Shown piece after piece: positions 1-64,000 of a stretch of 64,000 bases of DNA. The stretch's first letter is position 1. Each line of letters begins with the position of its first letter. The notes beneath the pieces are model-generated. The model saw nothing but the letters and a program-made list of their open reading frames with translations, ran no database searches and had not been told where the DNA came from. The position numbers and the translations under genes are program-made. The DNA is taken from contig NZ_FNLC01000002.1 in NCBI RefSeq assembly GCF_900104065.1, forward strand, positions 1,036,995-1,100,994, read 5' to 3'. Source of the stretch: Natronobacterium texcoconense. GTDB lineage: Archaea > Halobacteriota > Halobacteria > Halobacteriales > Natrialbaceae.

Positions 1-55
1 GTGGCCGCGTCTCCTCTATCGCACAGCCGTCGTGCGATCGGGTGCGCACTGACTT

Positions 56-829
56 TCAGTGGCTACTATAGCCGCCGTCTTCTTCGGTCGATTCCTCGTC
101 TTCCTCGAGGTACTCACCGCGAATCACGAGCACGGGATCGACCGTCCCTCTCGCCAGCGTCTTCGCCCGATCGCGGAAGATGAACCGGCGTACCGACGGC
201 CGACTCTCGCCGACGACGAGCATGTCGTGATCGTCCGCAGCGGCGACGATCTCCGCCGTCGGCGACCCGTCGACGACGATCGACGTGTCGATCCGGTCGC
301 GGTCGACGCCCGTATCTGCGAGTTCGTCGACTGCCGTCTCGAGGAGTTCGTATCCTCGATCGCGATCGTCCTCGTCGGAGACGACCCGGAAGAACGTCAC
401 CTCGAGGTCGGTGCCAGCCACGAGCGTCCCGAGGAAACTGGCGATGTACTCGAGGTTGACGTCACCTCGGACGGCGACCAGCACCGACTCGAGTTTCGGC
501 GCAGGGTTGAGCATCAGGACAGCGGTACAGGATTCCGCGAGTGCGACGCGCTCGAACGTCTTCAGCCGGTCGTGTGTGAACACGAGCCGCGTCGAGACGT
601 CGACGCAGCCGGCGTCCTCGAAGACCGCCTGAAGCTCCTCGAGTTCGGCGCGTGCCCGGTCGCCGAACTGGTCGCGGGCCTGATCGGTGCCGATCTGGTC
701 GGGGATCTCGCGGTAGGCAAGCAGCGTGATCGGCACCGACGCGAACGCGTCGACGACCGTCTGTGGAATCCCTTCGCCGCCGAGGACGTCGACGGGCACG
801 AGCACGCGGTGGTCTCGGGGAGCAGGCAT
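56..829 (-). CDS. UspA-like universal stress protein
   Basis: Predicted 257-residue cytosolic protein of the universal stress (Usp) superfamily, small nucleotide-binding alpha/beta proteins. The second half carries the typical signature: a hydrophobic strand ending DMLVVGES near residues 205-212, a basic helix, then the closing strand VDPVLVIRG. The first half (starting MPAPRDHRVLVPVDVL) looks like a diverged first Usp domain, so the protein may be a tandem Usp. The ATG at 829 is preferred because upstream codons in this frame run into mutS on the other strand. It is divergent from mutS with 108 bp between starts. The C-terminus is acidic and disordered. Which stress or ligand it answers to cannot be read from the sequence. 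Confidence 0.8.
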   Translation of the reverse strand: MPAPRDHRVLVPVDVLGGEGIPQTVVDAFASVPITLLAYREIPDQIGTDQARDQFGDRARAELEELQAVFEDAGCVDVSTRLVFTHDRLKTFERVALAESCTAVLMLNPAPKLESVLVAVRGDVNLEYIASFLGTLVAGTDLEVTFFRVVSDEDDRDRGYELLETAVDELADTGVDRDRIDTSIVVDGSPTAEIVAAADDHDMLVVGESRPSVRRFIFRDRAKTLARGTVDPVLVIRGEYLEEDEESTEEDGGYSSH

Positions 830-937
830 CGTCTTCTGCCGAGATACGACGCCCGGCGTAATAGTACCCCGACCGGAACCGACCACTTTCGCCGCGGATC
901 CCGCAGGGTTTTTGCGGTGGAACGCCAGGCATCGGGT

Positions 938-3577
938 ATGACAGAGGCGACGGGGATCGTCGGGGAGTTTCTCTCCTTGAAGGAGGGGACCGACGCGGAT
1001 CTGCTGGCGATGCAGTGTGGGGACTTCTACGAGTTTTTCGCCGACGACGCCGAGACCGTCGCGGACGAACTCGACCTGAAAGTCTCGAAGAAGTCCTCCC
1101 ATGGCTCGTCGTACCCGATGGCCGGCGTCCCGGTCGACGACCTCACGCCGTATCTGAAGGCGCTGGTCGAGCGCGGCTACCGGGTCGCCGTCGCCGACCA
1201 GTACGAGACCGACTCGGGTCACGCCCGCGAAATCGTCCGCGTGGTGACTCCCGGGACCTTGCTCGAGACGACCGACGCCGACGCCCAGTACCTCGCGGCG
1301 GTGGTCGACGGCGCGGCGACGGGCGACGACGGCTACGGCCTCGCGTTCGCCGACGTAACGACTGGCCGCTTCCTCGTCGCGGAAGCCGACGACGGCGACG
1401 AGGCACTGACGGAACTCTACCGGTTCGGCCCCGTCGAGGTCCTACCAGGCCCGGAAGCGCGGACCGACGACGATCTGCTCTCGACTGTGCGCGAGCGGTT
1501 CGACGCCACGCTCACGCTCCACGAGACGGAGGCGTTCGCGCCGAAACGCGCCAGTCACGAGGTCGGCGACCAGTTCGGCCGGGAGACGATCGACCGGCTC
1601 TCGGTCGGCACCCCCGCGATTGCAGCGGCCGGTGCCGTCCTCGACTACGTCGCCGAGACCGGTGCAGGGGTGCTGGCCTCGATGACTCGCATCCAGGCCC
1701 ACCACGGCGACGATCACGTGACGCTGGACGCGACGACCCAGCGAAACCTCGAGTTGACCGAAACCATGCAAGGGGACAGCGACGGCTCGCTGTTCGAGAC
1801 GATCGACCACATAGAGACGAGCGCGGGCCGGCGGCTGCTGAAGGAGTGGCTCTGCCGTCCCCGCCGCTCGCTCGAGGTCCTCGAGCGTCGCCAGGAGTCG
1901 GTCGCCGCGCTGTCGTCGGCCGCGCTCGCTCGAGACGAACTGCAGGATCGACTGGGCGAGGCCTACGACCTGGCGCGGCTGGCATCGAAGGCAACCCACG
2001 GCAGCGCGGACGCCCGCGACCTGCTGTCGGTTCGGGACACGCTCGCCGTTCTGCCCGCACTGGTCGAGTCGATCGAGTCGAATCCCGAACTGGCCGACTC
2101 GCCGCTCGCCGAGATCGTACGCCGGCCAGACCGCGAGGCTGCTGCCGACCTCGAGCAGACCGTCGCGGCGGCGCTCGCCGAAGATCCACCATCGACGGTC
2201 ACTCAGGGCGGACTCTTCCAGCAGGGGTACGACGAGGAACTCGACGAGGTGATCGAACGCCACGAGGCGATCAAGGAGTGGCTCGACACCCTCGCCGACC
2301 GCGAGAAGTCCGCACACGGCCTCTCGCACGTCACCGTCGATCGCAACAAGACCGACGGCTACTACATCCAGGTCGGCAAGTCCGCTGCCGACGGCGTCCC
2401 CGACCACTACGAGGAGATCAAGACGCTCAAGAATTCGAAGCGGTTCACGACCGATGAACTCGAGGAGAAAGAACGCGAAATTCTGCGCCTCGAGGAACGT
2501 CGTGGCGACCTCGAGTACGAACTCTTCGAGCAACTGCGTGAGGAGGTCGCCGAGTGCGCCGAACTCTTACAGGACGTCGGCCGGACGCTCGCGACCGTCG
2601 ACGCGCTGGCGAGTCTGGCGACCCACGCGGCCGAGAACCGCTGGATTCAGCCGGAACTGCACCGCGGCGACCGCCTCGAGATCGATCAGGGCCGACATCC
2701 GGTCGTCGAGCAGACGACGGAGTTCGTCCCGAACGACGTCGCGATGGACGAGAATAGGGGCTTCCTGGTCGTGACGGGGCCAAACATGTCCGGGAAGTCG
2801 ACGTACATGCGCCAGGTGGCCTGTATCGTCCTGCTAGCCCAGATCGGTAGCTTCGTCCCGGCGAGAGACGCCGAGATCGGACTCGTCGACGGGATCTTCA
2901 CCCGCGTCGGTGCGCTGGACGAACTGGCACAGGGTCGCTCGACGTTCATGGTCGAGATGAGCGAACTCTCGAACATTCTCCACACCGCCACGGATGACTC
3001 GCTGGTCATCCTCGACGAGGTCGGCCGCGGCACCGCCACCTATGACGGTATCTCGATCGCCTGGGCCGCGACGGAGTACCTGCACAACGAAGTACAGGCC
3101 AAGACGCTCTTTGCGACCCACTACCACGAACTGACTGGTCTCGCCGAGAACCTCCCGCGAGTCGCGAACGTCCACGTCGCCGCGGACGAACAGGACGGCG
3201 ACGTCACCTTCCTCCGAACGGTACGGGACGGCCCCACGGATCGCTCCTACGGCATCCACGTCGCCGACCTCGCGGGAGTTCCGAACCCGGTCGTCGACCG
3301 CGCGCGAGACGTCCTCGAGCGCCTGCGCGAGGAGAAGGCAATCGAGGCCAAGGGTGGCGGCTCGAGCGACCCCGTCCAGACCGTCTTCGACCTCTCCCAG
3401 GGAGAGTTCCGCGGGCCGGCAAACGCGGACGGTGGCGAGCCAGCCGCCGAGGGTGAGACCGTCGACCCCGAGGCGAAAGCCGTCCTCGAGGACCTCGAGG
3501 AACTGGACGTGAACTCGACACCGCCGATCGAACTGGTGTCGGAGGTCCAGGAGTTGAAGGAACGACTCGAGGACTGA
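938..3577 (+). CDS. mutS: DNA mismatch repair protein MutS
   Basis: Predicted 879-residue MutS1-type mismatch recognition ATPase. The N-terminal domain has the mismatch-binding GDFYEFF motif (residues ~28-34), corresponding to the bacterial Phe-x-Glu wedge. Connector, core and clamp domains follow. The ATPase has Walker A GPNMSGKST near residue 613 and Walker B LVILDEVGRG near residue 690. Length fits full-size MutS. The open frame extends upstream to position 59, but the first 293 codons overlap the UspA-like gene on the other strand; the ATG at 938 begins the conserved TEATGIVGEFL region and is the sensible start. No mutL is present here, and haloarchaeal mutL genes are often unlinked. Confidence 0.96.
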   Translation: MTEATGIVGEFLSLKEGTDADLLAMQCGDFYEFFADDAETVADELDLKVSKKSSHGSSYPMAGVPVDDLTPYLKALVERGYRVAVADQYETDSGHAREIVRVVTPGTLLETTDADAQYLAAVVDGAATGDDGYGLAFADVTTGRFLVAEADDGDEALTELYRFGPVEVLPGPEARTDDDLLSTVRERFDATLTLHETEAFAPKRASHEVGDQFGRETIDRLSVGTPAIAAAGAVLDYVAETGAGVLASMTRIQAHHGDDHVTLDATTQRNLELTETMQGDSDGSLFETIDHIETSAGRRLLKEWLCRPRRSLEVLERRQESVAALSSAALARDELQDRLGEAYDLARLASKATHGSADARDLLSVRDTLAVLPALVESIESNPELADSPLAEIVRRPDREAAADLEQTVAAALAEDPPSTVTQGGLFQQGYDEELDEVIERHEAIKEWLDTLADREKSAHGLSHVTVDRNKTDGYYIQVGKSAADGVPDHYEEIKTLKNSKRFTTDELEEKEREILRLEERRGDLEYELFEQLREEVAECAELLQDVGRTLATVDALASLATHAAENRWIQPELHRGDRLEIDQGRHPVVEQTTEFVPNDVAMDENRGFLVVTGPNMSGKSTYMRQVACIVLLAQIGSFVPARDAEIGLVDGIFTRVGALDELAQGRSTFMVEMSELSNILHTATDDSLVILDEVGRGTATYDGISIAWAATEYLHNEVQAKTLFATHYHELTGLAENLPRVANVHVAADEQDGDVTFLRTVRDGPTDRSYGIHVADLAGVPNPVVDRARDVLERLREEKAIEAKGGGSSDPVQTVFDLSQGEFRGPANADGGEPAAEGETVDPEAKAVLEDLEELDVNSTPPIELVSEVQELKERLED

Positions 3578-3587
3578 TACGAATCGT

Positions 3588-3930
3588 TGGCCTGGTGAAT
3601 CGTCAGAGAGCGTTGGGTTTCACTGTGTAACGGCAGGCTCGATGTTATAGGCGACACACATCAGGACGATTTTACAGAATTCACGATACCAGCTTCGCGC
3701 ACGCACGGCATCGCCGAACGTGCGCTTGATCACCGAGAAGACGGCCTCAGACAGCTCTCTCTGGCCGTAGAGAGCTCCAGCGATCCACGCGTTATCGCGT
3801 ATCGATGGGACGGACCTCTCGATAGTTGATCAGCAGCCTTCCGTCCTCTCCCTGGAGTTTATCACGTAATCGTTGCCAGTCATCACCTTTGTCAGCGGCG
3901 AGGCTGTGCAACTCGCCCCAGAAGATATTT
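3588..3930 (-). pseudogene. IS5-type transposase remnant, 3' end
   Basis: On the minus strand, two overlapping frames read like the C-terminal third of a haloarchaeal IS5-family DDE transposase: first GELHSLAADKGDDWQRLR, then, after a frameshift near 3800, IAGALYGQRELSEAVFS and WYREFCKIVLMCVAYNIE, ending at a stop at 3620. The 5' two thirds are missing. Just past the stop, CCTGGTGAATCG at about 3589-3600 reads as the element's right terminal repeat; the same motif recurs at 4429. Family assignment comes from the conserved YREF...IVLMCV..NI signature. It is clearly inactive. Confidence 0.8.
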
Positions 3931-3954
3931 CCACAGAGCCACTCATGTTATTCT

Positions 3955-4341
3955 ATGAACAGGAGATCGTATCTCGCTGTCTCAGGCCTCGCCATTTCAA
4001 CGCTCTCTGCGGGATGTCTTTCCCGGTCCGATACCGAGACGGAATACGCCTTTAACTTGTACAACGCTGCGCAAGAAGAGCATTCGATTACTGTTCGGAT
4101 TGGGTCAGAGTGGGATACGTACTTCTACCGAGAAACGTTTGAAATGGAACCAAATACGGGTAACGAGGATATTTCAATTGACGATACACCTGCTCGTATT
4201 GGCATTCGAATTGATGATTCCGACGAGTTCGAATTCGGGTGGCCAGCCTCGATTTCTAATGAAGGAGAGATAGCTTCGATGGCTAGCCTTCATTATGACC
4301 CAAACGATCACCAACAATTGATGGTTTTGGCTGATAATTGA
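3955..4341 (+). CDS. Small secreted lipoprotein, function unknown
   Basis: Predicted 128-residue lipoprotein. It starts MNRRSYLAVSGLAIST with two arginines and a short hydrophobic stretch, then the lipobox LSAGC with the lipidated Cys at about residue 21. The mature part is acidic, probably beta-rich (SITVRIGSEWD...), about 105 residues, and I recognise no family. An upstream in-frame start exists at 3826, but 3955 places the signal peptide at the N-terminus. The gene is much richer in A+T than the flanking housekeeping genes and lies between an IS5-type remnant and a MITE, both signs of recent acquisition. Confidence 0.75.
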   Translation: MNRRSYLAVSGLAISTLSAGCLSRSDTETEYAFNLYNAAQEEHSITVRIGSEWDTYFYRETFEMEPNTGNEDISIDDTPARIGIRIDDSDEFEFGWPASISNEGEIASMASLHYDPNDHQQLMVLADN

Positions 4342-4428
4342 GATTCAGAGCCGGTTCTACTAGCAATAACGATATTTAGGTGTCATATGTTGATGTGGGC
4401 TCCCCTAATATCTAATCTTTGCCATTAT

Positions 4429-4602
4429 CTGGTGAATCGGCATGCAGCGTCGGGTTCTAGTGTTCAATGGAGCCGTGGGAGCGTCAATCCGCTTCGTCAA
4501 TGCTGGAACCGTCGACGCCACAGGCAAATTCCTTCCAGCGTGACGCCTCGAGTGACGGGATTCTACGTAGTAAGTCGACGCGGTCTAGTGATTCACCAGC
4601 GC
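4429..4602. mobile_element. MITE-like element related to the IS5-type remnant
   Basis: About 174 bp bounded by inverted copies of the same terminal sequence: CTGGTGAATCGGC on the left (4429-4441) and GTGATTCACCAGCG on the right (about 4589-4602). The left end extends into a stretch (GAATCGGCATGCAGCGTCGGGTT) that parallels the end of the IS5-type remnant at 3588-3618. There is no convincing coding frame inside. This pattern fits a non-autonomous miniature derivative of the same IS family. The remaining intergenic DNA (4342-4428 and 4603-4737) shows nothing else apart from the presumed promoter of the next gene. Confidence 0.6.
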
Positions 4603-4737
4603 CGAATCGTTGTACCTATTTCCCGCTGATTGCCAGATACGGGGCCGGGGATCGGTGAGAATCGAATACAACGATCGTATGAATAAGCGTTCGATTTCAT
4701 CGAGGTCGTTTTTCCCTGCGGACGTTGCGAACCCGGT

Positions 4738-5772
4738 ATGGGCTACAACGCACTTGCGGAGCGACTGGCGAGCGAGGCAGATCCGCGACGGGTGACGGCG
4801 TTTCCCGACGGCAGCGTCGACGAGTACTACGTCGCCTACGACGGGGAAGAGAACCGCATTACGGAACGCAAATCTTTCGGAGACGCCATCGCTCGCAGCG
4901 AGTACGACTCGTTCCCGGTCGAACGCGAGTCCAGGGAAGCCGCCGGACAGGCACCCAACGTGGCCCGACAGGCCCACGCGTTGGGTGCAGAGACGACGCT
5001 CTACGGCTACCTCGAGGATCCCGTCTTCGCGGACCTGCCGTTCGAGACTGTCTCGATGGGCGAACCGGCACGGATCGACGTGTTCGCGTTCGAAGACGAC
5101 GACCTCCTGCTCTCGGAGCGATCGGAGACGGTCGGGAACTGGACGCTCGAGGACCTCACGGAAGCGACGGGCGAGAAGCCACGCGACGCGCTGGCGGCCG
5201 ACGCGCTCTGCTGTGGCAACTGGGCGTCGATCGAGGGGCTGACCGACGCGCTGGCGACGCTCGCGGACGGTCCGCTCGAGGCCGATACCTTCGTCCTCGA
5301 TCCAGGGCCAGTGAGCGTCAGATCGAGCGACGACGTCTCGCGGCTGCTCGAGGTGCTCGGGGACCTCGAGTCGCGGACCGACGTCGTCTACAGCGTCAAC
5401 CGGGCGGAACTCGAGGCGACGGTCACTGCGATCTCGAGCGGAGAGGCAGGAGAGGACGATGAGAACCTCCGAACGGTACGCGAGACCGCCGAAATCACGG
5501 CTGCCGTGCTCCACGAGTCCGAGGTGGCGTCCGCGGCGACGCGGGAAGGTGTGATCGCCCTCAAGAACCTCTCGGTCGACGAGCCGCGGCGACGGACCGG
5601 GGCTGGGGATCGGTTCAGCGCCGGAGTCGCTGTCGGGCTGGCACGCGACTGGGAGTGGGAGACGGTCCTCGCGCTCGGCAACTGCTGTGCGGCCTACTAC
5701 GTCGAGACGGCGAGGACGGGGGACCGGGACGATCTGCGTGCGTTTCTGGCGGAAGAGCGTAGACGGGGGTGA
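4738..5772 (+). CDS. PfkB-family carbohydrate/nucleoside kinase
   Basis: Predicted 344-residue ribokinase-fold (PfkB) sugar or nucleoside kinase. The diagnostic C-terminal signature is RRRTGAGDRFSAGVAVGL, in which GAGD provides the anion hole and the catalytic Asp. The N-terminal half holds the substrate-binding region (REAAGQAPNVARQAHALGA), matching the N-G-x-A-N-x-A logic of PfkB proteins in diverged form. Cytosolic. The substrate cannot be deduced; the family includes fructokinases, ADP-dependent sugar kinases and nucleoside kinases. The ATG at 4738 follows directly after the MITE region. It converges on the OsmC gene. Confidence 0.85.
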   Translation: MGYNALAERLASEADPRRVTAFPDGSVDEYYVAYDGEENRITERKSFGDAIARSEYDSFPVERESREAAGQAPNVARQAHALGAETTLYGYLEDPVFADLPFETVSMGEPARIDVFAFEDDDLLLSERSETVGNWTLEDLTEATGEKPRDALAADALCCGNWASIEGLTDALATLADGPLEADTFVLDPGPVSVRSSDDVSRLLEVLGDLESRTDVVYSVNRAELEATVTAISSGEAGEDDENLRTVRETAEITAAVLHESEVASAATREGVIALKNLSVDEPRRRTGAGDRFSAGVAVGLARDWEWETVLALGNCCAAYYVETARTGDRDDLRAFLAEERRRG

Positions 5773-5800
5773 TCCCGGTCGGGAAGAACGAAAGGGGGCT

Positions 5801-6250
5801 TCAGTGCTCCAGCGTTAGCGTCGTTGGCGTCTCGTTCTCGATGTTGTCGCCGACGGGACAGCGTCGTTCGACCTCGGCGAGCCACTCCTCGAGTACCTCG
5901 TTCTCGGCGTCGGCCTCGACCTCGAGCGTGACGTCGATCTCCTGATAGCCGGGGCGTGGCTCGTCGCTCTTGCCGAGGAATCTGGCGGGATCTAGCTCGC
6001 CCTCGAGGTGTATTTCGACGGACTCGAGGTCGAACCCGTACTCGTCGGCGACGAGGTGGGCGACGACGTTGAGACAGCCGGCCCAGGAGCCGAGCAGGTA
6101 CTCGACGGGGGTCGGTCCGTCGTCGGTGCCACCGCTCGCTGGCGGTTCGTCGATCACGAACTCGAAGTCTCGAGCCGTGACCGTCGTCTTCGTGTGGCTC
6201 TCGCCGGTCGCCGAGACGTCGAATCGTTGCGTCCGTGCTGAATTGCTCAT
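5801..6250 (-). CDS. OsmC-family protein
   Basis: Predicted 149-residue OsmC/Ohr-fold protein. Members are thiol-dependent peroxidases or relatives that use two conserved cysteines. Both are visible: one in LGSWAGCLNVVAHLVA and one in VERRCPVGDNIEN, the latter being the classical C-P-V motif. The frame opens four codons further up (MVGVMSNSA), but MSNSARTQRFDV at 6250 is the more usual start. A role in organic hydroperoxide detoxification is family inference. It is convergent with the PfkB gene, with a 28-bp gap between stops, and divergent from the SDR gene. Confidence 0.88.
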   Translation of the reverse strand: MSNSARTQRFDVSATGESHTKTTVTARDFEFVIDEPPASGGTDDGPTPVEYLLGSWAGCLNVVAHLVADEYGFDLESVEIHLEGELDPARFLGKSDEPRPGYQEIDVTLEVEADAENEVLEEWLAEVERRCPVGDNIENETPTTLTLEH

Positions 6251-6503
6251 CACCCCGACCATGCCAGGGGACGGTCTTCAAGCGTGTGACGGGGGAAAAC
6301 ACCGGCGCTATCGATGACGAAGCGAACACGGAAAACAGCCATCGTGTGGCGTCAGGCACCTCGGCGACTGCCCACCGTGGCTGCCGTCCGTCTCGTGGCT
6401 CCCGGCAACTTCTTCCAGAAGGAAGACCATAACGTGTTCGCCACCGACGGCAATTTGGTTTACATCGGTAACAATATGGCGTAGCCCGACACCATACAGC
6501 ACG

Positions 6504-7301
6504 ATGCGCGAACCAACGTACGACGTGGCAGAAGAAACTGCCATCGTCACCGGTGCGAGCCAGGGAATCGGCAAAGCGATCGCGGAAACGCTCGCAGCCA
6601 GCGGCGCGAACGTCGCCATCTGTTCGCGGTCGATGGACCGGATCGGCCCCGTCGCAGATGCGATCAACGACGCCGAGGACGCCGGCGACGCGCTGGCCGT
6701 CGAATGTAACGTCCGCGAGCGCGAGCAGGTCCAGAATCTGGTCGACGAGACGGTCGAGGAGTTCGGCGACGTCGACGTTCTCGTGAACAACGCAGGCGGC
6801 GAGTTCGTCGCCAACTTCGAGGACATCTCCGCGAACGGCTGGGAGACGATCATGGATCTCAACCTCACGAGCATGGTCCACTGCACGCAACTCGCCGGCG
6901 AGGTCATGCGCGAGGGCGACGGCGGATCGATCGTCAACCTCTCGAGCGTCAACGGCCAGCACGCCGCACCCGGCGAGAGCCACTACAGCGCGGCGAAAGC
7001 AGCAATCATCCGTCTGACGGAGACGCTGGCCGTCGAGTGGGCCGACGACGAAATTCGCGTCAACTGCGTCGCGCCCGGCCTGGTCCAGACGCCCGGCGTC
7101 GCCGAAACCCTCGGCATCCAGAGCGAAGACATGCCACCGCGTGAAAAGACCGATCGCCGGATCGGTCACAGCGAAGAAATCGCCGACGTCGTCCAGTTCC
7201 TCGCGAGTCCTGCCGCCTCGTTCATCACCGGCGAGACGCTGACCGCGAAAGGCGTCCCGAAAGCCGGTAACTCGATGAGTCAGGACCTCGGCCTCGAGTA
7301 A
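6504..7301 (+). CDS. SDR-family oxidoreductase (FabG/glucose dehydrogenase type)
   Basis: Predicted 265-residue classical short-chain dehydrogenase/reductase. The cofactor motif TGASQGIGKA is at residues ~17-26, NNAG (LVNNAGGEF) is near residue 95, the catalytic Ser is in VNLSSVNGQ, and the active-site pair is HYSAAKAA (Tyr-x-x-x-Lys). The C-terminus has the SSFITGETL-type family signature (ASFITGETLTAKG). The substrate (3-oxoacyl thioester, sugar or alcohol) cannot be fixed from sequence. It is a clear paralogue of the SDR at 39621. A poly-AT stretch with TTTACAT about 50 bp upstream may be its promoter. It converges on the histidine kinase with only 6 bp between stops. Confidence 0.9.
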   Translation: MREPTYDVAEETAIVTGASQGIGKAIAETLAASGANVAICSRSMDRIGPVADAINDAEDAGDALAVECNVREREQVQNLVDETVEEFGDVDVLVNNAGGEFVANFEDISANGWETIMDLNLTSMVHCTQLAGEVMREGDGGSIVNLSSVNGQHAAPGESHYSAAKAAIIRLTETLAVEWADDEIRVNCVAPGLVQTPGVAETLGIQSEDMPPREKTDRRIGHSEEIADVVQFLASPAASFITGETLTAKGVPKAGNSMSQDLGLE

Positions 7302-7307
7302 GACGAG

Positions 7308-9989
7308 TTACGCGTCGTTCTCGACCGCCGGCAAGGTCACCGAAAACGTCGATCCCTCGCCGGGTTCGGAGTCGACCTCGATCTCACCGCCGTGGCGTTC
7401 GACGATGCGTTCACAGAGTGCGAGCCCGATCCCGGTGCCGTCGTGTTCGTCGCGTCCGTGCAGCCGATGGAACACCTCGAAGATACGGTCCCGTTCGTCG
7501 GGGTCGATCCCGATCCCCTCGTCGCGAACCGAGATGATCCACTCGTCGTCGTGACGCTCCGCCGAGACGTGAACGCGTGGCGTCCCGTCGCTGTACTCGA
7601 GTGCGTTTTCGAGCAGGTTCTGAAACACCTGCCGTAACTGGCTGGCGTCGCCCTCGACCCGTGGAAGGGATTCCACCGTGATCTCGGCATCGGTTTCGGC
7701 GATCCGTAACTCGAGATCCGAGCGGACGTCCTCGAGGACGGCCGCCAGATCGACCGGTTCGAGCGGTTGGCCTTGCGTCTCGACTCGCGAGTACGTGAGC
7801 AGGCCGTCGATCATCGACCGCATGCGCTCTGCACCGTCGACGGCGAACTCGAGGAATTCGCGGCCGTCTTCGTCGAAATCCTCACCGTAGCGTCGCTCGA
7901 GCAACTGGAGGTAGCTCGAAATCATCCGCAACGGCTCCTGAAGGTCGTGGCTGGCAGCGTAGGCGAACTGCTCGAGGCGTTCCGTCTCCGCCTGTAACTC
8001 CTCGATGTACTCCCGGCGTTCGAAGTGAAACTTCAACAGCGTCGCGAGCGTCTCTATCAGTTCGCGTTCCTCCTCGAGGAACGGCTCTGTGGTCTGGCCG
8101 GTCGGCGATTCGAGCAGGACGGCGTCGATCGTGATCCGCGTCCCGCTGTCGGTCGTGGCAACCGTGGTGACTCGTTCCTCGTACGACTCGAACGCCTCGG
8201 AAACGACCTCGTGTTCGCCGACCGAGACGCGTGCAGCCGTCTGTTCCGGATACCGGAACGATCCCGGAAGCTCGTCGACGAACGCCTCGAGTAGCTCCAT
8301 GACCGGTCTATCGCCCGTCTCGATCAGGTTCGTCGCAAGCTGGACGATCGCGAGTTCCTTCTCGCGTTCCTCGAGTTCTCGTTTGCGACGCTGGGCCAGT
8401 TCCTTGAGGTCGGTGATATCCGTCGCCGTCACCACGACCTGTTCGGGCGGCCCGTCCCCATCGGTGATCGGCGTCGCGTTTATCGACACCCAGATCCGGT
8501 CGCTGGCCTCCGTCGACAGCAGTATTTCGCGATCGTAGACGGGATCGCCGGTCTCGAAAACACGGTTTGCGGGACGGTCCTCGATCGGGATAGGGGATCC
8601 CTCGGCGTCGTACATGGTTTGCTGTCCCGCCGCGTACTCCGATGCGTTCTCGGGCGACAGGTCGAGCAATTCCGCCATCCGTTCGTTCGCCCGATCGGTC
8701 GAGCCGTCGAGGTTTACGACCGCGATACCGACGGGACTCGTCTCGAGGATACGCTCGATCAGGTCGCGTTCCCGCTGGAGTTTCTGTTCCCGTTCCCGTC
8801 GATCGGTCATGTCCCGCGTAACCTTCGCATACCCCTGTAGTTCGCCGTTCTCGCGGATCGGCGTGATCGTCACGTTCGCCCAGAACCGCGAGCCGTCCGC
8901 ACGGACGCGCCACCCTTCGTCCTCGACAGCTCCCGATTCCCTGGCTACCTCGAGGTTGCGTTCCGGAACGCCCGCCTCGCGGTCGGATTGCGTGTAGAAC
9001 TTCGAGAAGTGATCGCCGAGAATGTCGGTTTCGTCGTAGCCTTTGATCTCCGCGGCGCCATCGTTCCAGCTGACGATACGGCCGTCGGTGTCGAGCATGA
9101 AAATGGCGTACTCTTCGACCGCGTCGACGAGCGAGCGAAACCGCTGCTCGCTCTCTCGAAGGGCACGTTCTGACTCTTTTCGCTCGGTGACGTCGTAGTA
9201 GAGTTCGATCCGACCACCTGCGTAACGACCGGACTCGATCGGCTTGCTCCGATGCTCGAGCCAGCGTTCCTCGCGGTCGTCGCCGCCTGTGATCCGACAC
9301 TCGAACTGTTCGACGTACGTGTTGTCGTCGTAGGTCGCCAGGACCGTGTCGGCGAACTCGTCGGAGTCGACGAACCGCTCGCTGATCGACTCCTCGATGA
9401 GCGTTCGCTTGTCCCGCCCGACGACCTCGGTTCGGTCGACGCCGAAGTAGCGTTCTATCGTCTCGTTGATCCAGACCACGTCGAACGTCTCGTCCAGGAC
9501 GAAGACGCCGACGTCGGCCTCGTCGATGACCGACGCGATCGACTCGTAGGTTCGCCACAGCGATTCGAGGTTCGTTTCCGCCCGTCCCGAGCCGTCGACG
9601 GCCTCGTCGACGACGCCGACCGTCCCCTGGAATTCGTCCTCATCAGCAAGGAGACTGAACCGGAGTTCGCAGGGAACGCGACCGCCGCTCGCAGTCTCGA
9701 TCGCGAGCCCGAACGTGAACGAGGCGTCCCGCTCACCGCTCTCGAAGCGACTCTCGATCTCTTCTTCGAGTCGATCGACGTCGCGGTCGTCGACGACGAT
9801 CGAGACGTGCTCGCCAAGCAGATCCTCACGGTCGTACCCCGTCAGTTCGAGGACGTCGTCGTCGACCGCGGTAAATCGCCCGTCGGAATCGAGTCGGTAG
9901 ACGCCACCGACCGCATCGGCCAGCGCTCGATACTGCTCGAGCCCGCTGAACGCGTCCGGATCCTGTGCGGTCGGCGGTCTATCACTCAT
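7308..9989 (-). CDS. Multi-PAS sensor histidine kinase
   Basis: Predicted 893-residue soluble sensor kinase with no transmembrane segment. There are four PAS-like domains (residues ~15-130, 140-270, 280-400, 405-530); the second and third end in the PAC-type YYDVTERK and TRDMTDRR. A short GAF-like or linker region (~545-660) precedes the HisKA domain with phospho-acceptor His681 in AYAASHDLQEPLR. The HATPase has N-box NLLENALEYSD, G1 DEGIGIDPDERDRIFEVF and G2 GTGIGLALCERIVERHGG. Haloarchaea commonly use such cytosolic PAS kinases for redox, light or energy sensing. No response regulator is adjacent. A 3' fragment of a related kinase lies at 41834. Confidence 0.93.
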   Translation of the reverse strand: MSDRPPTAQDPDAFSGLEQYRALADAVGGVYRLDSDGRFTAVDDDVLELTGYDREDLLGEHVSIVVDDRDVDRLEEEIESRFESGERDASFTFGLAIETASGGRVPCELRFSLLADEDEFQGTVGVVDEAVDGSGRAETNLESLWRTYESIASVIDEADVGVFVLDETFDVVWINETIERYFGVDRTEVVGRDKRTLIEESISERFVDSDEFADTVLATYDDNTYVEQFECRITGGDDREERWLEHRSKPIESGRYAGGRIELYYDVTERKESERALRESEQRFRSLVDAVEEYAIFMLDTDGRIVSWNDGAAEIKGYDETDILGDHFSKFYTQSDREAGVPERNLEVARESGAVEDEGWRVRADGSRFWANVTITPIRENGELQGYAKVTRDMTDRREREQKLQRERDLIERILETSPVGIAVVNLDGSTDRANERMAELLDLSPENASEYAAGQQTMYDAEGSPIPIEDRPANRVFETGDPVYDREILLSTEASDRIWVSINATPITDGDGPPEQVVVTATDITDLKELAQRRKRELEEREKELAIVQLATNLIETGDRPVMELLEAFVDELPGSFRYPEQTAARVSVGEHEVVSEAFESYEERVTTVATTDSGTRITIDAVLLESPTGQTTEPFLEEERELIETLATLLKFHFERREYIEELQAETERLEQFAYAASHDLQEPLRMISSYLQLLERRYGEDFDEDGREFLEFAVDGAERMRSMIDGLLTYSRVETQGQPLEPVDLAAVLEDVRSDLELRIAETDAEITVESLPRVEGDASQLRQVFQNLLENALEYSDGTPRVHVSAERHDDEWIISVRDEGIGIDPDERDRIFEVFHRLHGRDEHDGTGIGLALCERIVERHGGEIEVDSEPGEGSTFSVTLPAVENDA

Positions 9990-10059
9990 ACAGGTGCAAG
10001 ATCACTGAATCGCATAAGTCCACTGTCGATAGGTCGACCCGTCGCGGCGCCTGACCGAT

Positions 10060-10719
10060 TCAATCGGCCGTTAACTCGAACTCGAGCAGGCCGAGATACG
10101 ACGGCGCGTTGCCGCCGCTGGTCCGGAACTCGGTCGGTGTCGAGTCGACGTACTGGTAGAACTGGGACTGGGTCGAGGCGAACATCGTCGAGCCGTCGTC
10201 GCTTCGCAGGTACGCCGGTGCGGTGGTCTCCGCCAGTCGGTCGGCCCGCTCCTGCCAGGCGTTCTCGTCGTAGAGGAAGACACCGAAGGAGAATCGACCG
10301 CCTGCGAGAGCGTCTTCCTTCGAGTCGAACATGTCAGCTTCGTCGATGCGGTACTCTTCGTCGCTCATCCAGGCCAGCGCCGCGAGCCCCTCGGTCCGGA
10401 GCAGGTAGACGTCCCAGGAGACCGTCCTGTCGAAAATCGCCCAGGCGTTTCGCGGTCCGACCGTATCGACCTCGACGCTGAACGCAGGACGGCCACGCGA
10501 CCCCGTCGGTTCGTGGACGAACGTGACGTCGTAGCCGGGGACCCGGATCCCGCGGTCGTGGTAGACGACGCCGCCGGTCGGTACCTCGACGTCGCTGTCG
10601 GCGGTCAGTTGTTCGACCAGGTCGAGGGCCGGCACGCCGCCTTCCTCCTCGAGTTGCTCGAGGAAGGATGGAATCCGGACTACGTCGGTCCAGGCGCGTT
10701 GGCCTTCGGGTGCGCTCAT
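10060..10719 (-). CDS. Conserved haloarchaeal protein, function unknown
   Basis: Predicted 219-residue soluble acidic protein with no signal peptide or membrane segment. It is rich in aromatic residues and beta-strand-like stretches (GIRVPGYDVTFVHEP, FSFGVFLYDENAW, SQFYQYVDSTP). I recognise no catalytic motif. The frame runs cleanly from ATG at 10719 with haloarchaeal codon usage, so it is a real gene. It lies downstream of nothing obvious and in the same orientation as the histidine kinase, about 70 bp upstream of it, so the two could be co-transcribed. Function is not inferred. Confidence 0.7.
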   Translation of the reverse strand: MSAPEGQRAWTDVVRIPSFLEQLEEEGGVPALDLVEQLTADSDVEVPTGGVVYHDRGIRVPGYDVTFVHEPTGSRGRPAFSVEVDTVGPRNAWAIFDRTVSWDVYLLRTEGLAALAWMSDEEYRIDEADMFDSKEDALAGGRFSFGVFLYDENAWQERADRLAETTAPAYLRSDDGSTMFASTQSQFYQYVDSTPTEFRTSGGNAPSYLGLLEFELTAD

Positions 10720-10972
10720 GGCTGTCGACGACCTCCGATTCGACTCCGAAGACGGAGATGGTTCGACCGCGCTCGAACGGGAACGGCGACGGTGTCCATG
10801 TTCGTTCGAAACGGGTCGGCCCGGATTAGGCTTTCCGAAGTGAGCGACTCGACTCGAGCCGGAGAGTCAGTATCGGACGTTCGTCCAGAAACAGAACGTC
10901 ATCGGAGACCTTTGATTGACCAAGGGGATAGGTAGACAGGACTTAACTAGCCGCTTCGGGTCTTCGCAGGAG

Positions 10973-11311
10973 ATGGTCCCGACCCTCCTGTACTACGATA
11001 GCGGTGACGATCCGACCCGTCGGAAATCGACGCTGTTCTGCTGGGAATGTGACTACACGAGCCCGCACGAAAACGGGTGGGACGTCCGAACGAACGGACG
11101 GTACGTCCAGCGTGTCTGTCCCCGCTGTGACACCGTTCTGACGGAGCAGCCACGAACGGAAACCGTCCCCGCGCTTCGCAGACGCCCGGCCGAGCACGCC
11201 GCGAGCGCGTGGCGACACCTGTTCCGAACTTCCGCCGAACTGTGGCGCATGCCGTTTACCGTCGGCGCGGCCGGGACGACTGCAGCTGTCGACTACTTCG
11301 ACCGCAACTGA
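10973..11311 (+). CDS. Small zinc-ribbon protein
   Basis: Predicted 112-residue protein with two Cys-x2-Cys knuckles, FCWECDY and VCPRCDT, about 35 residues apart, making a zinc ribbon. The C-terminal part is basic then amphipathic (AASAWRHLFRTSAELWRMPF) and could contact membrane or partner protein. The open frame begins at 10916, but the ATG at 10973 (MVPTLLYYDSGD) is preferred because the preceding codons look non-conserved and overlap the likely promoter. Function unknown; such short haloarchaeal zinc fingers are often regulatory or RNA-binding. Confidence 0.65.
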   Translation: MVPTLLYYDSGDDPTRRKSTLFCWECDYTSPHENGWDVRTNGRYVQRVCPRCDTVLTEQPRTETVPALRRRPAEHAASAWRHLFRTSAELWRMPFTVGAAGTTAAVDYFDRN

Positions 11312-11400
11312 CACCGACACTGGATAGTTCACGAACGTCGTCGGGGATCGAACGGACACGGAGCGACACGTCTTTTTGACCGGACCGGGCAGGTTGTGGT

Positions 11401-13533
11401 ATGGATGCAAAGCGAGAGCTTACGAGCGTCGACCTCGCTGCCCTCGTCGGGGAGTTCGGAACCTACGAGGGAGCGAAGGTCGACAAGGCCTACCTCTACG
11501 GCGACGACCTCGTCCGGCTGAAGATGCGGGACTTCGACCGTGGCCGGGTCGAACTTATGCTCGAGGTCGGCGAGGTCAAGCGCGCCCACACGGTCGCGCC
11601 CGAACGCGTCCCCGACGCGCCGGGACGACCGCCGCAGTTCGCGATGATGCTTCGCAACCGGCTCTCGGGTGCGGACTTCGTCGGGGTCGAACAGTACGAG
11701 TTCGACCGCATTCTCGAGTTCACCTTCGAGCGCGACGACGGAACGACGCGGATCATCGTCGAACTGTTCGGGCAGGGCAACGTCGCCGTCACCGACGGCG
11801 AGTACGAGGTGATCGACTGCCTCGAGACCGTCCGGCTGAAATCGCGAACGGTCGTCCCCGGCTCGCGCTACGAGTTTCCGGACACCCGGACGAACCCGCT
11901 TACAGTCTCCCGTGAAGCGTTCTACCACGAGATGGACGACTCCGATACGGACGTCGTTCGCACACTCGCGACCCAGTTGAACTTCGGTGGCCTCTACGCC
12001 GAAGAGATCTGTACCCGCGCTGGCGTCGAGAAGGCGATGGACATCGACGACGCCGACGAAGGAGTGTACGACCGGCTCTACGAGGCGGTCGAGCGACTCG
12101 CGATCGACATCCGTAACGGGAACTTCGATTCGCGGCTGTACGTGGAGAGCGAAGACGGTGAGGACGAGGAAAGTCCCGACAGCGTCGTCGACGTCACCCC
12201 GTTCCCGCTCGAGGAACACGAGGCCGAAGGACTCGCAGCCGAAGCCTACGACTCGTTCCTGGCCGCGCTCGACGACTACTTCTTCCGGCTCGAACTCGAG
12301 GAAGAAGACGAACCGGACCCGACCGAGCAACGGCCGGACTTCGAGGAGGAGATCGCCAAACACGAACGGATCATCGAGCAACAGGAGGGGGCGATCGAGG
12401 GATTCGAACAGCAGGCCGAAGAACTCCGCGAGAAAGCCGAGTTGCTGTACGCCGAGTACGGGCTGGTCGACGACGTGCTCTCGACGATCCGGGAGGCCCG
12501 TGCCCAGGATCGTCCGTGGGACGAGATCGAAGAACGGTTCGAGGAAGGCAAAGAGCGCGGCATCGAGGCCGCCGAAGCGGTCGTCTCTCTCGATGGCAGC
12601 GAGGGCACCGTGACGGTCGAGATCGACGGCGAGCAGGTCGACCTGATCGTCCGCGACGGCGTCGAGCAGAACGCCGACCGTCTCTACAAGGAAGCGAAGG
12701 ACGTCGAGGGGAAAAAAGAGGGCGCGCTGGCGGCCATCGAGGACACCCGCGAGGATCTCGAGGAGGCCAAACGCCGCCGCGACCAGTGGGAGGCCGACGA
12801 CGATGACGAGGACGACGAAGACGACGAGAGCGAGGACCGAGACTGGCTCTCGATGCCCTCGGTCCCCATCCGCGAGAACGAACCCTGGTACGACCGGTTC
12901 CGCTGGTTCCACACGAGCGACGGCTACCTCGTGATCGGCGGCCGCAACGCCGACCAGAACGAGGAACTCGTCAAGAAGTACTTAGAGCCCGGCGACAAGG
13001 TCCTGCACACGCAGGCCCACGGCGGCCCCGTCACCGTCCTGAAGGCGACCGACCCCAGCGAGGCGTCCTCACACGACATCGAACTCCCCGACTCGAGCAT
13101 CGAGGAGGCCGCACAGTTCGCCGTCTCCTACTCGTCGGTCTGGAAGGACGGCCGCTACGCAGGCGACGTCTACGCCGTCGACTCCGACCAGGTGACGAAA
13201 ACTCCCGAGAGCGGCGAGTACCTCGAGAAAGGCGGGTTCGCGATCCGCGGCGACCGCACCTACTACGACGATACGGCGGTCGGCGTCGCCGTCGGCATCC
13301 AGTGTGAGCCCTACACCCGCGTGATCGGCGGCCCGCCGTCGGCCATCGAGGGACAGGCCGAAACGCTGATCGAACTCGAGCCAGGCCGGTACGCCCAGGC
13401 CGACGCCGCAAAGCGGATGTACCGACAGTTCCGCGAACGGTTCGAGGACGAGGCGTTCGTCCGCAAGATCGCGAGTCCGGACCGCATCCAGCACTTCATG
13501 CCGCCGGGCGGAAGCCGGATCGCGGAGGAGTAA
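11401..13533 (+). CDS. rqcH: Ribosome rescue factor RqcH (NFACT/Rqc2/NEMF family)
   Basis: Predicted 710-residue homologue of bacterial RqcH and eukaryotic Rqc2/NEMF, which bind the nascent chain-tRNA complex on split large ribosomal subunits and, in bacteria and eukaryotes, add C-terminal residue tails. The domain order is visible: NFACT-N (residues 1-~290, from KRELTSVDLAALVGEFG), a helical coiled-coil middle (~310-480), an acidic linker of Asp/Glu around 465-480, and NFACT-R (~495-600, with WYDRFRWFHTSDGYLVIGGR and KVLHTQAHGGPV). Start at 11401 agrees with family N-termini. Together with Pelota at 29133 this window encodes two ribosome quality-control factors, though they are not linked in an operon. 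Confidence 0.93.
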   Translation: MDAKRELTSVDLAALVGEFGTYEGAKVDKAYLYGDDLVRLKMRDFDRGRVELMLEVGEVKRAHTVAPERVPDAPGRPPQFAMMLRNRLSGADFVGVEQYEFDRILEFTFERDDGTTRIIVELFGQGNVAVTDGEYEVIDCLETVRLKSRTVVPGSRYEFPDTRTNPLTVSREAFYHEMDDSDTDVVRTLATQLNFGGLYAEEICTRAGVEKAMDIDDADEGVYDRLYEAVERLAIDIRNGNFDSRLYVESEDGEDEESPDSVVDVTPFPLEEHEAEGLAAEAYDSFLAALDDYFFRLELEEEDEPDPTEQRPDFEEEIAKHERIIEQQEGAIEGFEQQAEELREKAELLYAEYGLVDDVLSTIREARAQDRPWDEIEERFEEGKERGIEAAEAVVSLDGSEGTVTVEIDGEQVDLIVRDGVEQNADRLYKEAKDVEGKKEGALAAIEDTREDLEEAKRRRDQWEADDDDEDDEDDESEDRDWLSMPSVPIRENEPWYDRFRWFHTSDGYLVIGGRNADQNEELVKKYLEPGDKVLHTQAHGGPVTVLKATDPSEASSHDIELPDSSIEEAAQFAVSYSSVWKDGRYAGDVYAVDSDQVTKTPESGEYLEKGGFAIRGDRTYYDDTAVGVAVGIQCEPYTRVIGGPPSAIEGQAETLIELEPGRYAQADAAKRMYRQFRERFEDEAFVRKIASPDRIQHFMPPGGSRIAEE

Positions 13534-13598
13534 GTCCTCGGGAATTCCTTGCGGAAGAAAGCAAAGAACCATGCTATTCGTCGGGGTCAGAACCTTGA

Positions 13599-14033
13599 AT
13601 GACGGGTTTTCTCCGTCGACGAGTGATGCAACTCGTCGGCACCGGCGTTGCACTCGCACTGACCGGCCGAACCGCCGCGGACGACGAGCCCGGGGACGCG
13701 GACGACGAGTACACCGTCGCCCTCTCGGTGGGCGTCGACAGAGACGAGTTTACCGAACTGCAAACGGATATCGTAGAACGGGTCGAAGAGGAAGAAATCG
13801 ACGAGGACGAAGCACAGGAGGAACTTGAAGAAGGCCAGCTCGAGCTCGTCGAAGCAGCGATCGAAGAGGTCGAAATCCATCTGGAGGAGACCGACGACAT
13901 AACCGTCGTCGACACCGCGCCCGAACTCAGCCTCGTCCTCGTCGACGGTGAACCGGCTGCGTTGATCGAGGCGCTCGAAATCGAAGAGGTGGTGGCGCTC
14001 GTCCCCGAAGAGCAGTTCGACGGAGGGTCCTGA
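13599..14033 (+). CDS. Small exported acidic protein, function unknown
   Basis: Predicted 144-residue protein beginning MTGFLRRRVMQLVGTGVA, an arginine cluster followed by a short hydrophobic segment that fits a Tat-type or uncleaved signal sequence. The mature part is very acidic, with a predicted coiled coil of Glu/Asp repeats (EEEEIDEDEAQEELEEG) between two strand-rich halves (YTVALSVGVDRDEF and PELSLVLVDGEP). I recognise no family. It lies 65 bp after rqcH on the same strand but probably has its own promoter. Its composition matches the rest of the chromosome. Confidence 0.65.
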   Translation: MTGFLRRRVMQLVGTGVALALTGRTAADDEPGDADDEYTVALSVGVDRDEFTELQTDIVERVEEEEIDEDEAQEELEEGQLELVEAAIEEVEIHLEETDDITVVDTAPELSLVLVDGEPAALIEALEIEEVVALVPEEQFDGGS

Positions 14034-14115
14034 ACGACTCTCGGACGATCGGTCAGCTCGAGTCGGAAACTGTAGAGTCAGAACACTAATCACTGGTCTG
14101 TTACTTTTGTATCGT

Positions 14116-14616
14116 ATGCCCGGCATCCCCGAACCGGTCCTCGGAAGCGAGCCTCTGACCTGGATCGTCGCAGCCACTCTGAGCGTTCTCGTCGTCTCCC
14201 TCTTCGCATACGCCGCCTCGAGGTGGGAGTTCTCTGCCGTCGTACTGATAGTCGCCGGAGCAGCGGGGTACGGTCTCTTCGCTGCCGGACTGTGGGCCAG
14301 CGTTCGGCTGGCGTTTCATCACCTGGCGCTGGATCCGGTCGCCGAACCGGTAACGTTCGCGTGGCTTCTCGTCGTTGCCGGGGGATTGCTGGCGGTACAG
14401 GCAGCGATTCCGTTCTTCCTGTTCGCCCGGTTCGGCTACGTCGTCCCGATGATCGGGTTCACGGCTATCAGCACGCTCTTGCTCTTCGTCTTCCTGCGCG
14501 TCGGCGGCGAAACGGATCCGCTCGCCCTGTTCGGCTTCGGATTCGCGCCCTTCTTCGTCGGCAGCCTCCTCGTCCTCGCCGTCCTCGAGGCCGTACTCAG
14601 ATATCTCCTCGGCTGA
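14116..14616 (+). CDS. Integral membrane protein, function unknown
   Basis: Predicted 166-residue membrane protein with about five transmembrane helices covering nearly the whole chain (e.g. LTWIVAATLSVLVVSLFAYA near residue 15 and FFVGSLLVLAVLEAVLRYLL at the C-terminus). The start at 14116 (MPGIPEPVLG) is favoured over the in-frame ATG at 14107 because of the MPG N-terminus. No transporter or enzyme motif is visible. It is followed 59 bp later by a TRIC-type channel gene on the same strand. Confidence 0.7.
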   Translation: MPGIPEPVLGSEPLTWIVAATLSVLVVSLFAYAASRWEFSAVVLIVAGAAGYGLFAAGLWASVRLAFHHLALDPVAEPVTFAWLLVVAGGLLAVQAAIPFFLFARFGYVVPMIGFTAISTLLLFVFLRVGGETDPLALFGFGFAPFFVGSLLVLAVLEAVLRYLLG

Positions 14617-14675
14617 CGTAAACCGCTCCCACGGAAGCGTAGCGTTCATTACACCGACTCCCCTGGCCGACAGTA

Positions 14676-15332
14676 GTGATTCCGGAGGTTCTCGAGACGC
14701 TGTTCGGCGATCCGTTCGCCGTCATGAACACGATCGGCCTGGTCGCGTTCGCGCTGGTCGGTGCAGCCAAGGCGATCCGCGAACGGTTCGACCTGTTCGG
14801 GATAACCGTCGTCGGACTCGCGACGGCGTTTGCCGGCGGGATGACACGGGACCTGATGGTCAACCGCGTCCCGCTGGCGCTCCGGGCGCTGGACGAGATC
14901 GCACTCGGACTGGTCGGCGTCGCGCTGGCCATCGGGATAACCGCCGTCCTCGAGTCGCCGGACGAACACCCGATCACGCAGATTTCGGACGCCGTCGGGC
15001 TCGCCGCGTTCGCGACGACCGGTGCGATCGTCGCGACCGAGGCCGGCCTCTCGAGTTTCGGCGTCGTCGCGGTCGCGACGATCAACGCGGCCGGCGGCGG
15101 AGCCGTCGCGGACATCCTGCTCGACCGTTCTCCGTTCATCCTGTTCGACGACTTCTACGCGAGCTGTGCGGTGCTCGGCAGGACCAGCTACTGGCTGGCA
15201 ACGGTCGCTGGAGTCGAGGCCGTCGCGCCGGCAGCGTGTGCGATCGTGACGGTCGGAACGCGACTTGCGGCGGTTACCTATGGCTGGTCGCTACCGTCGG
15301 TCCAGATGCTCGGGCTGGTACGTGAGCAATGA
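14676..15332 (+). CDS. TRIC-type cation channel (UPF0126)
   Basis: Predicted 218-residue membrane protein of the prokaryotic trimeric intracellular cation channel family. The internal duplication is visible: each half has a glycine-rich kinked helix followed by Arg/Asp, AFAGGMTRDLMVNRVP (residues ~49-64) and AAGGGAVADILLDRSP (~140-155), matching the GGGxxRD family motif, the second copy with Ala-Asp. About seven transmembrane helices. Start is a GTG at 14676; homologues begin near this point. Prokaryotic TRICs conduct K+ and Na+; a physiological role here is inference. Confidence 0.85.
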   Translation: MIPEVLETLFGDPFAVMNTIGLVAFALVGAAKAIRERFDLFGITVVGLATAFAGGMTRDLMVNRVPLALRALDEIALGLVGVALAIGITAVLESPDEHPITQISDAVGLAAFATTGAIVATEAGLSSFGVVAVATINAAGGGAVADILLDRSPFILFDDFYASCAVLGRTSYWLATVAGVEAVAPAACAIVTVGTRLAAVTYGWSLPSVQMLGLVREQ

Positions 15333-15371
15333 AATAGATAAATTCTATGTTCGCTCTTGTGGCGTAGATTG

Positions 15372-15780
15372 TTAGTGAATCGTGCAATTTCGAGGGTGGC
15401 TTTCAGTGTTTCTTTGTCTGGTTTTCGATAGATGTGGCAGCAGAACTGGAACGCTCGGAGAGACGGCAAGTCGGAGTCGAATTGTCGATTCGTCGGTGGC
15501 TTTCGCTGGCAGTACGTAGTGCTCGCCGGTGCCGCGATCAGCCAGAATAAACACGAGTGTCTTATCCCGACATCTGTTCCTCGCCCGCGCGTCAGACCAC
15601 GCGAGCGCGACCGACCGTCGCGCTTGCGGCCTTTTCCCGGCTTTCACGTACAGTTCGTTGATCTCGGCCGGCACTTTCGAGTTGTGACCGAGGCGTGTCC
15701 CGTGTCCAGTGACCACAGGAAACATTGGATGCGCCGATAGACTTTCTTGTAAGGGACGGTATTTCAACGTCTAACTGTCA
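15372..15780 (-). pseudogene. IS1595-type transposase remnant with internal deletion
   Basis: Minus-strand fragments match the pattern of a haloarchaeal IS1595-family transposase: VPYKKVYRRIQCFL near 15720-15760, then in another frame PAEINELYVKAGKRPQA, TLVFILADRGTGEHYVLPAK and DESTIRLRLA. The sequence then jumps directly to the usual C-terminal motif LRAFQFCCHIYRKPDKETL in a third frame. The catalytic middle (second Asp and following region) is absent. At least two frameshifts and one deletion make this a dead copy. The family call rests on recalled motif order. Confidence 0.75.
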
Positions 15781-16070
15781 ATGACTGGTGTTGAAACGGA
15801 TATAGATGTAGACGGTGAAGTCCATTTCTCGAGTTTGACTAAAGAGTATTCAAAGATGGTTCCGTCTAATAATGTCCGATCGCAATTCTTACAGCGGTAT
15901 CGCTAGAACACTTGATAGCTGCCGTGCCGATATTGATTGGGAACATCGTTCGTCGGACAGCACGTCCACGCCACCGTGCCTGCTGCGACTTCCAGCGACT
16001 GTTTCTGCCCACCAACAATCCTCTACCCAAGAGCGAATATATTAAATAATTGTCTGATTTATAGGTGAAT
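15781..16070. other. AT-rich intergenic DNA
   Basis: No coding frame, tRNA or clear repeat is visible. The stretch becomes AT-rich towards 16030-16060 (ATATTAAATAATTG), the probable promoter of the following lipoprotein gene. Confidence 0.5.
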
Positions 16071-16601
16071 ATGAAACGGCGAACCTATCTTAGTTTTATT
16101 TCACTAACCGGATGTGTTTCACTAACGGGTTGTTTCAGTTCTGCTAGCCCAGTAGCATCACTTGCACTGGTAGAAATTGAAAATAGAACAGGTGAAGTGG
16201 TTAATATTAAGGTTAATGCTCAGAAGAACGGAACTATAGTTCACGAAGACCGTTATACTATTGATGGAGTGAAATCAGGAGAAGAAACTGATCACGGGTA
16301 TCCATCGATAGACGGGGTTCAAATTGCTGAGGATTGGATGGCAGATAATGCAGAATTCAAATTCCAATTTATTATTCCAGAGTTTGAGTTAGAAGATTCG
16401 TTTAGCACTTCTGACCCGATTGGAGATTATAGAGACGCCTATCAAAGCGAACTAGAGGGAGAATGTTATTTTATTCGTGTGACAATTGGAGATGGTAGCG
16501 GTAATGCAGCACTTGATGCAGTTCCAAAAAGAATTGCTACACAGGCAGTAGTGTACGATCACGAGATTTTCGATCGGGCACACGCCGGAGATTGTACTTA
16601 A
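16071..16601 (+). CDS. Secreted lipoprotein, function unknown
   Basis: Predicted 176-residue lipoprotein. The N-terminus MKRRTYLSFISLTGCVS is followed by a second candidate lipobox, LTGC, at residues ~19-22, where FSSASPV begins. The mature domain starts with a beta-strand-like IENRTGEVVNIKVNAQKNG, reminiscent of small immunoglobulin-like lipoproteins, and ends with two Cys-containing stretches (GECYFIRV and HAGDCT) that might form a disulfide. The ATG at 16071 is chosen over a GTG two codons earlier. Base composition is strikingly AT-rich compared with the chromosome, so the gene was probably acquired. It resembles in layout, but not detectably in sequence, the lipoprotein at 3955. Confidence 0.75.
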   Translation: MKRRTYLSFISLTGCVSLTGCFSSASPVASLALVEIENRTGEVVNIKVNAQKNGTIVHEDRYTIDGVKSGEETDHGYPSIDGVQIAEDWMADNAEFKFQFIIPEFELEDSFSTSDPIGDYRDAYQSELEGECYFIRVTIGDGSGNAALDAVPKRIATQAVVYDHEIFDRAHAGDCT

Positions 16602-16645
16602 TCCCTTACCAATATATTATTAATAATGGTGGTGGAGAGGATAGC

Positions 16646-17683
16646 CTAGTTGACTAGTTGAATACTATCTTTGTGTGTGGTTTTCGTGTGAATTATGTCG
16701 TCGTCGTCCAATTCAGGTCGGTACTCTTCTTTTCTTTCTCGGTGGTCGCCTACTCGATGTCTTTCAATATTACGCCGTTGGAGTTCCGACTCAGTCGCAG
16801 CTCCCAATGAGGTTGGATCATCACTGGGGGCTTCAACGGAAATAGAAATGTCTGTTTCAACGTTCCAAGAGCCATGTGTCTCATTGATATCAATTGTAAC
16901 CTGTTGTTCAGGATCCATCTCATCAAGACGGAACCGTACCCAAGGAGAAAAAGTAGCAGCTGAGTCTACGTCATATTCTAGTTCAATAGTTTGATCTTCC
17001 TCTGGGTCATGAGTAAGCATATTATGCATTGTACTCACGTAATCATGCACATCATTTAGGGTACTAAGCGTATCACCAATTATCGGTAGTCTTTCAACGT
17101 AGAAATTCATCGCAAACATGGCAGTCTCTTTGACATAGTCTCCTATATCATAGTCTTGATATTCATCTAAGTCAGCGGTTGCACCGACCCAATCACTGGG
17201 GTCATGAATATTTTTATATGTATGAAGATAAGCTGGTTGTGAGCCAACTGAGATAGTAGTTTTAAAGTCATCAATGACATAGGCAGGATCACCATAGGAA
17301 TCCCGGTCCTCATCAGAGATCATCATATCGTATCCTGTATGTAGTGCGAAATCTGTAGACCATTTACCACTTGCAGTTTCTTCCCACTGGCCACCAGGTA
17401 CACTTCCTAAATTCGTCAGGATTGTCTGTAAGTTTCCTTCTAAGTATATTCCAGCGGGACCTAGAGCTTCTCGACTATCGTCATCGGTAGTATAAAAGTA
17501 TGGTTCAAAACAACACTCTCTGCTATATTGGTTTCCGCCGCTACAGTTGTATTCTGTCCAACATTCATCATCATCTGATTGAACTATTTGATTTGTATTA
17601 CTACTATCTTTTACTTCACCCCTGTCTCCCTCAGACTGAATACATCCTGGCCCATCATACTGCCAGTCAGAACAGTCTATCAC
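16646..17683 (-). CDS. Cysteine-rich secreted protein, frame disrupted at its 5' end
   Basis: An open frame of 345 codons from a GTG at 17683, function unknown. The first 60 residues hold six to eight cysteines (CSDWQYDGPGC, DDECWTEYNCSGG, SRECCFEPY), suggesting a disulfide-rich extracellular domain; the C-terminal ~90 residues are charged. The same frame stays open upstream and encodes a signal peptide (WKRRDILAASTIGSLSVAG, about 17743-17800) but no ATG or GTG precedes it in frame. An ATG at 17811 would give MRRR then fall out of frame after one AGA repeat; adding one base would restore a signal peptide. So the true gene probably starts at 17811 and carries a 1-nt deletion, real or from sequencing. 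AT-rich, in the accessory patch. Confidence 0.6.
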   Translation of the reverse strand: MIDCSDWQYDGPGCIQSEGDRGEVKDSSNTNQIVQSDDDECWTEYNCSGGNQYSRECCFEPYFYTTDDDSREALGPAGIYLEGNLQTILTNLGSVPGGQWEETASGKWSTDFALHTGYDMMISDEDRDSYGDPAYVIDDFKTTISVGSQPAYLHTYKNIHDPSDWVGATADLDEYQDYDIGDYVKETAMFAMNFYVERLPIIGDTLSTLNDVHDYVSTMHNMLTHDPEEDQTIELEYDVDSAATFSPWVRFRLDEMDPEQQVTIDINETHGSWNVETDISISVEAPSDDPTSLGAATESELQRRNIERHRVGDHRERKEEYRPELDDDDIIHTKTTHKDSIQLVN

Positions 17684-17811
17684 ATCATATCCACTGACCG
17701 ATGATATTTTCTCATCTTCAATTGCACCAACTGTTGGTACACCAGCTACGGAAAGACTACCAATTGTTGATGCAGCGAGTATATCCCGGCGTTTCCAATT
17801 CTTCTTCTCAT

Positions 17812-18128
17812 TCCGCCTGTCTTTATTTTTCTTATTTATTTTCAGACTGCAAATAGCCCTACAGTGAATATCTATAAGTAATTTTTGGTGGTATTCTATA
17901 TTTATGAAGGACCAATGTTTTAATATTCGAGGGTGTAGAACCTGGTCTGTCTTGTTAGGTTATATGGTAATACTTCCAGGTGTATTAGTCATGGATCAAA
18001 CCAATTTGAGCAAACAATTAATAACATTTCCACATCATCGAAGTTGGTTAGAAGCTTGTTATTAGGATGGCTTCCTTGCGACCACATTGATTAATGCAAA
18101 TTTACGATTCACTCGGTCGTTCTTAGCG
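17812..18128. other. AT-rich intergenic DNA
   Basis: About 315 bp without a supportable gene. Composition is AT-rich, unlike the chromosome average. It may contain the promoter of the cysteine-rich protein gene (AATATA around 17900 on the minus strand). No repeat or RNA gene was recognised. Confidence 0.5.
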
Positions 18129-18286
18129 ATGGAATCGTCCCCGCCTACCATCTGCCCTCGGTGTGGAAAGCGTGAGGCGTACTCGCCCAGTAAACGACGC
18201 CGGGCTGGCGGATACAGTTCTACGAATGCGATCACTGTGGCCGACGATACGATCCATACCTCGACGACGAATACGGCGTCGAGTGA
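18129..18286 (+). pseudogene. Frameshifted small zinc-ribbon protein
   Basis: Frame 1 from ATG 18129 reads MESSPPTICPRCGKREAYSP, giving the first Cys-x2-Cys knuckle. Reading then has to shift by one base around 18190-18212 to continue as QFYECDHCGRRYDPYLDDE and stop at 18286, giving the second knuckle. The two halves together look like a ~52-residue zinc ribbon, a common haloarchaeal type. The span is 158 nt, one short of a multiple of three, so a single lost base explains it. Either a real pseudogene or a sequence error. Function unknown. Confidence 0.6.
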
Positions 18287-18337
18287 TGACACATTCGAAC
18301 GAATAGTTACCGAACCGCCCGATTTCTGCTGGTGACG

Positions 18338-19444
18338 CTATCGAACGTCGACCACGTGAGCGTCTTCGGGCTCGAACCCCACGGCCACCTCGCCCGATAG
18401 CGGATCCCGCGTCCGCACGAGCAGTTCCCGGCCGTGCCACTCGAGGTGCACTCGAGTCGTCTGGCCGAGAAACTCCGCGCTTTCGACGGTTGCGGTCGTC
18501 GCGTTTGCGTCGGTATCGACCTGCAGGTTCTCCGGGCGAACGCAGAAGGCGACCTCGTCGCCGACGGCGACGTCGGTCTCGGGAGTGACCGTCATCGTCT
18601 CGGGGCCGACCTCGAGCGTGACCTGTTCGTCGACTGCCGTCACGGTCCCCGAGAGGACGTTGTTGTCGCCGATGAACTCCGCGACGAACTGGGTTTCGGG
18701 CCGGCGGTAGATTTCTCGCGGCGGCGCGATCTGTTCGGGCGTTCCCTCGGACATCACGGCGACGCGATCCGAGATGGCGAGTGCCTCCTCCTGGTCGTGG
18801 GTGACGTAGATCGTCGTGATGCCGAGTTCGCGCTGGATCGCTTTGACCTGCACCCGGAGTCGCTCCCGCAGTTGCGCGTCCAGCGCGCTCATCGGTTCGT
18901 CGAGCAAGAGGACGTCCGGACCGGGCGCGAGCGCGCGAGCGATGGCAACCCGCTGTTGCTGGCCGCCCGAGAGCTGGTCGGGATCGCGGTCCTCCATCCC
19001 CGCGAGGTCGACGAGTTCGAGCAGTTCCGCGACCCGCTGCTCGTCGGAGACGTCGCCCGGCGGATCGGCGAACTCGAGCCCGTAGGCGACGTTCTCGCCG
19101 ACGCTCATGTGGGGGAACAGCGCGTAGTTCTGGAAGACGATGCCGACGTCGCGGTCCTCTGGCGGGACGGACGTGACGTCCTCGCCACCGAACCGGACCT
19201 GCCCCTCGGTCGGACGTTCGAAGCCGGCGAGCAGTCGGAGCGTGGTCGTTTTTCCACAGCCCGACGGACCGACGAGCGTGAAGAACTCGCCCTCGCGGAT
19301 CGACAGCGAGACGTCGTCGACGGCCGTCGTCTCGGCGTACCGTTTCGTGACGTGCTCGAGCGAGACGGCGACCGGTGCGTCCGGCCCCGGCCGGTCTGTT
19401 CGCTCGTTCTCGAGTATAGGTCGATCAGATGCCAAAGCTCTCAC
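18338..19444 (-). CDS. thiQ: ABC transporter ATP-binding protein, probably thiamine (ThiQ-like)
   Basis: Predicted 368-residue ATPase subunit. It has Walker [10 protein letters not shown] (residues ~59-67), Q-loop [10 protein letters not shown], signature [15 protein letters not shown], Walker [18 protein letters not shown] and H-loop THDQEEA, followed by a C-terminal TOBE-like regulatory domain (~270-368). It powers import through the permease encoded immediately upstream, with which it overlaps by 20 bp, so the two are translated from one transcript. The thiamine assignment depends on the neighbouring ThiB-like protein; ATPase sequence alone would also fit spermidine, molybdate or iron importers. 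Confidence 0.88.
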
Positions 19445-21329
19445 CTCCGAGTCGGTCGATCACGACGAAACTGACGCTCGTGACGACCAGCAGGACGACG
19501 CCCATTGCAGTCGCAGGTCCGAGCCGACGGCCCCTGAACCGTTCGATCGCGACCGGCATCGTGAACTGGTCGGTGCCGGTCGCCAGGATCACCGTCGAGG
19601 AGAACTCGCCCATCGAGATGGCGAAGGCGAAGGCCGCGCCAGCGACGACGCCTGGCCAGATCAGCGGCAGTTCGACGTCGACCAGCGCCCGCGCTCGCGA
19701 CGCGCCAAGCGCCCGCGCGGACTCGATCAACGACCGGTCGATCGATTCGAGGCCGGGCGCGACGGTGCGGACGACGAAGGGGTAACACGAGACGGCGTGA
19801 GCGGCGACGATCGCGATTGCACCGGCGACCGAGATCCGCCAGCCGCCGATCTCGAACCCGAAGACTGGCCCCCGAAGCAGACCGATGCCGACGATGATTC
19901 CGGAGACAGCCAGCGGTGCCATCAGGAGGGCGTCGACGATCTTTCGACCGCGGTACCGGCGGGTCGTCAGCACCGAGACGACGACGCCCATCGGCAGGGC
20001 GACCGCGAGCGCGCCGGCGGCGAAGATAAGCGAGTTCCGAACGGCGTCCCAGGGTCGGATCTGGAACGCCGCCGCTGTCTCCTGGCGCTCGAGCAGGAAC
20101 CGGTAGTGCTCGAGGGTGAGCCCGCCCGATCCGGTGAGGCTCGCGTAGATCATGCTCAGGACGGGCGAGACGAAGACGAAGACGGCGACGACGCCGTAGA
20201 CGGCCAGTCCGAACCGCGGCGCGAGTTCCCGAACCGAGAGCGACGGTGGGGACAGCGATCGGCGCGGCAGTGGGCGGATACCCCGTGATCGGACGACGTG
20301 GTTCGCCTCGTACCGCAGGTAGCCGTAGAGGACGGTCAGCGAAATGACCAGTTCGACGATTGCGAGCGCAGCAGCTTCGGCGTAATTCAGGTCCTGAATC
20401 TGGCGGTAGACGAACACCTCGACGGTCGCAAGCTGGAACCCGCCGAGCGCGAGGACGATTGGGAAGGTGCCGAACGTGAAGACGAACGTGAGCGCAGCGC
20501 CCATCAGGACTGCAGGGTACAGTTGCGGAGCGACCACGTCCCGGAACGCCCGGAACGGACTCGCGCCGAGACTGCGGGCGGTCTCGATCGCGCTCGCGTC
20601 GACCGACTCCCAGGCCGCGGTCGTCACGCGCGCGACGAGTGGCGCGTTGTAGAAGGCGTGGGCCAGCAGGATCACCTCGAGCGAGGGAACCAGCGAGACG
20701 GGACCGAGCCCCAGCGCTCCAAGAACCGCGTTGAACGTCCCGTTCTGGCCGAACGTCGCGACGAAGCCGATCGCAACCATGATCGACGGCAGGACGAACG
20801 GGAGGATCGTCAGCGCGCGCAGCGTCCGCCGGCCGCGGAACTCGTAGCGAGCGAGCAGGTAAGCCGCGGGCAGACCGAGCACGACGCTCATCAGCGTCGA
20901 CAGCGCGGCCTGATAGGCCGTGAAACCGAAGACGCTGGACGGGTGATCACCCGAGAGGTAGTCGCCGGCGACGGTGAGCGGCGACTCCCCGCTCAGGATT
21001 CGGGCGAGACCGCCGAAGTAGAACGGATCACGCAGTATCTCGAGAAAGACCGAGAGCGTGACGGCACCCTGGACGTAGATCGACTCGAGGAAGACCGTCG
21101 CGACGGGGTAGTAGAACAGGGCGAGCAATACGAACGCCGTTACGACGGCGAGGCCGGCGATCGCACGGCGTTCGACCCGGTTCTGGACGCGTCGGGTAAC
21201 GCCATCGGTCGTGGACTCCGGATCGGCGTTCGGGCGTCTCGAGTCGTCTCTTCCGTCGACGCCAGTCAACGGTTCGGTCGGGTTGGCGGGTGAGCGTTCG
21301 TGTCTGGAGTCGTCCGTTTCGTTCGTCAT
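19425..21329 (-). CDS. thiP: ABC transporter permease, two fused halves, probably thiamine (ThiP-like)
   Basis: Predicted 634-residue inner-membrane permease made of two homologous halves of about six helices each. Both halves show the EAA-type cytoplasmic loop that docks the ATPase: ETARSLGASPFRAFRDVV near residue 245 and ESARALGASRARALVDVE near residue 535. This fused architecture is the ThiP/FbpB type. The first ~65 residues are hydrophilic and disordered. It lies between thiB (upstream, same strand) and thiQ (overlapping), but the thiamine-binding gene at 21444 on the other strand separates it from thiB, so it likely has its own promoter in the 114-bp gap. Confidence 0.9.
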   Translation of the reverse strand: MTNETDDSRHERSPANPTEPLTGVDGRDDSRRPNADPESTTDGVTRRVQNRVERRAIAGLAVVTAFVLLALFYYPVATVFLESIYVQGAVTLSVFLEILRDPFYFGGLARILSGESPLTVAGDYLSGDHPSSVFGFTAYQAALSTLMSVVLGLPAAYLLARYEFRGRRTLRALTILPFVLPSIMVAIGFVATFGQNGTFNAVLGALGLGPVSLVPSLEVILLAHAFYNAPLVARVTTAAWESVDASAIETARSLGASPFRAFRDVVAPQLYPAVLMGAALTFVFTFGTFPIVLALGGFQLATVEVFVYRQIQDLNYAEAAALAIVELVISLTVLYGYLRYEANHVVRSRGIRPLPRRSLSPPSLSVRELAPRFGLAVYGVVAVFVFVSPVLSMIYASLTGSGGLTLEHYRFLLERQETAAAFQIRPWDAVRNSLIFAAGALAVALPMGVVVSVLTTRRYRGRKIVDALLMAPLAVSGIIVGIGLLRGPVFGFEIGGWRISVAGAIAIVAAHAVSCYPFVVRTVAPGLESIDRSLIESARALGASRARALVDVELPLIWPGVVAGAAFAFAISMGEFSSTVILATGTDQFTMPVAIERFRGRRLGPATAMGVVLLVVTSVSFVVIDRLGGESFGI

Positions 21330-21443
21330 GGATTTCGGGTCGTCGATTCAGTCCGCCGGTTCGGTTCGGCCTCGAGAAGCCGACACTGTGAGGGCGTGTC
21401 GACGATCCCAACGTCTATGAACCGCTCGAGACAACTCGGTGGT

Positions 21444-21758
21444 ATGACCGTGTTTGCACTGCTTCGCGTGACGCCAGTGACCGACGACGACATCACCGAG
21501 GACGTCGCCGCCGCCATCGACGCCCTCGAAGAACACGACGTCGAGTACGAGACGACGCCCATGGCGACGATTCTCGAGGCCGAAGACGTCCACGAACTGT
21601 TCGCGGCGTGTGCATCGGCCCACGAAGCCGTCGGGACCGGCGAGATCCAGACGCTGGTGCAGGTCGAGGAGAAACGCGAGGTCGAGATGGCCGCCGAGGA
21701 CAAAATCGACGCCGTCGAGTCGGAACTCGGCCGCGAGGCTCGAAGCGAACGGGAGTGA
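21444..21758 (+). CDS. MTH1187-family thiamine-binding protein
   Basis: Predicted 104-residue protein of the MTH1187/YkoF (DUF77) family, small ferredoxin-like proteins that bind thiamine and assemble as tetramers. Family features are the N-terminal strand VFALLRVTPVTDDDI, the EYETTPMATILEAE segment and FAACASAHEAVGTGEIQTL. The open frame begins at 21300 but homologues start at MTVFALLRV, here 21444. It sits antisense to the transporter operon, divergent from thiP and convergent with thiB, which strengthens the thiamine assignment of the locus. It may act as an intracellular thiamine carrier or sensor, which is inference. Confidence 0.85.
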   Translation: MTVFALLRVTPVTDDDITEDVAAAIDALEEHDVEYETTPMATILEAEDVHELFAACASAHEAVGTGEIQTLVQVEEKREVEMAAEDKIDAVESELGREARSERE

Positions 21759-21920
21759 ACACGAGTCCTGGTCGCGTTCGAGCGACCGCGGTTCTCTTTC
21801 TCGAGTGCGTAACCGGGACGTGAGCGATGCCGGTAGCGCCTGCTCGTCGACCGGGTTACGGCTGGGTGTGTAGCTATACGAGACACGGAAGTAGTTGTAA
21901 CAGCCCGAACGGAGCCGTCG

Positions 21921-23027
21921 TCAGTTCCCTCCCCAGACTTCGCGTTCCCACTCGTCGAGCCACCCGGTGAGGTTGTCCTGGAGTTCGTCGTAGCCGAAGA
22001 AGACAGTCTCGTCGGGCTGGATGGCGTACTCGGCGTACGCTTCGGGGAGTTCGGTCGTCTCGTTGACGGGACCGGTGACGTTGCGCTCGGCGATCACGGC
22101 CTGGACCTCGGGTTCGAGGATGAAGTCCATGAACTGGTGGGCCAGTTCGTCGTCGGTGCCGTCGGCGAACCGGGCCATGCCTGCCATGTTGGCGTATCCC
22201 TGATTGTGGAGGGTCGAGACCTGGTGTTTGTCGAGGTCGTTGCCGAACCGACTCGCGTAGACGCGGTCGTTCGTGTAGGAGACGACGACTGGGACGTCTT
22301 CCGATTCGAACTGCGTGTAGACGTCGTCCCACGAGTTGAGGACTCGGACGTCGTTGTCCATCAGGTCCGACCAGTAGTCGAGGTAGTCGTCCTCGCCGAA
22401 CATGTCGATCGTCCAGAGGAAGAACAGCAGTCCCGTCGTCGAGTCGTGCGGGTTCGAGAGCGCGATCTGTCCTTCGTACTGGTCGCCGAGCAGGTCGTCG
22501 AACGTCTCGGGCTCCTCGACGTTCCGGCCGTCGTAGACGATGCCACAGTGACTGCGGAAGACCGGAACTGCGCGGTCGTGTGGGTCGAAGTAGTACTCGT
22601 CGCCGATGTCTTCGGCGTTCGAGAGCGCGCTCTCGTCGGTCGTGGTGAACAGGTCGCCGTCGACGCGTTCCTCGACCCGGACGAGGTTCTGTGGCCTGAC
22701 ACCGACGTAGAGTTCGGCCTCGATGTCTACCCCTTCGTTGTGGCGCTCGGCGTAGTAGTTCAGTTCCTGCTCGGGGAACTCCCACTCGAGTTCGACGTCG
22801 TAGCGGTCCTCGAACTCGTCTTTGATCCACTCGCCGGGACTGTCACTCGGTGCGTCGACGAACGAGGAGTAGGTACCGACCGTGAGGACTGGGTCCTCGT
22901 CGACCGACCCCTCGGTACTGCCGGTTTCGTTGCTCCCGTTGCCGTTCTCGACGTCGATTGCGGAACAGCCCGCCAGTCCAGCCGTGGCGAGTGCCCCACT
23001 CGTCGTCAGAAACGTTCGTCGTCTCAT
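21921..23027 (-). CDS. thiB: Thiamine ABC transporter substrate-binding lipoprotein (ThiB/TbpA-like)
   Basis: Predicted 368-residue extracellular binding protein. The N-terminus MRRRTFLTTSGALATAGLAG is a twin-arginine signal ending in a lipobox with Cys21. The mature protein shows the type II periplasmic-binding fold pattern of TbpA: VLTVGTYSSFVDAPSD, FRSHCGIVYDGRNVEEPETFDDLL, IALSNPHDSTTGLLFF, and VVSYTNDRVYASRF in the ligand region. Extracellular, membrane-anchored, delivering substrate to ThiP/ThiQ. An inverted repeat (23029-23034 / 23043-23048) sits two bases upstream of the ATG. Only 51 bp separate it from the asparagine synthase-like gene upstream. Confidence 0.9.
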   Translation of the reverse strand: MRRRTFLTTSGALATAGLAGCSAIDVENGNGSNETGSTEGSVDEDPVLTVGTYSSFVDAPSDSPGEWIKDEFEDRYDVELEWEFPEQELNYYAERHNEGVDIEAELYVGVRPQNLVRVEERVDGDLFTTTDESALSNAEDIGDEYYFDPHDRAVPVFRSHCGIVYDGRNVEEPETFDDLLGDQYEGQIALSNPHDSTTGLLFFLWTIDMFGEDDYLDYWSDLMDNDVRVLNSWDDVYTQFESEDVPVVVSYTNDRVYASRFGNDLDKHQVSTLHNQGYANMAGMARFADGTDDELAHQFMDFILEPEVQAVIAERNVTGPVNETTELPEAYAEYAIQPDETVFFGYDELQDNLTGWLDEWEREVWGGN

Positions 23028-23028
23028 T

Positions 23029-23048
23029 ACCGGGTGGTCTCGCCCGGT
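23029..23048 (-). promoter_or_regulatory. Inverted repeat immediately upstream of thiB
   Basis: Arms ACCGGG and CCCGGT, six base pairs, with an 8-nt loop, ending two bases before the thiB start codon. TTACGTAT lies a few bases further upstream and may be the TATA element. In a leaderless or short-leader transcript the hairpin would sit at the ribosome entry site, or the repeat could be an operator. Confidence 0.35.
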
Positions 23049-23078
23049 GATACGTAAGGGGATCGTTTTCGATCGTCG

Positions 23079-24857
23079 CTATTCGAGTTCGGTTGGAAGC
23101 CCGATATGGGGGGCTGTAGGCGTCGAAGCCTCCGAATCAGAAAACTCGAGTCGATCGGTCGCCGCGAGCGTCCGGAGCGCGTAGAAGTTCCGCGACGGTG
23201 GAACGGCCTCGAGGAGGTCCTCCGAGAGAGTGCCGTACCACGCGAGCGGGTGGCTACCCGGCTCACCCCACGCCGACCGCGGGGCGAGAAACGGTGGGCT
23301 CCAGTCGCCGTCGCGTTCCGTGAACTGTCGTTCGGGCGTGTGCCTGACCAGACTCAGGTGACGCTCGAGCGGCGACAGCGTCCGGTCGGTGACGTCGGCA
23401 CGCTCTCGCGAACCGTCGGCTGCCCGGGCGTAGTACCGACGCGCGAGTTCGGCGTGGAGTCCCTTCTCCCGTCGCAGGGAGAGCGGAACGCGTTCCCAGG
23501 CTCGGACGTACGCGGGATCCCACAGCGGGAGCCACCAGTCGACGCCGGCGTCCTCGTAGGCTCGGAGGTCGCCGTTGGTGAACGTCGACATGCGTCCGCG
23601 CCACTCCCAGCGTTCGTACGCCGCAGCCGCCGTCGCTGGATCGGCGACCGATTCGGGCGCTCGAGTCCCCAGCAGTCCCCGTCGGATCCGCTCTCGAGCG
23701 GCGTCGCGAAACCGGTCGTCGTCCCACTCCCAGAGCGAGTAGTGGGTCTCGAGGACGTACTCGACCAGTTCGTCGACCGTCGGTTCGGTCGCGGCCTCGT
23801 CGACGTCCGAACCTGTGGACCCACAGCCGACCGAAACCGCAGCCGTTCTCTTCTCGTCGCCGACGAACGGCGGCAACCGCTCGCTCGGCGTCGCAACCGT
23901 GTGGCCGGGACAGTAGAGCGCGTCCGCCGGAAGTCGGCCAGCGTCGACGAGCGTTCGCAGCGCGGGCCACTCCGCGAGAAACGGGAGCGCGTCGCCGCCG
24001 AACGCCCGCTCGCGGTAGCGTCTGCAGTCGTCACCGTGGTACCACTCCCACCAGGCAGACTCGTCGTAGGGGACGAACTCCCAGTCGATACCGAGTCGGG
24101 ACGCGACCTCGCGGCTCACCTCCACGTCGGGGTGGCCGGATCGACCGAAGGTGTAGCCGACCACCTCGCGACCGCGTTCGGCCAACGCCGAAGCGAGTAG
24201 CCGCGAGTCGTACCCACCCGACAGCGGCACGACGATCGGACGCGCGCCGGCGACGCGCTCGAGACGATCGAGCGCGGTCTCGAGGGCGTCCTCGAGTCGC
24301 TGCAGGTGATTGGTACGGCTGGCTCGGGACTCCGAAGAATTTCGATCCTCGGGTCCGGCCGGCCAGTACTCGCGATACGTCCGCCTCGAGATTTCGTCGT
24401 CGTCGATCCGGACGACTTCGCCCGCCTGCGTGCTGTAGACGCCACGCCAGATCGTCTCGGGACCGGTCACGTACCGCGTCAGCAGAAACTCGCTTTCCGT
24501 GACGGGATGCGTTGCTGTCTCGAGGCGCTCGCGGACGAGTCGCCCCCGATCGGAGACGAACGTCCCATCGACGCTGTAGTACAGCGGTATCGAGCGTGCA
24601 CCGTCGGCGACCAGAAACGTCTTCCCGCCGTGAACGGCGGCGACAGCGTAGAACCCCTCGAGAGCGGCGGCGACGGTCGCGACGGCCTCGAGAGAGGACG
24701 CGTGTTCGGCCGCTCTTTGACCGTCGTCCGCCAGCGCGTCGCGAAACCGCCTCGCGAGGTCGGAACCGGCGAGGACCTCGTCACCGTCGAACGCCCGGCC
24801 ACGGACTGCGACTCCGTCGACGTCTGTCCAGTCAGTCGCTCGCAGGGCCGTTTCCAT
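23079..24857 (-). CDS. Asparagine synthase-like protein without the glutaminase cysteine
   Basis: Predicted 592-residue protein with the PP-loop ATP pyrophosphatase domain of asparagine synthase B: VVPLSGGYDSRLLASALAE at residues ~209-227, and downstream YTFGRSGHPDVEVSREVA and a C-terminal YEDAGVDWWLPLWDP segment like the AsnB synthetase end. The N-terminal ~160 residues resemble a class II glutamine amidotransferase fold (LVADGARSIPLYYSVDGTFV) but residue 2 is Glu rather than the catalytic Cys. It therefore probably uses ammonia or another amine, or modifies a different carboxylate. Such relatives occur in surface-polysaccharide and peptide-modification loci. Same strand as thiB, 51 bp apart. 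Confidence 0.82.
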   Translation of the reverse strand: METALRATDWTDVDGVAVRGRAFDGDEVLAGSDLARRFRDALADDGQRAAEHASSLEAVATVAAALEGFYAVAAVHGGKTFLVADGARSIPLYYSVDGTFVSDRGRLVRERLETATHPVTESEFLLTRYVTGPETIWRGVYSTQAGEVVRIDDDEISRRTYREYWPAGPEDRNSSESRASRTNHLQRLEDALETALDRLERVAGARPIVVPLSGGYDSRLLASALAERGREVVGYTFGRSGHPDVEVSREVASRLGIDWEFVPYDESAWWEWYHGDDCRRYRERAFGGDALPFLAEWPALRTLVDAGRLPADALYCPGHTVATPSERLPPFVGDEKRTAAVSVGCGSTGSDVDEAATEPTVDELVEYVLETHYSLWEWDDDRFRDAARERIRRGLLGTRAPESVADPATAAAAYERWEWRGRMSTFTNGDLRAYEDAGVDWWLPLWDPAYVRAWERVPLSLRREKGLHAELARRYYARAADGSRERADVTDRTLSPLERHLSLVRHTPERQFTERDGDWSPPFLAPRSAWGEPGSHPLAWYGTLSEDLLEAVPPSRNFYALRTLAATDRLEFSDSEASTPTAPHIGLPTELE

Positions 24858-24959
24858 ACCCGTGCTTCCGGCGAGGCGTATATAGAGTCGGCGGTGGGGA
24901 GACCGCAGCCTGTCACTCCCGGAGTAAATTTCAAGAGTCGGACAATGGAACGCCCAAAT

Positions 24960-25241
24960 ATGGGGATGTCTGGTTCGATCGATCCCGCAGTCGTACCGGT
25001 ACTGCTTCAGATCGACGCCACGATCGCAGTCGCCGCGATCGTGACCGTCGCAATGGCCGCCTTCAGCGTGTTCCTGCTGTATCTCGCGTTCGGGTCACAC
25101 GCACGCTCGCTCGAGAGTCCGACTGACCGCAGCGGGGCGTCGGTCGACGAGGACTCGAGCGACTCTCCCGAAGACGTCGCGGACGCCGAGACGGAGACAG
25201 AGCCGGTAAACGAGCGCGGCGACTCGGCCGGCGGGGACTAA
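24960..25241 (+). CDS. Single-pass membrane protein, function unknown
   Basis: Predicted 93-residue protein. An N-terminal transmembrane helix (TIAVAAIVTVAMAAFSVFLL, residues ~21-40) is followed by a ~50-residue acidic, disordered tail. Candidate starts are 24945, 24960 and 24966; 24960 is chosen arbitrarily among them. Divergent from the asparagine synthase-like gene and overlapping the end of the next gene on the other strand by 4 bp. No family recognised. Confidence 0.6.
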   Translation: MGMSGSIDPAVVPVLLQIDATIAVAAIVTVAMAAFSVFLLYLAFGSHARSLESPTDRSGASVDEDSSDSPEDVADAETETEPVNERGDSAGGD

Positions 25242-25858
25242 CGACGGGACCGGTCTTCGACGGACGTGTCTCGAATTGGAATGTCCACCGTCGACGTTTC
25301 GTCGAAGTCGGCCTCGAGGCCGATCGTCGAGGGAGTCGTCGGCTCTTCGGTGGCGTGTCCGATTCCGTCGTCGGGTTCGACCCGGCGCCGTTCGGCCGCG
25401 TCGTAGGACGAACCGAGCGCGATCAGGAAGCCGGTCATCGCGGTTACGAGGGCGACGCTTCCGATGGCGACGATGGCGATCGATACCAGCGCGCCCGAGA
25501 GCACCTGTCCGGCCGTCAGGAGCGACACCGCCGTCACAGCCGCGATCAGGGTCAGGAGGCGGGCGAGCCGTCCCGTATCGAGGCCGTGAAACTGCTTCTC
25601 GCCGGTTGTGTCGCGCAGCACCGACAGGATCCCATCGTAGCTGCCACCGGCCCGTGCGTTCCCGAGCGAGTGGATCGACTGGGCGATCCACACGCCGGCA
25701 GTGAAGTTCAGCAACGCGACGAACGAGACGACTCCGAGCTGGCCGTCGACGAACAGTCCCGCTGCGATCGCACCTGCGAGTGAGAGCGCCATGATACCGT
25801 GGGTCAAGAGCGATCGGGTACCGAAGTCTTCGAGGCTGTGAGCGTATCCGGAATTCAT
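25238..25858 (-). CDS. Four-helix membrane protein, function unknown
   Basis: Predicted 206-residue membrane protein from ATG 25858 (MNSGYAHSLEDFGTRSLL). About four transmembrane helices (e.g. GIMALSLAGAIAAGLFV, VVSFVALLNFTAGVWIA, LLTLIAAVTAVSLLTAG, SIAIVAIGSVALVTAMTGFL) and a ~60-residue acidic cytoplasmic tail. The frame opens further upstream, but that stretch is Arg/Pro-rich noise. No transport or enzymatic motif seen. Confidence 0.65.
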   Translation of the reverse strand: MNSGYAHSLEDFGTRSLLTHGIMALSLAGAIAAGLFVDGQLGVVSFVALLNFTAGVWIAQSIHSLGNARAGGSYDGILSVLRDTTGEKQFHGLDTGRLARLLTLIAAVTAVSLLTAGQVLSGALVSIAIVAIGSVALVTAMTGFLIALGSSYDAAERRRVEPDDGIGHATEEPTTPSTIGLEADFDETSTVDIPIRDTSVEDRSRR

Positions 25859-26011
25859 ACTACACTTAGGTTCCCGAAGAGTATAGTCCAGACGCCTACC
25901 AGTGCAACAGTTCGCAGGTCGGAACGGTCGTCGGTACCGACCTCTCCGGTGCGGGGACAGTAACGAGAGCCAATACCAAGCACCTTGGTGTTGGATACCG
26001 AACACGTGACC

Positions 26012-26464
26012 ATGGCGCTCCCCGCCTGGTTCCGAGACCTTCCGACGTGGGCAGCCGTCCTGAGTGGACTGCTCGGCGTGCTCGTCCTGATGACGGGACT
26101 ATCGATGGTTCTCGGGGTCGTCTTCGCCGGCATCGCCGTCGGCATCGAAATCGGGAGTCTCGCGGTCGGCGTCGTCGCCGCACTCCTCGGCCTGACCATC
26201 GTACTCGCTCCAGTCGTGGCGGCCGTACTCGCACTCTCGAGTGACGATGCTGGCGAGAGCGAACAGTTCGACGGCGAACGTGAGAGCACCGATCCTCGAG
26301 TCGAGACGCTGCGCGAACGGTACCTGTCGGGCGAACTCGACGAGGAGACGTTCGAACGGCGACTCGACGACCTACTCGGCGACGCCGGTACCGACCACCG
26401 AGACTCCAACTCGGAGACCAGCACTTCCTCAGAACGGTCGTTACTGGACGAACGCAACGGCTAA
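26012..26464 (+). CDS. Membrane protein with C-terminal SHOCT-like domain
   Basis: Predicted 150-residue protein: two or three hydrophobic helices in residues ~10-80, then a charged linker, then LRERYLSGELDEETFERRLDD near residue 108, the short amphipathic helix pair characteristic of SHOCT domains. SHOCT proteins in haloarchaea are common and mostly uncharacterised; the motif is thought to mediate oligomerisation or protein contacts. Start 26012 (MALPAWFRDLP) is preferred to the in-frame 25985. Divergent from the gene at 25238. Confidence 0.75.
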   Translation: MALPAWFRDLPTWAAVLSGLLGVLVLMTGLSMVLGVVFAGIAVGIEIGSLAVGVVAALLGLTIVLAPVVAAVLALSSDDAGESEQFDGERESTDPRVETLRERYLSGELDEETFERRLDDLLGDAGTDHRDSNSETSTSSERSLLDERNG

Positions 26465-26617
26465 CACCGGATTTTCAGGAACGGTTCGGTACCCGAACGT
26501 GGCTGGTTCGTCGCGACCGGAGAAAATGTGACTAGCACAATAATAAATGAGATATTGATAGATCCCCACCCCAAACAATCACTAGCTATTATATATGGAA
26601 ATAATTTCGAGATATTC

Positions 26618-27580
26618 ATGTGCCTTGATTGCAATGGGCATGGAACTGGCGAACGGCACTCCGAACGAAACGGTGACTCCAGATCGACCGCAGAGAGCGA
26701 CGGGACGAACTGGAAACGCCGGTCGCTCCTGCAGGCGACGGGCGTAGCTGCCGGGACTGGCGTACTTCTCGGTAGCCAGTCCGATCGCGTCTCGGCGTCA
26801 CACACGGAGTGTGATTCCGCGGATCGCTGGGTAGAGGCGGCGAACCACAGCGCTCGAGACCACGGCATCGACTGGATCGTCATTCACGTCACTGCGGGTG
26901 CGTACCAGGGCGCGTTGAACACGCTGACGAGTTCGGACTCGGGCGTTAGCTCCCACTACCTCGTGAAAAACTACAGCTGGACGGACGGACCAGAACCGGG
27001 CCACGTCGACCAGCTCGTCCACCACGACCGGGCGGCCTGGCACGCACGATACATCGCGAACCATCGGTCGATCGGGATCGAACACGAGTGGTTCGACGAC
27101 AACGGCATCACCGACGCCTGTTACGAGGCCTCGGCGGAACTCGTCCGCTGTATCGCCGACATGCACGACATCCCGCTCGAGTTCTACACGAGCAACACCT
27201 GCATCCAGAACGAACCCGGCGGGATTATCGGGCACACGCACGTTCCGGACGGCGACTGTAGCAGTTTCCACCACGGCGGGCGGACCTGTCCATACCCCGA
27301 TTGGGACATGGACCACTTCGCGGATCTGGTTCGCGACGGCGACGGCGGCGGCGGTGGCAACGGGTTCGAGGACGGGGATACCGTCGAGACGACGGTCGAT
27401 CTCAACGGCCGCGAGGGGCCGGGACTGCACTACGACGTCGTTCGGACCTATCCGACCGGGACGACCGGAGAGATCATGAACGGGCCGGAAACCAGCGACG
27501 GCTACACCTGGTGGGGAATTCACTTCCCGAGTTACAACGAGTGGGTCTGGTGTGTCGAGCAGTACCTGACCCACGCCTGA
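26618..27580 (+). CDS. Tat-exported N-acetylmuramoyl-L-alanine amidase with SH3-like domain
   Basis: Predicted 320-residue secreted amidase of the Amidase_2/T7-lysozyme/PGRP fold, which cuts the bond between N-acetylmuramic acid and the peptide stem of bacterial peptidoglycan. The Tat signal is NWKRRSLLQATGVAAG (residues 31-46). Zinc ligands are inferred as His90 (WIVIHVTAG), His206 or His208 (IGHTHVP) and Cys224 (RTCPYPDWDM); IGIEHEWFD matches the catalytic Glu region. After a Gly-rich linker (243-249) a bacterial SH3-like domain (250-320, VDLNGREGPGLHYDVV) could bind cell walls. ATG 26618 was chosen over a GTG at 26528. Haloarchaea have no peptidoglycan, so the target is presumably bacterial. 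Next to the halocin-like gene. Confidence 0.9.
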   Translation: MCLDCNGHGTGERHSERNGDSRSTAESDGTNWKRRSLLQATGVAAGTGVLLGSQSDRVSASHTECDSADRWVEAANHSARDHGIDWIVIHVTAGAYQGALNTLTSSDSGVSSHYLVKNYSWTDGPEPGHVDQLVHHDRAAWHARYIANHRSIGIEHEWFDDNGITDACYEASAELVRCIADMHDIPLEFYTSNTCIQNEPGGIIGHTHVPDGDCSSFHHGGRTCPYPDWDMDHFADLVRDGDGGGGGNGFEDGDTVETTVDLNGREGPGLHYDVVRTYPTGTTGEIMNGPETSDGYTWWGIHFPSYNEWVWCVEQYLTHA

Positions 27581-27651
27581 AACGGGTAGTCCCCGCGGTG
27601 TAGTCCGCGAATAACAGCACCTTTTAGCGGGCCGCCCGGTCTGGGTGGGGT

Positions 27652-27725
27652 ATGCAGATCAAAGACCGGGAACAGCTCGAGGGTGGGCGCGAACGGATCA
27701 CCGCCGTCCCCGAGAGCGTCGACGA
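27652..27725 (+). repeat. Partial duplicate of the pelA 5' end
   Basis: A 74-bp stretch matches the first 74 bp of pelA (29133-29206) at 70 positions, differing at bases 21, 33, 46 and 53, then diverges abruptly. It keeps the start codon and would encode [20 protein letters not shown] before running to a stop at 27759. A promoter-like CTTTTAGCG lies about 25 bp upstream, whereas intact pelA has other DNA upstream. The two copies are direct repeats enclosing the halocin-like gene. Confidence 0.9.
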
Positions 27726-27819
27726 TCCTGCAGTATCGATACACCACCGAGTCCGGTGATTGGGCCGACAACAGTGAGTTCACGAAGGTTGTCGCCCAGC
27801 AGTTGTGGAACGGCCCGAC

Positions 27820-28737
27820 TCAGGTACACTCGCTAACGCACGTGCCACAGATGACAGACGGCGTCCCGCAAGTGTGAACTAAACAAAGTACACAGCCTGT
27901 GACACCGATACCCGTCCCGATGACGCCAACGCACATTCCAGCGCAGGCCCCGCAGATCGTCGCTGTCGAGACACAGTTCAAACAGAGCGTCGGGCAGGGT
28001 CCGGCGATTTGCGTTTCGACGACTTCCCTCGCCTCAGTGATGTCGGAGTCAACCTGATAACGGGTGGTCGGATTTGCCTCACCTTCTGCTTCGGCGTGGG
28101 TACGACTTCCATCGTCGGCCTCGTCGTCCTCTCTGTGCACTACCCTGTAGCCCTCGGTGCGAGTATCGGACGTCGCTATAACGGCATCCGGACGCACATC
28201 AATGACGGCTGCAATTTCTCTACGCTCGTCGGCGGTGACGCTGTGGGAGAACACCGTCTCCCCATCAGCCGCGATCAGCACCGGATCGAGCTCCGGAGAG
28301 ATGTCGTGGATCAGTTCCGGATACGCCGAGTCGTCGTCGAAGAGGAGGTACGCTTCGTCGTGTTCCCGTTCGTAGTGAACCGTTCCTTCCGACGCCGAGA
28401 AGCTAACATACTCTATGAGTAGTTCGCCATTTGCATTCCGTACAGTCGTCTGCGTCGCATCTTGGGGACTCGGATTGAATTTCACTCCGGCTTCACTGTT
28501 GCCACCGTTTCCAAGCTGTGGCCGCTTCAGTTCGCGTTTAATCGCCTTGACTGGTTCTGAACGCAACGCTCGGCTGATTAAACGGCCGGAAGCGTCGTTC
28601 GCACGAATCCGAACGTCTCCCTCCGCTGCAGCACCCACACCGCTGGCAAACCCGCCGACTGAAGCCGCTGGGACACCTGCACTCGCCGCTTTCAGTACTG
28701 TTCGTCGATCAACCTCATTGTCCGTTTCGTTCGACAT
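27820..28737 (-). CDS. Halocin C8-like pre-pro-protein with Tat signal and 12-Cys C-terminal peptide
   Basis: Predicted 305-residue precursor. An N-terminal Tat signal, VDRRTVLKAASAGVPAASVG (residues ~9-28), is followed by a ~200-residue acidic pro-region and a 59-residue C-terminal peptide (247-305) with 12 cysteines in Cys-x2-Cys and Cys-x3-Cys spacings, rich in Gly, Val and Thr (PCPTLCLNCVSTATICGACA...). This is the layout of halocin C8, in which one gene encodes Tat signal, immunity domain and a cysteine-rich peptide released by cleavage and killing related archaea. The likely cleavage region is around the VDSDITEAR stretch. No protease or dedicated exporter is adjacent. Start 28737 (MSNETDNEVDRR) over 28758. 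Confidence 0.82.
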   Translation of the reverse strand: MSNETDNEVDRRTVLKAASAGVPAASVGGFASGVGAAAEGDVRIRANDASGRLISRALRSEPVKAIKRELKRPQLGNGGNSEAGVKFNPSPQDATQTTVRNANGELLIEYVSFSASEGTVHYEREHDEAYLLFDDDSAYPELIHDISPELDPVLIAADGETVFSHSVTADERREIAAVIDVRPDAVIATSDTRTEGYRVVHREDDEADDGSRTHAEAEGEANPTTRYQVDSDITEAREVVETQIAGPCPTLCLNCVSTATICGACAGMCVGVIGTGIGVTGCVLCLVHTCGTPSVICGTCVSECT

Positions 28738-28861
28738 TCCATTTGTGCTCAATATCAATTTAGAATAAATATCTTGGGCGACCGCCAGTTAAATTGCATC
28801 ATATATTCTGGTCGAATATACCGGAAAACTCTTTCGTAACCATATTTCATTCTGAATGTAA

Positions 28862-29083
28862 ATGGAAATAGCAAACCTCGGGGTCAATGCACTGTATATA
28901 GCCCTGTTCTGGGGACCATTTATCGTCGGTATTTACGCCCATGCGCGCCGGCGTGGAATCGCACGGCCGTTCCTGCGGGCGATCCTCTTCGGTGCGTTCG
29001 GACCGGGCGGAGCGGTAGTCTACTGGATACGACACGGACAGAACGATCCGGTATCCGATAAGTCGTCCGAGGCGAGTCAGTAG
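28862..29083 (+). CDS. Small membrane protein beside the halocin-like gene
   Basis: Predicted 73-residue protein with two hydrophobic segments ([19 protein letters not shown] and [16 protein letters not shown]) separated by a basic loop ([11 protein letters not shown]) and a short hydrophilic tail. It is divergent from the halocin-like gene (124 bp between starts) and 49 bp upstream of pelA. By position it could be an immunity or sensing protein for the peptide, but nothing in its sequence proves this; it could equally be an ordinary neighbour. Confidence 0.6.
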
Positions 29084-29132
29084 CTGCTGGAGGATCGCAG
29101 CCCACTTACCGACACCGTTCGAACCCGTTCTC

Positions 29133-30200
29133 ATGCAGATCAAAGACCGGGAGCAGCTCGAGGGCGGGCGCGAACGGGTCACCGTCGTCCCCGAGAGCGT
29201 CGACGACCTCTGGCACCTCCAGTACGTCCTCGAGCCCGGTGACCGCGTCGCGGGCGATACGACCCGACGGATCCAGCGCAACGACGACCAGATGCGGGAT
29301 ACGGGCGGCGAGCGCGAACACATGTGGGTCGCCATCGCCGCCGAGGACATCGAGTTCCACCGGTTCGCCAACCGGCTGCGGGTCGGCGGCGAGATCGTCG
29401 CCTGCTCGCGCGAGGATCAACTCGGCTTCCATCACACGCTCAACGTCGAGGAACGCGACGAGATTTCCATCGAGAAGTGGTTCAAGCCCGACCAGGAGGC
29501 TCGCCTCGAGGAGGCCGAAGAAGCCACCGAAAACCCCGACGTCGTCATCGCGACCGTCGAGGAGGGGAAGGCTCACGTCCACACGGTCGCCCAGTACGGC
29601 GCCGAGGAGCGAGCGTCGATCACGGGCCCGACCGGAAAGGGCGAGTACGCCCGCGAGCGTTCGGAGCTGTTCGCGGAACTGGCCGACGTGTTGAAACGCC
29701 AGGACGCGGACGCGATCATCCTCGCCGGCCCCGGATTCACCAAACAGGACGCCCACAAGTACGTCGAGGACGAGTACCCAGAGGTCGCCGAGAAGATCAC
29801 GATGGTCGATACGGCAAGCGTCGGCGACCGCGGCGTCCACGAGGTGCTCAAACGCGGCGCCGTCGCGGACGTCCAGCAGGAGACACGCATCGAGAGCGAG
29901 GCCGAGTACATCGACGAACTCACCGAACGCATCGCCCAGGGTGCGAAGGCAGCTTACGGTCCCGACGAGGTCCAGAAAGCCGCCGAATACGGTGCGATCG
30001 ACCAGTTGCTGATCCTCGACGACCGACTCCGCAAGGAACGCGGTCCCGACGGCGAGTGGGCTATCAACGTCGACGAAATCGTTCGCACAACCGAGCAGAA
30101 AGGCGGCGAGGTAACCGTCTTCTCGAGCGAGTTCCCGCCGGGCCAGCAACTCTCCAATCTCGGCGGCATCGCGGCGCTGTTGCGGTACCGACTCGAGTGA
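29133..30200 (+). CDS. pelA: Pelota homologue (aPelota), ribosome rescue and mRNA surveillance
   Basis: Predicted 355-residue archaeal Pelota, the eRF1-like factor that enters stalled ribosomes and, with aABCE1, splits them. The Sm-like N-terminal domain (1-~125: [36 protein letters not shown]) is followed by an eRF1-2-like domain without the GGQ tripeptide (~130-255: [20 protein letters not shown]) and an eRF1-3-like domain (~260-355). Absence of GGQ and NIKS separates it from release factor aRF1. Full length. Its first 74 bp are duplicated at 27652. A small membrane protein gene follows 4 bp after the stop. Confidence 0.95.
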
Positions 30201-30204
30201 TAGT

Positions 30205-30528
30205 GTGACCCCCGAGGCGACGCTCCTGTGGCTGCTCGCAATCGGGTTCTACGGCGTCGGCGACCTCGTGACGACGGCCGTCGGGATTCGGCTGGGACTG
30301 GCGGAGGGACAGCCGTTCGTCCAGCGAATACTCGGTGAGTCGCCCACACTCTGGCGGTTCGCTCTCTTCGGAGCGTTCAAAGCCGGGCTACTGGGCGGGT
30401 TCTATCTCGGATACGTCGCGCTCGAGGGTGTCCGATACCGAGTCGTGGTTCCGGCTGGCATCGCCGTGATCGGACTGTACGTCGTGTATCGCAACGGTCG
30501 CGCGATTCTCGGAGTAGTGAATCGGTAG
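30205..30528 (+). CDS. Small membrane protein downstream of pelA
   Basis: Predicted 107-residue protein, GTG start four bases after the pelA stop, so translationally coupled. Three hydrophobic segments are seen (TLLWLLAIGFYGVGDLVTTA, FALFGAFKAGLLGGFYLGYV, VVVPAGIAVIGLYVVY). The FKAG and GDLVTT motifs recall the DUF5658-like family. No function assigned. Confidence 0.7.
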   Translation: MTPEATLLWLLAIGFYGVGDLVTTAVGIRLGLAEGQPFVQRILGESPTLWRFALFGAFKAGLLGGFYLGYVALEGVRYRVVVPAGIAVIGLYVVYRNGRAILGVVNR

Positions 30529-30538
30529 CCGAGATCGT

Positions 30539-30886
30539 CTATCTTCCCGCTGCTCGTTCTTCGTCGGTCTCGAGCGGATCGATCTCGATGATCCCGTAGC
30601 TCTTGACGGTGATCTCGTACTCGAGATACTGGAATGCGACGACGCAGTCACCTGTTCTGTGGCTGGTGATCTGGGTTCGTACTAGAGCATCGAGTGCCCC
30701 CGGATCGATGGCCTCGTAGAGCGATGGCTCGACGTCCAGTGGCTCGACGCCGCGTATTGCGGCTACCGCTTCGACGACCGCGACGCTGGGAGCGAGTTCC
30801 GTGCTGTCGAACGTCGCTTTGTACGTGTTCGTCTCCCGATCGTACTCGACCGAAACCGTCGTGCTGCCGTCTCTAGTCAAGATCAT
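30539..30886 (-). CDS. HalOD1-domain protein
   Basis: Predicted 115-residue protein consisting of a HalOD1 output domain: VEAVAAIRGVEPLDVEPSLYEAIDP, LDALVRTQ, then a strand pair with Gly (FQYLEYEITVKSYGIIEID). HalOD1 is a haloarchaeal domain attached to signal-transduction proteins or free-standing; its role is not settled. It overlaps the Lrp gene upstream on the same strand by 14 bp, so the two are one operon and this protein may modulate the regulator, which is inference. Confidence 0.75.
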   Translation of the reverse strand: MILTRDGSTTVSVEYDRETNTYKATFDSTELAPSVAVVEAVAAIRGVEPLDVEPSLYEAIDPGALDALVRTQITSHRTGDCVVAFQYLEYEITVKSYGIIEIDPLETDEERAAGR

Positions 30887-31352
30887 CCCTCTCTACGAGA
30901 TGCTGTCCGAAGTGGCTGAACGGCTGTGTATAGGTCTCCTTGATGATTTTCGTATTGATGACTTCTAACCCGATGTCGCTGAGTTCGTCGGTGATACGGG
31001 CGACGTCGTCGGATTCCGTCCCGACCGCGTCGATCTGTACGTTCTCCTGTCCGTTGAGTACTTCTCGTAGAGCGATGACGCCGTTTACGTTCCGCCCCTC
31101 CTTGACGAGCCGTTCTCGTTCGGGGTTGGGAGCACTACAGATTATTTCGACGTACAGTTGGAGCCCCGCCTTGTCGTAATCGACGTCGGGATAGTAGCCA
31201 CGGATGATCCCTTTCTTTTCCATTCGATTGATACGGTTGCGGACGGTGCTCGCCGAGACGCCCACCTGCTCCGCCATCTCCTGGGTAGTGAGACCGCGGG
31301 CATCGCGCTGGAGTAAATAGAGGATTCCTTTGTCCGTGCCGTCCAATTCCAT
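30873..31352 (-). CDS. Lrp/AsnC-family transcriptional regulator
   Basis: Predicted 159-residue regulator. The N-terminal winged HTH (residues ~5-55) has LTTQEMAEQVGVSASTVRNR as recognition helix region, and the C-terminal RAM-like alpha/beta domain (~65-150) has LYVEIICSAPN and NVQIDAVGTESDDVARI. These proteins form octamers that bind amino acids and loop DNA. The 215-bp region upstream is AT-rich and shared with the divergent gene at 31568. Effector and targets unknown. Confidence 0.88.
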   Translation of the reverse strand: MELDGTDKGILYLLQRDARGLTTQEMAEQVGVSASTVRNRINRMEKKGIIRGYYPDVDYDKAGLQLYVEIICSAPNPERERLVKEGRNVNGVIALREVLNGQENVQIDAVGTESDDVARITDELSDIGLEVINTKIIKETYTQPFSHFGQHLVERDDLD

Positions 31353-31505
31353 AATCCGAAATTGAACGGCGTTCTGTTATCTTTTTCGCAATGATACGAC
31401 CATCAGAAGCTAAAACAGCATACGCGAATGAAAATATACTAAATTAGCAAATCCAGCTGGATAAAGAGAAAGTTTCTAACCGATAGTTGCGAAACTAATA
31501 AATCA

Positions 31506-31526
31506 CTGTGTGAAGTATTATCACAG
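31506..31526. promoter_or_regulatory. Inverted repeat upstream of the DUF7344-like gene
   Basis: CTGTG and CACAG arms enclose an 11-nt AT-rich spacer, about 41 bp before the start at 31568 and within the divergent region facing the Lrp gene. It is a plausible operator for either regulator. A second short palindrome, AGTTGCGAAACT, lies about 20 bp upstream of it. Confidence 0.3.
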
Positions 31527-31567
31527 GGGTATGGCCAGGACGACTATCGGACACCTCCCGAAAAAGT

Positions 31568-31882
31568 ATGCCCGAATCTGACGCCGATTCAGTCGATTCC
31601 GTTCTCGAGGCGGTAGCCGAACAGCACCGACGACTGACGCTCCGATACCTGGAAGGGGCAACGGACGGAGTCGCGTCGATCGAGGAAATCGCGGAGTACG
31701 TTGCTGCCGAGAGTTCGAAACACCGAACCCCAGAACGAGCGACGATACGCCTGCATCACGCCACGTTGCCGGCGCTGGAGAACGCGTCTCTCGTCACGTT
31801 CGATCCCCACAGTGGAGCGGTTGAGTATCATCGCGACCCCCTCGTCGAGAAAGTGTTGGCCAGTATCGACGACGATAGCTGA
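31568..31882 (+). CDS. DUF7344-like winged-HTH protein
   Basis: Predicted 104-residue DNA-binding protein. Its pattern, LEAVAEQHRRLTLRYLEG, ASIEEIAEYVAAES, TIRLHHATLPALENASLVTF, then a wing EYHRDPLVEKVL, matches the small haloarchaeal winged-helix family often labelled DUF7344. These are one-domain transcription regulators with no known ligand. It converges on the TrmB gene and is divergent from the Lrp-HalOD1 pair. Confidence 0.75.
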   Translation: MPESDADSVDSVLEAVAEQHRRLTLRYLEGATDGVASIEEIAEYVAAESSKHRTPERATIRLHHATLPALENASLVTFDPHSGAVEYHRDPLVEKVLASIDDDS

Positions 31883-31896
31883 CTGTCGGTCCCCCG

Positions 31897-32652
31897 CTAC
31901 TCGTCGGTCACTTCCTCTCCTGCTTCGATCAACTGAACCAGCACCGACGCGAACAGCGACCCCGAACTCCAGATTGCCGTCTCCGTCCCGTCGTCACCGA
32001 CCACGCTCAACAAAATGCTGTCGTCGTCCGCGATCACGATCCGACCCGAACGCTGGTCGCTCTCCCGGTAGACAGGCGGTGAATCGATCGTCACTCCCTC
32101 GAGCGCGCCGAGCCGATTTCGGACCCGAGCAGCGCGACTAACCGCGGTCACCGTGACGTCGTCGGTCGCACGCTCCTCGAGCGTCCGTTCGATTCGTTCC
32201 GTGACGAGTTGGGGGAGTCGCGTCCCGAAGACGATCCGGTCCTCGGCTCCCGAGAGCAGGTCGACGACGCGGTCGTCGACGCGATCACGACCGCGAACCG
32301 TCCAGATATCTTCCTGAGTTTCCTCGACGGTCGATTCCTGCCGGACGTCGTCGACGTACTCGAAGGCACGGTCGCGTTCGCACTCGAACCGCTCCTGCAG
32401 CGTTTTCTGGGCCTCCTCGAGACTCACCGGCCGATACCGGATCGGACTCGACTGCTGGAGTTCGAGCAAGCCCCGGTCTTCCAGGCTCTCGGCGACGCTA
32501 TATACCTGGGAACGGGGTACGTCGGCGATGCGAGCGACGTCGCGTGCAGTCCCGGTTCCCAGCCGGTGAAGCGCGATGAACACCTTGGCCTCGTAACTGG
32601 TGAGTCCGAGGCGTTCGAAGGCTTCGACGGCCTCGTTTTCGTCGACGGTCAT
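31897..32652 (-). CDS. TrmB-family transcriptional regulator
   Basis: Predicted 251-residue regulator. The N-terminal winged HTH (residues ~10-80) has LTSYEAKVFIALHRLG and DVARIADVPRSQVYSVAESL; the C-terminal part (~105-240) resembles the TrmB ligand domain (DLLSGAEDRIVFGTRLPQ, RIVIADDDSILLSVVG). TrmB proteins sense sugars or other small molecules. The start overlaps the stop of the MMPL transporter by 4 bp, so this gene is co-transcribed downstream of it and may autoregulate the operon. Confidence 0.87.
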   Translation of the reverse strand: MTVDENEAVEAFERLGLTSYEAKVFIALHRLGTGTARDVARIADVPRSQVYSVAESLEDRGLLELQQSSPIRYRPVSLEEAQKTLQERFECERDRAFEYVDDVRQESTVEETQEDIWTVRGRDRVDDRVVDLLSGAEDRIVFGTRLPQLVTERIERTLEERATDDVTVTAVSRAARVRNRLGALEGVTIDSPPVYRESDQRSGRIVIADDDSILLSVVGDDGTETAIWSSGSLFASVLVQLIEAGEEVTDE

Positions 32653-35600
32653 CGTCGATCACCCTCGTTGTCGATGCGGTCCGTGTCGTCGGTCTCGGGA
32701 GTGTCGCCGGGCTCGCCGGTGACCTCGGGCGTTCCACCGTCGCTCGCGGTCGTCGCCGGCGGTCTCGTTCGCTGGCGAGCGAAGGAAACGTCCGGCCCGA
32801 AGTAGCGCGTCCACAGCACCAGAAGCGTCGGGAGTACGACGACGCTCGCCAGGAACGCGTACGCGATCGTTAGCCCGGTGATGATCCCGAACTGTCGGAG
32901 AACGGGCAAGATCGCGAACGCGAGGGTGCCGAATCCGCCGATGGTCGTCGCGGCACTTCCCAGGAGTGCACCGCCGGTACCGGTGACCGTCGTATGCAGC
33001 GCCGACCAGACGTTGCCCTGACGCTCGAGTTCGAGCGTGTAGCGGGCGCTGATATGGATGCTGTAGGCGACGCCGAGGCCGATCGTGAGGCTGGTGATCA
33101 TCCCGGTCAACACGTTGAACGGCATGCCGATGAGGTACATCGTCCCGAGGATCCAGCTGGTCGCGAACGCGACGGGCAGCAGGGTGACGGCTCCGAGCGT
33201 GGCGCTGTTGCCCGTCAGCCAGTAGGCTCCCGTCAGGAACGTGAAGACGGCCACGAGCGTGACCATGAGGCTCTGGAGGACGGTGTCGAACAGATCCTGT
33301 TCGACGATGTAGTTGACGATCGGATCGCCGGTCGCGATCGCGACGAGTCCGTCGTCCTCGTGCTCGCGGTCGTCGCCCACGTCGCCGTCGTCGATCGTCG
33401 CTGCAATGTCTCTCATCTCGGTGGTCGTCTCGTCGAAATCCGCGTCGCCCTGGGTAGCGACGAGCAGTCGAACGGAGTCGTACTCGCCATCGTCGGTACG
33501 GTGGATGACGTCGCGTGCAGCGTCTTCGTTGACGTCGAACAGTTCGTCGTATAACTCCTCGACGTTCTGGTCCGGGACGTCGTTACCCGTCGTATCCGCG
33601 TCAGTGAACGATTCGTTGAACGACTCGTTCTGGGCCGCCGTCTCTTCCATCACCGAAATCGGTCCCTCGACGTCGGCCTCGCCGTCGGGGAGCGTGTAGA
33701 CGACGTCGCTCTCTGCGGCTTCGTCCTGTGCGGCCTCGAGGCGCTCTAACGTCCCGTTTTCGGCGACCGGCCCCTCGACGAGTAGCTGTACCTGGAGGTC
33801 GTCACGCTGGAAGTTCTCGTTGACGTAGTCCAGGTTGTCGGCTGCCTGGTACTCGCCGGGAGCCATCGGTCCGGGCAGGGAGTTCGTCCAGTCGGGTGGA
33901 CTCTCCGCGAGGAAGTCCTCTTCCTCGAAGCTGGTGTCGATCTGGCTCGCGCCGTAGACGCCGCCGGCGGTCAACAACAGGACGGCCACGAGGAGGACGA
34001 TCGGGATTCGTCGCGCGGCACCGGAGCCGATTGTGAGGACGCTGGCGAGGCGACCACCGCCAGTCCCGAACGCCCGCCTGTGACGGTCGAACCCACGGGA
34101 CTCGAGGAACGCGTCGATCTCGACTTTGGCCGCGGGAATCAGTCCGCCGAAGACGATCAGTGCCGAGAGGATACCGACGGCGCTGACGACGCCGAACTCC
34201 TGGATCGGACCGATCGGACTGACGAGATTCGCGAGGAAGCCGATCGCCGTCGTCGCCGTCACCCAGACCAGGGCGACGCCGACGCCGGCGAGTGCGATGG
34301 CCATCGAACCTCTGACGCCGTTTCTCGTCGCGAGTCCTGCCGAATCCCCGTCCGCATCTGATCGGTCCTGCCTCTGTTCCCGGTGGCGCATGAACACGTG
34401 TATCGCGTAGTCGATCGAGAGCCCGATCAGTAAGACGGGAACCGCGACGAACATCTGGTTGAACGCGATATCCGCCCAGCCCATGAAGCCGAACGTCCAG
34501 ATCAACACCGCGACGATACCGGTGACCCCGAGAACGATGTCCAGCGGATCGCGGTAGGCGATCAGCAACGCCGCGACGACGAACGCAAGCGCCAGCGGTC
34601 CGACGATCGCCAGACTGTCACCCATCGACCGGTCGATCTCGTCGGTGATAATCCCGGCCCCGAAGACGATCTGATCGTGGTCGTGTGCGGACGCGAGATC
34701 GCGCAGATCCAGCTGTGCCTCGATCACCGCGTCGTCGCCCGCCCCCATCTCGAGACCCTCTTCACCCGCATCCTGGCTGACCGCGGTCATTCGAGCGTCG
34801 GCTTCGGTCGAGCCCGGATCGTACTCCGACGGCATGAACGCGAGTCCGGCCCCACCGTCGTCGTCCGACAGGGTGTCCTCGAGGGCGTCCTCGAACTCGT
34901 CATCGTCCAGCCCCTCGAGGATCTCGATCTGTTCGTCGACCGATGGTCGCTCGTCGTCCTCCTCGAGTTCCGTCCAGTCGTCCTCGAGTCGCTCCTGATC
35001 GGCCTCGAGTTCGTCGAACTCGTCTTCGAGTTGCTCCTGGTCGTCCGCTAACTCCGCGGAGTCGTCCTCGAGTTGTTCGTATTCGTCCTCGAGGACGCCC
35101 ATCGTCGCGCCGGTGTAGATACCCTCGAGTTGTTCGTTCAGTTCCTGATACTCGGGAACGTCCTCGGGGTCATCGGTCGTCTGCTCTATCTCGAATAGCT
35201 GAGACTCGATCTCCTGGGCCTGGCCCGCAAGCTCCTCGTACTCGGCGGCCTGTTCGTCGTCGAGACCGGCAGTGACCTCCTCGAGGAGCGCGTCGTACTC
35301 GGCCTCGAGTTCGGCGGTTCCTTCCTGGTACTCGGGGTCGTCCTCGTCGTACTCCGCGCTCAACTCCTCGTATTCGCGCTGGAGGTCGCGCGCTTCGTCG
35401 ATTCCGGTCTCGAGTTGCGCGCTGGTCGCGTTCAGTTCGGCCTCGCGCTCCCCGAGTTCCTCGCCACGCTCTTCGAGTTCGTCAGCGCGTTCCTCGAGTT
35501 CCTCACCACGCTCCTCGAGGTCGTCGCCGCGTTCCTCGAGTGCCTCTATTTCCTCGTTCGTCTCCGCCGTCATCGCGACGAGGTTCTCGACGCCGGTAAT

Positions 35601-35939
35601 CGCCTCCTCGTCGACTAACGTCTCGTTTATCGACTCGTTGTCCCTGATCTCCTGCTGGAACTCGAGTGACTCGATCAGCGACTCCTGGGTGAGGACGTTC
35701 TCGCCTCTGGTTATCAGTTGAACGCTCGTCGTGTTCTCGTCGTCGTCGGTGCCGAACCGATCCTCGATGTCCTCGAGCGCCTCGGCTTCGGGCGAGTCGG
35801 TCTCGAACTGCTCGAGCGAGGAGTCGTCGTCGACCATCGGCGCGCCGGCACCGACCAGCGCGGTCGCAAGCAGGAGGACGACGAGCACGATCCGTGACCG
35901 ACCCGTGACGACGTCGGCGATCCGTTCCGGAACGCTCAT
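32649..35939 (-). CDS. MMPL/RND-superfamily membrane transporter
   Basis: Predicted 1096-residue export protein of the MMPL branch of RND transporters. The N-terminal helix (RIVLVVLLLATALVGAGA) is followed by a very large extracellular domain rich in Glu/Asp coiled coil (residues ~130-350), a first block of six helices (SLAIVGPLALAFVVAALLIA onwards), a second extracellular domain (~680-870) and a second six-helix block ending in WTRYFGPDVSFARQRTR. An unusual feature is the length and charge of the coiled coil. Substrate unknown; haloarchaeal members are thought to move lipids or hydrophobic compounds. Operon with the downstream TrmB regulator. Confidence 0.88.
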   Translation of the reverse strand: MSVPERIADVVTGRSRIVLVVLLLATALVGAGAPMVDDDSSLEQFETDSPEAEALEDIEDRFGTDDDENTTSVQLITRGENVLTQESLIESLEFQQEIRDNESINETLVDEEAITGVENLVAMTAETNEEIEALEERGDDLEERGEELEERADELEERGEELGEREAELNATSAQLETGIDEARDLQREYEELSAEYDEDDPEYQEGTAELEAEYDALLEEVTAGLDDEQAAEYEELAGQAQEIESQLFEIEQTTDDPEDVPEYQELNEQLEGIYTGATMGVLEDEYEQLEDDSAELADDQEQLEDEFDELEADQERLEDDWTELEEDDERPSVDEQIEILEGLDDDEFEDALEDTLSDDDGGAGLAFMPSEYDPGSTEADARMTAVSQDAGEEGLEMGAGDDAVIEAQLDLRDLASAHDHDQIVFGAGIITDEIDRSMGDSLAIVGPLALAFVVAALLIAYRDPLDIVLGVTGIVAVLIWTFGFMGWADIAFNQMFVAVPVLLIGLSIDYAIHVFMRHREQRQDRSDADGDSAGLATRNGVRGSMAIALAGVGVALVWVTATTAIGFLANLVSPIGPIQEFGVVSAVGILSALIVFGGLIPAAKVEIDAFLESRGFDRHRRAFGTGGGRLASVLTIGSGAARRIPIVLLVAVLLLTAGGVYGASQIDTSFEEEDFLAESPPDWTNSLPGPMAPGEYQAADNLDYVNENFQRDDLQVQLLVEGPVAENGTLERLEAAQDEAAESDVVYTLPDGEADVEGPISVMEETAAQNESFNESFTDADTTGNDVPDQNVEELYDELFDVNEDAARDVIHRTDDGEYDSVRLLVATQGDADFDETTTEMRDIAATIDDGDVGDDREHEDDGLVAIATGDPIVNYIVEQDLFDTVLQSLMVTLVAVFTFLTGAYWLTGNSATLGAVTLLPVAFATSWILGTMYLIGMPFNVLTGMITSLTIGLGVAYSIHISARYTLELERQGNVWSALHTTVTGTGGALLGSAATTIGGFGTLAFAILPVLRQFGIITGLTIAYAFLASVVVLPTLLVLWTRYFGPDVSFARQRTRPPATTASDGGTPEVTGEPGDTPETDDTDRIDNEGDRR

Positions 35940-36172
35940 TCGACCGTCACCACCGGCTGTCCGTCTGCTGTCGTGGGGACCATGCTGTTGTTATGATCCT
36001 ACAAAATCCCCGCGCTTATACGTGTTAGGAGGTTTATACTTTTGTGAACGTCGTCGGTCGTAACCAGTTAGATCGCCAACGAACCGACCAAAACCGAAAG
36101 CAAGAGAAGGAATCGAGGATGGTTTCTCGAGGCACTACGCGATCGGAAACACGTCAAGAAAGCGTACGGTCG

Positions 36173-36907
36173 TCATTCGATACTGATCGTCTTCAGGTCC
36201 TCCGCGAACCGGACGTCGCCGTCGTAGTGGGTGCCGATCGACTCGAGCATCTCCTCGTGGCGATCGTCCGTGTGTGGATAGAGGTGCGTGAGGTAGACGC
36301 GGCCGATGTCGCGGCCCGAAAGAGCCTTTCCGAGCGTCTCGGGCGTCGGGTGGTTCGAGACGTCGACGTCGTCAGGGAACGAACAGTCGTGAGCGAGGAT
36401 CGCCGACTCGTCGGCGAAGTTCGCCAGGCCGTCGAAGGCCTCGCTGTCGCCGCTGAAGGTAAAGCGGTCGTCGAATCGGTAGGCCAGACACGGCAGCGAG
36501 TGACGCGTCTCGTAGGCCGAGACGTCGAATCCGGCGACGGCGAACTCGCCGGCGACTATCTCCCGAATCTGCAGGTCGATCCGACCCTGCATGTAGTCGT
36601 GGACAGAGAGCAGGTCGTCGACCAGCCCCTTGGTTCCCTGCGGGCCGACGATCTCGAGGTGTTCCTCGCCGGCGAGCCATCGAGCCTTCATCAGCGGCAG
36701 CAGGTCCGCCACGTGGTCGAGGTGGTGGTGAGTCAGCAGGACCGTCGAGACGTTCTCGTAGCCGACGCCGGACTGCTGAAGTCGGTGCAACACACCCGAA
36801 CCGCAGTCGATCAGCAGGTTCCGGCCCTCCTCCTGGACGAGGATACCGGTCTGGAACCGCTCGCCGGTCGGCATCGCACTCCCGGTGCCGAGAAAGGTGA
36901 CGCGCAT
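36173..36907 (-). CDS. MBL-fold hydrolase (RNase Z/arylsulfatase-like)
   Basis: Predicted 244-residue metallo-beta-lactamase-fold protein. The N-terminus MRVTFLGTGSAMPTGER is typical of the RNase Z/ElaC group. The metal motif is TVLLTHHHLDHVADLLP (His-x-His-x-Asp-His), further ligands are in RHSLPCLAYRF and ILAHDCSFPDD, and a late His is in YLTHLYPH. It is shorter than bona fide tRNase Z and lacks its exosite arm, so a tRNA-processing role is less likely than a general hydrolase role. The upstream in-frame ATG at 36970 is rejected because the family motif starts at 36907. Confidence 0.88.
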   Translation of the reverse strand: MRVTFLGTGSAMPTGERFQTGILVQEEGRNLLIDCGSGVLHRLQQSGVGYENVSTVLLTHHHLDHVADLLPLMKARWLAGEEHLEIVGPQGTKGLVDDLLSVHDYMQGRIDLQIREIVAGEFAVAGFDVSAYETRHSLPCLAYRFDDRFTFSGDSEAFDGLANFADESAILAHDCSFPDDVDVSNHPTPETLGKALSGRDIGRVYLTHLYPHTDDRHEEMLESIGTHYDGDVRFAEDLKTISIE

Positions 36908-36984
36908 GCGAGAGCGTGTGCCCGGACCGGGCAAAAGGATTGTGCTGGGCGGTAGCGACTCAATTCGCACTCGAGTGGCCCCGA

Positions 36985-37422
36985 TCAGCGAACGAGCGTC
37001 AACATCTCACACGAGAGTGCGTCATCGCCGTCGTCGGTGATCAGTCGCGTATCGTACCGAACGACGCCGCCTGCGACGGGATGGTCACGAGGCTCTTTCT
37101 CGAGCAGTTCCGACTCCGCGTGGACGGTCGTCCCCATCGTCACGGGTTCGGTGAACCGGAGCGAGTCGACCCCGTAGAACGCGACCACATCGGGACGTTC
37201 GTGGCGATACTGCCAGAGCAAGCCGGACGTGACCGCGAACAGGAGCGCGCCGTGAGCGATCGGTTCGCCGAACTGGGTGTCCGCCGTGTACTCCTCGCTC
37301 AGATGTAGTGGGTTGAAGTCGCCGCTAACGCCCGCGAAGTTGCGGACGTCGGCCTCCGTGATCGTCCGCGAGTGGGTGACGACCTCGTGGCCGACCTCGA
37401 GTTCGTCGAACGTCGGTGCCAT
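36985..37422 (-). CDS. MaoC-like dehydratase (hotdog fold)
   Basis: Predicted 145-residue single-hotdog enzyme of the MaoC/R-specific enoyl-CoA hydratase group. The active-site motif FAGVSGDFNPLHLSEEYT provides the catalytic Asp and His (D-x-x-P-x-H), and FGEPIAHGALLFAV is the adjoining conserved helix. Such enzymes hydrate trans-2-enoyl-CoA in fatty-acid or polyhydroxyalkanoate metabolism. Near an APH-like kinase and a 3-oxoacyl reductase-like SDR on the same stretch. A second MaoC gene starts at 63778. Confidence 0.88.
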   Translation of the reverse strand: MAPTFDELEVGHEVVTHSRTITEADVRNFAGVSGDFNPLHLSEEYTADTQFGEPIAHGALLFAVTSGLLWQYRHERPDVVAFYGVDSLRFTEPVTMGTTVHAESELLEKEPRDHPVAGGVVRYDTRLITDDGDDALSCEMLTLVR

Positions 37423-37507
37423 CTCAGTTCACCCCTGGTAGCTGTGACATAGTCGCACACTCTCGCGGGAGCGAGTTAAGCGTTTACCACTGTTAAGACA
37501 GCGTCAG

Positions 37508-38575
37508 CTACAGCGGTTCGTCGCCGTCGATGATCCGTTTCGCTCGCGCAGCCAGCGCCGGCACGCGGTCTTCCATCAGCGGATACATCGGATCGTCGCT
37601 GTTACCCTCGAGGTAGCGCCGGAAGAACATCTCGCCGAGTGCGGCAAGTTTGTAGACGGCGAGCGCGCGGTAGAACCGGTCGTGTTCGAACGTGAAGCCG
37701 GTCTGGGACTCCCAGCGGTCGACCAGTTCGCGACGGGCCGGATAGCCGTCTCCTTCCATGAACGTGGTGGTCAGTTCGGGAATGACGGGCTCGGGATCCT
37801 TCGAATCGCGCCAGTACGAGAGCATCCAGCCCAGGTCGGCCCGCGGGTCGCCAAGCGTCGCCATCTCCCAGTCGAAGACGCCGACGAGTTCGGGGAGGCC
37901 GTCCGCGTCGGCGGCGTACATGACGTTGTCGAGCTTGTAGTCCCCGTGGACGAGGGTGTGGGGGTGGTCCTCCGGGACGTTCTCCTGGAGCCACGCGCCG
38001 ACGTCGTAGAGGTCCGACACTTCGCGTTCCTCGGTCGTGACGTCGAACGCCCACATGAGCTGCTGGCCCCAGCGTTCGACCTGTCGCTCGGTGTAGCCGG
38101 GCGGGTGGCCGAAGTCCTCTAGCCCGACCGCCTCGTAGTCGACGTCGTGAATCGCGGCCAGGGTGTCGACGAGTTCCTCGCCGATCCGCTGGCGCGAGTC
38201 CGGGTCGCCAAACTCGTCGGGTTCGGACTCGCGCAAGACCGCTCCCTCGAGTCGGTCCATCACGTAGAAGTCGCTGCCGATGACGTCGTGGTCGTCACAG
38301 GCGAGGATCGGTTCGGGGACGGGCACCGCCGTCTCGGCCAAGGCGTTCGTCACCCGGTACTCCCGGAGGACGTCGTGAGCGGTGTCGGCCGTCTCGCCCG
38401 GCGGTGGGCGGCGAACGACGAGTTCGCGGTCGCCCCACGTGACGAACAGCGTCTCGTTGGAGTGGCCCTCCTGATGACGGTCGACGGCGTAGTTGTCGAC
38501 GTCGCCGAGGTGCTCGCGCAGATAGTCGGCCAGCGCCTCCTCGTCGACGAGTCGCTCGTAGTAGTCCTCGCTCAT
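37508..38575 (-). CDS. Phosphotransferase of the APH/ACAD10 type
   Basis: Predicted 355-residue kinase-like protein of the aminoglycoside phosphotransferase fold. The catalytic loop is LVHGDYKLDNVMYA and the metal-binding DxD equivalent is GVFDWEMATLGDPRADLGWM; an N-terminal nucleotide-binding segment includes SNETLFVTWGDRELVVRRPP. Homologues fused or linked to acyl-CoA dehydrogenases (ACAD10/11 type) phosphorylate 4-hydroxyacyl-CoA; neighbouring MaoC and SDR genes fit a role in acyl-CoA breakdown, but this is inference. Antibiotic resistance is unlikely. Confidence 0.82.
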   Translation of the reverse strand: MSEDYYERLVDEEALADYLREHLGDVDNYAVDRHQEGHSNETLFVTWGDRELVVRRPPPGETADTAHDVLREYRVTNALAETAVPVPEPILACDDHDVIGSDFYVMDRLEGAVLRESEPDEFGDPDSRQRIGEELVDTLAAIHDVDYEAVGLEDFGHPPGYTERQVERWGQQLMWAFDVTTEEREVSDLYDVGAWLQENVPEDHPHTLVHGDYKLDNVMYAADADGLPELVGVFDWEMATLGDPRADLGWMLSYWRDSKDPEPVIPELTTTFMEGDGYPARRELVDRWESQTGFTFEHDRFYRALAVYKLAALGEMFFRRYLEGNSDDPMYPLMEDRVPALAARAKRIIDGDEPL

Positions 38576-38765
38576 CGTTCTCGCTCGTCGTGCTGGGCAG
38601 TTTCGGCCCGAACGCGGGCGGACGATACCATCGAACTCGAGGGCGCGTAGCTAGCGGTCGGCATACTCGATACGACACACTGACTCGCCCTTAACGAAAA
38701 TAGTTACGACGAATATATCCCTTACAATGTATGGGCATAATGGCGAGAACAGCGACCGCCGTCGG

Positions 38766-39479
38766 TTAGCGTTCGCCGACGATATCGAGCACTTCGGGCG
38801 GTGACTCGATCCGATAGGCCACCGCTGGCCCGTCGTCGGCCCCGAACGCGACGCCGTGTATCCCGACCTCGTCAGCCCCTCGGACGTCGTGGTCGTAGCG
38901 GTCGCCGATCATCACCGCTCGTTCCGGAGCGACGTCTGCCTTCTCGAGGGCGGTCTCGAATATTTCGGGATCCGGCTTCGTCCGGCCGACCTCCTCGGAG
39001 GTCGTGATCGAATCGAACGCCCCACGTATGCCGAACGACTCGAGCATCCGCTTGCCCGCGCGGTCGTCGACGTCACTGACGACGCCGACGTGGAGGTCAG
39101 CGTCGGCGAGTCGCTCGACAGTCTCGACCGCGCCCGGAACGGGTTCGATCGCTTCTTCGACGTACTCGTCGAACGTCGGCTTCCACTCCGACTCGGGAAC
39201 GCGTTCGCCAACCAGTTTGGCGACGCCTTTCGCGTACCCCTCGCGGGCGGACCGGAACGCGGTTCCCTCGCGTTCCCGGAAGTGATCCCCGACGGTCGTC
39301 CGCCAGATATCGACCGCCTCCTCGCGGTCGTGGTCGAGGTCGTACTGCTCGAGTAACTCCCCGACGAACGCCGCGTGAGCGCGCTGGACGGACTCGAGTT
39401 CGAGGATCACGCCGCCGATGTCCCAGAAGACGGCTTCGAACCCGGGCTGGCCACGTTCAGCGGGCTTACCGCCGTTCAT
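38766..39479 (-). CDS. HAD-superfamily hydrolase
   Basis: Predicted 237-residue haloacid dehalogenase-type phosphatase or dehalogenase. Motif I is FWDIGGVILELES (nucleophile Asp; the usual second Asp is replaced by Gly), the second motif gives VGVVSDVDDRAGK, the Lys motif is EVGRTKPDPEIFETAL and motif IV is MIGDRYDHDVRGADEVG. The long helical cap between motifs I and II is of the C1 type. The Gly in motif I leaves open whether it is a phosphatase or a dehalogenase-like enzyme. It is divergent from the SDR gene at 39621. Confidence 0.85.
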   Translation of the reverse strand: MNGGKPAERGQPGFEAVFWDIGGVILELESVQRAHAAFVGELLEQYDLDHDREEAVDIWRTTVGDHFREREGTAFRSAREGYAKGVAKLVGERVPESEWKPTFDEYVEEAIEPVPGAVETVERLADADLHVGVVSDVDDRAGKRMLESFGIRGAFDSITTSEEVGRTKPDPEIFETALEKADVAPERAVMIGDRYDHDVRGADEVGIHGVAFGADDGPAVAYRIESPPEVLDIVGER

Positions 39480-39620
39480 CGCTTCCCTCGTCGCGTTCGG
39501 TGCGACTCTCGTCGGACCTTCCGGATACCGTTACTGACGCACATTTTTATTAACGATGTGTTCGTATGGTCGTGTATAACTAACGATGGTAGTATATCGA
39601 TCCGAAACGGGTGACTCTGC

Positions 39621-40397
39621 ATGAGTACGGCCCAGTTCAGCGTCGACGGCAACGTCGCCGTCGTCACCGGTGCCTCGAGCGGAATCGGGGAATCGATCGC
39701 GAAGACGTTCGCCGACGACGGCGTCGACGTCGTGGTCTGTTCGCGCGAGCAGGAGAACGTCGATCCGGTCGCCGACCACATCGCGGAGAGCGACCGACCG
39801 GGCGAGGCGCTTGCGGTCGAGTGTGACGTCACCGACCGGGAGGCAGTCGACGCCCTGATCGAGGCGACCGTCGAGGAGTTCGGCGGCCTCGACGTACTGG
39901 TCAACAACGCCGGCGCGTCGTTCATGGCCGGCTTCGACGACATCTCCGAAAACGGCTGGAAGACGATCGTCGACATCAACCTCCACGGCACGTACAACTG
40001 CATTCAGGCGGCTTCCGATCACCTCAAAGACGGCGGCGGCACCGTGATCAACTTCGCGAGCGTTGCCGGCCAGCAGGGAGCACCGTACATGAGCCACTAC
40101 GGGGCGGCCAAGGCAGCGGTCGTCAACCTCACGACGACGCTTGCCCACGAGTGGGCCGGCGACGACGTCCGCGTCAACTGCATCGCCCCCGGTTTCGTCG
40201 CCACCGAGGGCGTCGAGAGCCAGATGGGGATCTCTGCCGACGACGTCGACCGATCCGAGGTCGAACGTCGGATGGGGACCGTCGAGGAAATCGCCGACCT
40301 CACGCAGTTTCTCGCCAGTCCAGCGTCGTCCTATATCGTCGGCGAGACGATTACGGCGAGAGGCGTGCCGGACGTCATGGAATCGCCGGAGGTCTAA
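39621..40397 (+). CDS. SDR-family oxidoreductase
   Basis: Predicted 258-residue classical SDR. Cofactor motif TGASSGIGESIAKTFADDG near the N-terminus, NNAG in LVNNAGASFMA, catalytic Ser in NFASVAGQQG, and the Tyr-x-x-x-Lys pair in HYGAAKAAV. The C-terminal family signature is PASSYIVGETITARG. It is about half identical by eye to the SDR at 6504, a paralogue. Likely reduces 3-oxoacyl thioesters or oxidises a sugar or alcohol; context (MaoC, APH-like kinase) favours acyl substrates. A TATA-like TTTTTATTAA is 60-80 bp upstream. Confidence 0.9.
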   Translation: MSTAQFSVDGNVAVVTGASSGIGESIAKTFADDGVDVVVCSREQENVDPVADHIAESDRPGEALAVECDVTDREAVDALIEATVEEFGGLDVLVNNAGASFMAGFDDISENGWKTIVDINLHGTYNCIQAASDHLKDGGGTVINFASVAGQQGAPYMSHYGAAKAAVVNLTTTLAHEWAGDDVRVNCIAPGFVATEGVESQMGISADDVDRSEVERRMGTVEEIADLTQFLASPASSYIVGETITARGVPDVMESPEV

Positions 40398-40487
40398 CAG
40401 ATCGGAGAACGGTCCAGATACGAAACTGGTCTGGCGTCTGGATCGCCTCAAAAGCGGGCGTCAACGACCAAACCGAATCAGGACAGG

Positions 40488-40739
40488 TTACCGCTCGTCG
40501 TCACTGGACCCCGAGTACACGCCGGCAGCGAAGAGCAGCGCGACCATAAGCAGGGTCGGCAACACCAGCGCGACCGTCAGTCTGAACGCCAGTTCTGCCT
40601 GATCGGGGCCGGAAAACAGGTACGCACCGGCGATACCAAGCCCAGGGATCAGTACACAGCCGACGATCAGGGCCACGAGAAGCGAGTTACCGTCGTCGCC
40701 GGGGAGAAACTGGGACGTCATAGAACGGGTACTCGACAT
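40488..40739 (-). CDS. Two-helix membrane protein, function unknown
   Basis: Predicted 83-residue protein: hydrophilic N-terminus, two hydrophobic segments (LLVALIVGCVLIPGLGIAGA and VALVLPTLLMVALLFAAGVY), short acidic tail. No family recognised. It sits convergent with the SDR gene and divergent from the AIR synthase-like gene. Confidence 0.65.
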   Translation of the reverse strand: MSSTRSMTSQFLPGDDGNSLLVALIVGCVLIPGLGIAGAYLFSGPDQAELAFRLTVALVLPTLLMVALLFAAGVYSGSSDDER

Positions 40740-40851
40740 TTGTTCACTGGGTCAGTGAACATCAACTGGCAACAGTGTTTCGATTGGAAACGAGTTCGTC
40801 ACAGCGAACGACGTCGACAGCTACAAACCACACATCGTTCCAGTAGTTCGT

Positions 40852-41832
40852 ATGCCCGGGAAGGTACCACCCGACGAGTTGTTCGCACACGTCTTCGAGC
40901 GAACGGGGGACGCCGACGTCGACGAGACCGTCCTCCAGGGACCCGCGGACGGGGAGGACGCCGCCGCAATCGACTGGCCCGGCGGGGATCTCGTCGTCAG
41001 TTCCGATCCCATCTCGCTTGCAGCCTCGCAGGTCGGCAACCTCGGCGTCCACGTCGCCTGCAACGACGTCGCCGCGTCGGGTGCCGACCCCCGGTGGCTC
41101 ACCGTCGTCGTCTTGCTCCCCGACGAGGAGGCCGACCTCGAGATGATCACCCGCGACCTCGACGCCGCAGCCAGCGAGGTCGGCGCGTCGATCGTCGGCG
41201 GCCACTCCGAGTACGTCGACCAGCTCGAGCGGCCGCTCGTCTCGCTAACCGCGATGGGCGCGACCGAAGGGTTCGTCCCGACCGGCGGCGCGGAACCGGG
41301 AGACACAGTCTTGCTCACCAAAGCGGCAGGCGTCGAGGGGACGGCGATCCTCGCGGCCGACTTCGGCGACGACCTCGAGGTCGAAGCCGACGTCGTCGAC
41401 CGGGCGACGGGATTCCTCGAGGAGATCAGCGTCGTCCCCGACGCCCGAGCCGTCCGGGAGTACGCTACCGCGATGCACGACCCGACCGAGGGCGGCGTCG
41501 CCGCTGGATTGCTCGAACTCGCCCGCGCGTCCAGCGTCCGGATCGAGGTCGACCGCGAGGCCGTCCCCGTCCGCGAGGAGACCGAGCGCCTGTGCGACGC
41601 GGCCGACGTCGATCCGCTGCGGATCTTCGGTTCGGGTGCCCTGCTCGCGACCGTCCCTTCGGAGGACCGGGAGGACGCACTCGAGGCACTCGAAGCAGCC
41701 GGACTCGAGGCGGCGACGATCGGGACCGTGGCCGAGGGAGAGCCAAAACTCACACTCGACGGTGAGTCGATCACGGAACCGATCGCGGACGATCTCTACC
41801 CGCTGTGGGAGTCGTTTGACGCAGGAGAGTAA
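40852..41832 (+). CDS. AIR synthase-like (PurM/HypE superfamily) protein
   Basis: Predicted 326-residue ATP-binding protein of the PurM/HypE/SelD fold. The N-terminal domain contains VGNLGVHVACNDVAASGADP with the conserved Asp of the ATP site, IVGGHSEY, and the C-terminal domain has AMHDPTEGGVAAGLLELA, which is the D-P-T-x-G-G motif shared by HypE and ThiL-like proteins. It lacks the HypE C-terminal Cys, so it is not a cyanide-carrying hydrogenase factor; haloarchaeal copies are mostly uncharacterised. It could serve as an ATP-dependent dehydratase or kinase. Stops just before a histidine-kinase fragment on the other strand. Confidence 0.85.
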   Translation: MPGKVPPDELFAHVFERTGDADVDETVLQGPADGEDAAAIDWPGGDLVVSSDPISLAASQVGNLGVHVACNDVAASGADPRWLTVVVLLPDEEADLEMITRDLDAAASEVGASIVGGHSEYVDQLERPLVSLTAMGATEGFVPTGGAEPGDTVLLTKAAGVEGTAILAADFGDDLEVEADVVDRATGFLEEISVVPDARAVREYATAMHDPTEGGVAAGLLELARASSVRIEVDREAVPVREETERLCDAADVDPLRIFGSGALLATVPSEDREDALEALEAAGLEAATIGTVAEGEPKLTLDGESITEPIADDLYPLWESFDAGE

Positions 41833-41833
41833 G

Positions 41834-41947
41834 TCACTCCGCCGCCGGCAGGGGAAACGAGAACGTCGATCCCTCGTCCGGAGTGGAGTCGACCGACACG
41901 GCGGCGAACTGCCGGTCGACGATCTGTTGACAGACCACCAATGATAG
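41834..41947 (-). pseudogene. Histidine kinase 3' fragment
   Basis: Minus-strand translation gives VVCQQIVDRQFAAVSVDSTP followed by DEGSTFSFPLPAAE and a stop at 41834, the last ~37 residues of a histidine kinase HATPase domain (compare the end of the kinase at 7308). In the usual sequence RHGGEIS the glycines are replaced by QFAAV, so the fragment was already decaying. It stops abruptly at 41947 where the IS200/IS605-derived element begins. Confidence 0.75.
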
Positions 41948-42222
41948 TTACACGGTAACAGCGCGAAAGCCCACGAGTTTACTTGTGGGATGAAGCACGT
42001 AAGCTTTAACCAGACTTTGTACAATACTACCACGTGCCGAGGTCGAGGTAAGGATACGCACCCATATGGGGTAGATGAAGCCCGCTATCTCGACCGGGGG
42101 TCGTACTGACCCGACTCAGAACGCAAGTCGTTTGAGCACTCGAACGGACTTGCGAACCTCCCCACTTGTGGGACCCCCGTCCGTGACGGGAACCCCACGA
42201 CTTCAGTCGTGGGAGGAGGTCA
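41948..42222. mobile_element. Non-autonomous IS200/IS605-derived element (PATE-like)
   Basis: About 275 bp without a coding frame, bounded by hairpin structures typical of IS200/IS605 ends. The left hairpin is CCCAC...GTGGG (41970-41974 / 41985-41989). The right end has four hairpins in a row: 42123-42153 (GCAAGTC...GACTTGC), 42161-42172 (CCCAC TT GTGGG), 42176-42190 (CCCGT...ACGGG) and 42194-42213 (CCCACGAC TTCA GTCGTGGG, an 8-bp stem with a four-base loop). The edge, GGAGGAGGTCA, forms the stop codon of the gene at 42220. No tnpA or tnpB is present, so it would move only with help. Similar palindrome-associated elements are known in haloarchaea. Confidence 0.7.
42123..42213 (+). ncRNA. Candidate TnpB guide RNA-like scaffold (right-end hairpin array)
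   Basis: The four consecutive right-end hairpins resemble the omega-RNA scaffold that TnpB nucleases use, where the guide is the flanking DNA just past the element end. Here that flank would be the 3' end of the gene at 42220. No TnpB is in this window, so expression and function are unknown; the hairpins could also be only transposition signals. Confidence 0.4.
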
Positions 42223-42462
42223 GTCTTCGTTCTCGTCGTCTTTCCAGTCTTCGAAGAAGAGACGGATCCCCATTACCGGAACGAAGAGGAAAAACATCAA
42301 CAGCACGGCACCTGAGGAGACCGAAAAGACGAACTCGGCCGAGGCTTCGATCGGTCGAAGCCAGGCTGCGATCAGTAGTCCAAAGAACAGCGATACGACG
42401 AAGAGTGCGACGAGGTCCTTCGGGTAAACCGGAACGTCGTCGCCCGGAGTCGCCTGGGACAT
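42220..42462 (-). CDS. Two-helix membrane protein, stop codon supplied by a mobile element
   Basis: Predicted 80-residue protein from ATG 42462 (MSQATPGDDVPVYPKDL). Two hydrophobic segments (LVALFVVSLFFGLLIAAWL and VLLMFFLFVPVMGIRLFF), acidic C-terminus EDWKDDENED. The stop TGA overlaps the right edge of the IS200/IS605-derived element, so the original C-terminus may have been longer or different. A longer open frame begins 14 codons upstream, which is unlikely. No function assigned. Confidence 0.65.
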   Translation of the reverse strand: MSQATPGDDVPVYPKDLVALFVVSLFFGLLIAAWLRPIEASAEFVFSVSSGAVLLMFFLFVPVMGIRLFFEDWKDDENED

Positions 42463-42556
42463 ATCGGCTCTTGTGAGACCAGGTATATAATGTTGCTCAC
42501 GCAAGCCGAGTAGCGAAAGTGGAAAGAGAAGCGGATGGACGGTTACAGAGACGGCG

Positions 42557-42712
42557 TTACTCGGTGACGACGGTTCGTTCGTCGGCGTACTGCTGATGGC
42601 TCTCGTAGGTCAGCAGACTCACGACGATCAGTGTGGCGATCGTGGGCGGCCAGACGAGGATCGGGAAGAGGTCGGGGAAGACGTAGAGGTTTCCGATCGA
42701 TGCGTTCACCAC
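42557..42712 (-). CDS. 51-residue single-pass membrane protein
   Basis: Minus-strand frame starting GTG at 42712 and stopping at 42557, encoding MVNASIGNLYVFPDLFPILV followed by WPPTIATLIVVSLLTYESHQ and a short charged tail. It has one transmembrane helix. The GTG lies six bases after the helicase stop, so it would be coupled to the Dna2-like gene. Codon use fits the chromosome. Function unknown. Confidence 0.55.
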   Translation of the reverse strand: MVNASIGNLYVFPDLFPILVWPPTIATLIVVSLLTYESHQQYADERTVVTE

Positions 42713-42718
42713 GACCGC

Positions 42719-45391
42719 TCACTGACGCGCCCACTCGAGCATGCGACGATACACCGGATCCGACTCGAGCGCCGCCGGATCGCCGACCAGCACCAGTCCC
42801 CGTTTGGGCCGGGTCAGCGCGACGTTGATCCGCCGGTAGTCCTCGAAGATCGGTCCCTCGAGCGATCCCGTCGCGGTGAAGGAGACGACGATCACCTCCT
42901 GGCTCGAGCCCTGGAACCGGTCGACGGTGTCGACGGCGACGTCGTCGGGGACGTGGTTCGATATTTCGGACACCTGCGCGCGGAACGGCGCGATGATGCC
43001 GATCTCCGAGCGCTCGAGGCCGGCGGCCTCGTAGGACTCGACCAGTTCGGCGATCCGGGCGGCCTCCTCACTGTCGGTGTACTGGCCGCCGTCGCCCTCG
43101 ACGGGGACGAACGAGACGGAATCTTGCAGGTGCTCCGGCAGGTCGGTTCGGGCGACGCCCTCGAGGTCGTCGAGCGTTCGACTCGCCACTTCGGGTTTTG
43201 CTGGCCTGAGTTTCCCGTCGTAGAACTCCCGGGAGGCGAAGGCCTGGATGCGCTGGTTCATCCGGTACTGGCGGTCGAGCATGATGCCGGCGTCAGGGTG
43301 GAGCTCCACGAGGCGTTCGAACAGCGATTCTGTGAGATCGTTCTCCGCGCGAACGACCGGCGGCAACTGTTCGTGGTCGCCGACGAGAACGAACCGGTCA
43401 GCGAGGTTGACCGCCGCACACGTTCCCGGCTCCGTCAACTGGGCCGCCTCGTCCACGAGCGCGACGTCGAACGCCTGCTCTTTCATCACCCGCGAACCAC
43501 AGGTCGCGGTCGTCGCCGCGACCACCTGTGCCTCCTGGAGTTTCCCGACGCGGTCGCTGGGTTCGCCCGCCCGCTCGAGTCGATACGGCTGCATGTCCTC
43601 GCGGACGCCGCTCTCGGAGCCGACGCGGACGATCCGCTCGGGGTCGACGACGTCCTCGAGTTGCTCGAGCAAGGCCTCGAGGACGTTGTCGACGGCTCGA
43701 TTCGTGAAGGCCGACAGCAGGACGCGTTCGCCGCGTTCGACCATCGCACGGACGGCGCGGGCGATGGTGTAGGTTTTGCCGGTCCCCGGCGGCCCGTGGA
43801 TCAGCGCGAAGTCCTCGGCACCCACTGCCATCTGTACTGCCTCGTTCTGGGCGTCGTTGTTGCCGATGAACGTCTCGTCGGGGAGGTCGAACGCAGGCTC
43901 TTTCCGGCCAAAGAGAACGTCTTTGCGCCGTTCGTCACCTTTCAGTAGGGAATCGTGAAGCGCTGCGAGCAGGCGATCGGTAGTCAGTTCGGAGGGATAA
44001 ACGTCGAGTCTGGTGACCTCGACCGGTTCGTCGGCCGTCAGAACGACTTCCTCCCCTAACCGCTCGATCCGTGCCAGTTCCGAATTTCCGGAGACCGGAT
44101 CGCCGTCGCTTGCAAGCACCAGATCACCCTCCCGGAGCTTCGAGGTCGCACCTCCCTCGCGGCACGCCCGGAGTTCCCAGCGGCCGCCCTCGAGTTCCCG
44201 CATCTCGGCGAACTCGAGGTCGATCAGCGCGCGGTCGTCGTCGGCCCGTTCTTCGGGCGTTTGCTCCCAGAGTTTGGCGTACTCGCGGTGGACCTCGCGG
44301 CGTTCCTCCTCGATCGCGCGGTAGAATCGTTCGAAGTACTCGCGTTCGTCCTCCGGCAGAGGCGTGCCGATCTTTCCGGCTTTCGACTCCTGATCGAGTC
44401 GGCCGGAGACGACCATACAGGTGTCCTGCTCGAAGCAGTACTCGCACTTGGCGTCGCCCTCGTACCCCGTCGGGATCTCTCCCTGCATCTCCATCGCGGC
44501 GATCTCGTTGCGAAGCCGAACAACGAACTTCAGGAGGCCGTTGCCCATCGAGAAGTCCTTCGCGGGGGTGAGGTCGCCCGTCTCTTCGTTGCGGTCCAGC
44601 GCGGAGTTCTTCGTGTACAGCAGGGTGCCGGTGTCGACGTCGCCGCCGTGTTCCTCGAGCAACAGCGCGTAGCAGGCAGCCTGTACCTTGTCCTTGAACC
44701 GGGGTTCCTTCTTCAGGTTCTTGCCCGTCTTGAGTTCGACCGGCGCACCTCGCCGAATGGCGTCGGCGCGGCCACGGATGCCGAAGGTCTCGCTAATGAG
44801 GAGTTGTTCGGAGCGCCAGCTATCTTCGTCCGTGAGTCGGCCTTGCTCGAGCCAGCCCTCGATTGCCGCAGCGTTCTCCCGGACGTCCTCGGCCACGCTC
44901 TCGCGAGTTTCACCCAGCAGGCCGAGTTCGAGCCCGCGTTCCTCGACGCGGTCGTCGATCGACGCCTCGAGATCGCGACCCCGCAGCAGGTCCCCGAAGA
45001 CCTCGTGGACGATGGTCCCTTTCACGACGGGGTAGTTCAGCGGGATTCCGGAGAGTTTGTTCAGGTAGTAGAGACGCGGACACTCGACCCAGTTGCGGAT
45101 CGACGTCACGTTGACGAGGAAACTCGGCTCGACGACGACGTAGGAATCGCCGGTCGTCTTGTACTGCGTCTCGCCTCTGTACTCGTCTTCCTCGGCGTTC
45201 GTCACCAGCAGTTCCATCCCGGGCTCGAGCAGTTCGGCGGATTCGGTCCACTTGTTCCAGAGCGTGACGGTCGTGGTCTCGTCGCCGTCGTCCTCGCGTC
45301 GAAGCGGCACTTCGGCCAGGTCGCTCTCGCCGTAGCTCGTCGACACCGACCGCACCTCGACTTCGCCCGCGACGGTTCCGCGTACGTGCAC
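42719..45391 (-). CDS. Dna2-like nuclease-helicase
   Basis: Predicted 890-residue protein combining an N-terminal OB-like region (TTTVTLWNKWTESAELLEPG), a Cas4/RecB-type nuclease (residues ~100-325) and a superfamily 1 helicase (~515-890). Nuclease motifs include GRADAIRRGAPVELKTGK; the Fe-S cysteines are one in ECPRLYYL near residue 105 and a cluster CEYCFEQDTC at ~313-322. Helicase motifs: Walker A GPPGTGKTYT (~533), DEAA (VALVDEAAQLTE), LVGDHEQLPPV, QYRMN, and late DTVDRFQGSSQEVIVVSFT and RINVALTRPKRGLVLVG. The layout is that of archaeal/eukaryotic Dna2, which trims flaps and resects ends. Start is a GTG. Confidence 0.92.
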   Translation of the reverse strand: MHVRGTVAGEVEVRSVSTSYGESDLAEVPLRREDDGDETTTVTLWNKWTESAELLEPGMELLVTNAEEDEYRGETQYKTTGDSYVVVEPSFLVNVTSIRNWVECPRLYYLNKLSGIPLNYPVVKGTIVHEVFGDLLRGRDLEASIDDRVEERGLELGLLGETRESVAEDVRENAAAIEGWLEQGRLTDEDSWRSEQLLISETFGIRGRADAIRRGAPVELKTGKNLKKEPRFKDKVQAACYALLLEEHGGDVDTGTLLYTKNSALDRNEETGDLTPAKDFSMGNGLLKFVVRLRNEIAAMEMQGEIPTGYEGDAKCEYCFEQDTCMVVSGRLDQESKAGKIGTPLPEDEREYFERFYRAIEEERREVHREYAKLWEQTPEERADDDRALIDLEFAEMRELEGGRWELRACREGGATSKLREGDLVLASDGDPVSGNSELARIERLGEEVVLTADEPVEVTRLDVYPSELTTDRLLAALHDSLLKGDERRKDVLFGRKEPAFDLPDETFIGNNDAQNEAVQMAVGAEDFALIHGPPGTGKTYTIARAVRAMVERGERVLLSAFTNRAVDNVLEALLEQLEDVVDPERIVRVGSESGVREDMQPYRLERAGEPSDRVGKLQEAQVVAATTATCGSRVMKEQAFDVALVDEAAQLTEPGTCAAVNLADRFVLVGDHEQLPPVVRAENDLTESLFERLVELHPDAGIMLDRQYRMNQRIQAFASREFYDGKLRPAKPEVASRTLDDLEGVARTDLPEHLQDSVSFVPVEGDGGQYTDSEEAARIAELVESYEAAGLERSEIGIIAPFRAQVSEISNHVPDDVAVDTVDRFQGSSQEVIVVSFTATGSLEGPIFEDYRRINVALTRPKRGLVLVGDPAALESDPVYRRMLEWARQ

Positions 45392-45576
45392 GACTACTGG
45401 TCACGGGCCGAACGATCAAAAACGGTATCGATCGACGCTCGAAGCGGTGACACACACCGCGAGTTCACGCTACCTCACCTTACTCCCTGTAATTGTCGAT
45501 TACTCCCGTCCTCCAGCCGAGGACGATCGAAACGGTCGCGGTCGCTTTTACGAACTCGAGGGGTACTGGAACCCGC

Positions 45577-46149
45577 ATGAGTGATCCGAACGACGACCGC
45601 CGAAGGAGGGACACGGGGACGGACGCCAGCGATGGTCCGACCAACCACGAGGAGGAAGCGGCGGCCGACGTCAACTCCGGAACCGGCGTCGGGGACAATC
45701 CCCGCGTCGACGACCGCGATCCGGGCAACGAAGCCACCCAGATCGCATCCGAAGAACGCCGACGGAAGACGTCGGTCGTCAGCGCGATCGTCGCCATCAT
45801 CGGTGCGTGGGTCGCTCTCTCGGTGTTGTTCTACGGGGTCAGCGGTGCGATACTGTGGAACAACGTTCTGGTCGGGGCCACCGTCTTCGTCGCGGCCGGC
45901 TACAACTACTACCGGCTGGCAAACGACATCCCGCTCAGCGCCGGCGTCGCATCGCTGGTGGCAGTACTCGGTATCTGGCTGATCATCTCCGCCGCGCTCC
46001 TGGAGATGCCTGCTGGAGCAGGACTGGCCGACAGTCCGTTCTGGAGTACGCTCGTCTCCGGATTCCTCATCGCCGGACTGTCGGGATACAACGCCTACGA
46101 AGCCCGCGAAGCGCGCTCGGTCGCAACCGAACCCGAAACGAGCGCCTGA
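45577..46149 (+). CDS. SPW-type membrane protein
   Basis: Predicted 190-residue protein. A hydrophilic acidic N-terminus (~70 residues) is followed by four hydrophobic segments arranged as two similar pairs, WVALSVLFYGVSGAILWNNVL and WSTLVSGFLIAGLSGYNAY, the pattern of SPW-repeat membrane proteins. Start at 45577 (MSDPNDDRRR) rather than the upstream in-frame 45493. Divergent from the Dna2-like gene. Function unknown. Confidence 0.65.
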   Translation: MSDPNDDRRRRDTGTDASDGPTNHEEEAAADVNSGTGVGDNPRVDDRDPGNEATQIASEERRRKTSVVSAIVAIIGAWVALSVLFYGVSGAILWNNVLVGATVFVAAGYNYYRLANDIPLSAGVASLVAVLGIWLIISAALLEMPAGAGLADSPFWSTLVSGFLIAGLSGYNAYEAREARSVATEPETSA

Positions 46150-46172
46150 GCCGACCAGTTCAACGACCTCGC

Positions 46173-46412
46173 TTACCACTCCGACTCGAGTCGCTCGAGT
46201 CGGTACTCGGCGGCGTGATGGCTCATCGCCACGGCTGCAAAGCCGAGCATAACGACGGCGAAGCCGATCGCCACGACCGGAGAGACGCCGTTGAGATAGC
46301 TGTTGAGCAACTGTCCGAGCGCAAGCGCCAGCGGCCCGAGGGTAAGCAGACAACTGGTCGCCGGCGTCGCGCGAAACAGTTCGACGAGCGGGAGTGATTG
46401 GCGGACAGACAT
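46173..46412 (-). CDS. Small membrane protein
   Basis: Predicted 79-residue protein from ATG 46412 (MSVRQSLPLVELFRATP): two hydrophobic helices (LLTLGPLALALGQLLNSYL and VVAIGFAVVMLGFAAVAMSH) and a basic/acidic tail RLERLESEW. A much longer frame extends upstream but its sequence is antisense to the gene at 46527. No function assigned. Confidence 0.65.
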   Translation of the reverse strand: MSVRQSLPLVELFRATPATSCLLTLGPLALALGQLLNSYLNGVSPVVAIGFAVVMLGFAAVAMSHHAAEYRLERLESEW

Positions 46413-46526
46413 GGGGAAAGAGACGGTTACGTGTAATGTCGGCGGGGTCGTCGTATTCCTTTTGGTTCGGCGGTCTCGTTCGTGGCAACCGATACGTTCT
46501 TTCCGACCACGATCCAACCACAGAAC

Positions 46527-47078
46527 ATGCGGATTCGCGAGTGGCAGGACATACTCGAGGACGTCACCGAGCAGGACGTCGATCCGGAGGACTGGCGCGC
46601 CGTCGCCGGTGATCGGGCCGGCGGCGTCGGTGAGGATATGTACCTCGCGCATCCCCGTGGCGGCGTCTACTTCCTGAAGACGTACGCGAAGAACCCCTTC
46701 GAAGTGCGAGGCGTCGGCACACAGGTCGCGCGCAAACTCGACGACGAGATCGGCTCGTTCTTGCCCCACGACCGGGAGGCCGGCCGCTTCGCGGTCCAGT
46801 CCCCGCCAGAGGACGAGGACCACGCCGAATCCGTCTCGAAGCGCCTCGAAACTGTTCTCGAGACCCACGCCGATGCTCCGACGACACCCCAGGATCTGTT
46901 CGACGACGTCATGGAGGCCATGGAGAGCCCCGCGTTCGGGCCGATGGAGTACGACCAGTACGATCGCCCCGACGAACTCGAGGAACTCGCCGATCGGTTC
47001 GAGGAGGCCGAGGACCTGCTGAACGCAGAACTCGAGGACCTGATCGAGACCGACGAAGTCGATCGCGGCTTCATGTGA
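46527..47078 (+). CDS. Conserved haloarchaeal protein, function unknown
   Basis: Predicted 183-residue soluble, very acidic protein. It starts MRIREWQDILEDVTEQDVDP; mid-region GGVYFLKTYAKNPFEVRGVG and a C-terminal coiled-coil-like helix rich in Glu (DELEELADRFEEAEDLLNAE). No signal peptide or catalytic motif. The upstream start 46482 is less likely. A TATA-like signal is not obvious; it is in the same direction as the following NTF2-like gene with 51 bp between. Confidence 0.7.
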   Translation: MRIREWQDILEDVTEQDVDPEDWRAVAGDRAGGVGEDMYLAHPRGGVYFLKTYAKNPFEVRGVGTQVARKLDDEIGSFLPHDREAGRFAVQSPPEDEDHAESVSKRLETVLETHADAPTTPQDLFDDVMEAMESPAFGPMEYDQYDRPDELEELADRFEEAEDLLNAELEDLIETDEVDRGFM

Positions 47079-47129
47079 CCTGCGTTCGCGTCCGGTGGAC
47101 CTATAGCCGTTCGAGATGCCAGTACGAGC

Positions 47130-47519
47130 ATGAGCGAAGCTGCCGAGACGGTCGTCCGCGAGTACTACGAGACGCTTCGCCGGAACGACCCCCTCGAGCC
47201 GTACTTCCTCGAGGACGAGTCGACCGTGAAGTTCGGGATCAGCGAGTCGGCGTTCGGGTACGACGAGGTGGAAACGGCGCTCCGGAGCCAGCAGGAGACG
47301 ACTCGAGAGTGGACCGTCGAGAGCGAGAATCTGCAGGTTTCGGAGCACGAGTCGTTCGCGACGTTCGCGGACGAGGTACGGATGGCGTGGACGACCGACG
47401 GCGGCGACGAGAAGTCGTTCGACACTCGCTGGAGCGGGACACTCGTGCCGGCCGAAAACGACGAGATGCCAGCGTGGTTGTTCGCGTCCATGCACGTCAG
47501 CACAGCCCACGAGATCTGA
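47130..47519 (+). CDS. NTF2-like/DUF3225-type protein
   Basis: Predicted 129-residue protein with the cone-shaped NTF2/SnoaL fold pattern: an N-terminal helix (AETVVREYYETLRRNDP), strands TVKFGISESAFGY and FATFADEVRMAW, and a hydrophobic end PAWLFASMHVSTAHEI. These small proteins bind ligands or act as isomerases or hydrolases; function here unknown. Followed 4 bp later by a small membrane protein gene. Confidence 0.75.
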   Translation: MSEAAETVVREYYETLRRNDPLEPYFLEDESTVKFGISESAFGYDEVETALRSQQETTREWTVESENLQVSEHESFATFADEVRMAWTTDGGDEKSFDTRWSGTLVPAENDEMPAWLFASMHVSTAHEI

Positions 47520-47523
47520 GACG

Positions 47524-47730
47524 ATGAGTAGACGACGAACACGCAACTCGAGCGACGAGAACGGAAACTACAGACGGATCGGTGCTGCGTTCGTAGCACT
47601 GGTTGGACTCTCCGGCGGAACGATGGCACTACAGGGTGATGCGTCGATGTCGATGGTCGGACTGGCGACGATCGGCAGTCTGCTCGCCGGCGGCGTGCTT
47701 GCGTGGTATCTCGCCTGGATCGTCAGTTGA
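47524..47730 (+). CDS. Small membrane protein
   Basis: Predicted 68-residue protein with a basic N-terminus (MSRRRTRNSSDENG) and two hydrophobic segments (IGAAFVALVGLSGGTMAL and LATIGSLLAGGVLAWYLAWI). Coupled with the NTF2-like gene. Function unknown. Confidence 0.65.
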   Translation: MSRRRTRNSSDENGNYRRIGAAFVALVGLSGGTMALQGDASMSMVGLATIGSLLAGGVLAWYLAWIVS

Positions 47731-47733
47731 CGG

Positions 47734-48699
47734 TCAGCGGTCGACGCGACGGATCCACGCCCTCGGCGCGTCGAGTTCGTCGTGACTCGGGAGATACTCC
47801 GGCCCCTCCCAGACCAGACTCGCCGTCTCGAGGTCCTGGACCTCGACGACCGTCTCGAAGAAGTGTTTTCCGCGTTCGTACTGGCGTTTCTTCAGGCCGA
47901 GGCCGAGCAGTCGACGGAGTAGCTGCTGGAGCGGCCCCCGTCCCTGTCGGCGCTCGTCGAGTTTGCGCCGCAGGTCCTCGTACTCGTCGTCGAAGGCGTG
48001 GTCCATCAGCAGTTCGGCGTACCCCTCGACGACGGTCATCGCCGCGTCCAGTTCCCGGAAGGCCGCCCGGTCGAACGACCCCTCGGACAGCGCCGCGATA
48101 CCTTTCTCCATGCGCTGTTCCAGGTGGTCCGAGAGCCACGGAGCGGCCCCGAACTCCGCGGCGTGAGTCACTTCGTGGAAGGCGATCCAGCGGCGGAACC
48201 GATCGGGATCGACCGCAAGCGAGTCCGCAGCCTTGAGGATGTTCGGCCGGACGAAATACAGCGCGTGGTCTTCGTCGGGGGCGTCGGCGAGTAACAGCGG
48301 ATCGTACTGCCCGAGGACGTTCCGACCCAGAAACGACAGCAAGACGGTCATCGTTCCAGTGTTGATCGTCTGGGCGACGCCCGGAAACGCGCCGGAGTGG
48401 GCGTGTTTCTCGAGCGTTCCCATCACGCGTTCGAACGTCGCGACGTTGGCGTCGATCCAGTGGTGGCGGTTCTGGATCTCGACCGTCGTCGGCACGTCGA
48501 ACTCGAGGCCGGAGACCGAACGGACGCCGTCGCGGGCGTCGCGAACGTCGCGAGCGTAGGCTTCCCGCTCGCCGGCCTCGAGGGTGATCGATCCGGGATC
48601 GGTCGCGGCTTTCGCTGCCTCGGCTGCCGACCGCCAGTCGATCATATCGTCACCGGACGCCCCGGCAACTGCCCGAGCGCTACGATAGAGATTCACGGA
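47734..48699 (-). CDS. Zinc-dependent metalloprotease (DUF2342/F420-linked type)
   Basis: Predicted 321-residue protein starting at GTG 48699 (coding MNLYRSARAVAGASGD). The metallopeptidase signature is FHEVTHAAEFGAAPWL (His-Glu-x-x-His) with a downstream Glu in TVVEGYAELLMDHAF. This matches the zinc-dependent hydrolase family once called coenzyme F420 biosynthesis-associated and found in actinobacteria and haloarchaea; its substrate is unknown. A TTG start at 48723 is possible. Convergent with the small membrane protein gene, with 3 bp between stops. Confidence 0.85.
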   Translation of the reverse strand, partial: SVNLYRSARAVAGASGDDMIDWRSAAEAAKAATDPGSITLEAGEREAYARDVRDARDGVRSVSGLEFDVPTTVEIQNRHHWIDANVATFERVMGTLEKHAHSGAFPGVAQTINTGTMTVLLSFLGRNVLGQYDPLLLADAPDEDHALYFVRPNILKAADSLAVDPDRFRRWIAFHEVTHAAEFGAAPWLSDHLEQRMEKGIAALSEGSFDRAAFRELDAAMTVVEGYAELLMDHAFDDEYEDLRRKLDERRQGRGPLQQLLRRLLGLGLKKRQYERGKHFFETVVEVQDLETASLVWEGPEYLPSHDELDAPRAWIRRVDR

Positions 48700-48765
48700 C
48701 GTAGGTACGAGAAGCGGACGCAAAAGCGTTCGGTCGGGGTAGTGGCGATCCAGGCCCGATTTGCT

Positions 48766-48792
48766 GGGTGAACCCGGTTGTACGGTTCACCC
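48766..48792. promoter_or_regulatory. Perfect inverted repeat in intergenic region
   Basis: Arms GGGTGAACC (48766-48774) and GGTTCACCC (48784-48792), nine base pairs each with a nine-base loop. It lies between the metalloprotease start (48699) and the stop of the gene at 48816. It may be an operator or a transcript stem-loop; there is no T-run to suggest a terminator. Confidence 0.4.
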
Positions 48793-48815
48793 ACCGGTCG
48801 ACGCCTGGAACGGTA

Positions 48816-49127
48816 TTAGTTGACGATGACGTCCGGCTCTTCCTCGTGCGCTTCGGCCTCCTCCTCGTCGCCGCCACGATACTTCCGGACCGCGACGCCG
48901 GCAGCGACGAGGACGGCGAGTGCGATCACTGCGCCGATCGCCTTGCCACCGCCGCTCTCTTCCTCTTCGTCGTCCTCGAGGTCGAAATCCGTCTCCTCGT
49001 CTTCGACCGACTCGGTCTCGGAACCGGTTCCCGTCTCGGGGAACGGAAGGGCGTCGAGCGTTCGGGGACCGAACTGTGTGTCGCCGTCCAGGTGCAATTC
49101 GATGAAAGTAAACTTCTTCTCTCCCAT
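48816..49127 (-). CDS. Tail-anchored-like acidic membrane protein
   Basis: Predicted 103-residue protein: an N-terminal globular stretch MGEKKFTFIELHLDGDTQFG, a long acidic linker (Asp/Glu), one transmembrane segment GAVIALAVLVAAGVAV near residues 65-80 and an acidic tail. Function unknown. Divergent from the LSm-L37e operon. Confidence 0.65.
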   Translation of the reverse strand: MGEKKFTFIELHLDGDTQFGPRTLDALPFPETGTGSETESVEDEETDFDLEDDEEEESGGGKAIGAVIALAVLVAAGVAVRKYRGGDEEEAEAHEEEPDVIVN

Positions 49128-49312
49128 ATTCGCGGGGTCAACGACCGGCCACTTAGCCGTTTGGTTCGGCTTACATTCCTGCGGCTGGGGGTTTTGGTCG
49201 TCCTCGAGTGTAACTTCCCCCGGGCCCGTCCGACGATTAGCCTCGAATTGAACCCCGGTCGGCGGCGGCAGGGACCGGTACGATTAAGTAGCCGTCAACA
49301 GCCGTCTTTCGT

Positions 49313-49540
49313 ATGAGTGGACGACCGCTGGACGTCCTCGAGGCGTCGCTGGGTGAACGGGTTTCCGTACGGCTCAAGAGTGGCGACGAGTACGTCGGCG
49401 ATCTCGCCGGCTACGATCAGCACATGAATCTCGTGCTGGAGGACGTGACGAGCGCAGCCGACGGATCCGTCGAAGACGAGGAGCCGATCGAAGACACAAC
49501 CATTATACGCGGCGATAACGTCGTTTCGATCACTCCATGA
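49313..49540 (+). CDS. lsm: LSm/Sm-like RNA-binding protein
   Basis: Predicted 75-residue Sm-fold protein forming a heptameric RNA-binding ring. The Sm1 region is [26 protein letters not shown] in two parts and the Sm2 motif is [13 protein letters not shown] haloarchaeal signature is the acidic insert between them ([13 protein letters not shown]). The next gene, L37e, overlaps by an ATGA, the arrangement conserved across haloarchaea. A TATA-like GATTAAGTA about 30 bp upstream suggests a leaderless transcript. Confidence 0.93.
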
Positions 49541-49713
49541 CTGGTGCAGGAACCCCGAGCCAAGGAAAGAAGAACACGACGACCCACACCAAGTGTCGTC
49601 GCTGCGGAGAGAAATCCTACCACACCAAGAAGAAGGTCTGCTCGTCGTGTGGCTTCGGCAAGTCGTCGAAGCGACGCGACTACGAGTGGCAGTCGAAGGC
49701 CGGCGACAACTAA
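49537..49713 (+). CDS. rpl37e: Ribosomal protein L37e
   Basis: Predicted 58-residue large-subunit zinc-ribbon protein: [20 protein letters not shown] is the start and the ribbon is [20 protein letters not shown] (two Cys-x2-Cys). The basic tail [19 protein letters not shown] follows. The ATG overlaps the stop of lsm (ATGA), so translation is coupled. Confidence 0.95.
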
Positions 49714-49892
49714 CGCAACTCCTTACTGCGAGTCGGTCTCGACCGATCTTCTCACTGTCCGTCTTCGGTCTCTCGAGCAACGCGTCTTCGTGACCACTGT
49801 TTTCGAGTAGGGTCCGACAGGCCAGTGATCGGCCGACGCGAGCGATTAGCTGGCAGCGTTTCGATACACTGGCGGCTGGGTAGTGTCCCGTC

Positions 49893-50495
49893 TTAGCAGG
49901 AATAGTTTCCACAGCCTGCGAGGTTAGTCATTAGATACGAGGCAATCTCGTCGTCGTCGAACACGCCGATACTGGTCGACGACAGATTACAGTCGAACGC
50001 CCAACACGGAACTCTCACGGCGTGTTCTAACTCCGACTCGGGCGAGCGTACGTTCACGACGTACTTCGACGGCGTCAACAGTTCGATGGCGAGTCGCTCG
50101 TCGTCGGGAATTCGGTGGCGGTTGCCGTGAACGACGGTCTTACTCAGGACGTCGATTACGCCGATCTCGAGTTCGGGGTCGCTCCCGAAGTTCGACACCA
50201 GAACCGTGTGCGGGCCGTATTTCTCGTCGACGCCGTCCCCACTCCCGATCTCGATTTCCTCGCGTGTTTCCGCACCAGAGAAGTCGGAAATCTCCTGGTT
50301 TCCGAAATCGTTGATCGGAACGTCGTCCGGCGACTCGGGGATTTCGAACTCGAGATCGGAGTCGTCGACTGCGTCTCGATCGTCGGTATCGCCACTGGCG
50401 GCCGATGGTTCGACGCTGGAAACAAAATCAGCACAACCAGCGATCGAACCGAGAACTGCAGGGCCTGTCGTAGCGAGGAGGGCTCGTCGTTTCAT
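49893..50495 (-). CDS. Secreted lipoprotein, function unknown
   Basis: Predicted 200-residue protein with a lipoprotein-type signal MKRRALLATTGPAVLGSIAG and lipidated Cys21. After an acidic linker (residues ~25-60) a beta-rich domain follows (HTVLVSNFGSDPELEIGVID, KYVVNVRSPESELEHAV) and a C-terminal part with four cysteines (VPCWAFDCNL, AGCGNYSC), perhaps two disulfides. The family is unknown. Codon use is like the chromosome, unlike the AT-rich lipoproteins at 3955 and 16071. Confidence 0.75.
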   Translation of the reverse strand: MKRRALLATTGPAVLGSIAGCADFVSSVEPSAASGDTDDRDAVDDSDLEFEIPESPDDVPINDFGNQEISDFSGAETREEIEIGSGDGVDEKYGPHTVLVSNFGSDPELEIGVIDVLSKTVVHGNRHRIPDDERLAIELLTPSKYVVNVRSPESELEHAVRVPCWAFDCNLSSTSIGVFDDDEIASYLMTNLAGCGNYSC

Positions 50496-50707
50496 TTCAG
50501 AAGAATGTCGTGGGATAGTTCAAGTATCTTCTGTGAACGAAAACTGTTCTTATCGTCGCAGACTCCGGAAGGCACTGAGCCGACCACGGGCCTGACTCTC
50601 GATAGCCACATACGTCAGAAATTGGGCTCGAGGAACGCTTATACCCGGATCGAGCGTACAGTATGTAGACCACGCCGGGAGCAACGGCAGTCGGTCGAGG
50701 AGTCACC

Positions 50708-51406
50708 ATGCTATCCGAAGCGATCAACTATCTGAAAGAGAGCGACGACGTCTGGAAGACGACCATCCTGGGTGGCGTCTTCCTGTTATTTAGCTTCCTC
50801 CTGATCCCCCTGTTTTTCGTCTGGGGATACGTCGTCCGCGTGCTGGACCGAACGGCGAACGGAAACGACGAGCCGCCGGTGTTCGACGACTGGAGCGAAC
50901 TGACGGTCGACGGGGCAAAAGCGTCCGTAATCCTGCTCGCGTACGCGCTAATTCCCATCGTCGTCGGTATCGTCCTCGTCGCCGCCGTCGCGGGAGTTAC
51001 CGGCGGAGAACCCGGCTCCGCGGGCGCGGCTGCACTGGTACTCGCCGGCCTCGTCACGCTCGCCGTCGCCGTCGGCGCGGCCTACGTCGTACCAGCGGGA
51101 CTGGCCAACTTCGCGTCCGAGCGCCGGATCCGTGCCGGCTTCCACCTCGAGACGCTACGTCCGGTGCTCTCGAGTGGCCGGTACGCGGCTGGCTGGCTAC
51201 TGGCGGTCGGGATCGTCGTCGTGGGTTCGTTCGTCTCCGGGATCCTCTCGCCGATACCGTTCCTCGGTCCCGTCCTCGGTGCGATCGTCGGCTTCTACGC
51301 CCTGGTCGCGGCCTACTACGTCGTCGGCCACACCTGGGACGACTGCCGGTCGATCGTCGTCGACGAGGGCGATCCGGAACCGTCGGGCGAGCGACCCGCG
51401 ATTTGA
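50708..51406 (+). CDS. DUF4013-type membrane protein
   Basis: Predicted 232-residue polytopic membrane protein. It starts MLSEAINYLKESDDVWKTTI, followed by about five transmembrane segments, with the family-like motif EPPVFDDWSELTVDGAKA between the first two and VVGHTWDDCRS near the end. This layout fits the DUF4013 family, common in haloarchaea and methanogens, whose function is unknown. TATA-like sequence not obvious. Confidence 0.8.
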   Translation: MLSEAINYLKESDDVWKTTILGGVFLLFSFLLIPLFFVWGYVVRVLDRTANGNDEPPVFDDWSELTVDGAKASVILLAYALIPIVVGIVLVAAVAGVTGGEPGSAGAAALVLAGLVTLAVAVGAAYVVPAGLANFASERRIRAGFHLETLRPVLSSGRYAAGWLLAVGIVVVGSFVSGILSPIPFLGPVLGAIVGFYALVAAYYVVGHTWDDCRSIVVDEGDPEPSGERPAI

Positions 51407-51485
51407 TCGGTACTTCTGTTCTCGTCCGAATACAGTTACTCCAGTAGAGTTCAGTCGTCGAAAACCGTACGTTCACGTCCGGTAT

Positions 51486-51602
51486 TCACTCGTCGTCGGG
51501 CTGATACCGATTCAGGTACCTGATCTGTAACACTTTGATGACGGCGAAGATCACACCGACCACGACGATCAGGGCCAGCGCGATCGCTTCAGCTAGCGAC
51601 AT
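51486..51602 (-). CDS. 38-residue membrane peptide
   Basis: Minus-strand frame from ATG 51602 to a stop at 51486 encoding MSLAEAIALALIVVVGVIFA followed by VIKVLQIRYLNRYQPDDE: a single transmembrane helix with a basic then acidic cytoplasmic end. Length is too short to be sure, but the frame is clean and lies between convergent and divergent genes with no overlap. Function unknown. Confidence 0.5.
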   Translation of the reverse strand: MSLAEAIALALIVVVGVIFAVIKVLQIRYLNRYQPDDE

Positions 51603-51709
51603 GCGACGTGGTTCCAGCCGTACTGACAAGTAACTAACCGCTTCTGGCGCTCGTATCCCGACCGTTTCCCGATGGACAACCATTAGTCCCGCGCCGCGAA
51701 CACTCGAGT

Positions 51710-52903
51710 ATGGAGACGACAGCCGCTTTCGAGGGCCTCGAGTGCGTCGACTGCGGAACGACGTTCGACGCCGCCGAGGAGACCCATCGGTGTCCCGAGT
51801 GTAGTGGGATTCTCGATCCGACCTACGACTACGACGCGATTGACCTCGACCGCGAGACGCTCGCATCGCGGCCGTTCGACTCGATGTGGCGTTACGAGGA
51901 ACTGCTGCCGTTCGAGCGGGAGTCGGCGGTCACGATGGACGAGGGGACGACGCCGCTGGTGGAGTGTCCGAACCTGGCCGACGAGATGGGCGTCGGGCGC
52001 GTACTGATCAAAGACGAGGGACGGAACCCGACGGGGACGTTCAAGGACCGCGGACAGACGGTCGCGGTGACGGCGGCGACCCAGCACGGCGCGAGCGACG
52101 TCGTCCTCGCCTCGGCCGGCAACGCGGGTCAGGCCGCCTCTGCCTACGCAGGACGTGCAGGACTGGACTCGCACGTCTACCTGCCATCGCGTTCGGGCTT
52201 TACGAACAAGGCGATGGTCAACGTCCACGGCGGCGACATGACCGTCGTCGGCGGACGGATCGGCGACGCGGGTGCAGCCTACGAGGAAGCCCGCGAAGAG
52301 AACGACGACTGGTACCCGCTGCAGACGTTCGTCACACCCTACCGCCACGAGGGGAAGAAGACGATGTTCTACGAAATCGTCGAACAGCTCGACTGGGAGG
52401 TCCCCGACGCGATCACCTATCCGACCGGCGGCGGCGTCGGCCTGATCGGGATGTACAAGGCCGCGACGGAGTTCCGTAATCTGGGACTGATCGACGACCT
52501 CCCGGGACTGTACGCAGCCCAGGCCTCGGGCTGTGCCCCCATCGTCGAGGCCTACGAAGAAGGGTGGGACGAACACGACCCCGTCGAAACCCCCGACACC
52601 ATCTGCGGGGGTCTCGAGATTCCCGACCCCGGCGCCAGTCCGTGGGTCCTCGAGGCGCTCCGCGAGACCGACGGCGGCGCGGTCGCGACCGACGACCCGG
52701 ACATCTTAGAGGCGGGCGTTCAGGTCGCGAAGCACGAGGGCCTCGAGATGGTTCCAAGCTCTGCGGCCGCGGCGAGCGGCGCGTGGGAACTCGCCGATCG
52801 AGGCGAGTTCGACGGCGACGAGACGATCGTCATCATGAACACGGGGACCGGGAACAAGGAAGCGGACGTGCTGCGGAGCCACCTGATGAGTCAGGGCGTC
52901 TAA
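51710..52903 (+). CDS. thrC: Threonine synthase
   Basis: Predicted 397-residue PLP enzyme converting O-phosphohomoserine to threonine. The N-terminal zinc-ribbon-like segment CVDCGTTFDAAEETHRCPEC is typical of this branch. The PLP lysine is in NPTGTFKDRGQTVAVTAA, the phosphate-binding glycines are in TYPTGGGVGLIGMYKA, and the end includes PSSAAAASGAWELADRG. Cytosolic, threonine pathway. Divergent from the small peptide gene at 51486. Confidence 0.92.
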   Translation: METTAAFEGLECVDCGTTFDAAEETHRCPECSGILDPTYDYDAIDLDRETLASRPFDSMWRYEELLPFERESAVTMDEGTTPLVECPNLADEMGVGRVLIKDEGRNPTGTFKDRGQTVAVTAATQHGASDVVLASAGNAGQAASAYAGRAGLDSHVYLPSRSGFTNKAMVNVHGGDMTVVGGRIGDAGAAYEEAREENDDWYPLQTFVTPYRHEGKKTMFYEIVEQLDWEVPDAITYPTGGGVGLIGMYKAATEFRNLGLIDDLPGLYAAQASGCAPIVEAYEEGWDEHDPVETPDTICGGLEIPDPGASPWVLEALRETDGGAVATDDPDILEAGVQVAKHEGLEMVPSSAAAASGAWELADRGEFDGDETIVIMNTGTGNKEADVLRSHLMSQGV

Positions 52904-53035
52904 GGGAGACCGAGCAGCAGTCGACGCCGGAACGCCACGACGAGAACGAGATACTCCGGTGGACGACTCGGACGATCTACTGCGCAAGCGTACCTCTCCT
53001 GCAGTTGTGTCGGTACTGGCGGACAGCAGTCCGTC

Positions 53036-53545
53036 TCACTCCTCCGCGACGGGGGCGACCATCGTGTGTCTGGAGTGTTCGAAGCCGAGTTTGTCGTAGA
53101 ACGCGAGGGCGCGTTCGTTCTCCACGTCAACCTTGAGTTTGAGTTCGTCACAGCCAGCCTCACGAGCCTGTCTTTCGGCACGCTCGATCAGTTCGCCGGC
53201 GAGACCAGTACCACGGTACGGTTCCGTGACGTAAATATCACAAACGACGAGTCGGTCGGGTCGATCGAAGACGGCCGGTGCCTCGTCCACCTCGGTCGCG
53301 ACGAACCCCACAAAGTCACCGCTGCTCTCTGCGCCGTTCGATCCGTCAACGGCAACCCATACCCGGTACCCATCGGTTTCGTGGCGCTCAAGTCGGTATT
53401 CGAGTTCCTCGGAGACGATGTCGACGTCGTCGGCGAGCGAAAAGTCATCCAGCAGTTCGCCGAGTTCGCGGTTGTACGGAAGCCAGAGTTCTTCGAGGTA
53501 GCGACGGACCGGTTTCTCGTCGGCAGGGAGTCGACGGATCTCCAT
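53036..53545 (-). CDS. GNAT-family N-acetyltransferase
   Basis: Predicted 169-residue acetyl-CoA-dependent transferase. The acetyl-CoA motif A is [20 protein letters not shown] and motif B includes [19 protein letters not shown], the usual N-E-x-A-x-x-F-Y signature. Substrate unknown (amines, protein N-termini or small molecules). It is divergent from the GGGP synthase gene with about 200 bp between starts. Confidence 0.88.
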
Positions 53546-53747
53546 GGACGCTCGTCACAGTCAGATGACTTCTGTCTGGTGTACCAGACTGACATGTGTC
53601 GAAACGAACGTCTCGATCCGAGGTTCTCGAAGAAATAAATCAGACGATGAGTGGTGTAACACCCCGAAATTCGACCGCTACTCGAGCGGGGAATACGCAC
53701 GCCGAACATTCGTAGCGTTTTTGCCGTCTGTCGGGAAACGGAGGGGT

Positions 53748-54455
53748 ATGACTACCTCTACTCCGTGGGAAGACTGGGATCACGTTCTCAAGATCGACCC
53801 CGACAAGGAACTGCCGGAGGGCGTCACCTACGGCGATCTCTGTGCGACCGGGACCGACGCTATCGAGATCGGTGGCACGATGGGGATCACCGAGGAGAAC
53901 ATGGCCGACGTCATCGAGGCCTGTGCCGAACACGACGTGCCGCTCTACCAGGAACCCTCGAGTCCCGACGTCGTCCTCCGAGACGACGCGCTCGAGGGCT
54001 ACCTCATCCCGACCGTGCTCAACGCCGGGTCACCGTTCTGGATCACCGGCGCACACAAGGAGTGGGTCCGACTCGATGGCGACTTCGACTGGGAGCGGAC
54101 GACGACGGAGGCCTACATCGTGATGAACCCCGAGGCCGACGTCGCGACCTACACCGAGGCCGACTGTGACCTGGACGCCGACGACGTCGCCGCCTACGCG
54201 ACCGTCGCCGAACGGATGTTCGGCCAGGAGATCGTCTACGTCGAGTACTCCGGGACGTTCGGCGACGAGGAGATCGTCGAGGCAGCAGGCGAGGCAACCA
54301 CCGAGTCGACGCTGTTCTACGGTGGCGGTATCCACGACTACGACTCGGCGCGGACGATGGCCCAGTACGCGGACGTCGTGGTCGTCGGTGACCTCGCACA
54401 CGACGAAGGCGTCGAGGCAGTACGGAAGACCGTCGAGGGTGCTTCGGACGCCTAA
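53748..54455 (+). CDS. Geranylgeranylglyceryl phosphate synthase
   Basis: Predicted 235-residue TIM-barrel enzyme that makes the first ether bond of archaeal membrane lipids from sn-glycerol-1-phosphate and geranylgeranyl diphosphate. Motifs: [45 protein letters not shown], and [13 protein letters not shown], the phosphate-binding end. Start ATG 53748 ([18 protein letters not shown]) fits family N-termini; the upstream frame is non-conserved. Cytosolic or membrane-associated, essential. Confidence 0.93.
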
Positions 54456-54536
54456 TCGTTGGAATTAGGGCGCTTCGAGGCTGAAAAAGGCCAGTTGGCC
54501 TAAACTGTTTTGCGTCTCCGGTCACCTCCGGATACT

Positions 54537-55199
54537 ATGGCTCTCCTCGCCGAGTTCCAAGCGGCGTCGCCGAGGCTGGTCCTCGGACCCACCCTCGAGG
54601 CGATGCCGTCACTCGACGTGGAACTCGAACGCCAGTACGCGATCGATCCGGCACAGCCGATCGCGTTCTGCTGGGCTCGCTGTAGGAACTTCGAGCAGTT
54701 CGAGCGTGCGCTGTCGACGGACCGAACGGTCGCAGAGTTCGAACAGATCGACCGCGGAGACGGCCGATCGCTGTACCGGATTCAGCGCAGCGACTCGAAC
54801 GTCGTCCACGCCTACCGTCGCTGGGTTTCGGTCGGCGGCGAACTCCTCGAGTGTCGCGGCTCGAACGGCCACTGGGAGATCGAGATGCGGTTTCCCGACC
54901 GGGACGCGTTCGCTCGCTATCACGAGTTTCTCGAGGACGAAGAGGTCGAGTTCACTCTCCATCGGCTCGCCGACGCCGAGGACGTACCCGCGTCCCGCCG
55001 CGACGACCGCGTTCTCACCGACTCCCAGCGGGAAGCGATCGAACTCGCGTTCGAGTACGGTTTCTTCGAGGTACCTCGGGAGACGGACCTCGCGACGATC
55101 GCACACGATCTCGGCGTCTCGAGTCAGGCAGTCAGCGAACGGTTGCGCCGGGGACAGGCGCGACTGGTCGAAGAACAGCTATTCGGTAGTACCAGCTGA
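54537..55199 (+). CDS. BAT-like HTH transcriptional regulator
   Basis: Predicted 220-residue regulator of the bacterio-opsin-activator type. An N-terminal sensing region (residues 1-~155, including MALLAEFQAASPRLVLGPTL) is followed by an HTH_10 domain: LTDSQREAIELAFEYGFFEV, PRETDLATIAHDLGVSSQAV, SERLRRGQARLVEE. These proteins typically control a few nearby or metabolic genes. It lies after GGGP synthase and before the sirtuin gene. One of three related regulators in this window (others at 56052 and 62364). Confidence 0.85.
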   Translation: MALLAEFQAASPRLVLGPTLEAMPSLDVELERQYAIDPAQPIAFCWARCRNFEQFERALSTDRTVAEFEQIDRGDGRSLYRIQRSDSNVVHAYRRWVSVGGELLECRGSNGHWEIEMRFPDRDAFARYHEFLEDEEVEFTLHRLADAEDVPASRRDDRVLTDSQREAIELAFEYGFFEVPRETDLATIAHDLGVSSQAVSERLRRGQARLVEEQLFGSTS

Positions 55200-55241
55200 A
55201 ACGAGTTGCACACCGATCGGATGTGCATCGAGTGTCAGCGG

Positions 55242-56009
55242 CTACGATAACAGCTCTCGGAGCCGTGGCACCGTCTCGGTGACGTCCTCGCGCTGAATCA
55301 CGTCCGCGACGTCGTCGACGGGCGTCGACTCGAGGTTGACGACGCCGACGGTCGCCCCGCTCGAGGCGGCCTGACGGGGCAGCGACGCGGCGGGTTCGAC
55401 GACCAGCGAGGAGCCGATTGCGAGAAAGACGTCGCTCTCCTGGGCCAGCGACCGGGCACGCTGGATGGCCGCACCCGGAAGCTGTTCGCCGAAGAGGACG
55501 ACGTCGGGTTTGTAGATTCCGCCACAGTCACAGGTCGGCGGGCGCTCGCCCTCGGCGGCGCGTTCGAAGATCGGATCGCCGTCGCGTCGCTTCCCGCAGT
55601 CGACACAGCGGACCCGGCGGGCGTTGCCGTGGAGTTCGAGAATCGTGGCGTCGTCGTCCGAGTCGCCAACGGTGTCCGCCGCGTCCTCGTGTAACCCGTC
55701 CGTATTCTGTGTGAGGATGGCGTCGAGGTATCCTTCACGACTCATCGCGGCCAGCGCGTCGTGGGCGGCGTTTGGCTCGTAGTCGTCGCCGAACATCGCC
55801 TGCTGTAGCTCGATCCGGTCGGCCCAGAACCCGTCCGGATCGCGCTGGAACCGGCCGTAGGTGAACTGTCCCTCGTCGAACCGGTCCCAGACGCCGTCGT
55901 CGCCACGGAAGGTCGGAACGCCGGACGGAGCCGAAATTCCCGCGCCCGTGAGAGCGACGACCGTCGCGTCCCGATCGATCTCTGCCGCGAGTCGCTCGAG
56001 GTCGTCCAT
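55242..56009 (-). CDS. NAD-dependent protein deacylase (sirtuin)
   Basis: Predicted 255-residue Sir2-family enzyme. NAD-binding motif VALTGAGISAPSGVPTFRG (residues ~15-33), ILTQNTDGLHEDA with the Asn/Asp pair, catalytic His in ELHGNARRVRC, two zinc pairs CVDC and CDC (in PTCDCGGIYKPD), and AIGSSLVVEPAASLP. The family deacetylates lysines of proteins such as Alba or metabolic enzymes. Start ATG 56009 (MDDLERLAAEI) is preferred to 56036. Convergent with the BAT-like gene at 54537. Confidence 0.92.
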   Translation of the reverse strand: MDDLERLAAEIDRDATVVALTGAGISAPSGVPTFRGDDGVWDRFDEGQFTYGRFQRDPDGFWADRIELQQAMFGDDYEPNAAHDALAAMSREGYLDAILTQNTDGLHEDAADTVGDSDDDATILELHGNARRVRCVDCGKRRDGDPIFERAAEGERPPTCDCGGIYKPDVVLFGEQLPGAAIQRARSLAQESDVFLAIGSSLVVEPAASLPRQAASSGATVGVVNLESTPVDDVADVIQREDVTETVPRLRELLS

Positions 56010-56051
56010 ACCGATACCGAGGCGTTCGATAGACAAAAGCGACGAGGACCG

Positions 56052-56732
56052 TCACCGGACCGACGACGCGTACGCGTCGGCCAGCTTCGCCTCGATTCGC
56101 TGGAGGTGTTCGCTGACGGTCCCCGGCGCGAGACCGAGCTGACTCGCGAGTTCGCGATGGGTCGTTCCCCGGGGCACCTCGTAGTATCCCTCGCGAACTG
56201 CCAGTTCGAACAGTTCCCGCTGGCGAGGCGTCAGCGCAGGTGCAGTCGGATCCGAACCGGGTTCGTACTCGCCCGTCCGTCGGAGATCGAAGCCGACCGC
56301 CTCGGGAAGCGCCGCGACCGCCCGCTGGATCGACCGGTCGGGGCCGACGATCGTCACCTCGAGACCACGGTCGCCGTACCCTTCTCGTCCCGTGTCGACG
56401 TACTCCATCGGCCAGTCGACGACGATATCGTGTTCGTGAAGGATCGAGAGGAGGTCGTCGACAGGGTCGACGGTCCGACACTGAACGTAGGCGATACCGT
56501 GACCGTCGTCGCCGGCGACGTCGTATTCGGTCACGTCGGGCGCGTCCGCGAGTAGCGAGCGGGCACACTCGAGGTCGCCTCGTAACTCGAGCAGTTCGGC
56601 GTACCGATCCTCGTCGAGGGGGTTCAGGTGGCGAATCGCCTCGATGAAGACCGCATCGCTCCGGGCGAAGGTCGCGTCCCTCGTGGTGAGTTCCCCTTCG
56701 GACCAGCACAACACGACGGTTACGTATCTCAT
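56052..56732 (-). CDS. BAT-like HTH transcriptional regulator
   Basis: Predicted 226-residue protein of the same architecture as the gene at 54537: an N-terminal sensing region (MRYVTVVLCWSEGEL) and C-terminal HTH_10 (LTPRQRELFELAVREGYYEV, RELASQLGLAPGTVSEHLQR). It is divergent from the cytochrome P450 gene, with 92 bp and a TTGATAAATA box between, so it may control that gene. Start 56732 is preferred because the upstream frame (MLAVFINTIPY) would run into the promoter region. Confidence 0.82.
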   Translation of the reverse strand: MRYVTVVLCWSEGELTTRDATFARSDAVFIEAIRHLNPLDEDRYAELLELRGDLECARSLLADAPDVTEYDVAGDDGHGIAYVQCRTVDPVDDLLSILHEHDIVVDWPMEYVDTGREGYGDRGLEVTIVGPDRSIQRAVAALPEAVGFDLRRTGEYEPGSDPTAPALTPRQRELFELAVREGYYEVPRGTTHRELASQLGLAPGTVSEHLQRIEAKLADAYASSVR

Positions 56733-56824
56733 CCTCGTATTCTGCAAGTAGGGGATCGTGTTGATAAATACGGCTAGCATGCTCGGGTACAGAAGAACGC
56801 GTCTGGAGATGGTGACAGCGACAC

Positions 56825-58177
56825 ATGGCCGACGTTCCCGCGAACGAGGATCGACCGTCAGGTCCCGACGGACTGCCGGTGCTCGGTAACCAGCTTGCCT
56901 TCCTCCGTGATCCTTACGGATTTATGACGGAAACTGCCCGCGAGTACGGTGACATCGCCCACTGGGAGGACCCGACCGGTCCCGTCTACCAGCTCAACCA
57001 TCCCGACTACATCGAGCAGGTGCTGGTCCAGAACAACGAGAACTACGTCAAGGGCGACCGGTTCCAGCACATTCTCCGACCGATTACGGGCAACGGCATC
57101 CTGAACAGCGAAGGTGCCGTCTGGCGGCGCAACCGCCACCTGATCCAGCCGGCCTTCCGGCCCGACCGAATCCAGGAGTACGCGTCGATGATGACCGACT
57201 TCACCGGCGAAGCCCTCGAGGATTGGACCGACGGCGAGACCCGACTCGTCCACGAAGACATGATGGAGGTAACGCTTCGGATCGTCGCGCGAGCGCTGTT
57301 CGGCGCGGACGTCGACGACCACGTCGACACCGTCGGTGCGGCCTTAGAGGAGTTCATGGCCGCGACCGAGAACCTCCCGCATCTGATCCTGCCAGCGGGA
57401 ATCCCGACGCCTGCACGACGACGTATCGAGCGTGCACGCGAGGACCTCGACGAGGTCGTCTACGGACTGATCGAGCAACGGAAACGGAACCCGACGGATC
57501 AGGACGTCATCTCGAAGCTACTCGAGGGCGACGGGAACAGCGACGACCCGGCGAAGACGGCGATGGCACCCGACCAGATCAGAGACGAGGTCGTTACACT
57601 CCTGCTGGCCGGCCACGAGACGACGGCGCTCGCGTTGACGCTTACCTTCTATCTCCTCTCGAAGAACCCGCAGGCCGAACAGCGACTGGTCGACGAACTC
57701 GAGGAGGTCCTCGACGGCGAGACGCCGACGATGGAGGACCTCTCGAAGCTGACCTACACCGAGAAGGTCGTCAAGGAGTCGATGCGACTCTACCCCCCGG
57801 TGCCGGGAATCGTCCGCGAGCCGGTCAAGCCCGACATTATCGGCGGCTACGAGATTCCGCCGGGAGCGACCGTCCGCATGCACCAGTGGGTCGTCCACCG
57901 CGATCCGCGGTGGTACGACGACCCGCTCGCCTTCCGACCAGCGCGCTGGACCGACGAGATGGAATCGGAGCTACCGAAACTCGCCTACTTCCCGTTCGCC
58001 GCGGGACCCCGGCGCTGTATCGGCGACCGCTTCGCGATGCTCGAGGCGCGGCTCCTGCTGGCGACCATCTACCAGAACTATCATCTCGAACTCGTCCCCG
58101 GGACGGGGCTGGATCTGCGGGCGACGATCACCGCACGGCCGAAAGAGGAGATTCCGATGACGGTGTACGAGCGGTGA
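56825..58177 (+). CDS. Cytochrome P450 (soluble)
   Basis: Predicted 450-residue haem-thiolate monooxygenase without membrane anchor. I-helix oxygen-binding motif LLLAGHETTALALTL, ExxR motif KESMRLYPP, PERF-like region PLAFRPARWTD and haem-binding loop FPFAAGPRRCIGDRFAM with the axial Cys. It would oxidise a hydrophobic substrate with electrons from ferredoxin or a flavoprotein; no redox partner is adjacent. Its start at ATG 56825 is 92 bp from the divergent BAT-like gene. A small acidic gene (58219) follows closely. Confidence 0.93.
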   Translation: MADVPANEDRPSGPDGLPVLGNQLAFLRDPYGFMTETAREYGDIAHWEDPTGPVYQLNHPDYIEQVLVQNNENYVKGDRFQHILRPITGNGILNSEGAVWRRNRHLIQPAFRPDRIQEYASMMTDFTGEALEDWTDGETRLVHEDMMEVTLRIVARALFGADVDDHVDTVGAALEEFMAATENLPHLILPAGIPTPARRRIERAREDLDEVVYGLIEQRKRNPTDQDVISKLLEGDGNSDDPAKTAMAPDQIRDEVVTLLLAGHETTALALTLTFYLLSKNPQAEQRLVDELEEVLDGETPTMEDLSKLTYTEKVVKESMRLYPPVPGIVREPVKPDIIGGYEIPPGATVRMHQWVVHRDPRWYDDPLAFRPARWTDEMESELPKLAYFPFAAGPRRCIGDRFAMLEARLLLATIYQNYHLELVPGTGLDLRATITARPKEEIPMTVYER

Positions 58178-58218
58178 CGCAAACACTTACTGGGCTGGGT
58201 TCGGTAGGACGTTCTAGG

Positions 58219-58374
58219 ATGACCGATCCGTCCGATCCCGGTGCTTCCGACGAGACCAGGCCAGACGCCGCGGACCTTCGCGAGGAGACGTTCTACGCCG
58301 ATGCCGCCCCTGCCGATCCGGCCGTGCTGAACGAGGGCGGAGACGGTGATCGGACGCTCGACGAGTTGTTCTAA
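58219..58374 (+). CDS. Small acidic protein downstream of P450
   Basis: Predicted 51-residue very acidic protein, [20 protein letters not shown] then [20 protein letters not shown], ending [10 protein letters not shown]. No Cys, no membrane segment. It begins 41 bp after the P450 stop on the same strand and could be co-transcribed. Similar short acidic proteins are widespread in haloarchaea; function unknown. Confidence 0.6.
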
Positions 58375-58450
58375 CCGGACAGTCACCACCGCTTTCTCCT
58401 TCCGGCCGCGAACGATTGCGCTTAAGTTCCGGCTACGTGAATCGGGAGGT

Positions 58451-59755
58451 ATGCAGGACAGAACCTACACTGAAGACGCCGAGCCGGGCGACGACGTTAC
58501 CGTTGCCGGCTGGGTCCACGAGGTCCGTGACCTCGGCGGCATCGCATTCTTGATTCTGCGGGACGCAACCGGCAAGATCCAGGTCAAGTTCGAGAAAGAC
58601 GAGATGGACGACGACCTCGTCGAGACCGGTCTCGACGTCGCTCGAGAGAGCGTCATCCGCGTCTCCGGTAGCGTCGAGGAAGAGCCGCGCGCGCCGACGG
58701 GCGTCGAGGTCACGCCCGAGGAACTCGAGGTCGTCTCGGAGGCCGACCCGGAACTGCCACTCGACCCCTCCGGCAAGGTCGACGCCGAACTCTCGACGCG
58801 ACTGGACAACCGGACGCTGGACCTCCGCAAGGGGGAAGTCCAGGCCATCTTCGAGATTCGCGCCGAGATCCTGCGAGCCGTTCGCAAGGAGTTCCGCGCG
58901 TTCCGCGCGACCGAGATCACCACGCCGAAGATCGTCGCCACCGGAACCGAGGGCGGCACCGAACTCTTCCCGATCACCTACTTCGGCGAGGAGGCGTTCA
59001 TGAACCAGAGCCCACAACTGTTCAAGCAGCTGATCGCGGGCTCGAACGTCGAACGCGTCTTCGAGATCGGTCCGATCTTCCGCGCCGAAGAGCACAACAC
59101 GCCGCGTCACCTCAACGAGGCGACCTCGATCGACTTCGAGGGCGCGTTCTGTGACGCCCACGACGCGATGGACGTCGCGGAAGGCATCGTGAAGGCGGCC
59201 TACGAAGCAGTCAACGAGAACTGCAGCGAGGAACTCGAGGCGCTCGGACTCGAAGACGAGTTCGAAGTTCCCGAGGGCGACTTCCCGCGCATCAGCTACG
59301 AGGAGGCCATCGAGCGCATCAACGCGACGGGCGAACTCGACGAGCAGCTGGTCTGGGGCGACGACCTCCCGACCGAGGCTGAGAAGGCGCTCGGCGACGA
59401 CGTCGGCGGCCACTACTTCATCACGGACTGGCCGAGCGAGATCAAGCCGTTCTACATCAAAGACCACGACGACGACGAACAGCTCTCGACCGGCTTCGAC
59501 CTGATGCACCCGCGCATGGAACTGGTCTCGGGCGGCCAGCGCGAACACCGCAACGAACACCTCATCGAAGGCTTCGAACAGCAGGGGCTCGACCCCGAAC
59601 AGTTCGAGTACTACACGAAGATGTTCAAGTACGGCATGCCGCCCCACGCCGGCTTCGGTCTCGGCGGCGAGCGCCTGATCATGACGATCCTCGGACTGGA
59701 CAACATTCGGGAAGCGGTTCTCTTCCCGCGAGATCGTCAACGTCTGAGCCCGTAG
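58451..59755 (+). CDS. aspS: Aspartyl-tRNA synthetase (archaeal, class II)
   Basis: Predicted 434-residue synthetase. The N-terminal OB domain that reads the anticodon covers residues ~1-105 ([20 protein letters not shown]). The catalytic class II domain contains [20 protein letters not shown], motif 2 [20 protein letters not shown] and motif 3 [20 protein letters not shown]. Archaeal enzymes of this type may also charge tRNA-Asn for transamidation. The start at 58451 ([13 protein letters not shown]) is standard; the end [10 protein letters not shown] is the usual haloarchaeal terminus and is part of the tandem repeat that follows. Confidence 0.94.
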
Positions 59756-60090
59756 GCGAAGACGTTGAGAGCGCGTGGAAACCACGAGCGCGTAGCGCGA
59801 GTGCGTTTCCTCGAGATCGCCAGCGTCTGTCGCCCTAGGCGACAGACCTGGGAGCCAGCAAGGCGTGGCGAGCGTGCGAGCCACGTCTTGCAGGACCGTC
59901 AACGTCTGAGTCCCTGACGAAGACGCTGGGGGCCAGCGAGACGAGGAAACGAGTCTCGCAGGAGCGTCAGCGGCTGAGCCCGTAGGCGAGGTCGCCGTTG
60001 TCGATCGAGAGCCAGAGAGACGAACGAAGTGAGTCTCTCGCTGTTCCCGAGGAACCGGCAGCACCTGTCTCCGTAGGCGAAATTCTTCCT
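59735..60090 (+). repeat. Imperfect tandem array of the aspS 3' end
   Basis: Four units and a partial fifth begin at 59735, 59818, 59897, 59965 and about 60055, with spacing 83, 79, 68 and about 90 nt. Each unit opens with a version of CGTCAACGTCTGAGCCCGTA, which in the first unit is the end of aspS including its stop, and then holds a hairpin, for example GGAAACCACGAGCGCGTAGC in unit 1. The units differ in hairpin sequence but keep the lead. It may form several RNA stem-loops in the 3' UTR of aspS or be a decaying mobile repeat. 60091-60229 shows only the likely promoter of the next gene (AATAATATATG). Confidence 0.75.
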
Positions 60091-60229
60091 ACGATTGCAC
60101 CCTCGAAAACGCGATTGATAACGGTACAGTCACCGATCGGGAGAACAGGACCTCAGTCAGAACCGATATTTTCTCACATACTACAGCCAGGTAATAATAT
60201 ATGTTTGGATAGAACACAGTTCTGTATTC

Positions 60230-60981
60230 GTGACCCTCGACGATTCAAGCACCTCCCCGTTTGCGGACGGTTCTGGAAGGTTTTCGAATCGGGCCGTCAT
60301 CGCACTCGGAGTCGTCCTCGCACTGACTGTAGTCGGGTTCGCGCTAGCGGCTTTTGTACGGCGTATCGTCTTGCAAGCGGTCGACGTCACGGCGGGCCCC
60401 GCTCCGTTGATACCGTTCGAAGCGATCGCTAGCCTCCTGACACTTGTTACAGTCGGATTGGCGTACGTTCTGGTGACGGACGCTGTCGACGTATCGATAG
60501 ACGTTCCAAACGCCCGCGAGGGGGTGATCGTCGGTCTCGGTTTCCTCAGTACACTCCTCGTCTACGCCCTCGCGTTTCTCCCTTCTGGAGAGTTATTGCC
60601 CACGTTTGCCGGTGAATCCTCGATTTCGATAACGTGGCCGATCGTGATGATCGTATACTCGCTGTTCATCGTCGCACCAGCGGAAGAATACTTCTTCCGC
60701 GGCGTCTTGCAGGGACGGCTCAGGATAGCGTTCGGTCCAGGAGTCGCAATCGCACTGGCCAGCGTTATTTTGGTGTCTTCCACGTTTACTGGTTTGTAGG
60801 ACAATTACTGCAGGGTCCCGAGATCACCTGGGCGTACGTCGCACACTCAGTCGTCTATCACACCGGATGCGGGGCAGTGTTCGGGCTCTGTTACGAACGA
60901 ACCGAAAACCTCACCGTACCGATCCTCGTTCACGGACTGTTCAACAGTATACTGTACCTGACAGTTTATTTCCCTCTGTGA
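60230..60981 (+). pseudogene. CPBP-family intramembrane protease, frameshifted
   Basis: Two overlapping frames make one CPBP/Abi (CAAX-protease-like) protein of about 250 residues. Frame 1 (60230-60799, GTG start) has helices and the catalytic VAPAEEYFFRGVLQGRL (Glu-Glu-x-x-x-Arg), then ends after LASVILVSS. The continuation is in the next frame, FGVFHVYWFVGQLLQGPEIT with the F-x-x-x-H motif and ILVHGLFNSILYL with the His-x-x-x-Asn motif, stopping at 60981. One extra T in the run TTATTTTGGTG (about 60766-60771) would join the frames. So a 1-nt loss in a short T-tract, real, phase-variable or artefactual. The 258 bp after it hold no gene. Confidence 0.8.
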
Positions 60982-61239
60982 CGGTAGCGGAGGCTCTCCA
61001 GTACCCGCCGCTCTGGTGGTGAGCGTATTTACACGATCGGATTCGACGAGGTTCGGGAAATCGATCCTCACCACCTACCTATTCGCGGAGGAACGTCTCG
61101 AGCCGGGTACCGATCGAAAACTGGGGACGAAGCGAGTTCCAGGTGGCCGGAAAACGCAGTCGTACCCGACGTCGAGCAGCCAGCGATGGACCGACGCTAC
61201 CGGAGACGTGGTCACCGACCACTCGTCGGTCGGATTGGG

Positions 61240-62124
61240 TCAGAAGATACCGTCGTCGGTATCGCCTTCCTCCGTCGAGTCGAGGTTCTCGGCGAGGTTC
61301 TCGCCGACGACGTCGTCGCCGAGGAATCCGAGGTGGCTGCTGACGCTGTCGGTGACGTCGACGTCGACGTAGTTTTCGGGCGTGTCGTCGGGACAGCCCG
61401 AGCCGTCGGTACCGAGTGCGGCACCACCGATACCGCCGTAGGCGCTGCCAACGGTCGAGTCGTTCTCGGAGTGGTAGTTGCGCACGACGCCGGCGCCCTC
61501 GGCGATGCCGTCGTACCACTCGCCGCTGCCGATGAAACTGCCGTCACAGACCATGTCGCCATCGGCGGCCGCACCCAGGGGTGCGATCGTATCGATCTCG
61601 TAATCCGAGTCGATCTTGTTCGCCGCCCACAGCACGCAGCGGCCACCGAGCGAGTGGCCGACCAGCCGAATGTTTCCACCGCCGTCGTCGTAGAAGTCCT
61701 CGACAAGCCCGGCTGTCACTTCGCCGACGTCTTCGGTATCGCCTTCGGCACCGAAGAAGTTGATCGTCGTCGCGGGCCACTCGAGTGCGACGGCCTCGTC
61801 GGGTTCGTAACCGCCATCTTCGACCGACTCGAGGACGTCCTCGGCCTGGCTCTCCACGGTGGTGTCGCCGAACCAGCCGTGGATGAAAACGAACAGTTCG
61901 TCGGCGACGGGGAGACTGTCGTCGGCTTCCCAGCCGCCGACGAGACCGCCGTCGTCGATCTCGATGACCTCGACGTCGCTGAACCACTGTGCGGACGCAG
62001 AGCCGGTGGTCGAAGCCATCCCCGCACCGCCGACGATCGTTGCTCCGGCGGCTTTCAGCATCGTTCGCCGCGTCGTCAGTGAGTCGTCCGATTCTGCCGG
62101 CCATTGTCTGTTATTGTCTACCAT
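61240..62124 (-). CDS. Tat-exported alpha/beta-hydrolase
   Basis: Predicted 294-residue secreted serine hydrolase. The signal is LTTRRTMLKAAGATIVGGA (twin Arg), then mature QWFSDVEVIEIDDGG. The serine nucleophile elbow is RLVGHSLGGRCVLWAA and there is an N-terminal FVFIHGWFGD (oxyanion His-Gly). The catalytic Asp and His are probably in YHSENDSTVG and SSHLGFLGDD. Substrate unknown: lipids, esters or acyl peptides. The acidic C-terminus suits extracellular brine. Divergent from the HTH regulator at 62364, with a palindrome between. Confidence 0.85.
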   Translation of the reverse strand: MVDNNRQWPAESDDSLTTRRTMLKAAGATIVGGAGMASTTGSASAQWFSDVEVIEIDDGGLVGGWEADDSLPVADELFVFIHGWFGDTTVESQAEDVLESVEDGGYEPDEAVALEWPATTINFFGAEGDTEDVGEVTAGLVEDFYDDGGGNIRLVGHSLGGRCVLWAANKIDSDYEIDTIAPLGAAADGDMVCDGSFIGSGEWYDGIAEGAGVVRNYHSENDSTVGSAYGGIGGAALGTDGSGCPDDTPENYVDVDVTDSVSSHLGFLGDDVVGENLAENLDSTEEGDTDDGIF

Positions 62125-62196
62125 TTGCGGCCGTAGCTACGGACGCTGCAGAGAATATATTCGATTCTTCAGTTGTGAATTTATTTATTTGAGGGC

Positions 62197-62212
62197 CGGT
62201 AACATGTTACCG
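62197..62212. promoter_or_regulatory. 16-bp perfect palindrome, possible operator
   Basis: CGGTAACATGTTACCG is perfectly palindromic and lies between the divergent hydrolase (start 62124) and HTH regulator (start 62364) genes, about 73 bp upstream of the hydrolase. AT-rich tracts on either side could be promoters. A dimeric regulator could bind here, perhaps one not encoded locally. Confidence 0.4.
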
Positions 62213-62363
62213 TGACAATTATTAGAGGCGACTGATCGTGTGGATTGTAATTTGATTCCGGTCTCAGCCGGGGTGAGTTTGCGATATTGTCACGATAACG
62301 GCGTTCAGTCCAGCATTCGTTTTAGCGGAAATTTTTTCACCATGGATAACACCTAATGGTAAT

Positions 62364-63038
62364 ATGAAGAGAGTGACCTACGTTATCACCCCTCATGGAG
62401 GTTGCTTCGATCCGACGGAGCACCGATTCCGGGAGCACGACGTCGAACTCAGGGCTATCCACGAGGCCGATATCCTCGCCGACGGAACGGTAAACGTCCT
62501 CCTCGAGGTGGTGAGCACGCGGTCACAGATTTTGACGAGTTTCCCCGATGACCCACAACGACTCGTCGATTGCGAGATCAGCGCGGGCGGAGAGACGACG
62601 ATGGTTCAACTCCGATACGAGCCGACCGAGCGCAACCGAAAGTTCCTCGAACCACACCGTACGTACGGCGTGATCGTCCGGTATCCGATGACGGTCGTCG
62701 ATCCCGATCGGTCGACGCTTCGGGTGACCGTCGTCGGCTCCGAGACGGCGGTCCAGAATCTGGTTCGCGAGACGCGGGCACTCGGCGATCTCACCGTCGA
62801 AACCGTCACGACCGGTTCACCGTCGGTGAACCAGCAATTCGATGATCTCACCCAACGCCAGCAGGACGTGCTCGTGACGGCCTACGAACACGGCTACTAT
62901 GAGGATCCTCGCGAAGCGACCTACGAGGACATCGCAGCCGATCTGGACTGTTCCGCGAGTTCGGTCGGCCAGATCCTCCGTCGCATCGAGTCGACTCTCG
63001 TTACCGAGACCGTCTCGGACCGTTCCTCTCGGTCGTAG
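62364..63038 (+). CDS. BAT-like HTH transcriptional regulator
   Basis: Predicted 224-residue protein: sensing region (MKRVTYVITPHGGCFDPTEH) and C-terminal HTH_10 (LTQRQQDVLVTAYEHGYYED, EDIAADLDCSASSVGQILRR). Third of this family in the window, related in architecture to those at 54537 and 56052. It might control the divergent Tat hydrolase. The 276 bp after it contain no supportable gene. Confidence 0.82.
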   Translation: MKRVTYVITPHGGCFDPTEHRFREHDVELRAIHEADILADGTVNVLLEVVSTRSQILTSFPDDPQRLVDCEISAGGETTMVQLRYEPTERNRKFLEPHRTYGVIVRYPMTVVDPDRSTLRVTVVGSETAVQNLVRETRALGDLTVETVTTGSPSVNQQFDDLTQRQQDVLVTAYEHGYYEDPREATYEDIAADLDCSASSVGQILRRIESTLVTETVSDRSSRS

Positions 63039-63314
63039 TCGGGCGTCTATTGTACCAATTGATCGCCGCCAATCGAGTGTCTCGTCGCTCGGACTCGAGT
63101 CTTCGACTGTCCCGCGTTTCGCCTCGTTCTCGAATCGGTCGCCGACCCCGCTGGGTTATCGTCGGTCGACGGTGGTTCCTTCCCCGCCGACCGCGACCGA
63201 TCGCTCGGCACTGATCGCGACGCTCTCGAGTGCAATGTGGCCCGACTTCCTCGAGGCCGGACCAGGAGAGGGGCGGATCGAGTCAGGTATCGACGCTGAC
63301 GCGACGTCGGTCGG

Positions 63315-63632
63315 TCACCGACAGTGCGACCAGTCCCGGGGAGCGGAACGCGAGTCGTTGCCGGTGCTGCCCGGCTTCTCTTCAGGGAAACACTCCTCGC
63401 TACAGTAGTGGCGCTCGAGGGTCCGGTCCCGGTCCTCGACAACCCAGCTAATCCGGTAGTCGCTCGGGCCGATCGTGGCCCCACAGGTGACACACGAAAT
63501 CGCGTCGGGAACGGACTCGACGACGCGAGCGGGATCGTCGACCCCTTCGAGTCGTGGCTCTCGCTCGTCAGTGTCGGTACTCACCGTCGCCTGAATCGGC
63601 TCCGCCGGAGACGGGTCGGTGTTCGGGGACAT
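63315..63632 (-). CDS. Small zinc-finger protein
   Basis: Predicted 105-residue protein with a disordered acidic N-terminus and a zinc-binding C-terminal half: ISCVTCGATIGPSDYRISWV then RHYCSEECFPEE, giving Cys-x2-Cys and Cys-x3-Cys as in TRASH/MYM-type treble-clef fingers. Possibly a metal sensor or nucleic-acid binder; function unknown. The reading runs cleanly from ATG 63632. Confidence 0.65.
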   Translation of the reverse strand: MSPNTDPSPAEPIQATVSTDTDEREPRLEGVDDPARVVESVPDAISCVTCGATIGPSDYRISWVVEDRDRTLERHYCSEECFPEEKPGSTGNDSRSAPRDWSHCR

Positions 63633-63777
63633 AGTCGGACGTCCACGAGACGCTACAAATACCCTCCCGTGACATTCAGTGGCTGATGACGATCAGGTCG
63701 TCGGGAAGATCAGGGTCGCCGACGAGAGCACTACCGCGGACCACAATTTCTTGACTATTGACCTCCCAACCTGGGGT

Positions 63778-64000
63778 ATGCAGTACTACGAGGACCTCGA
63801 GGTCGGCGATACCCAGGAGTTCGGCGAGTACCACGTCACCGGAGAGGAGATCGTCGAGTTCGCGGAGCAGTACGATCCACAGCCGTTTCACATCGACGAG
63901 GAGGCAGCCGAGGAGTCCGCGTTCGGCGAACTGGTCGCGTCGGGCTGGCACACGGCGTCGATGTGTATGCGCATGCTCGTCGACGGGCCGCTCGGCGAGC
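63778..64000 (+). CDS. MaoC-like dehydratase, 5' part (runs off the window)
   Basis: The first ~74 residues of a hotdog dehydratase: [20 protein letters not shown], then [20 protein letters not shown] with the catalytic D-x-x-P-x-H motif and [20 protein letters not shown]. It is a second member of the family that includes the gene at 36985, but more like the acyl-dehydratase branch. Start 63778 is the only reasonable one. The 3' end lies outside the window. Confidence 0.85.

Follow-up and report, generated by a model that had tools for sequence, protein, structure and literature searches.

The window analysed here is the whole stretch of 64,000 nucleotides from Natronobacterium texcoconense, whose haloarchaeal genome is 4.0 Mb in size and falls into one family with Natrialba and Natronorubrum. 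Within the window, about 2.6 kb separates a native SHOCT gene from the intact pelA gene, and this interval holds, in order, an amidase gene, a Natrialba-type pelA promoter with 74 bp of pelA, a halocin-like gene, a 73-aa ORF and a congener-type pelA promoter (Table 1). The gene pair reported in the preliminary description, a Tat-type Amidase_2 protein with an SH3-like domain and a halocin-like precursor (26618-28737), was found to be real. Elsewhere in the window, positions 16001-18000 showed a G+C content of about 40% compared to 64% for the genome and may be a foreign stretch.

Table 1. Features of the amidase and halocin-like locus, in coordinates of the window
Feature	Position	Strand	Description
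SHOCT-domain membrane protein gene	25985..26464	+	Native left flank; 64% identity in L086 (tblastn synteny); PF09851 just under cut-off
TATA-like amidase promoter TATTATATATGG	26587..26598	+	About 20-31 bp 5' of ATG; putative function
Amidase gene	26618..27580	+	N-acetylmuramoyl-L-alanine amidase, Amidase_2 plus SH3-like domain, Tat-exported, 320 aa
Amidase_2 catalytic domain	26867..27295	+	aa 84-226; zinc ligands H90, H206, C224
SH3-like C-terminal domain of amidase	27365..27577	+	aa 250-320; swapped among amidase lineages
Amidase-pelA intergenic of Natrialba type, including pelA promoter block AATAACAGCACCTTTTA	27581..27651	+	From flank alignment
Truncated pelA copy, first 74 bp	27652..27725	+	70/74 identical to intact gene
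Halocin-like precursor gene	27820..28737	-	305 aa from ATG 28737; Tat signal, N-domain, Cys-rich C-terminal peptide
Cys-rich C-terminal peptide of halocin-like precursor	nt 27823-27996	-	aa 248-305
73-aa ORF	28862..29083	+	Two predicted membrane segments; divergent from halocin-like gene; putative immunity or export role
Native pelA promoter block GATCGCAGCCCACTTACCG	29093..29111	+	Common to congeners; right edge of inserted stretch
pelA (pelota, mRNA surveillance), intact native copy	29133..30200	+	TIGR00111 299.7 bits

The amidase was compared with profile and structure collections. The Pfam search assigned it to PF01510 Amidase_2 (E 1.3e-19, 71.3 bits, cut-off 26), and it is the sole protein of this kind in the genome. 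The arginine pair RR34-35, invariant in 16 relatives, forms together with a hydrophobic stretch a Tat-type signal, for which the NCBIfam model TIGR01409 gave 13.8, below its cut-off of 16.7. The alignment revealed that the zinc ligands H90 and H206 are invariant over the 16 relatives, and that the third ligand position, C224 in this protein, is Cys in most of them and Asp in two. The fold family by profile and the two His ligands are common to AmpDh2, AmiD, AmpD and the secreted actinobacterial N-acetylmuramoyl-L-alanine amidases (PDB relatives: AmiD, AmpD, AmpDh2 and AmpDh3), whereas the Cys third ligand in place of Asp, the SH3-like tail, the Tat signal and the haloarchaeal host set the protein apart from the known Amidase_2 enzymes. 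Streptomyces proteins, with about 30-34% identity, were among the nearest bacterial amidase relatives found on plasmids. For residues 250-320, the best fold-search matches of the predicted model were SH3 domains at marginal E-values (E 2.8e-3), and these residues gave no match in Pfam, its wall-binding families included. The AlphaFold model of the amidase was too poor (mean pLDDT 37), and its SH3-like tail (about 70) was the only part informative in the fold search. The AT-rich box before the ATG is found at a similar position in 12 orthologs and, owing to this conservation, the gene looks expressed rather than decayed. We infer from the sequence that the amidase is built for cutting bacterial murein.

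The relatives of the amidase were analysed for context and descent. The 11 close orthologs (78-82% identity; seven from Natrialba (g14), three from Natronorubrum (g23) and one from a g8 genome) all lie upstream of pelA. In several of them the gap to pelA is about 60-150 bp; in others, a homolog of the window's gene at 25238-25858 or other genes intervene. In some Natrialba (L074, L076, L082) this homolog separates the amidase from pelA; in Natronorubrum-type genomes (L078-L080) it lies upstream of both, before the amidase, the differing positions marking a small rearrangement hotspot beside pelA. The four congeners (G080-G083) have no amidase. With the Natrialba and g23 proteins, the amidase shares 92-94% identity in its catalytic domain and only 63-69% in its SH3-like domain; with the g19 proteins, the values are 43-44% and 79-85%, respectively. 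From these opposite identity patterns it follows that the SH3-like domain was exchanged independently of the catalytic domain and that, on these comparisons, it moves between amidase lineages separately from it. The exchange accords with a report of shuffled domains in other murein hydrolases from archaea (PMC12352652). In the tree, the amidase was not placed inside Natrialba and the deep nodes were weak, a result compatible with import of the amidase as well as with loss in the congeners. A viral origin was rejected, as no viral relative was found in IMG/VR (pattern search) or INPHARED.

A cluster of genes for the uptake and breakdown of muropeptides was found in the same genome (L213, G000:C2:580000-599999), outside the window. 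It encodes a fused OppD-OppF-type ATPase, two permeases and a family 5 binding protein for transport, along with an enolase-superfamily enzyme, an IclR regulator, AnmK (G000:C2:589860-591011), NagZ, NamZ, a creatininase and a PIG-L deacetylase. AnmK and NagZ pass the NCBIfam equivalog cut-offs and NamZ passes the Pfam cut-off; the enolase-superfamily protein scored below every equivalog cut-off, so that a role as L-Ala-D/L-Glu epimerase is only a guess. AnmK occurs in five of the 125 family genomes, this one included, and in none of the four congeners. The amidase is present in three of the five AnmK genomes (p 0.097 over the 125 family genomes), and most amidase carriers lack AnmK. More distant amidase relatives were also located on plasmids of Halorussus vallis, limi and aquaticus, where they (about 31-34% identity, 206 aa, without the SH3-like domain) lie inside AnmK-NamZ-NagZ clusters; in H. 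vallis, the 34%-identity relative stands among AnmK, a beta-lactamase-fold hydrolase, NamZ and a GH3 NagZ. In the three plasmid loci (L208, L218, L219) it is this relative of the Tat-amidase that is embedded in the cluster, and GH18 genes come next in L218 and L219. The relatives in Haladaptatus halobius and Halocatena salina are not in such a cluster. Archaea are a domain of life without murein. The genome holds all three enzymes of bacterial murein recycling (NamZ, NagZ, AnmK) and an oligopeptide transporter, but the haloarchaeal host itself lacks a murein to recycle, hence the substrate of these enzymes would have to be bacterial. The literature search, with the terms tried, found no papers on haloarchaeal muropeptide catabolism.

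The role of the amidase was considered in the light of this cluster. As a Tat-secreted zinc N-acetylmuramoyl-L-alanine amidase, the protein is predicted to act extracellularly on bacterial murein, cutting it so that stem peptides and glycan are set free, and the Opp-type transporter, NamZ, NagZ and AnmK, presumably coupled to it, would take up and break down the muropeptides. The main benefit is probably feeding on bacterial walls, of dead or attacked cells, because the genome itself holds the cluster for muropeptide uptake and catabolism. The location of this cluster about 470 kb from the amidase, and the weak association of amidase with AnmK in the family, speak against feeding, as do the amidase carriers without AnmK and the missing SH3-like domain of the Halorussus amidases. 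The alternative, in which the amidase chiefly serves as a weapon exported for the lysis of living halophilic bacteria and the halocin-like neighbour is incidental, agrees with the export signal, the catalytic residues and the SH3-like, putatively wall-binding domain, and the sparse, uneven distribution and the domain exchange also fit an arms-race weapon. Published precedent, to which the preliminary description had rightly pointed, exists in Woldo and Danwoldo of Halogranum salarium, two murein hydrolases that lyse bacteria (PMC12352652). These are likewise haloarchaeal murein hydrolases with domain shuffling between lineages, and Woldo is Tat-exported with a separate binding domain, but Woldo combines an M23 peptidase domain with PG_binding_1 where the present protein has an Amidase_2 zinc amidase and an SH3-like domain. 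A mainly weapon role is nevertheless rather unlikely, as the genome encodes uptake and degradation of the amidase products and relatives sit in catabolic clusters. The two roles are not mutually exclusive, and the study that showed killing of bacteria by archaeal murein hydrolases states the question of killing or feeding as open; it also reports that Opp-type murein peptide uptake genes are more frequent in archaea with murein hydrolases (PMC12352652). The gene content offers a lead, not a proof; with it, feeding on bacterial walls is no less probable than killing.

The halocin-like precursor carries the arginine pair RR11-12 and has 12 Cys within its last 58 residues. No family in Pfam, NCBIfam or PHROGs covers it. 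The ten full-length relatives have in common the RR pair, several N-domain residues and eight invariant C-terminal Cys. In the profile search, strong members turned up in about two dozen of the family's 125 genomes and, beyond it, in several further families of haloarchaea, counts that leave out matches near E 1e-4 covering only residues 1-65 (Tat signals). Members often occur as diverged tandem pairs. The gene is absent from the congeners, apart from a match in G082 that is confined to the Tat region. Two matches with in-frame stop codons (L094 in G055 and L011 in G097) are apparently decayed copies. The AlphaFold model was too poor for use (mean pLDDT 34).

Relation to halocin C8 was assessed with curated models and profile comparison. 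Both are Tat pro-proteins, about 300 aa long, that end in a Cys-rich peptide, and in some halocin C8 loci small membrane ORFs adjoin the gene; on the other hand, neither N-domain nor peptide showed a reliable sequence relation, and 12 Cys in about 58 aa stand against 10 in 76 aa for halocin C8. The model TIGR04449 (halocin C8 C-terminal domain) matched two annotated halocin C8-like proteins but not, even at E 10, the precursor. PF22862 (Hac8-like N-terminal domain), present in annotated halocin C8-like proteins, is absent from the precursor at E 0.1 and from the genome. The hhalign comparison of the two C-terminal domains returned a probability of 0.3%. The halocin C8 peptide used as query is identical letter for letter in a genome locus (L192) and matches annotated halocin C8-like plasmid genes. 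Membership in halocin C8 was accordingly rejected: by these comparisons, the term halocin-like fits the precursor architecture, and membership in the halocin C8 family as curated does not. By its profile matches, the gene instead belongs to a distinct family of Cys-rich precursors that is uncurated and widespread among haloarchaea.

The ORFs adjoining the halocin-like genes were inspected as well. Two-helix ORFs (45-110 aa, at most 160 bp downstream, same strand) followed 10 of 35 halocin-like genes, compared with 24 of 321 controls (p 6e-4), in a test made post hoc, after the pattern had been noticed, and with control genes from a different mix of loci. Such membrane ORFs stand directly downstream of the halocin-like gene in L120, L121, L128, L146, L149-L151, L153 and L155. 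At a guess, they may be candidate immunity or export partners. The 73-aa ORF of the window is divergent and upstream of the halocin-like gene, in the same way as small ORFs by two halocin C8-like genes, and is conjectured to be a possible immunity or export helper. Homology to the small ORFs of the halocin C8 loci was rejected, since no common family was found; they are alike in kind only. The cassette would comprise the small membrane ORF and a Tat-exported pro-protein whose C-terminal peptide is rich in disulfides, the peptide presumably being released from the precursor and having putative halocin activity. That the protein is some other secreted Cys-rich protein, for instance a metal-binding or surface protein, and not an antimicrobial, agrees with its standing outside every curated halocin family and with an antimicrobial activity that is putative. 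This is considered rather unlikely in view of the pro-protein layout resembling halocin C8, the Gly/Ala-rich, hydrophobic and Cys-rich tail, the diverged tandem pairs, the sporadic distribution and the small two-helix membrane ORF that follows the gene in 10 of 35 cases, compared with 7.5% of controls.

The junctions of the inserted stretch were examined at pelA. A 74-bp direct repeat at 27652-27725 and 29133-29206, with four mismatches, flanks the halocin-like gene and the 73-aa ORF. The left copy of the pelA 5' end has a Natrialba-type flank and the right copy a congener-type (native) flank; in the congener G081, pelA comes directly after the SHOCT gene. Because the duplicated pelA 5' end has two flank types, the adjacency of amidase and halocin-like gene is attributed to recombination at this end, and the duplication is, as judged from its flanks, a recombination scar. 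By this recombination, the halocin-like cassette would have come to lie between amidase and pelA, with 74 bp of the latter being duplicated. Insertion between the SHOCT gene and pelA in one step or in two is compatible with the sequence. A longer pelA duplicate was rejected, as no homology above that of shuffles was found beyond 74 bp (p 0.18). The stretch 27726-27850 had no match among the 125 genomes. A tRNA or RNA anchor for a mobile element was likewise rejected, with no tRNA in the window and no Rfam match at 20000-36000.

The preliminary description had interpreted the pair as one locus arming the cell against bacteria and against archaeal kin. An exported murein-type amidase does stand beside a plausible halocin-type precursor; the single locus and the joint action found no support. 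No halocin-like gene lies beside the amidase in any of the 11 close orthologs, the pair was found in this genome alone, and over the 125 family genomes (amidase in 31, strong halocin-like member in 23) both genes were present in five against 5.7 expected (p 0.80), that is, at chance level. A pair seen once and by chance is the outcome that the preliminary description had itself named as refuting its view. The amidase (+) and the halocin-like gene (-) are convergent, each with a separate AT-rich upstream region, in a layout without a shared promoter or co-transcription. One antimicrobial island, gained and kept together, is therefore very improbable, even though the two genes are adjacent, exported, absent from the congeners and placed between native SHOCT gene and native pelA in a layout compatible with one import event covering about 2.6 kb, for they are convergent, unpaired elsewhere and separated by the truncated pelA piece. 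The two genes apparently adjoin by chance insertion, not as a weapon island. The reading slightly favoured is that they are functionally separate, the amidase mainly feeding on bacterial walls and the halocin-like gene being an independent, recombined-in cassette.

Recombination between the 74-bp copies would delete the halocin-like cassette and restore the amidase-pelA arrangement. The halocin-like family, missing from Pfam and NCBIfam yet present in many haloarchaea, provides a list of candidate archaeocins. The genome, which combines a secreted amidase with a seemingly complete cluster for muropeptide catabolism, makes a testable strain with named genes for the question of killing or feeding. 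It is suggested, tentatively, that some haloarchaea may eat bacterial walls, the amidase opening the murein, the Opp-type transporter importing the products and NamZ, NagZ and AnmK in the cytoplasm feeding the sugars into metabolism, with the halocin-like proteins as a separate family.
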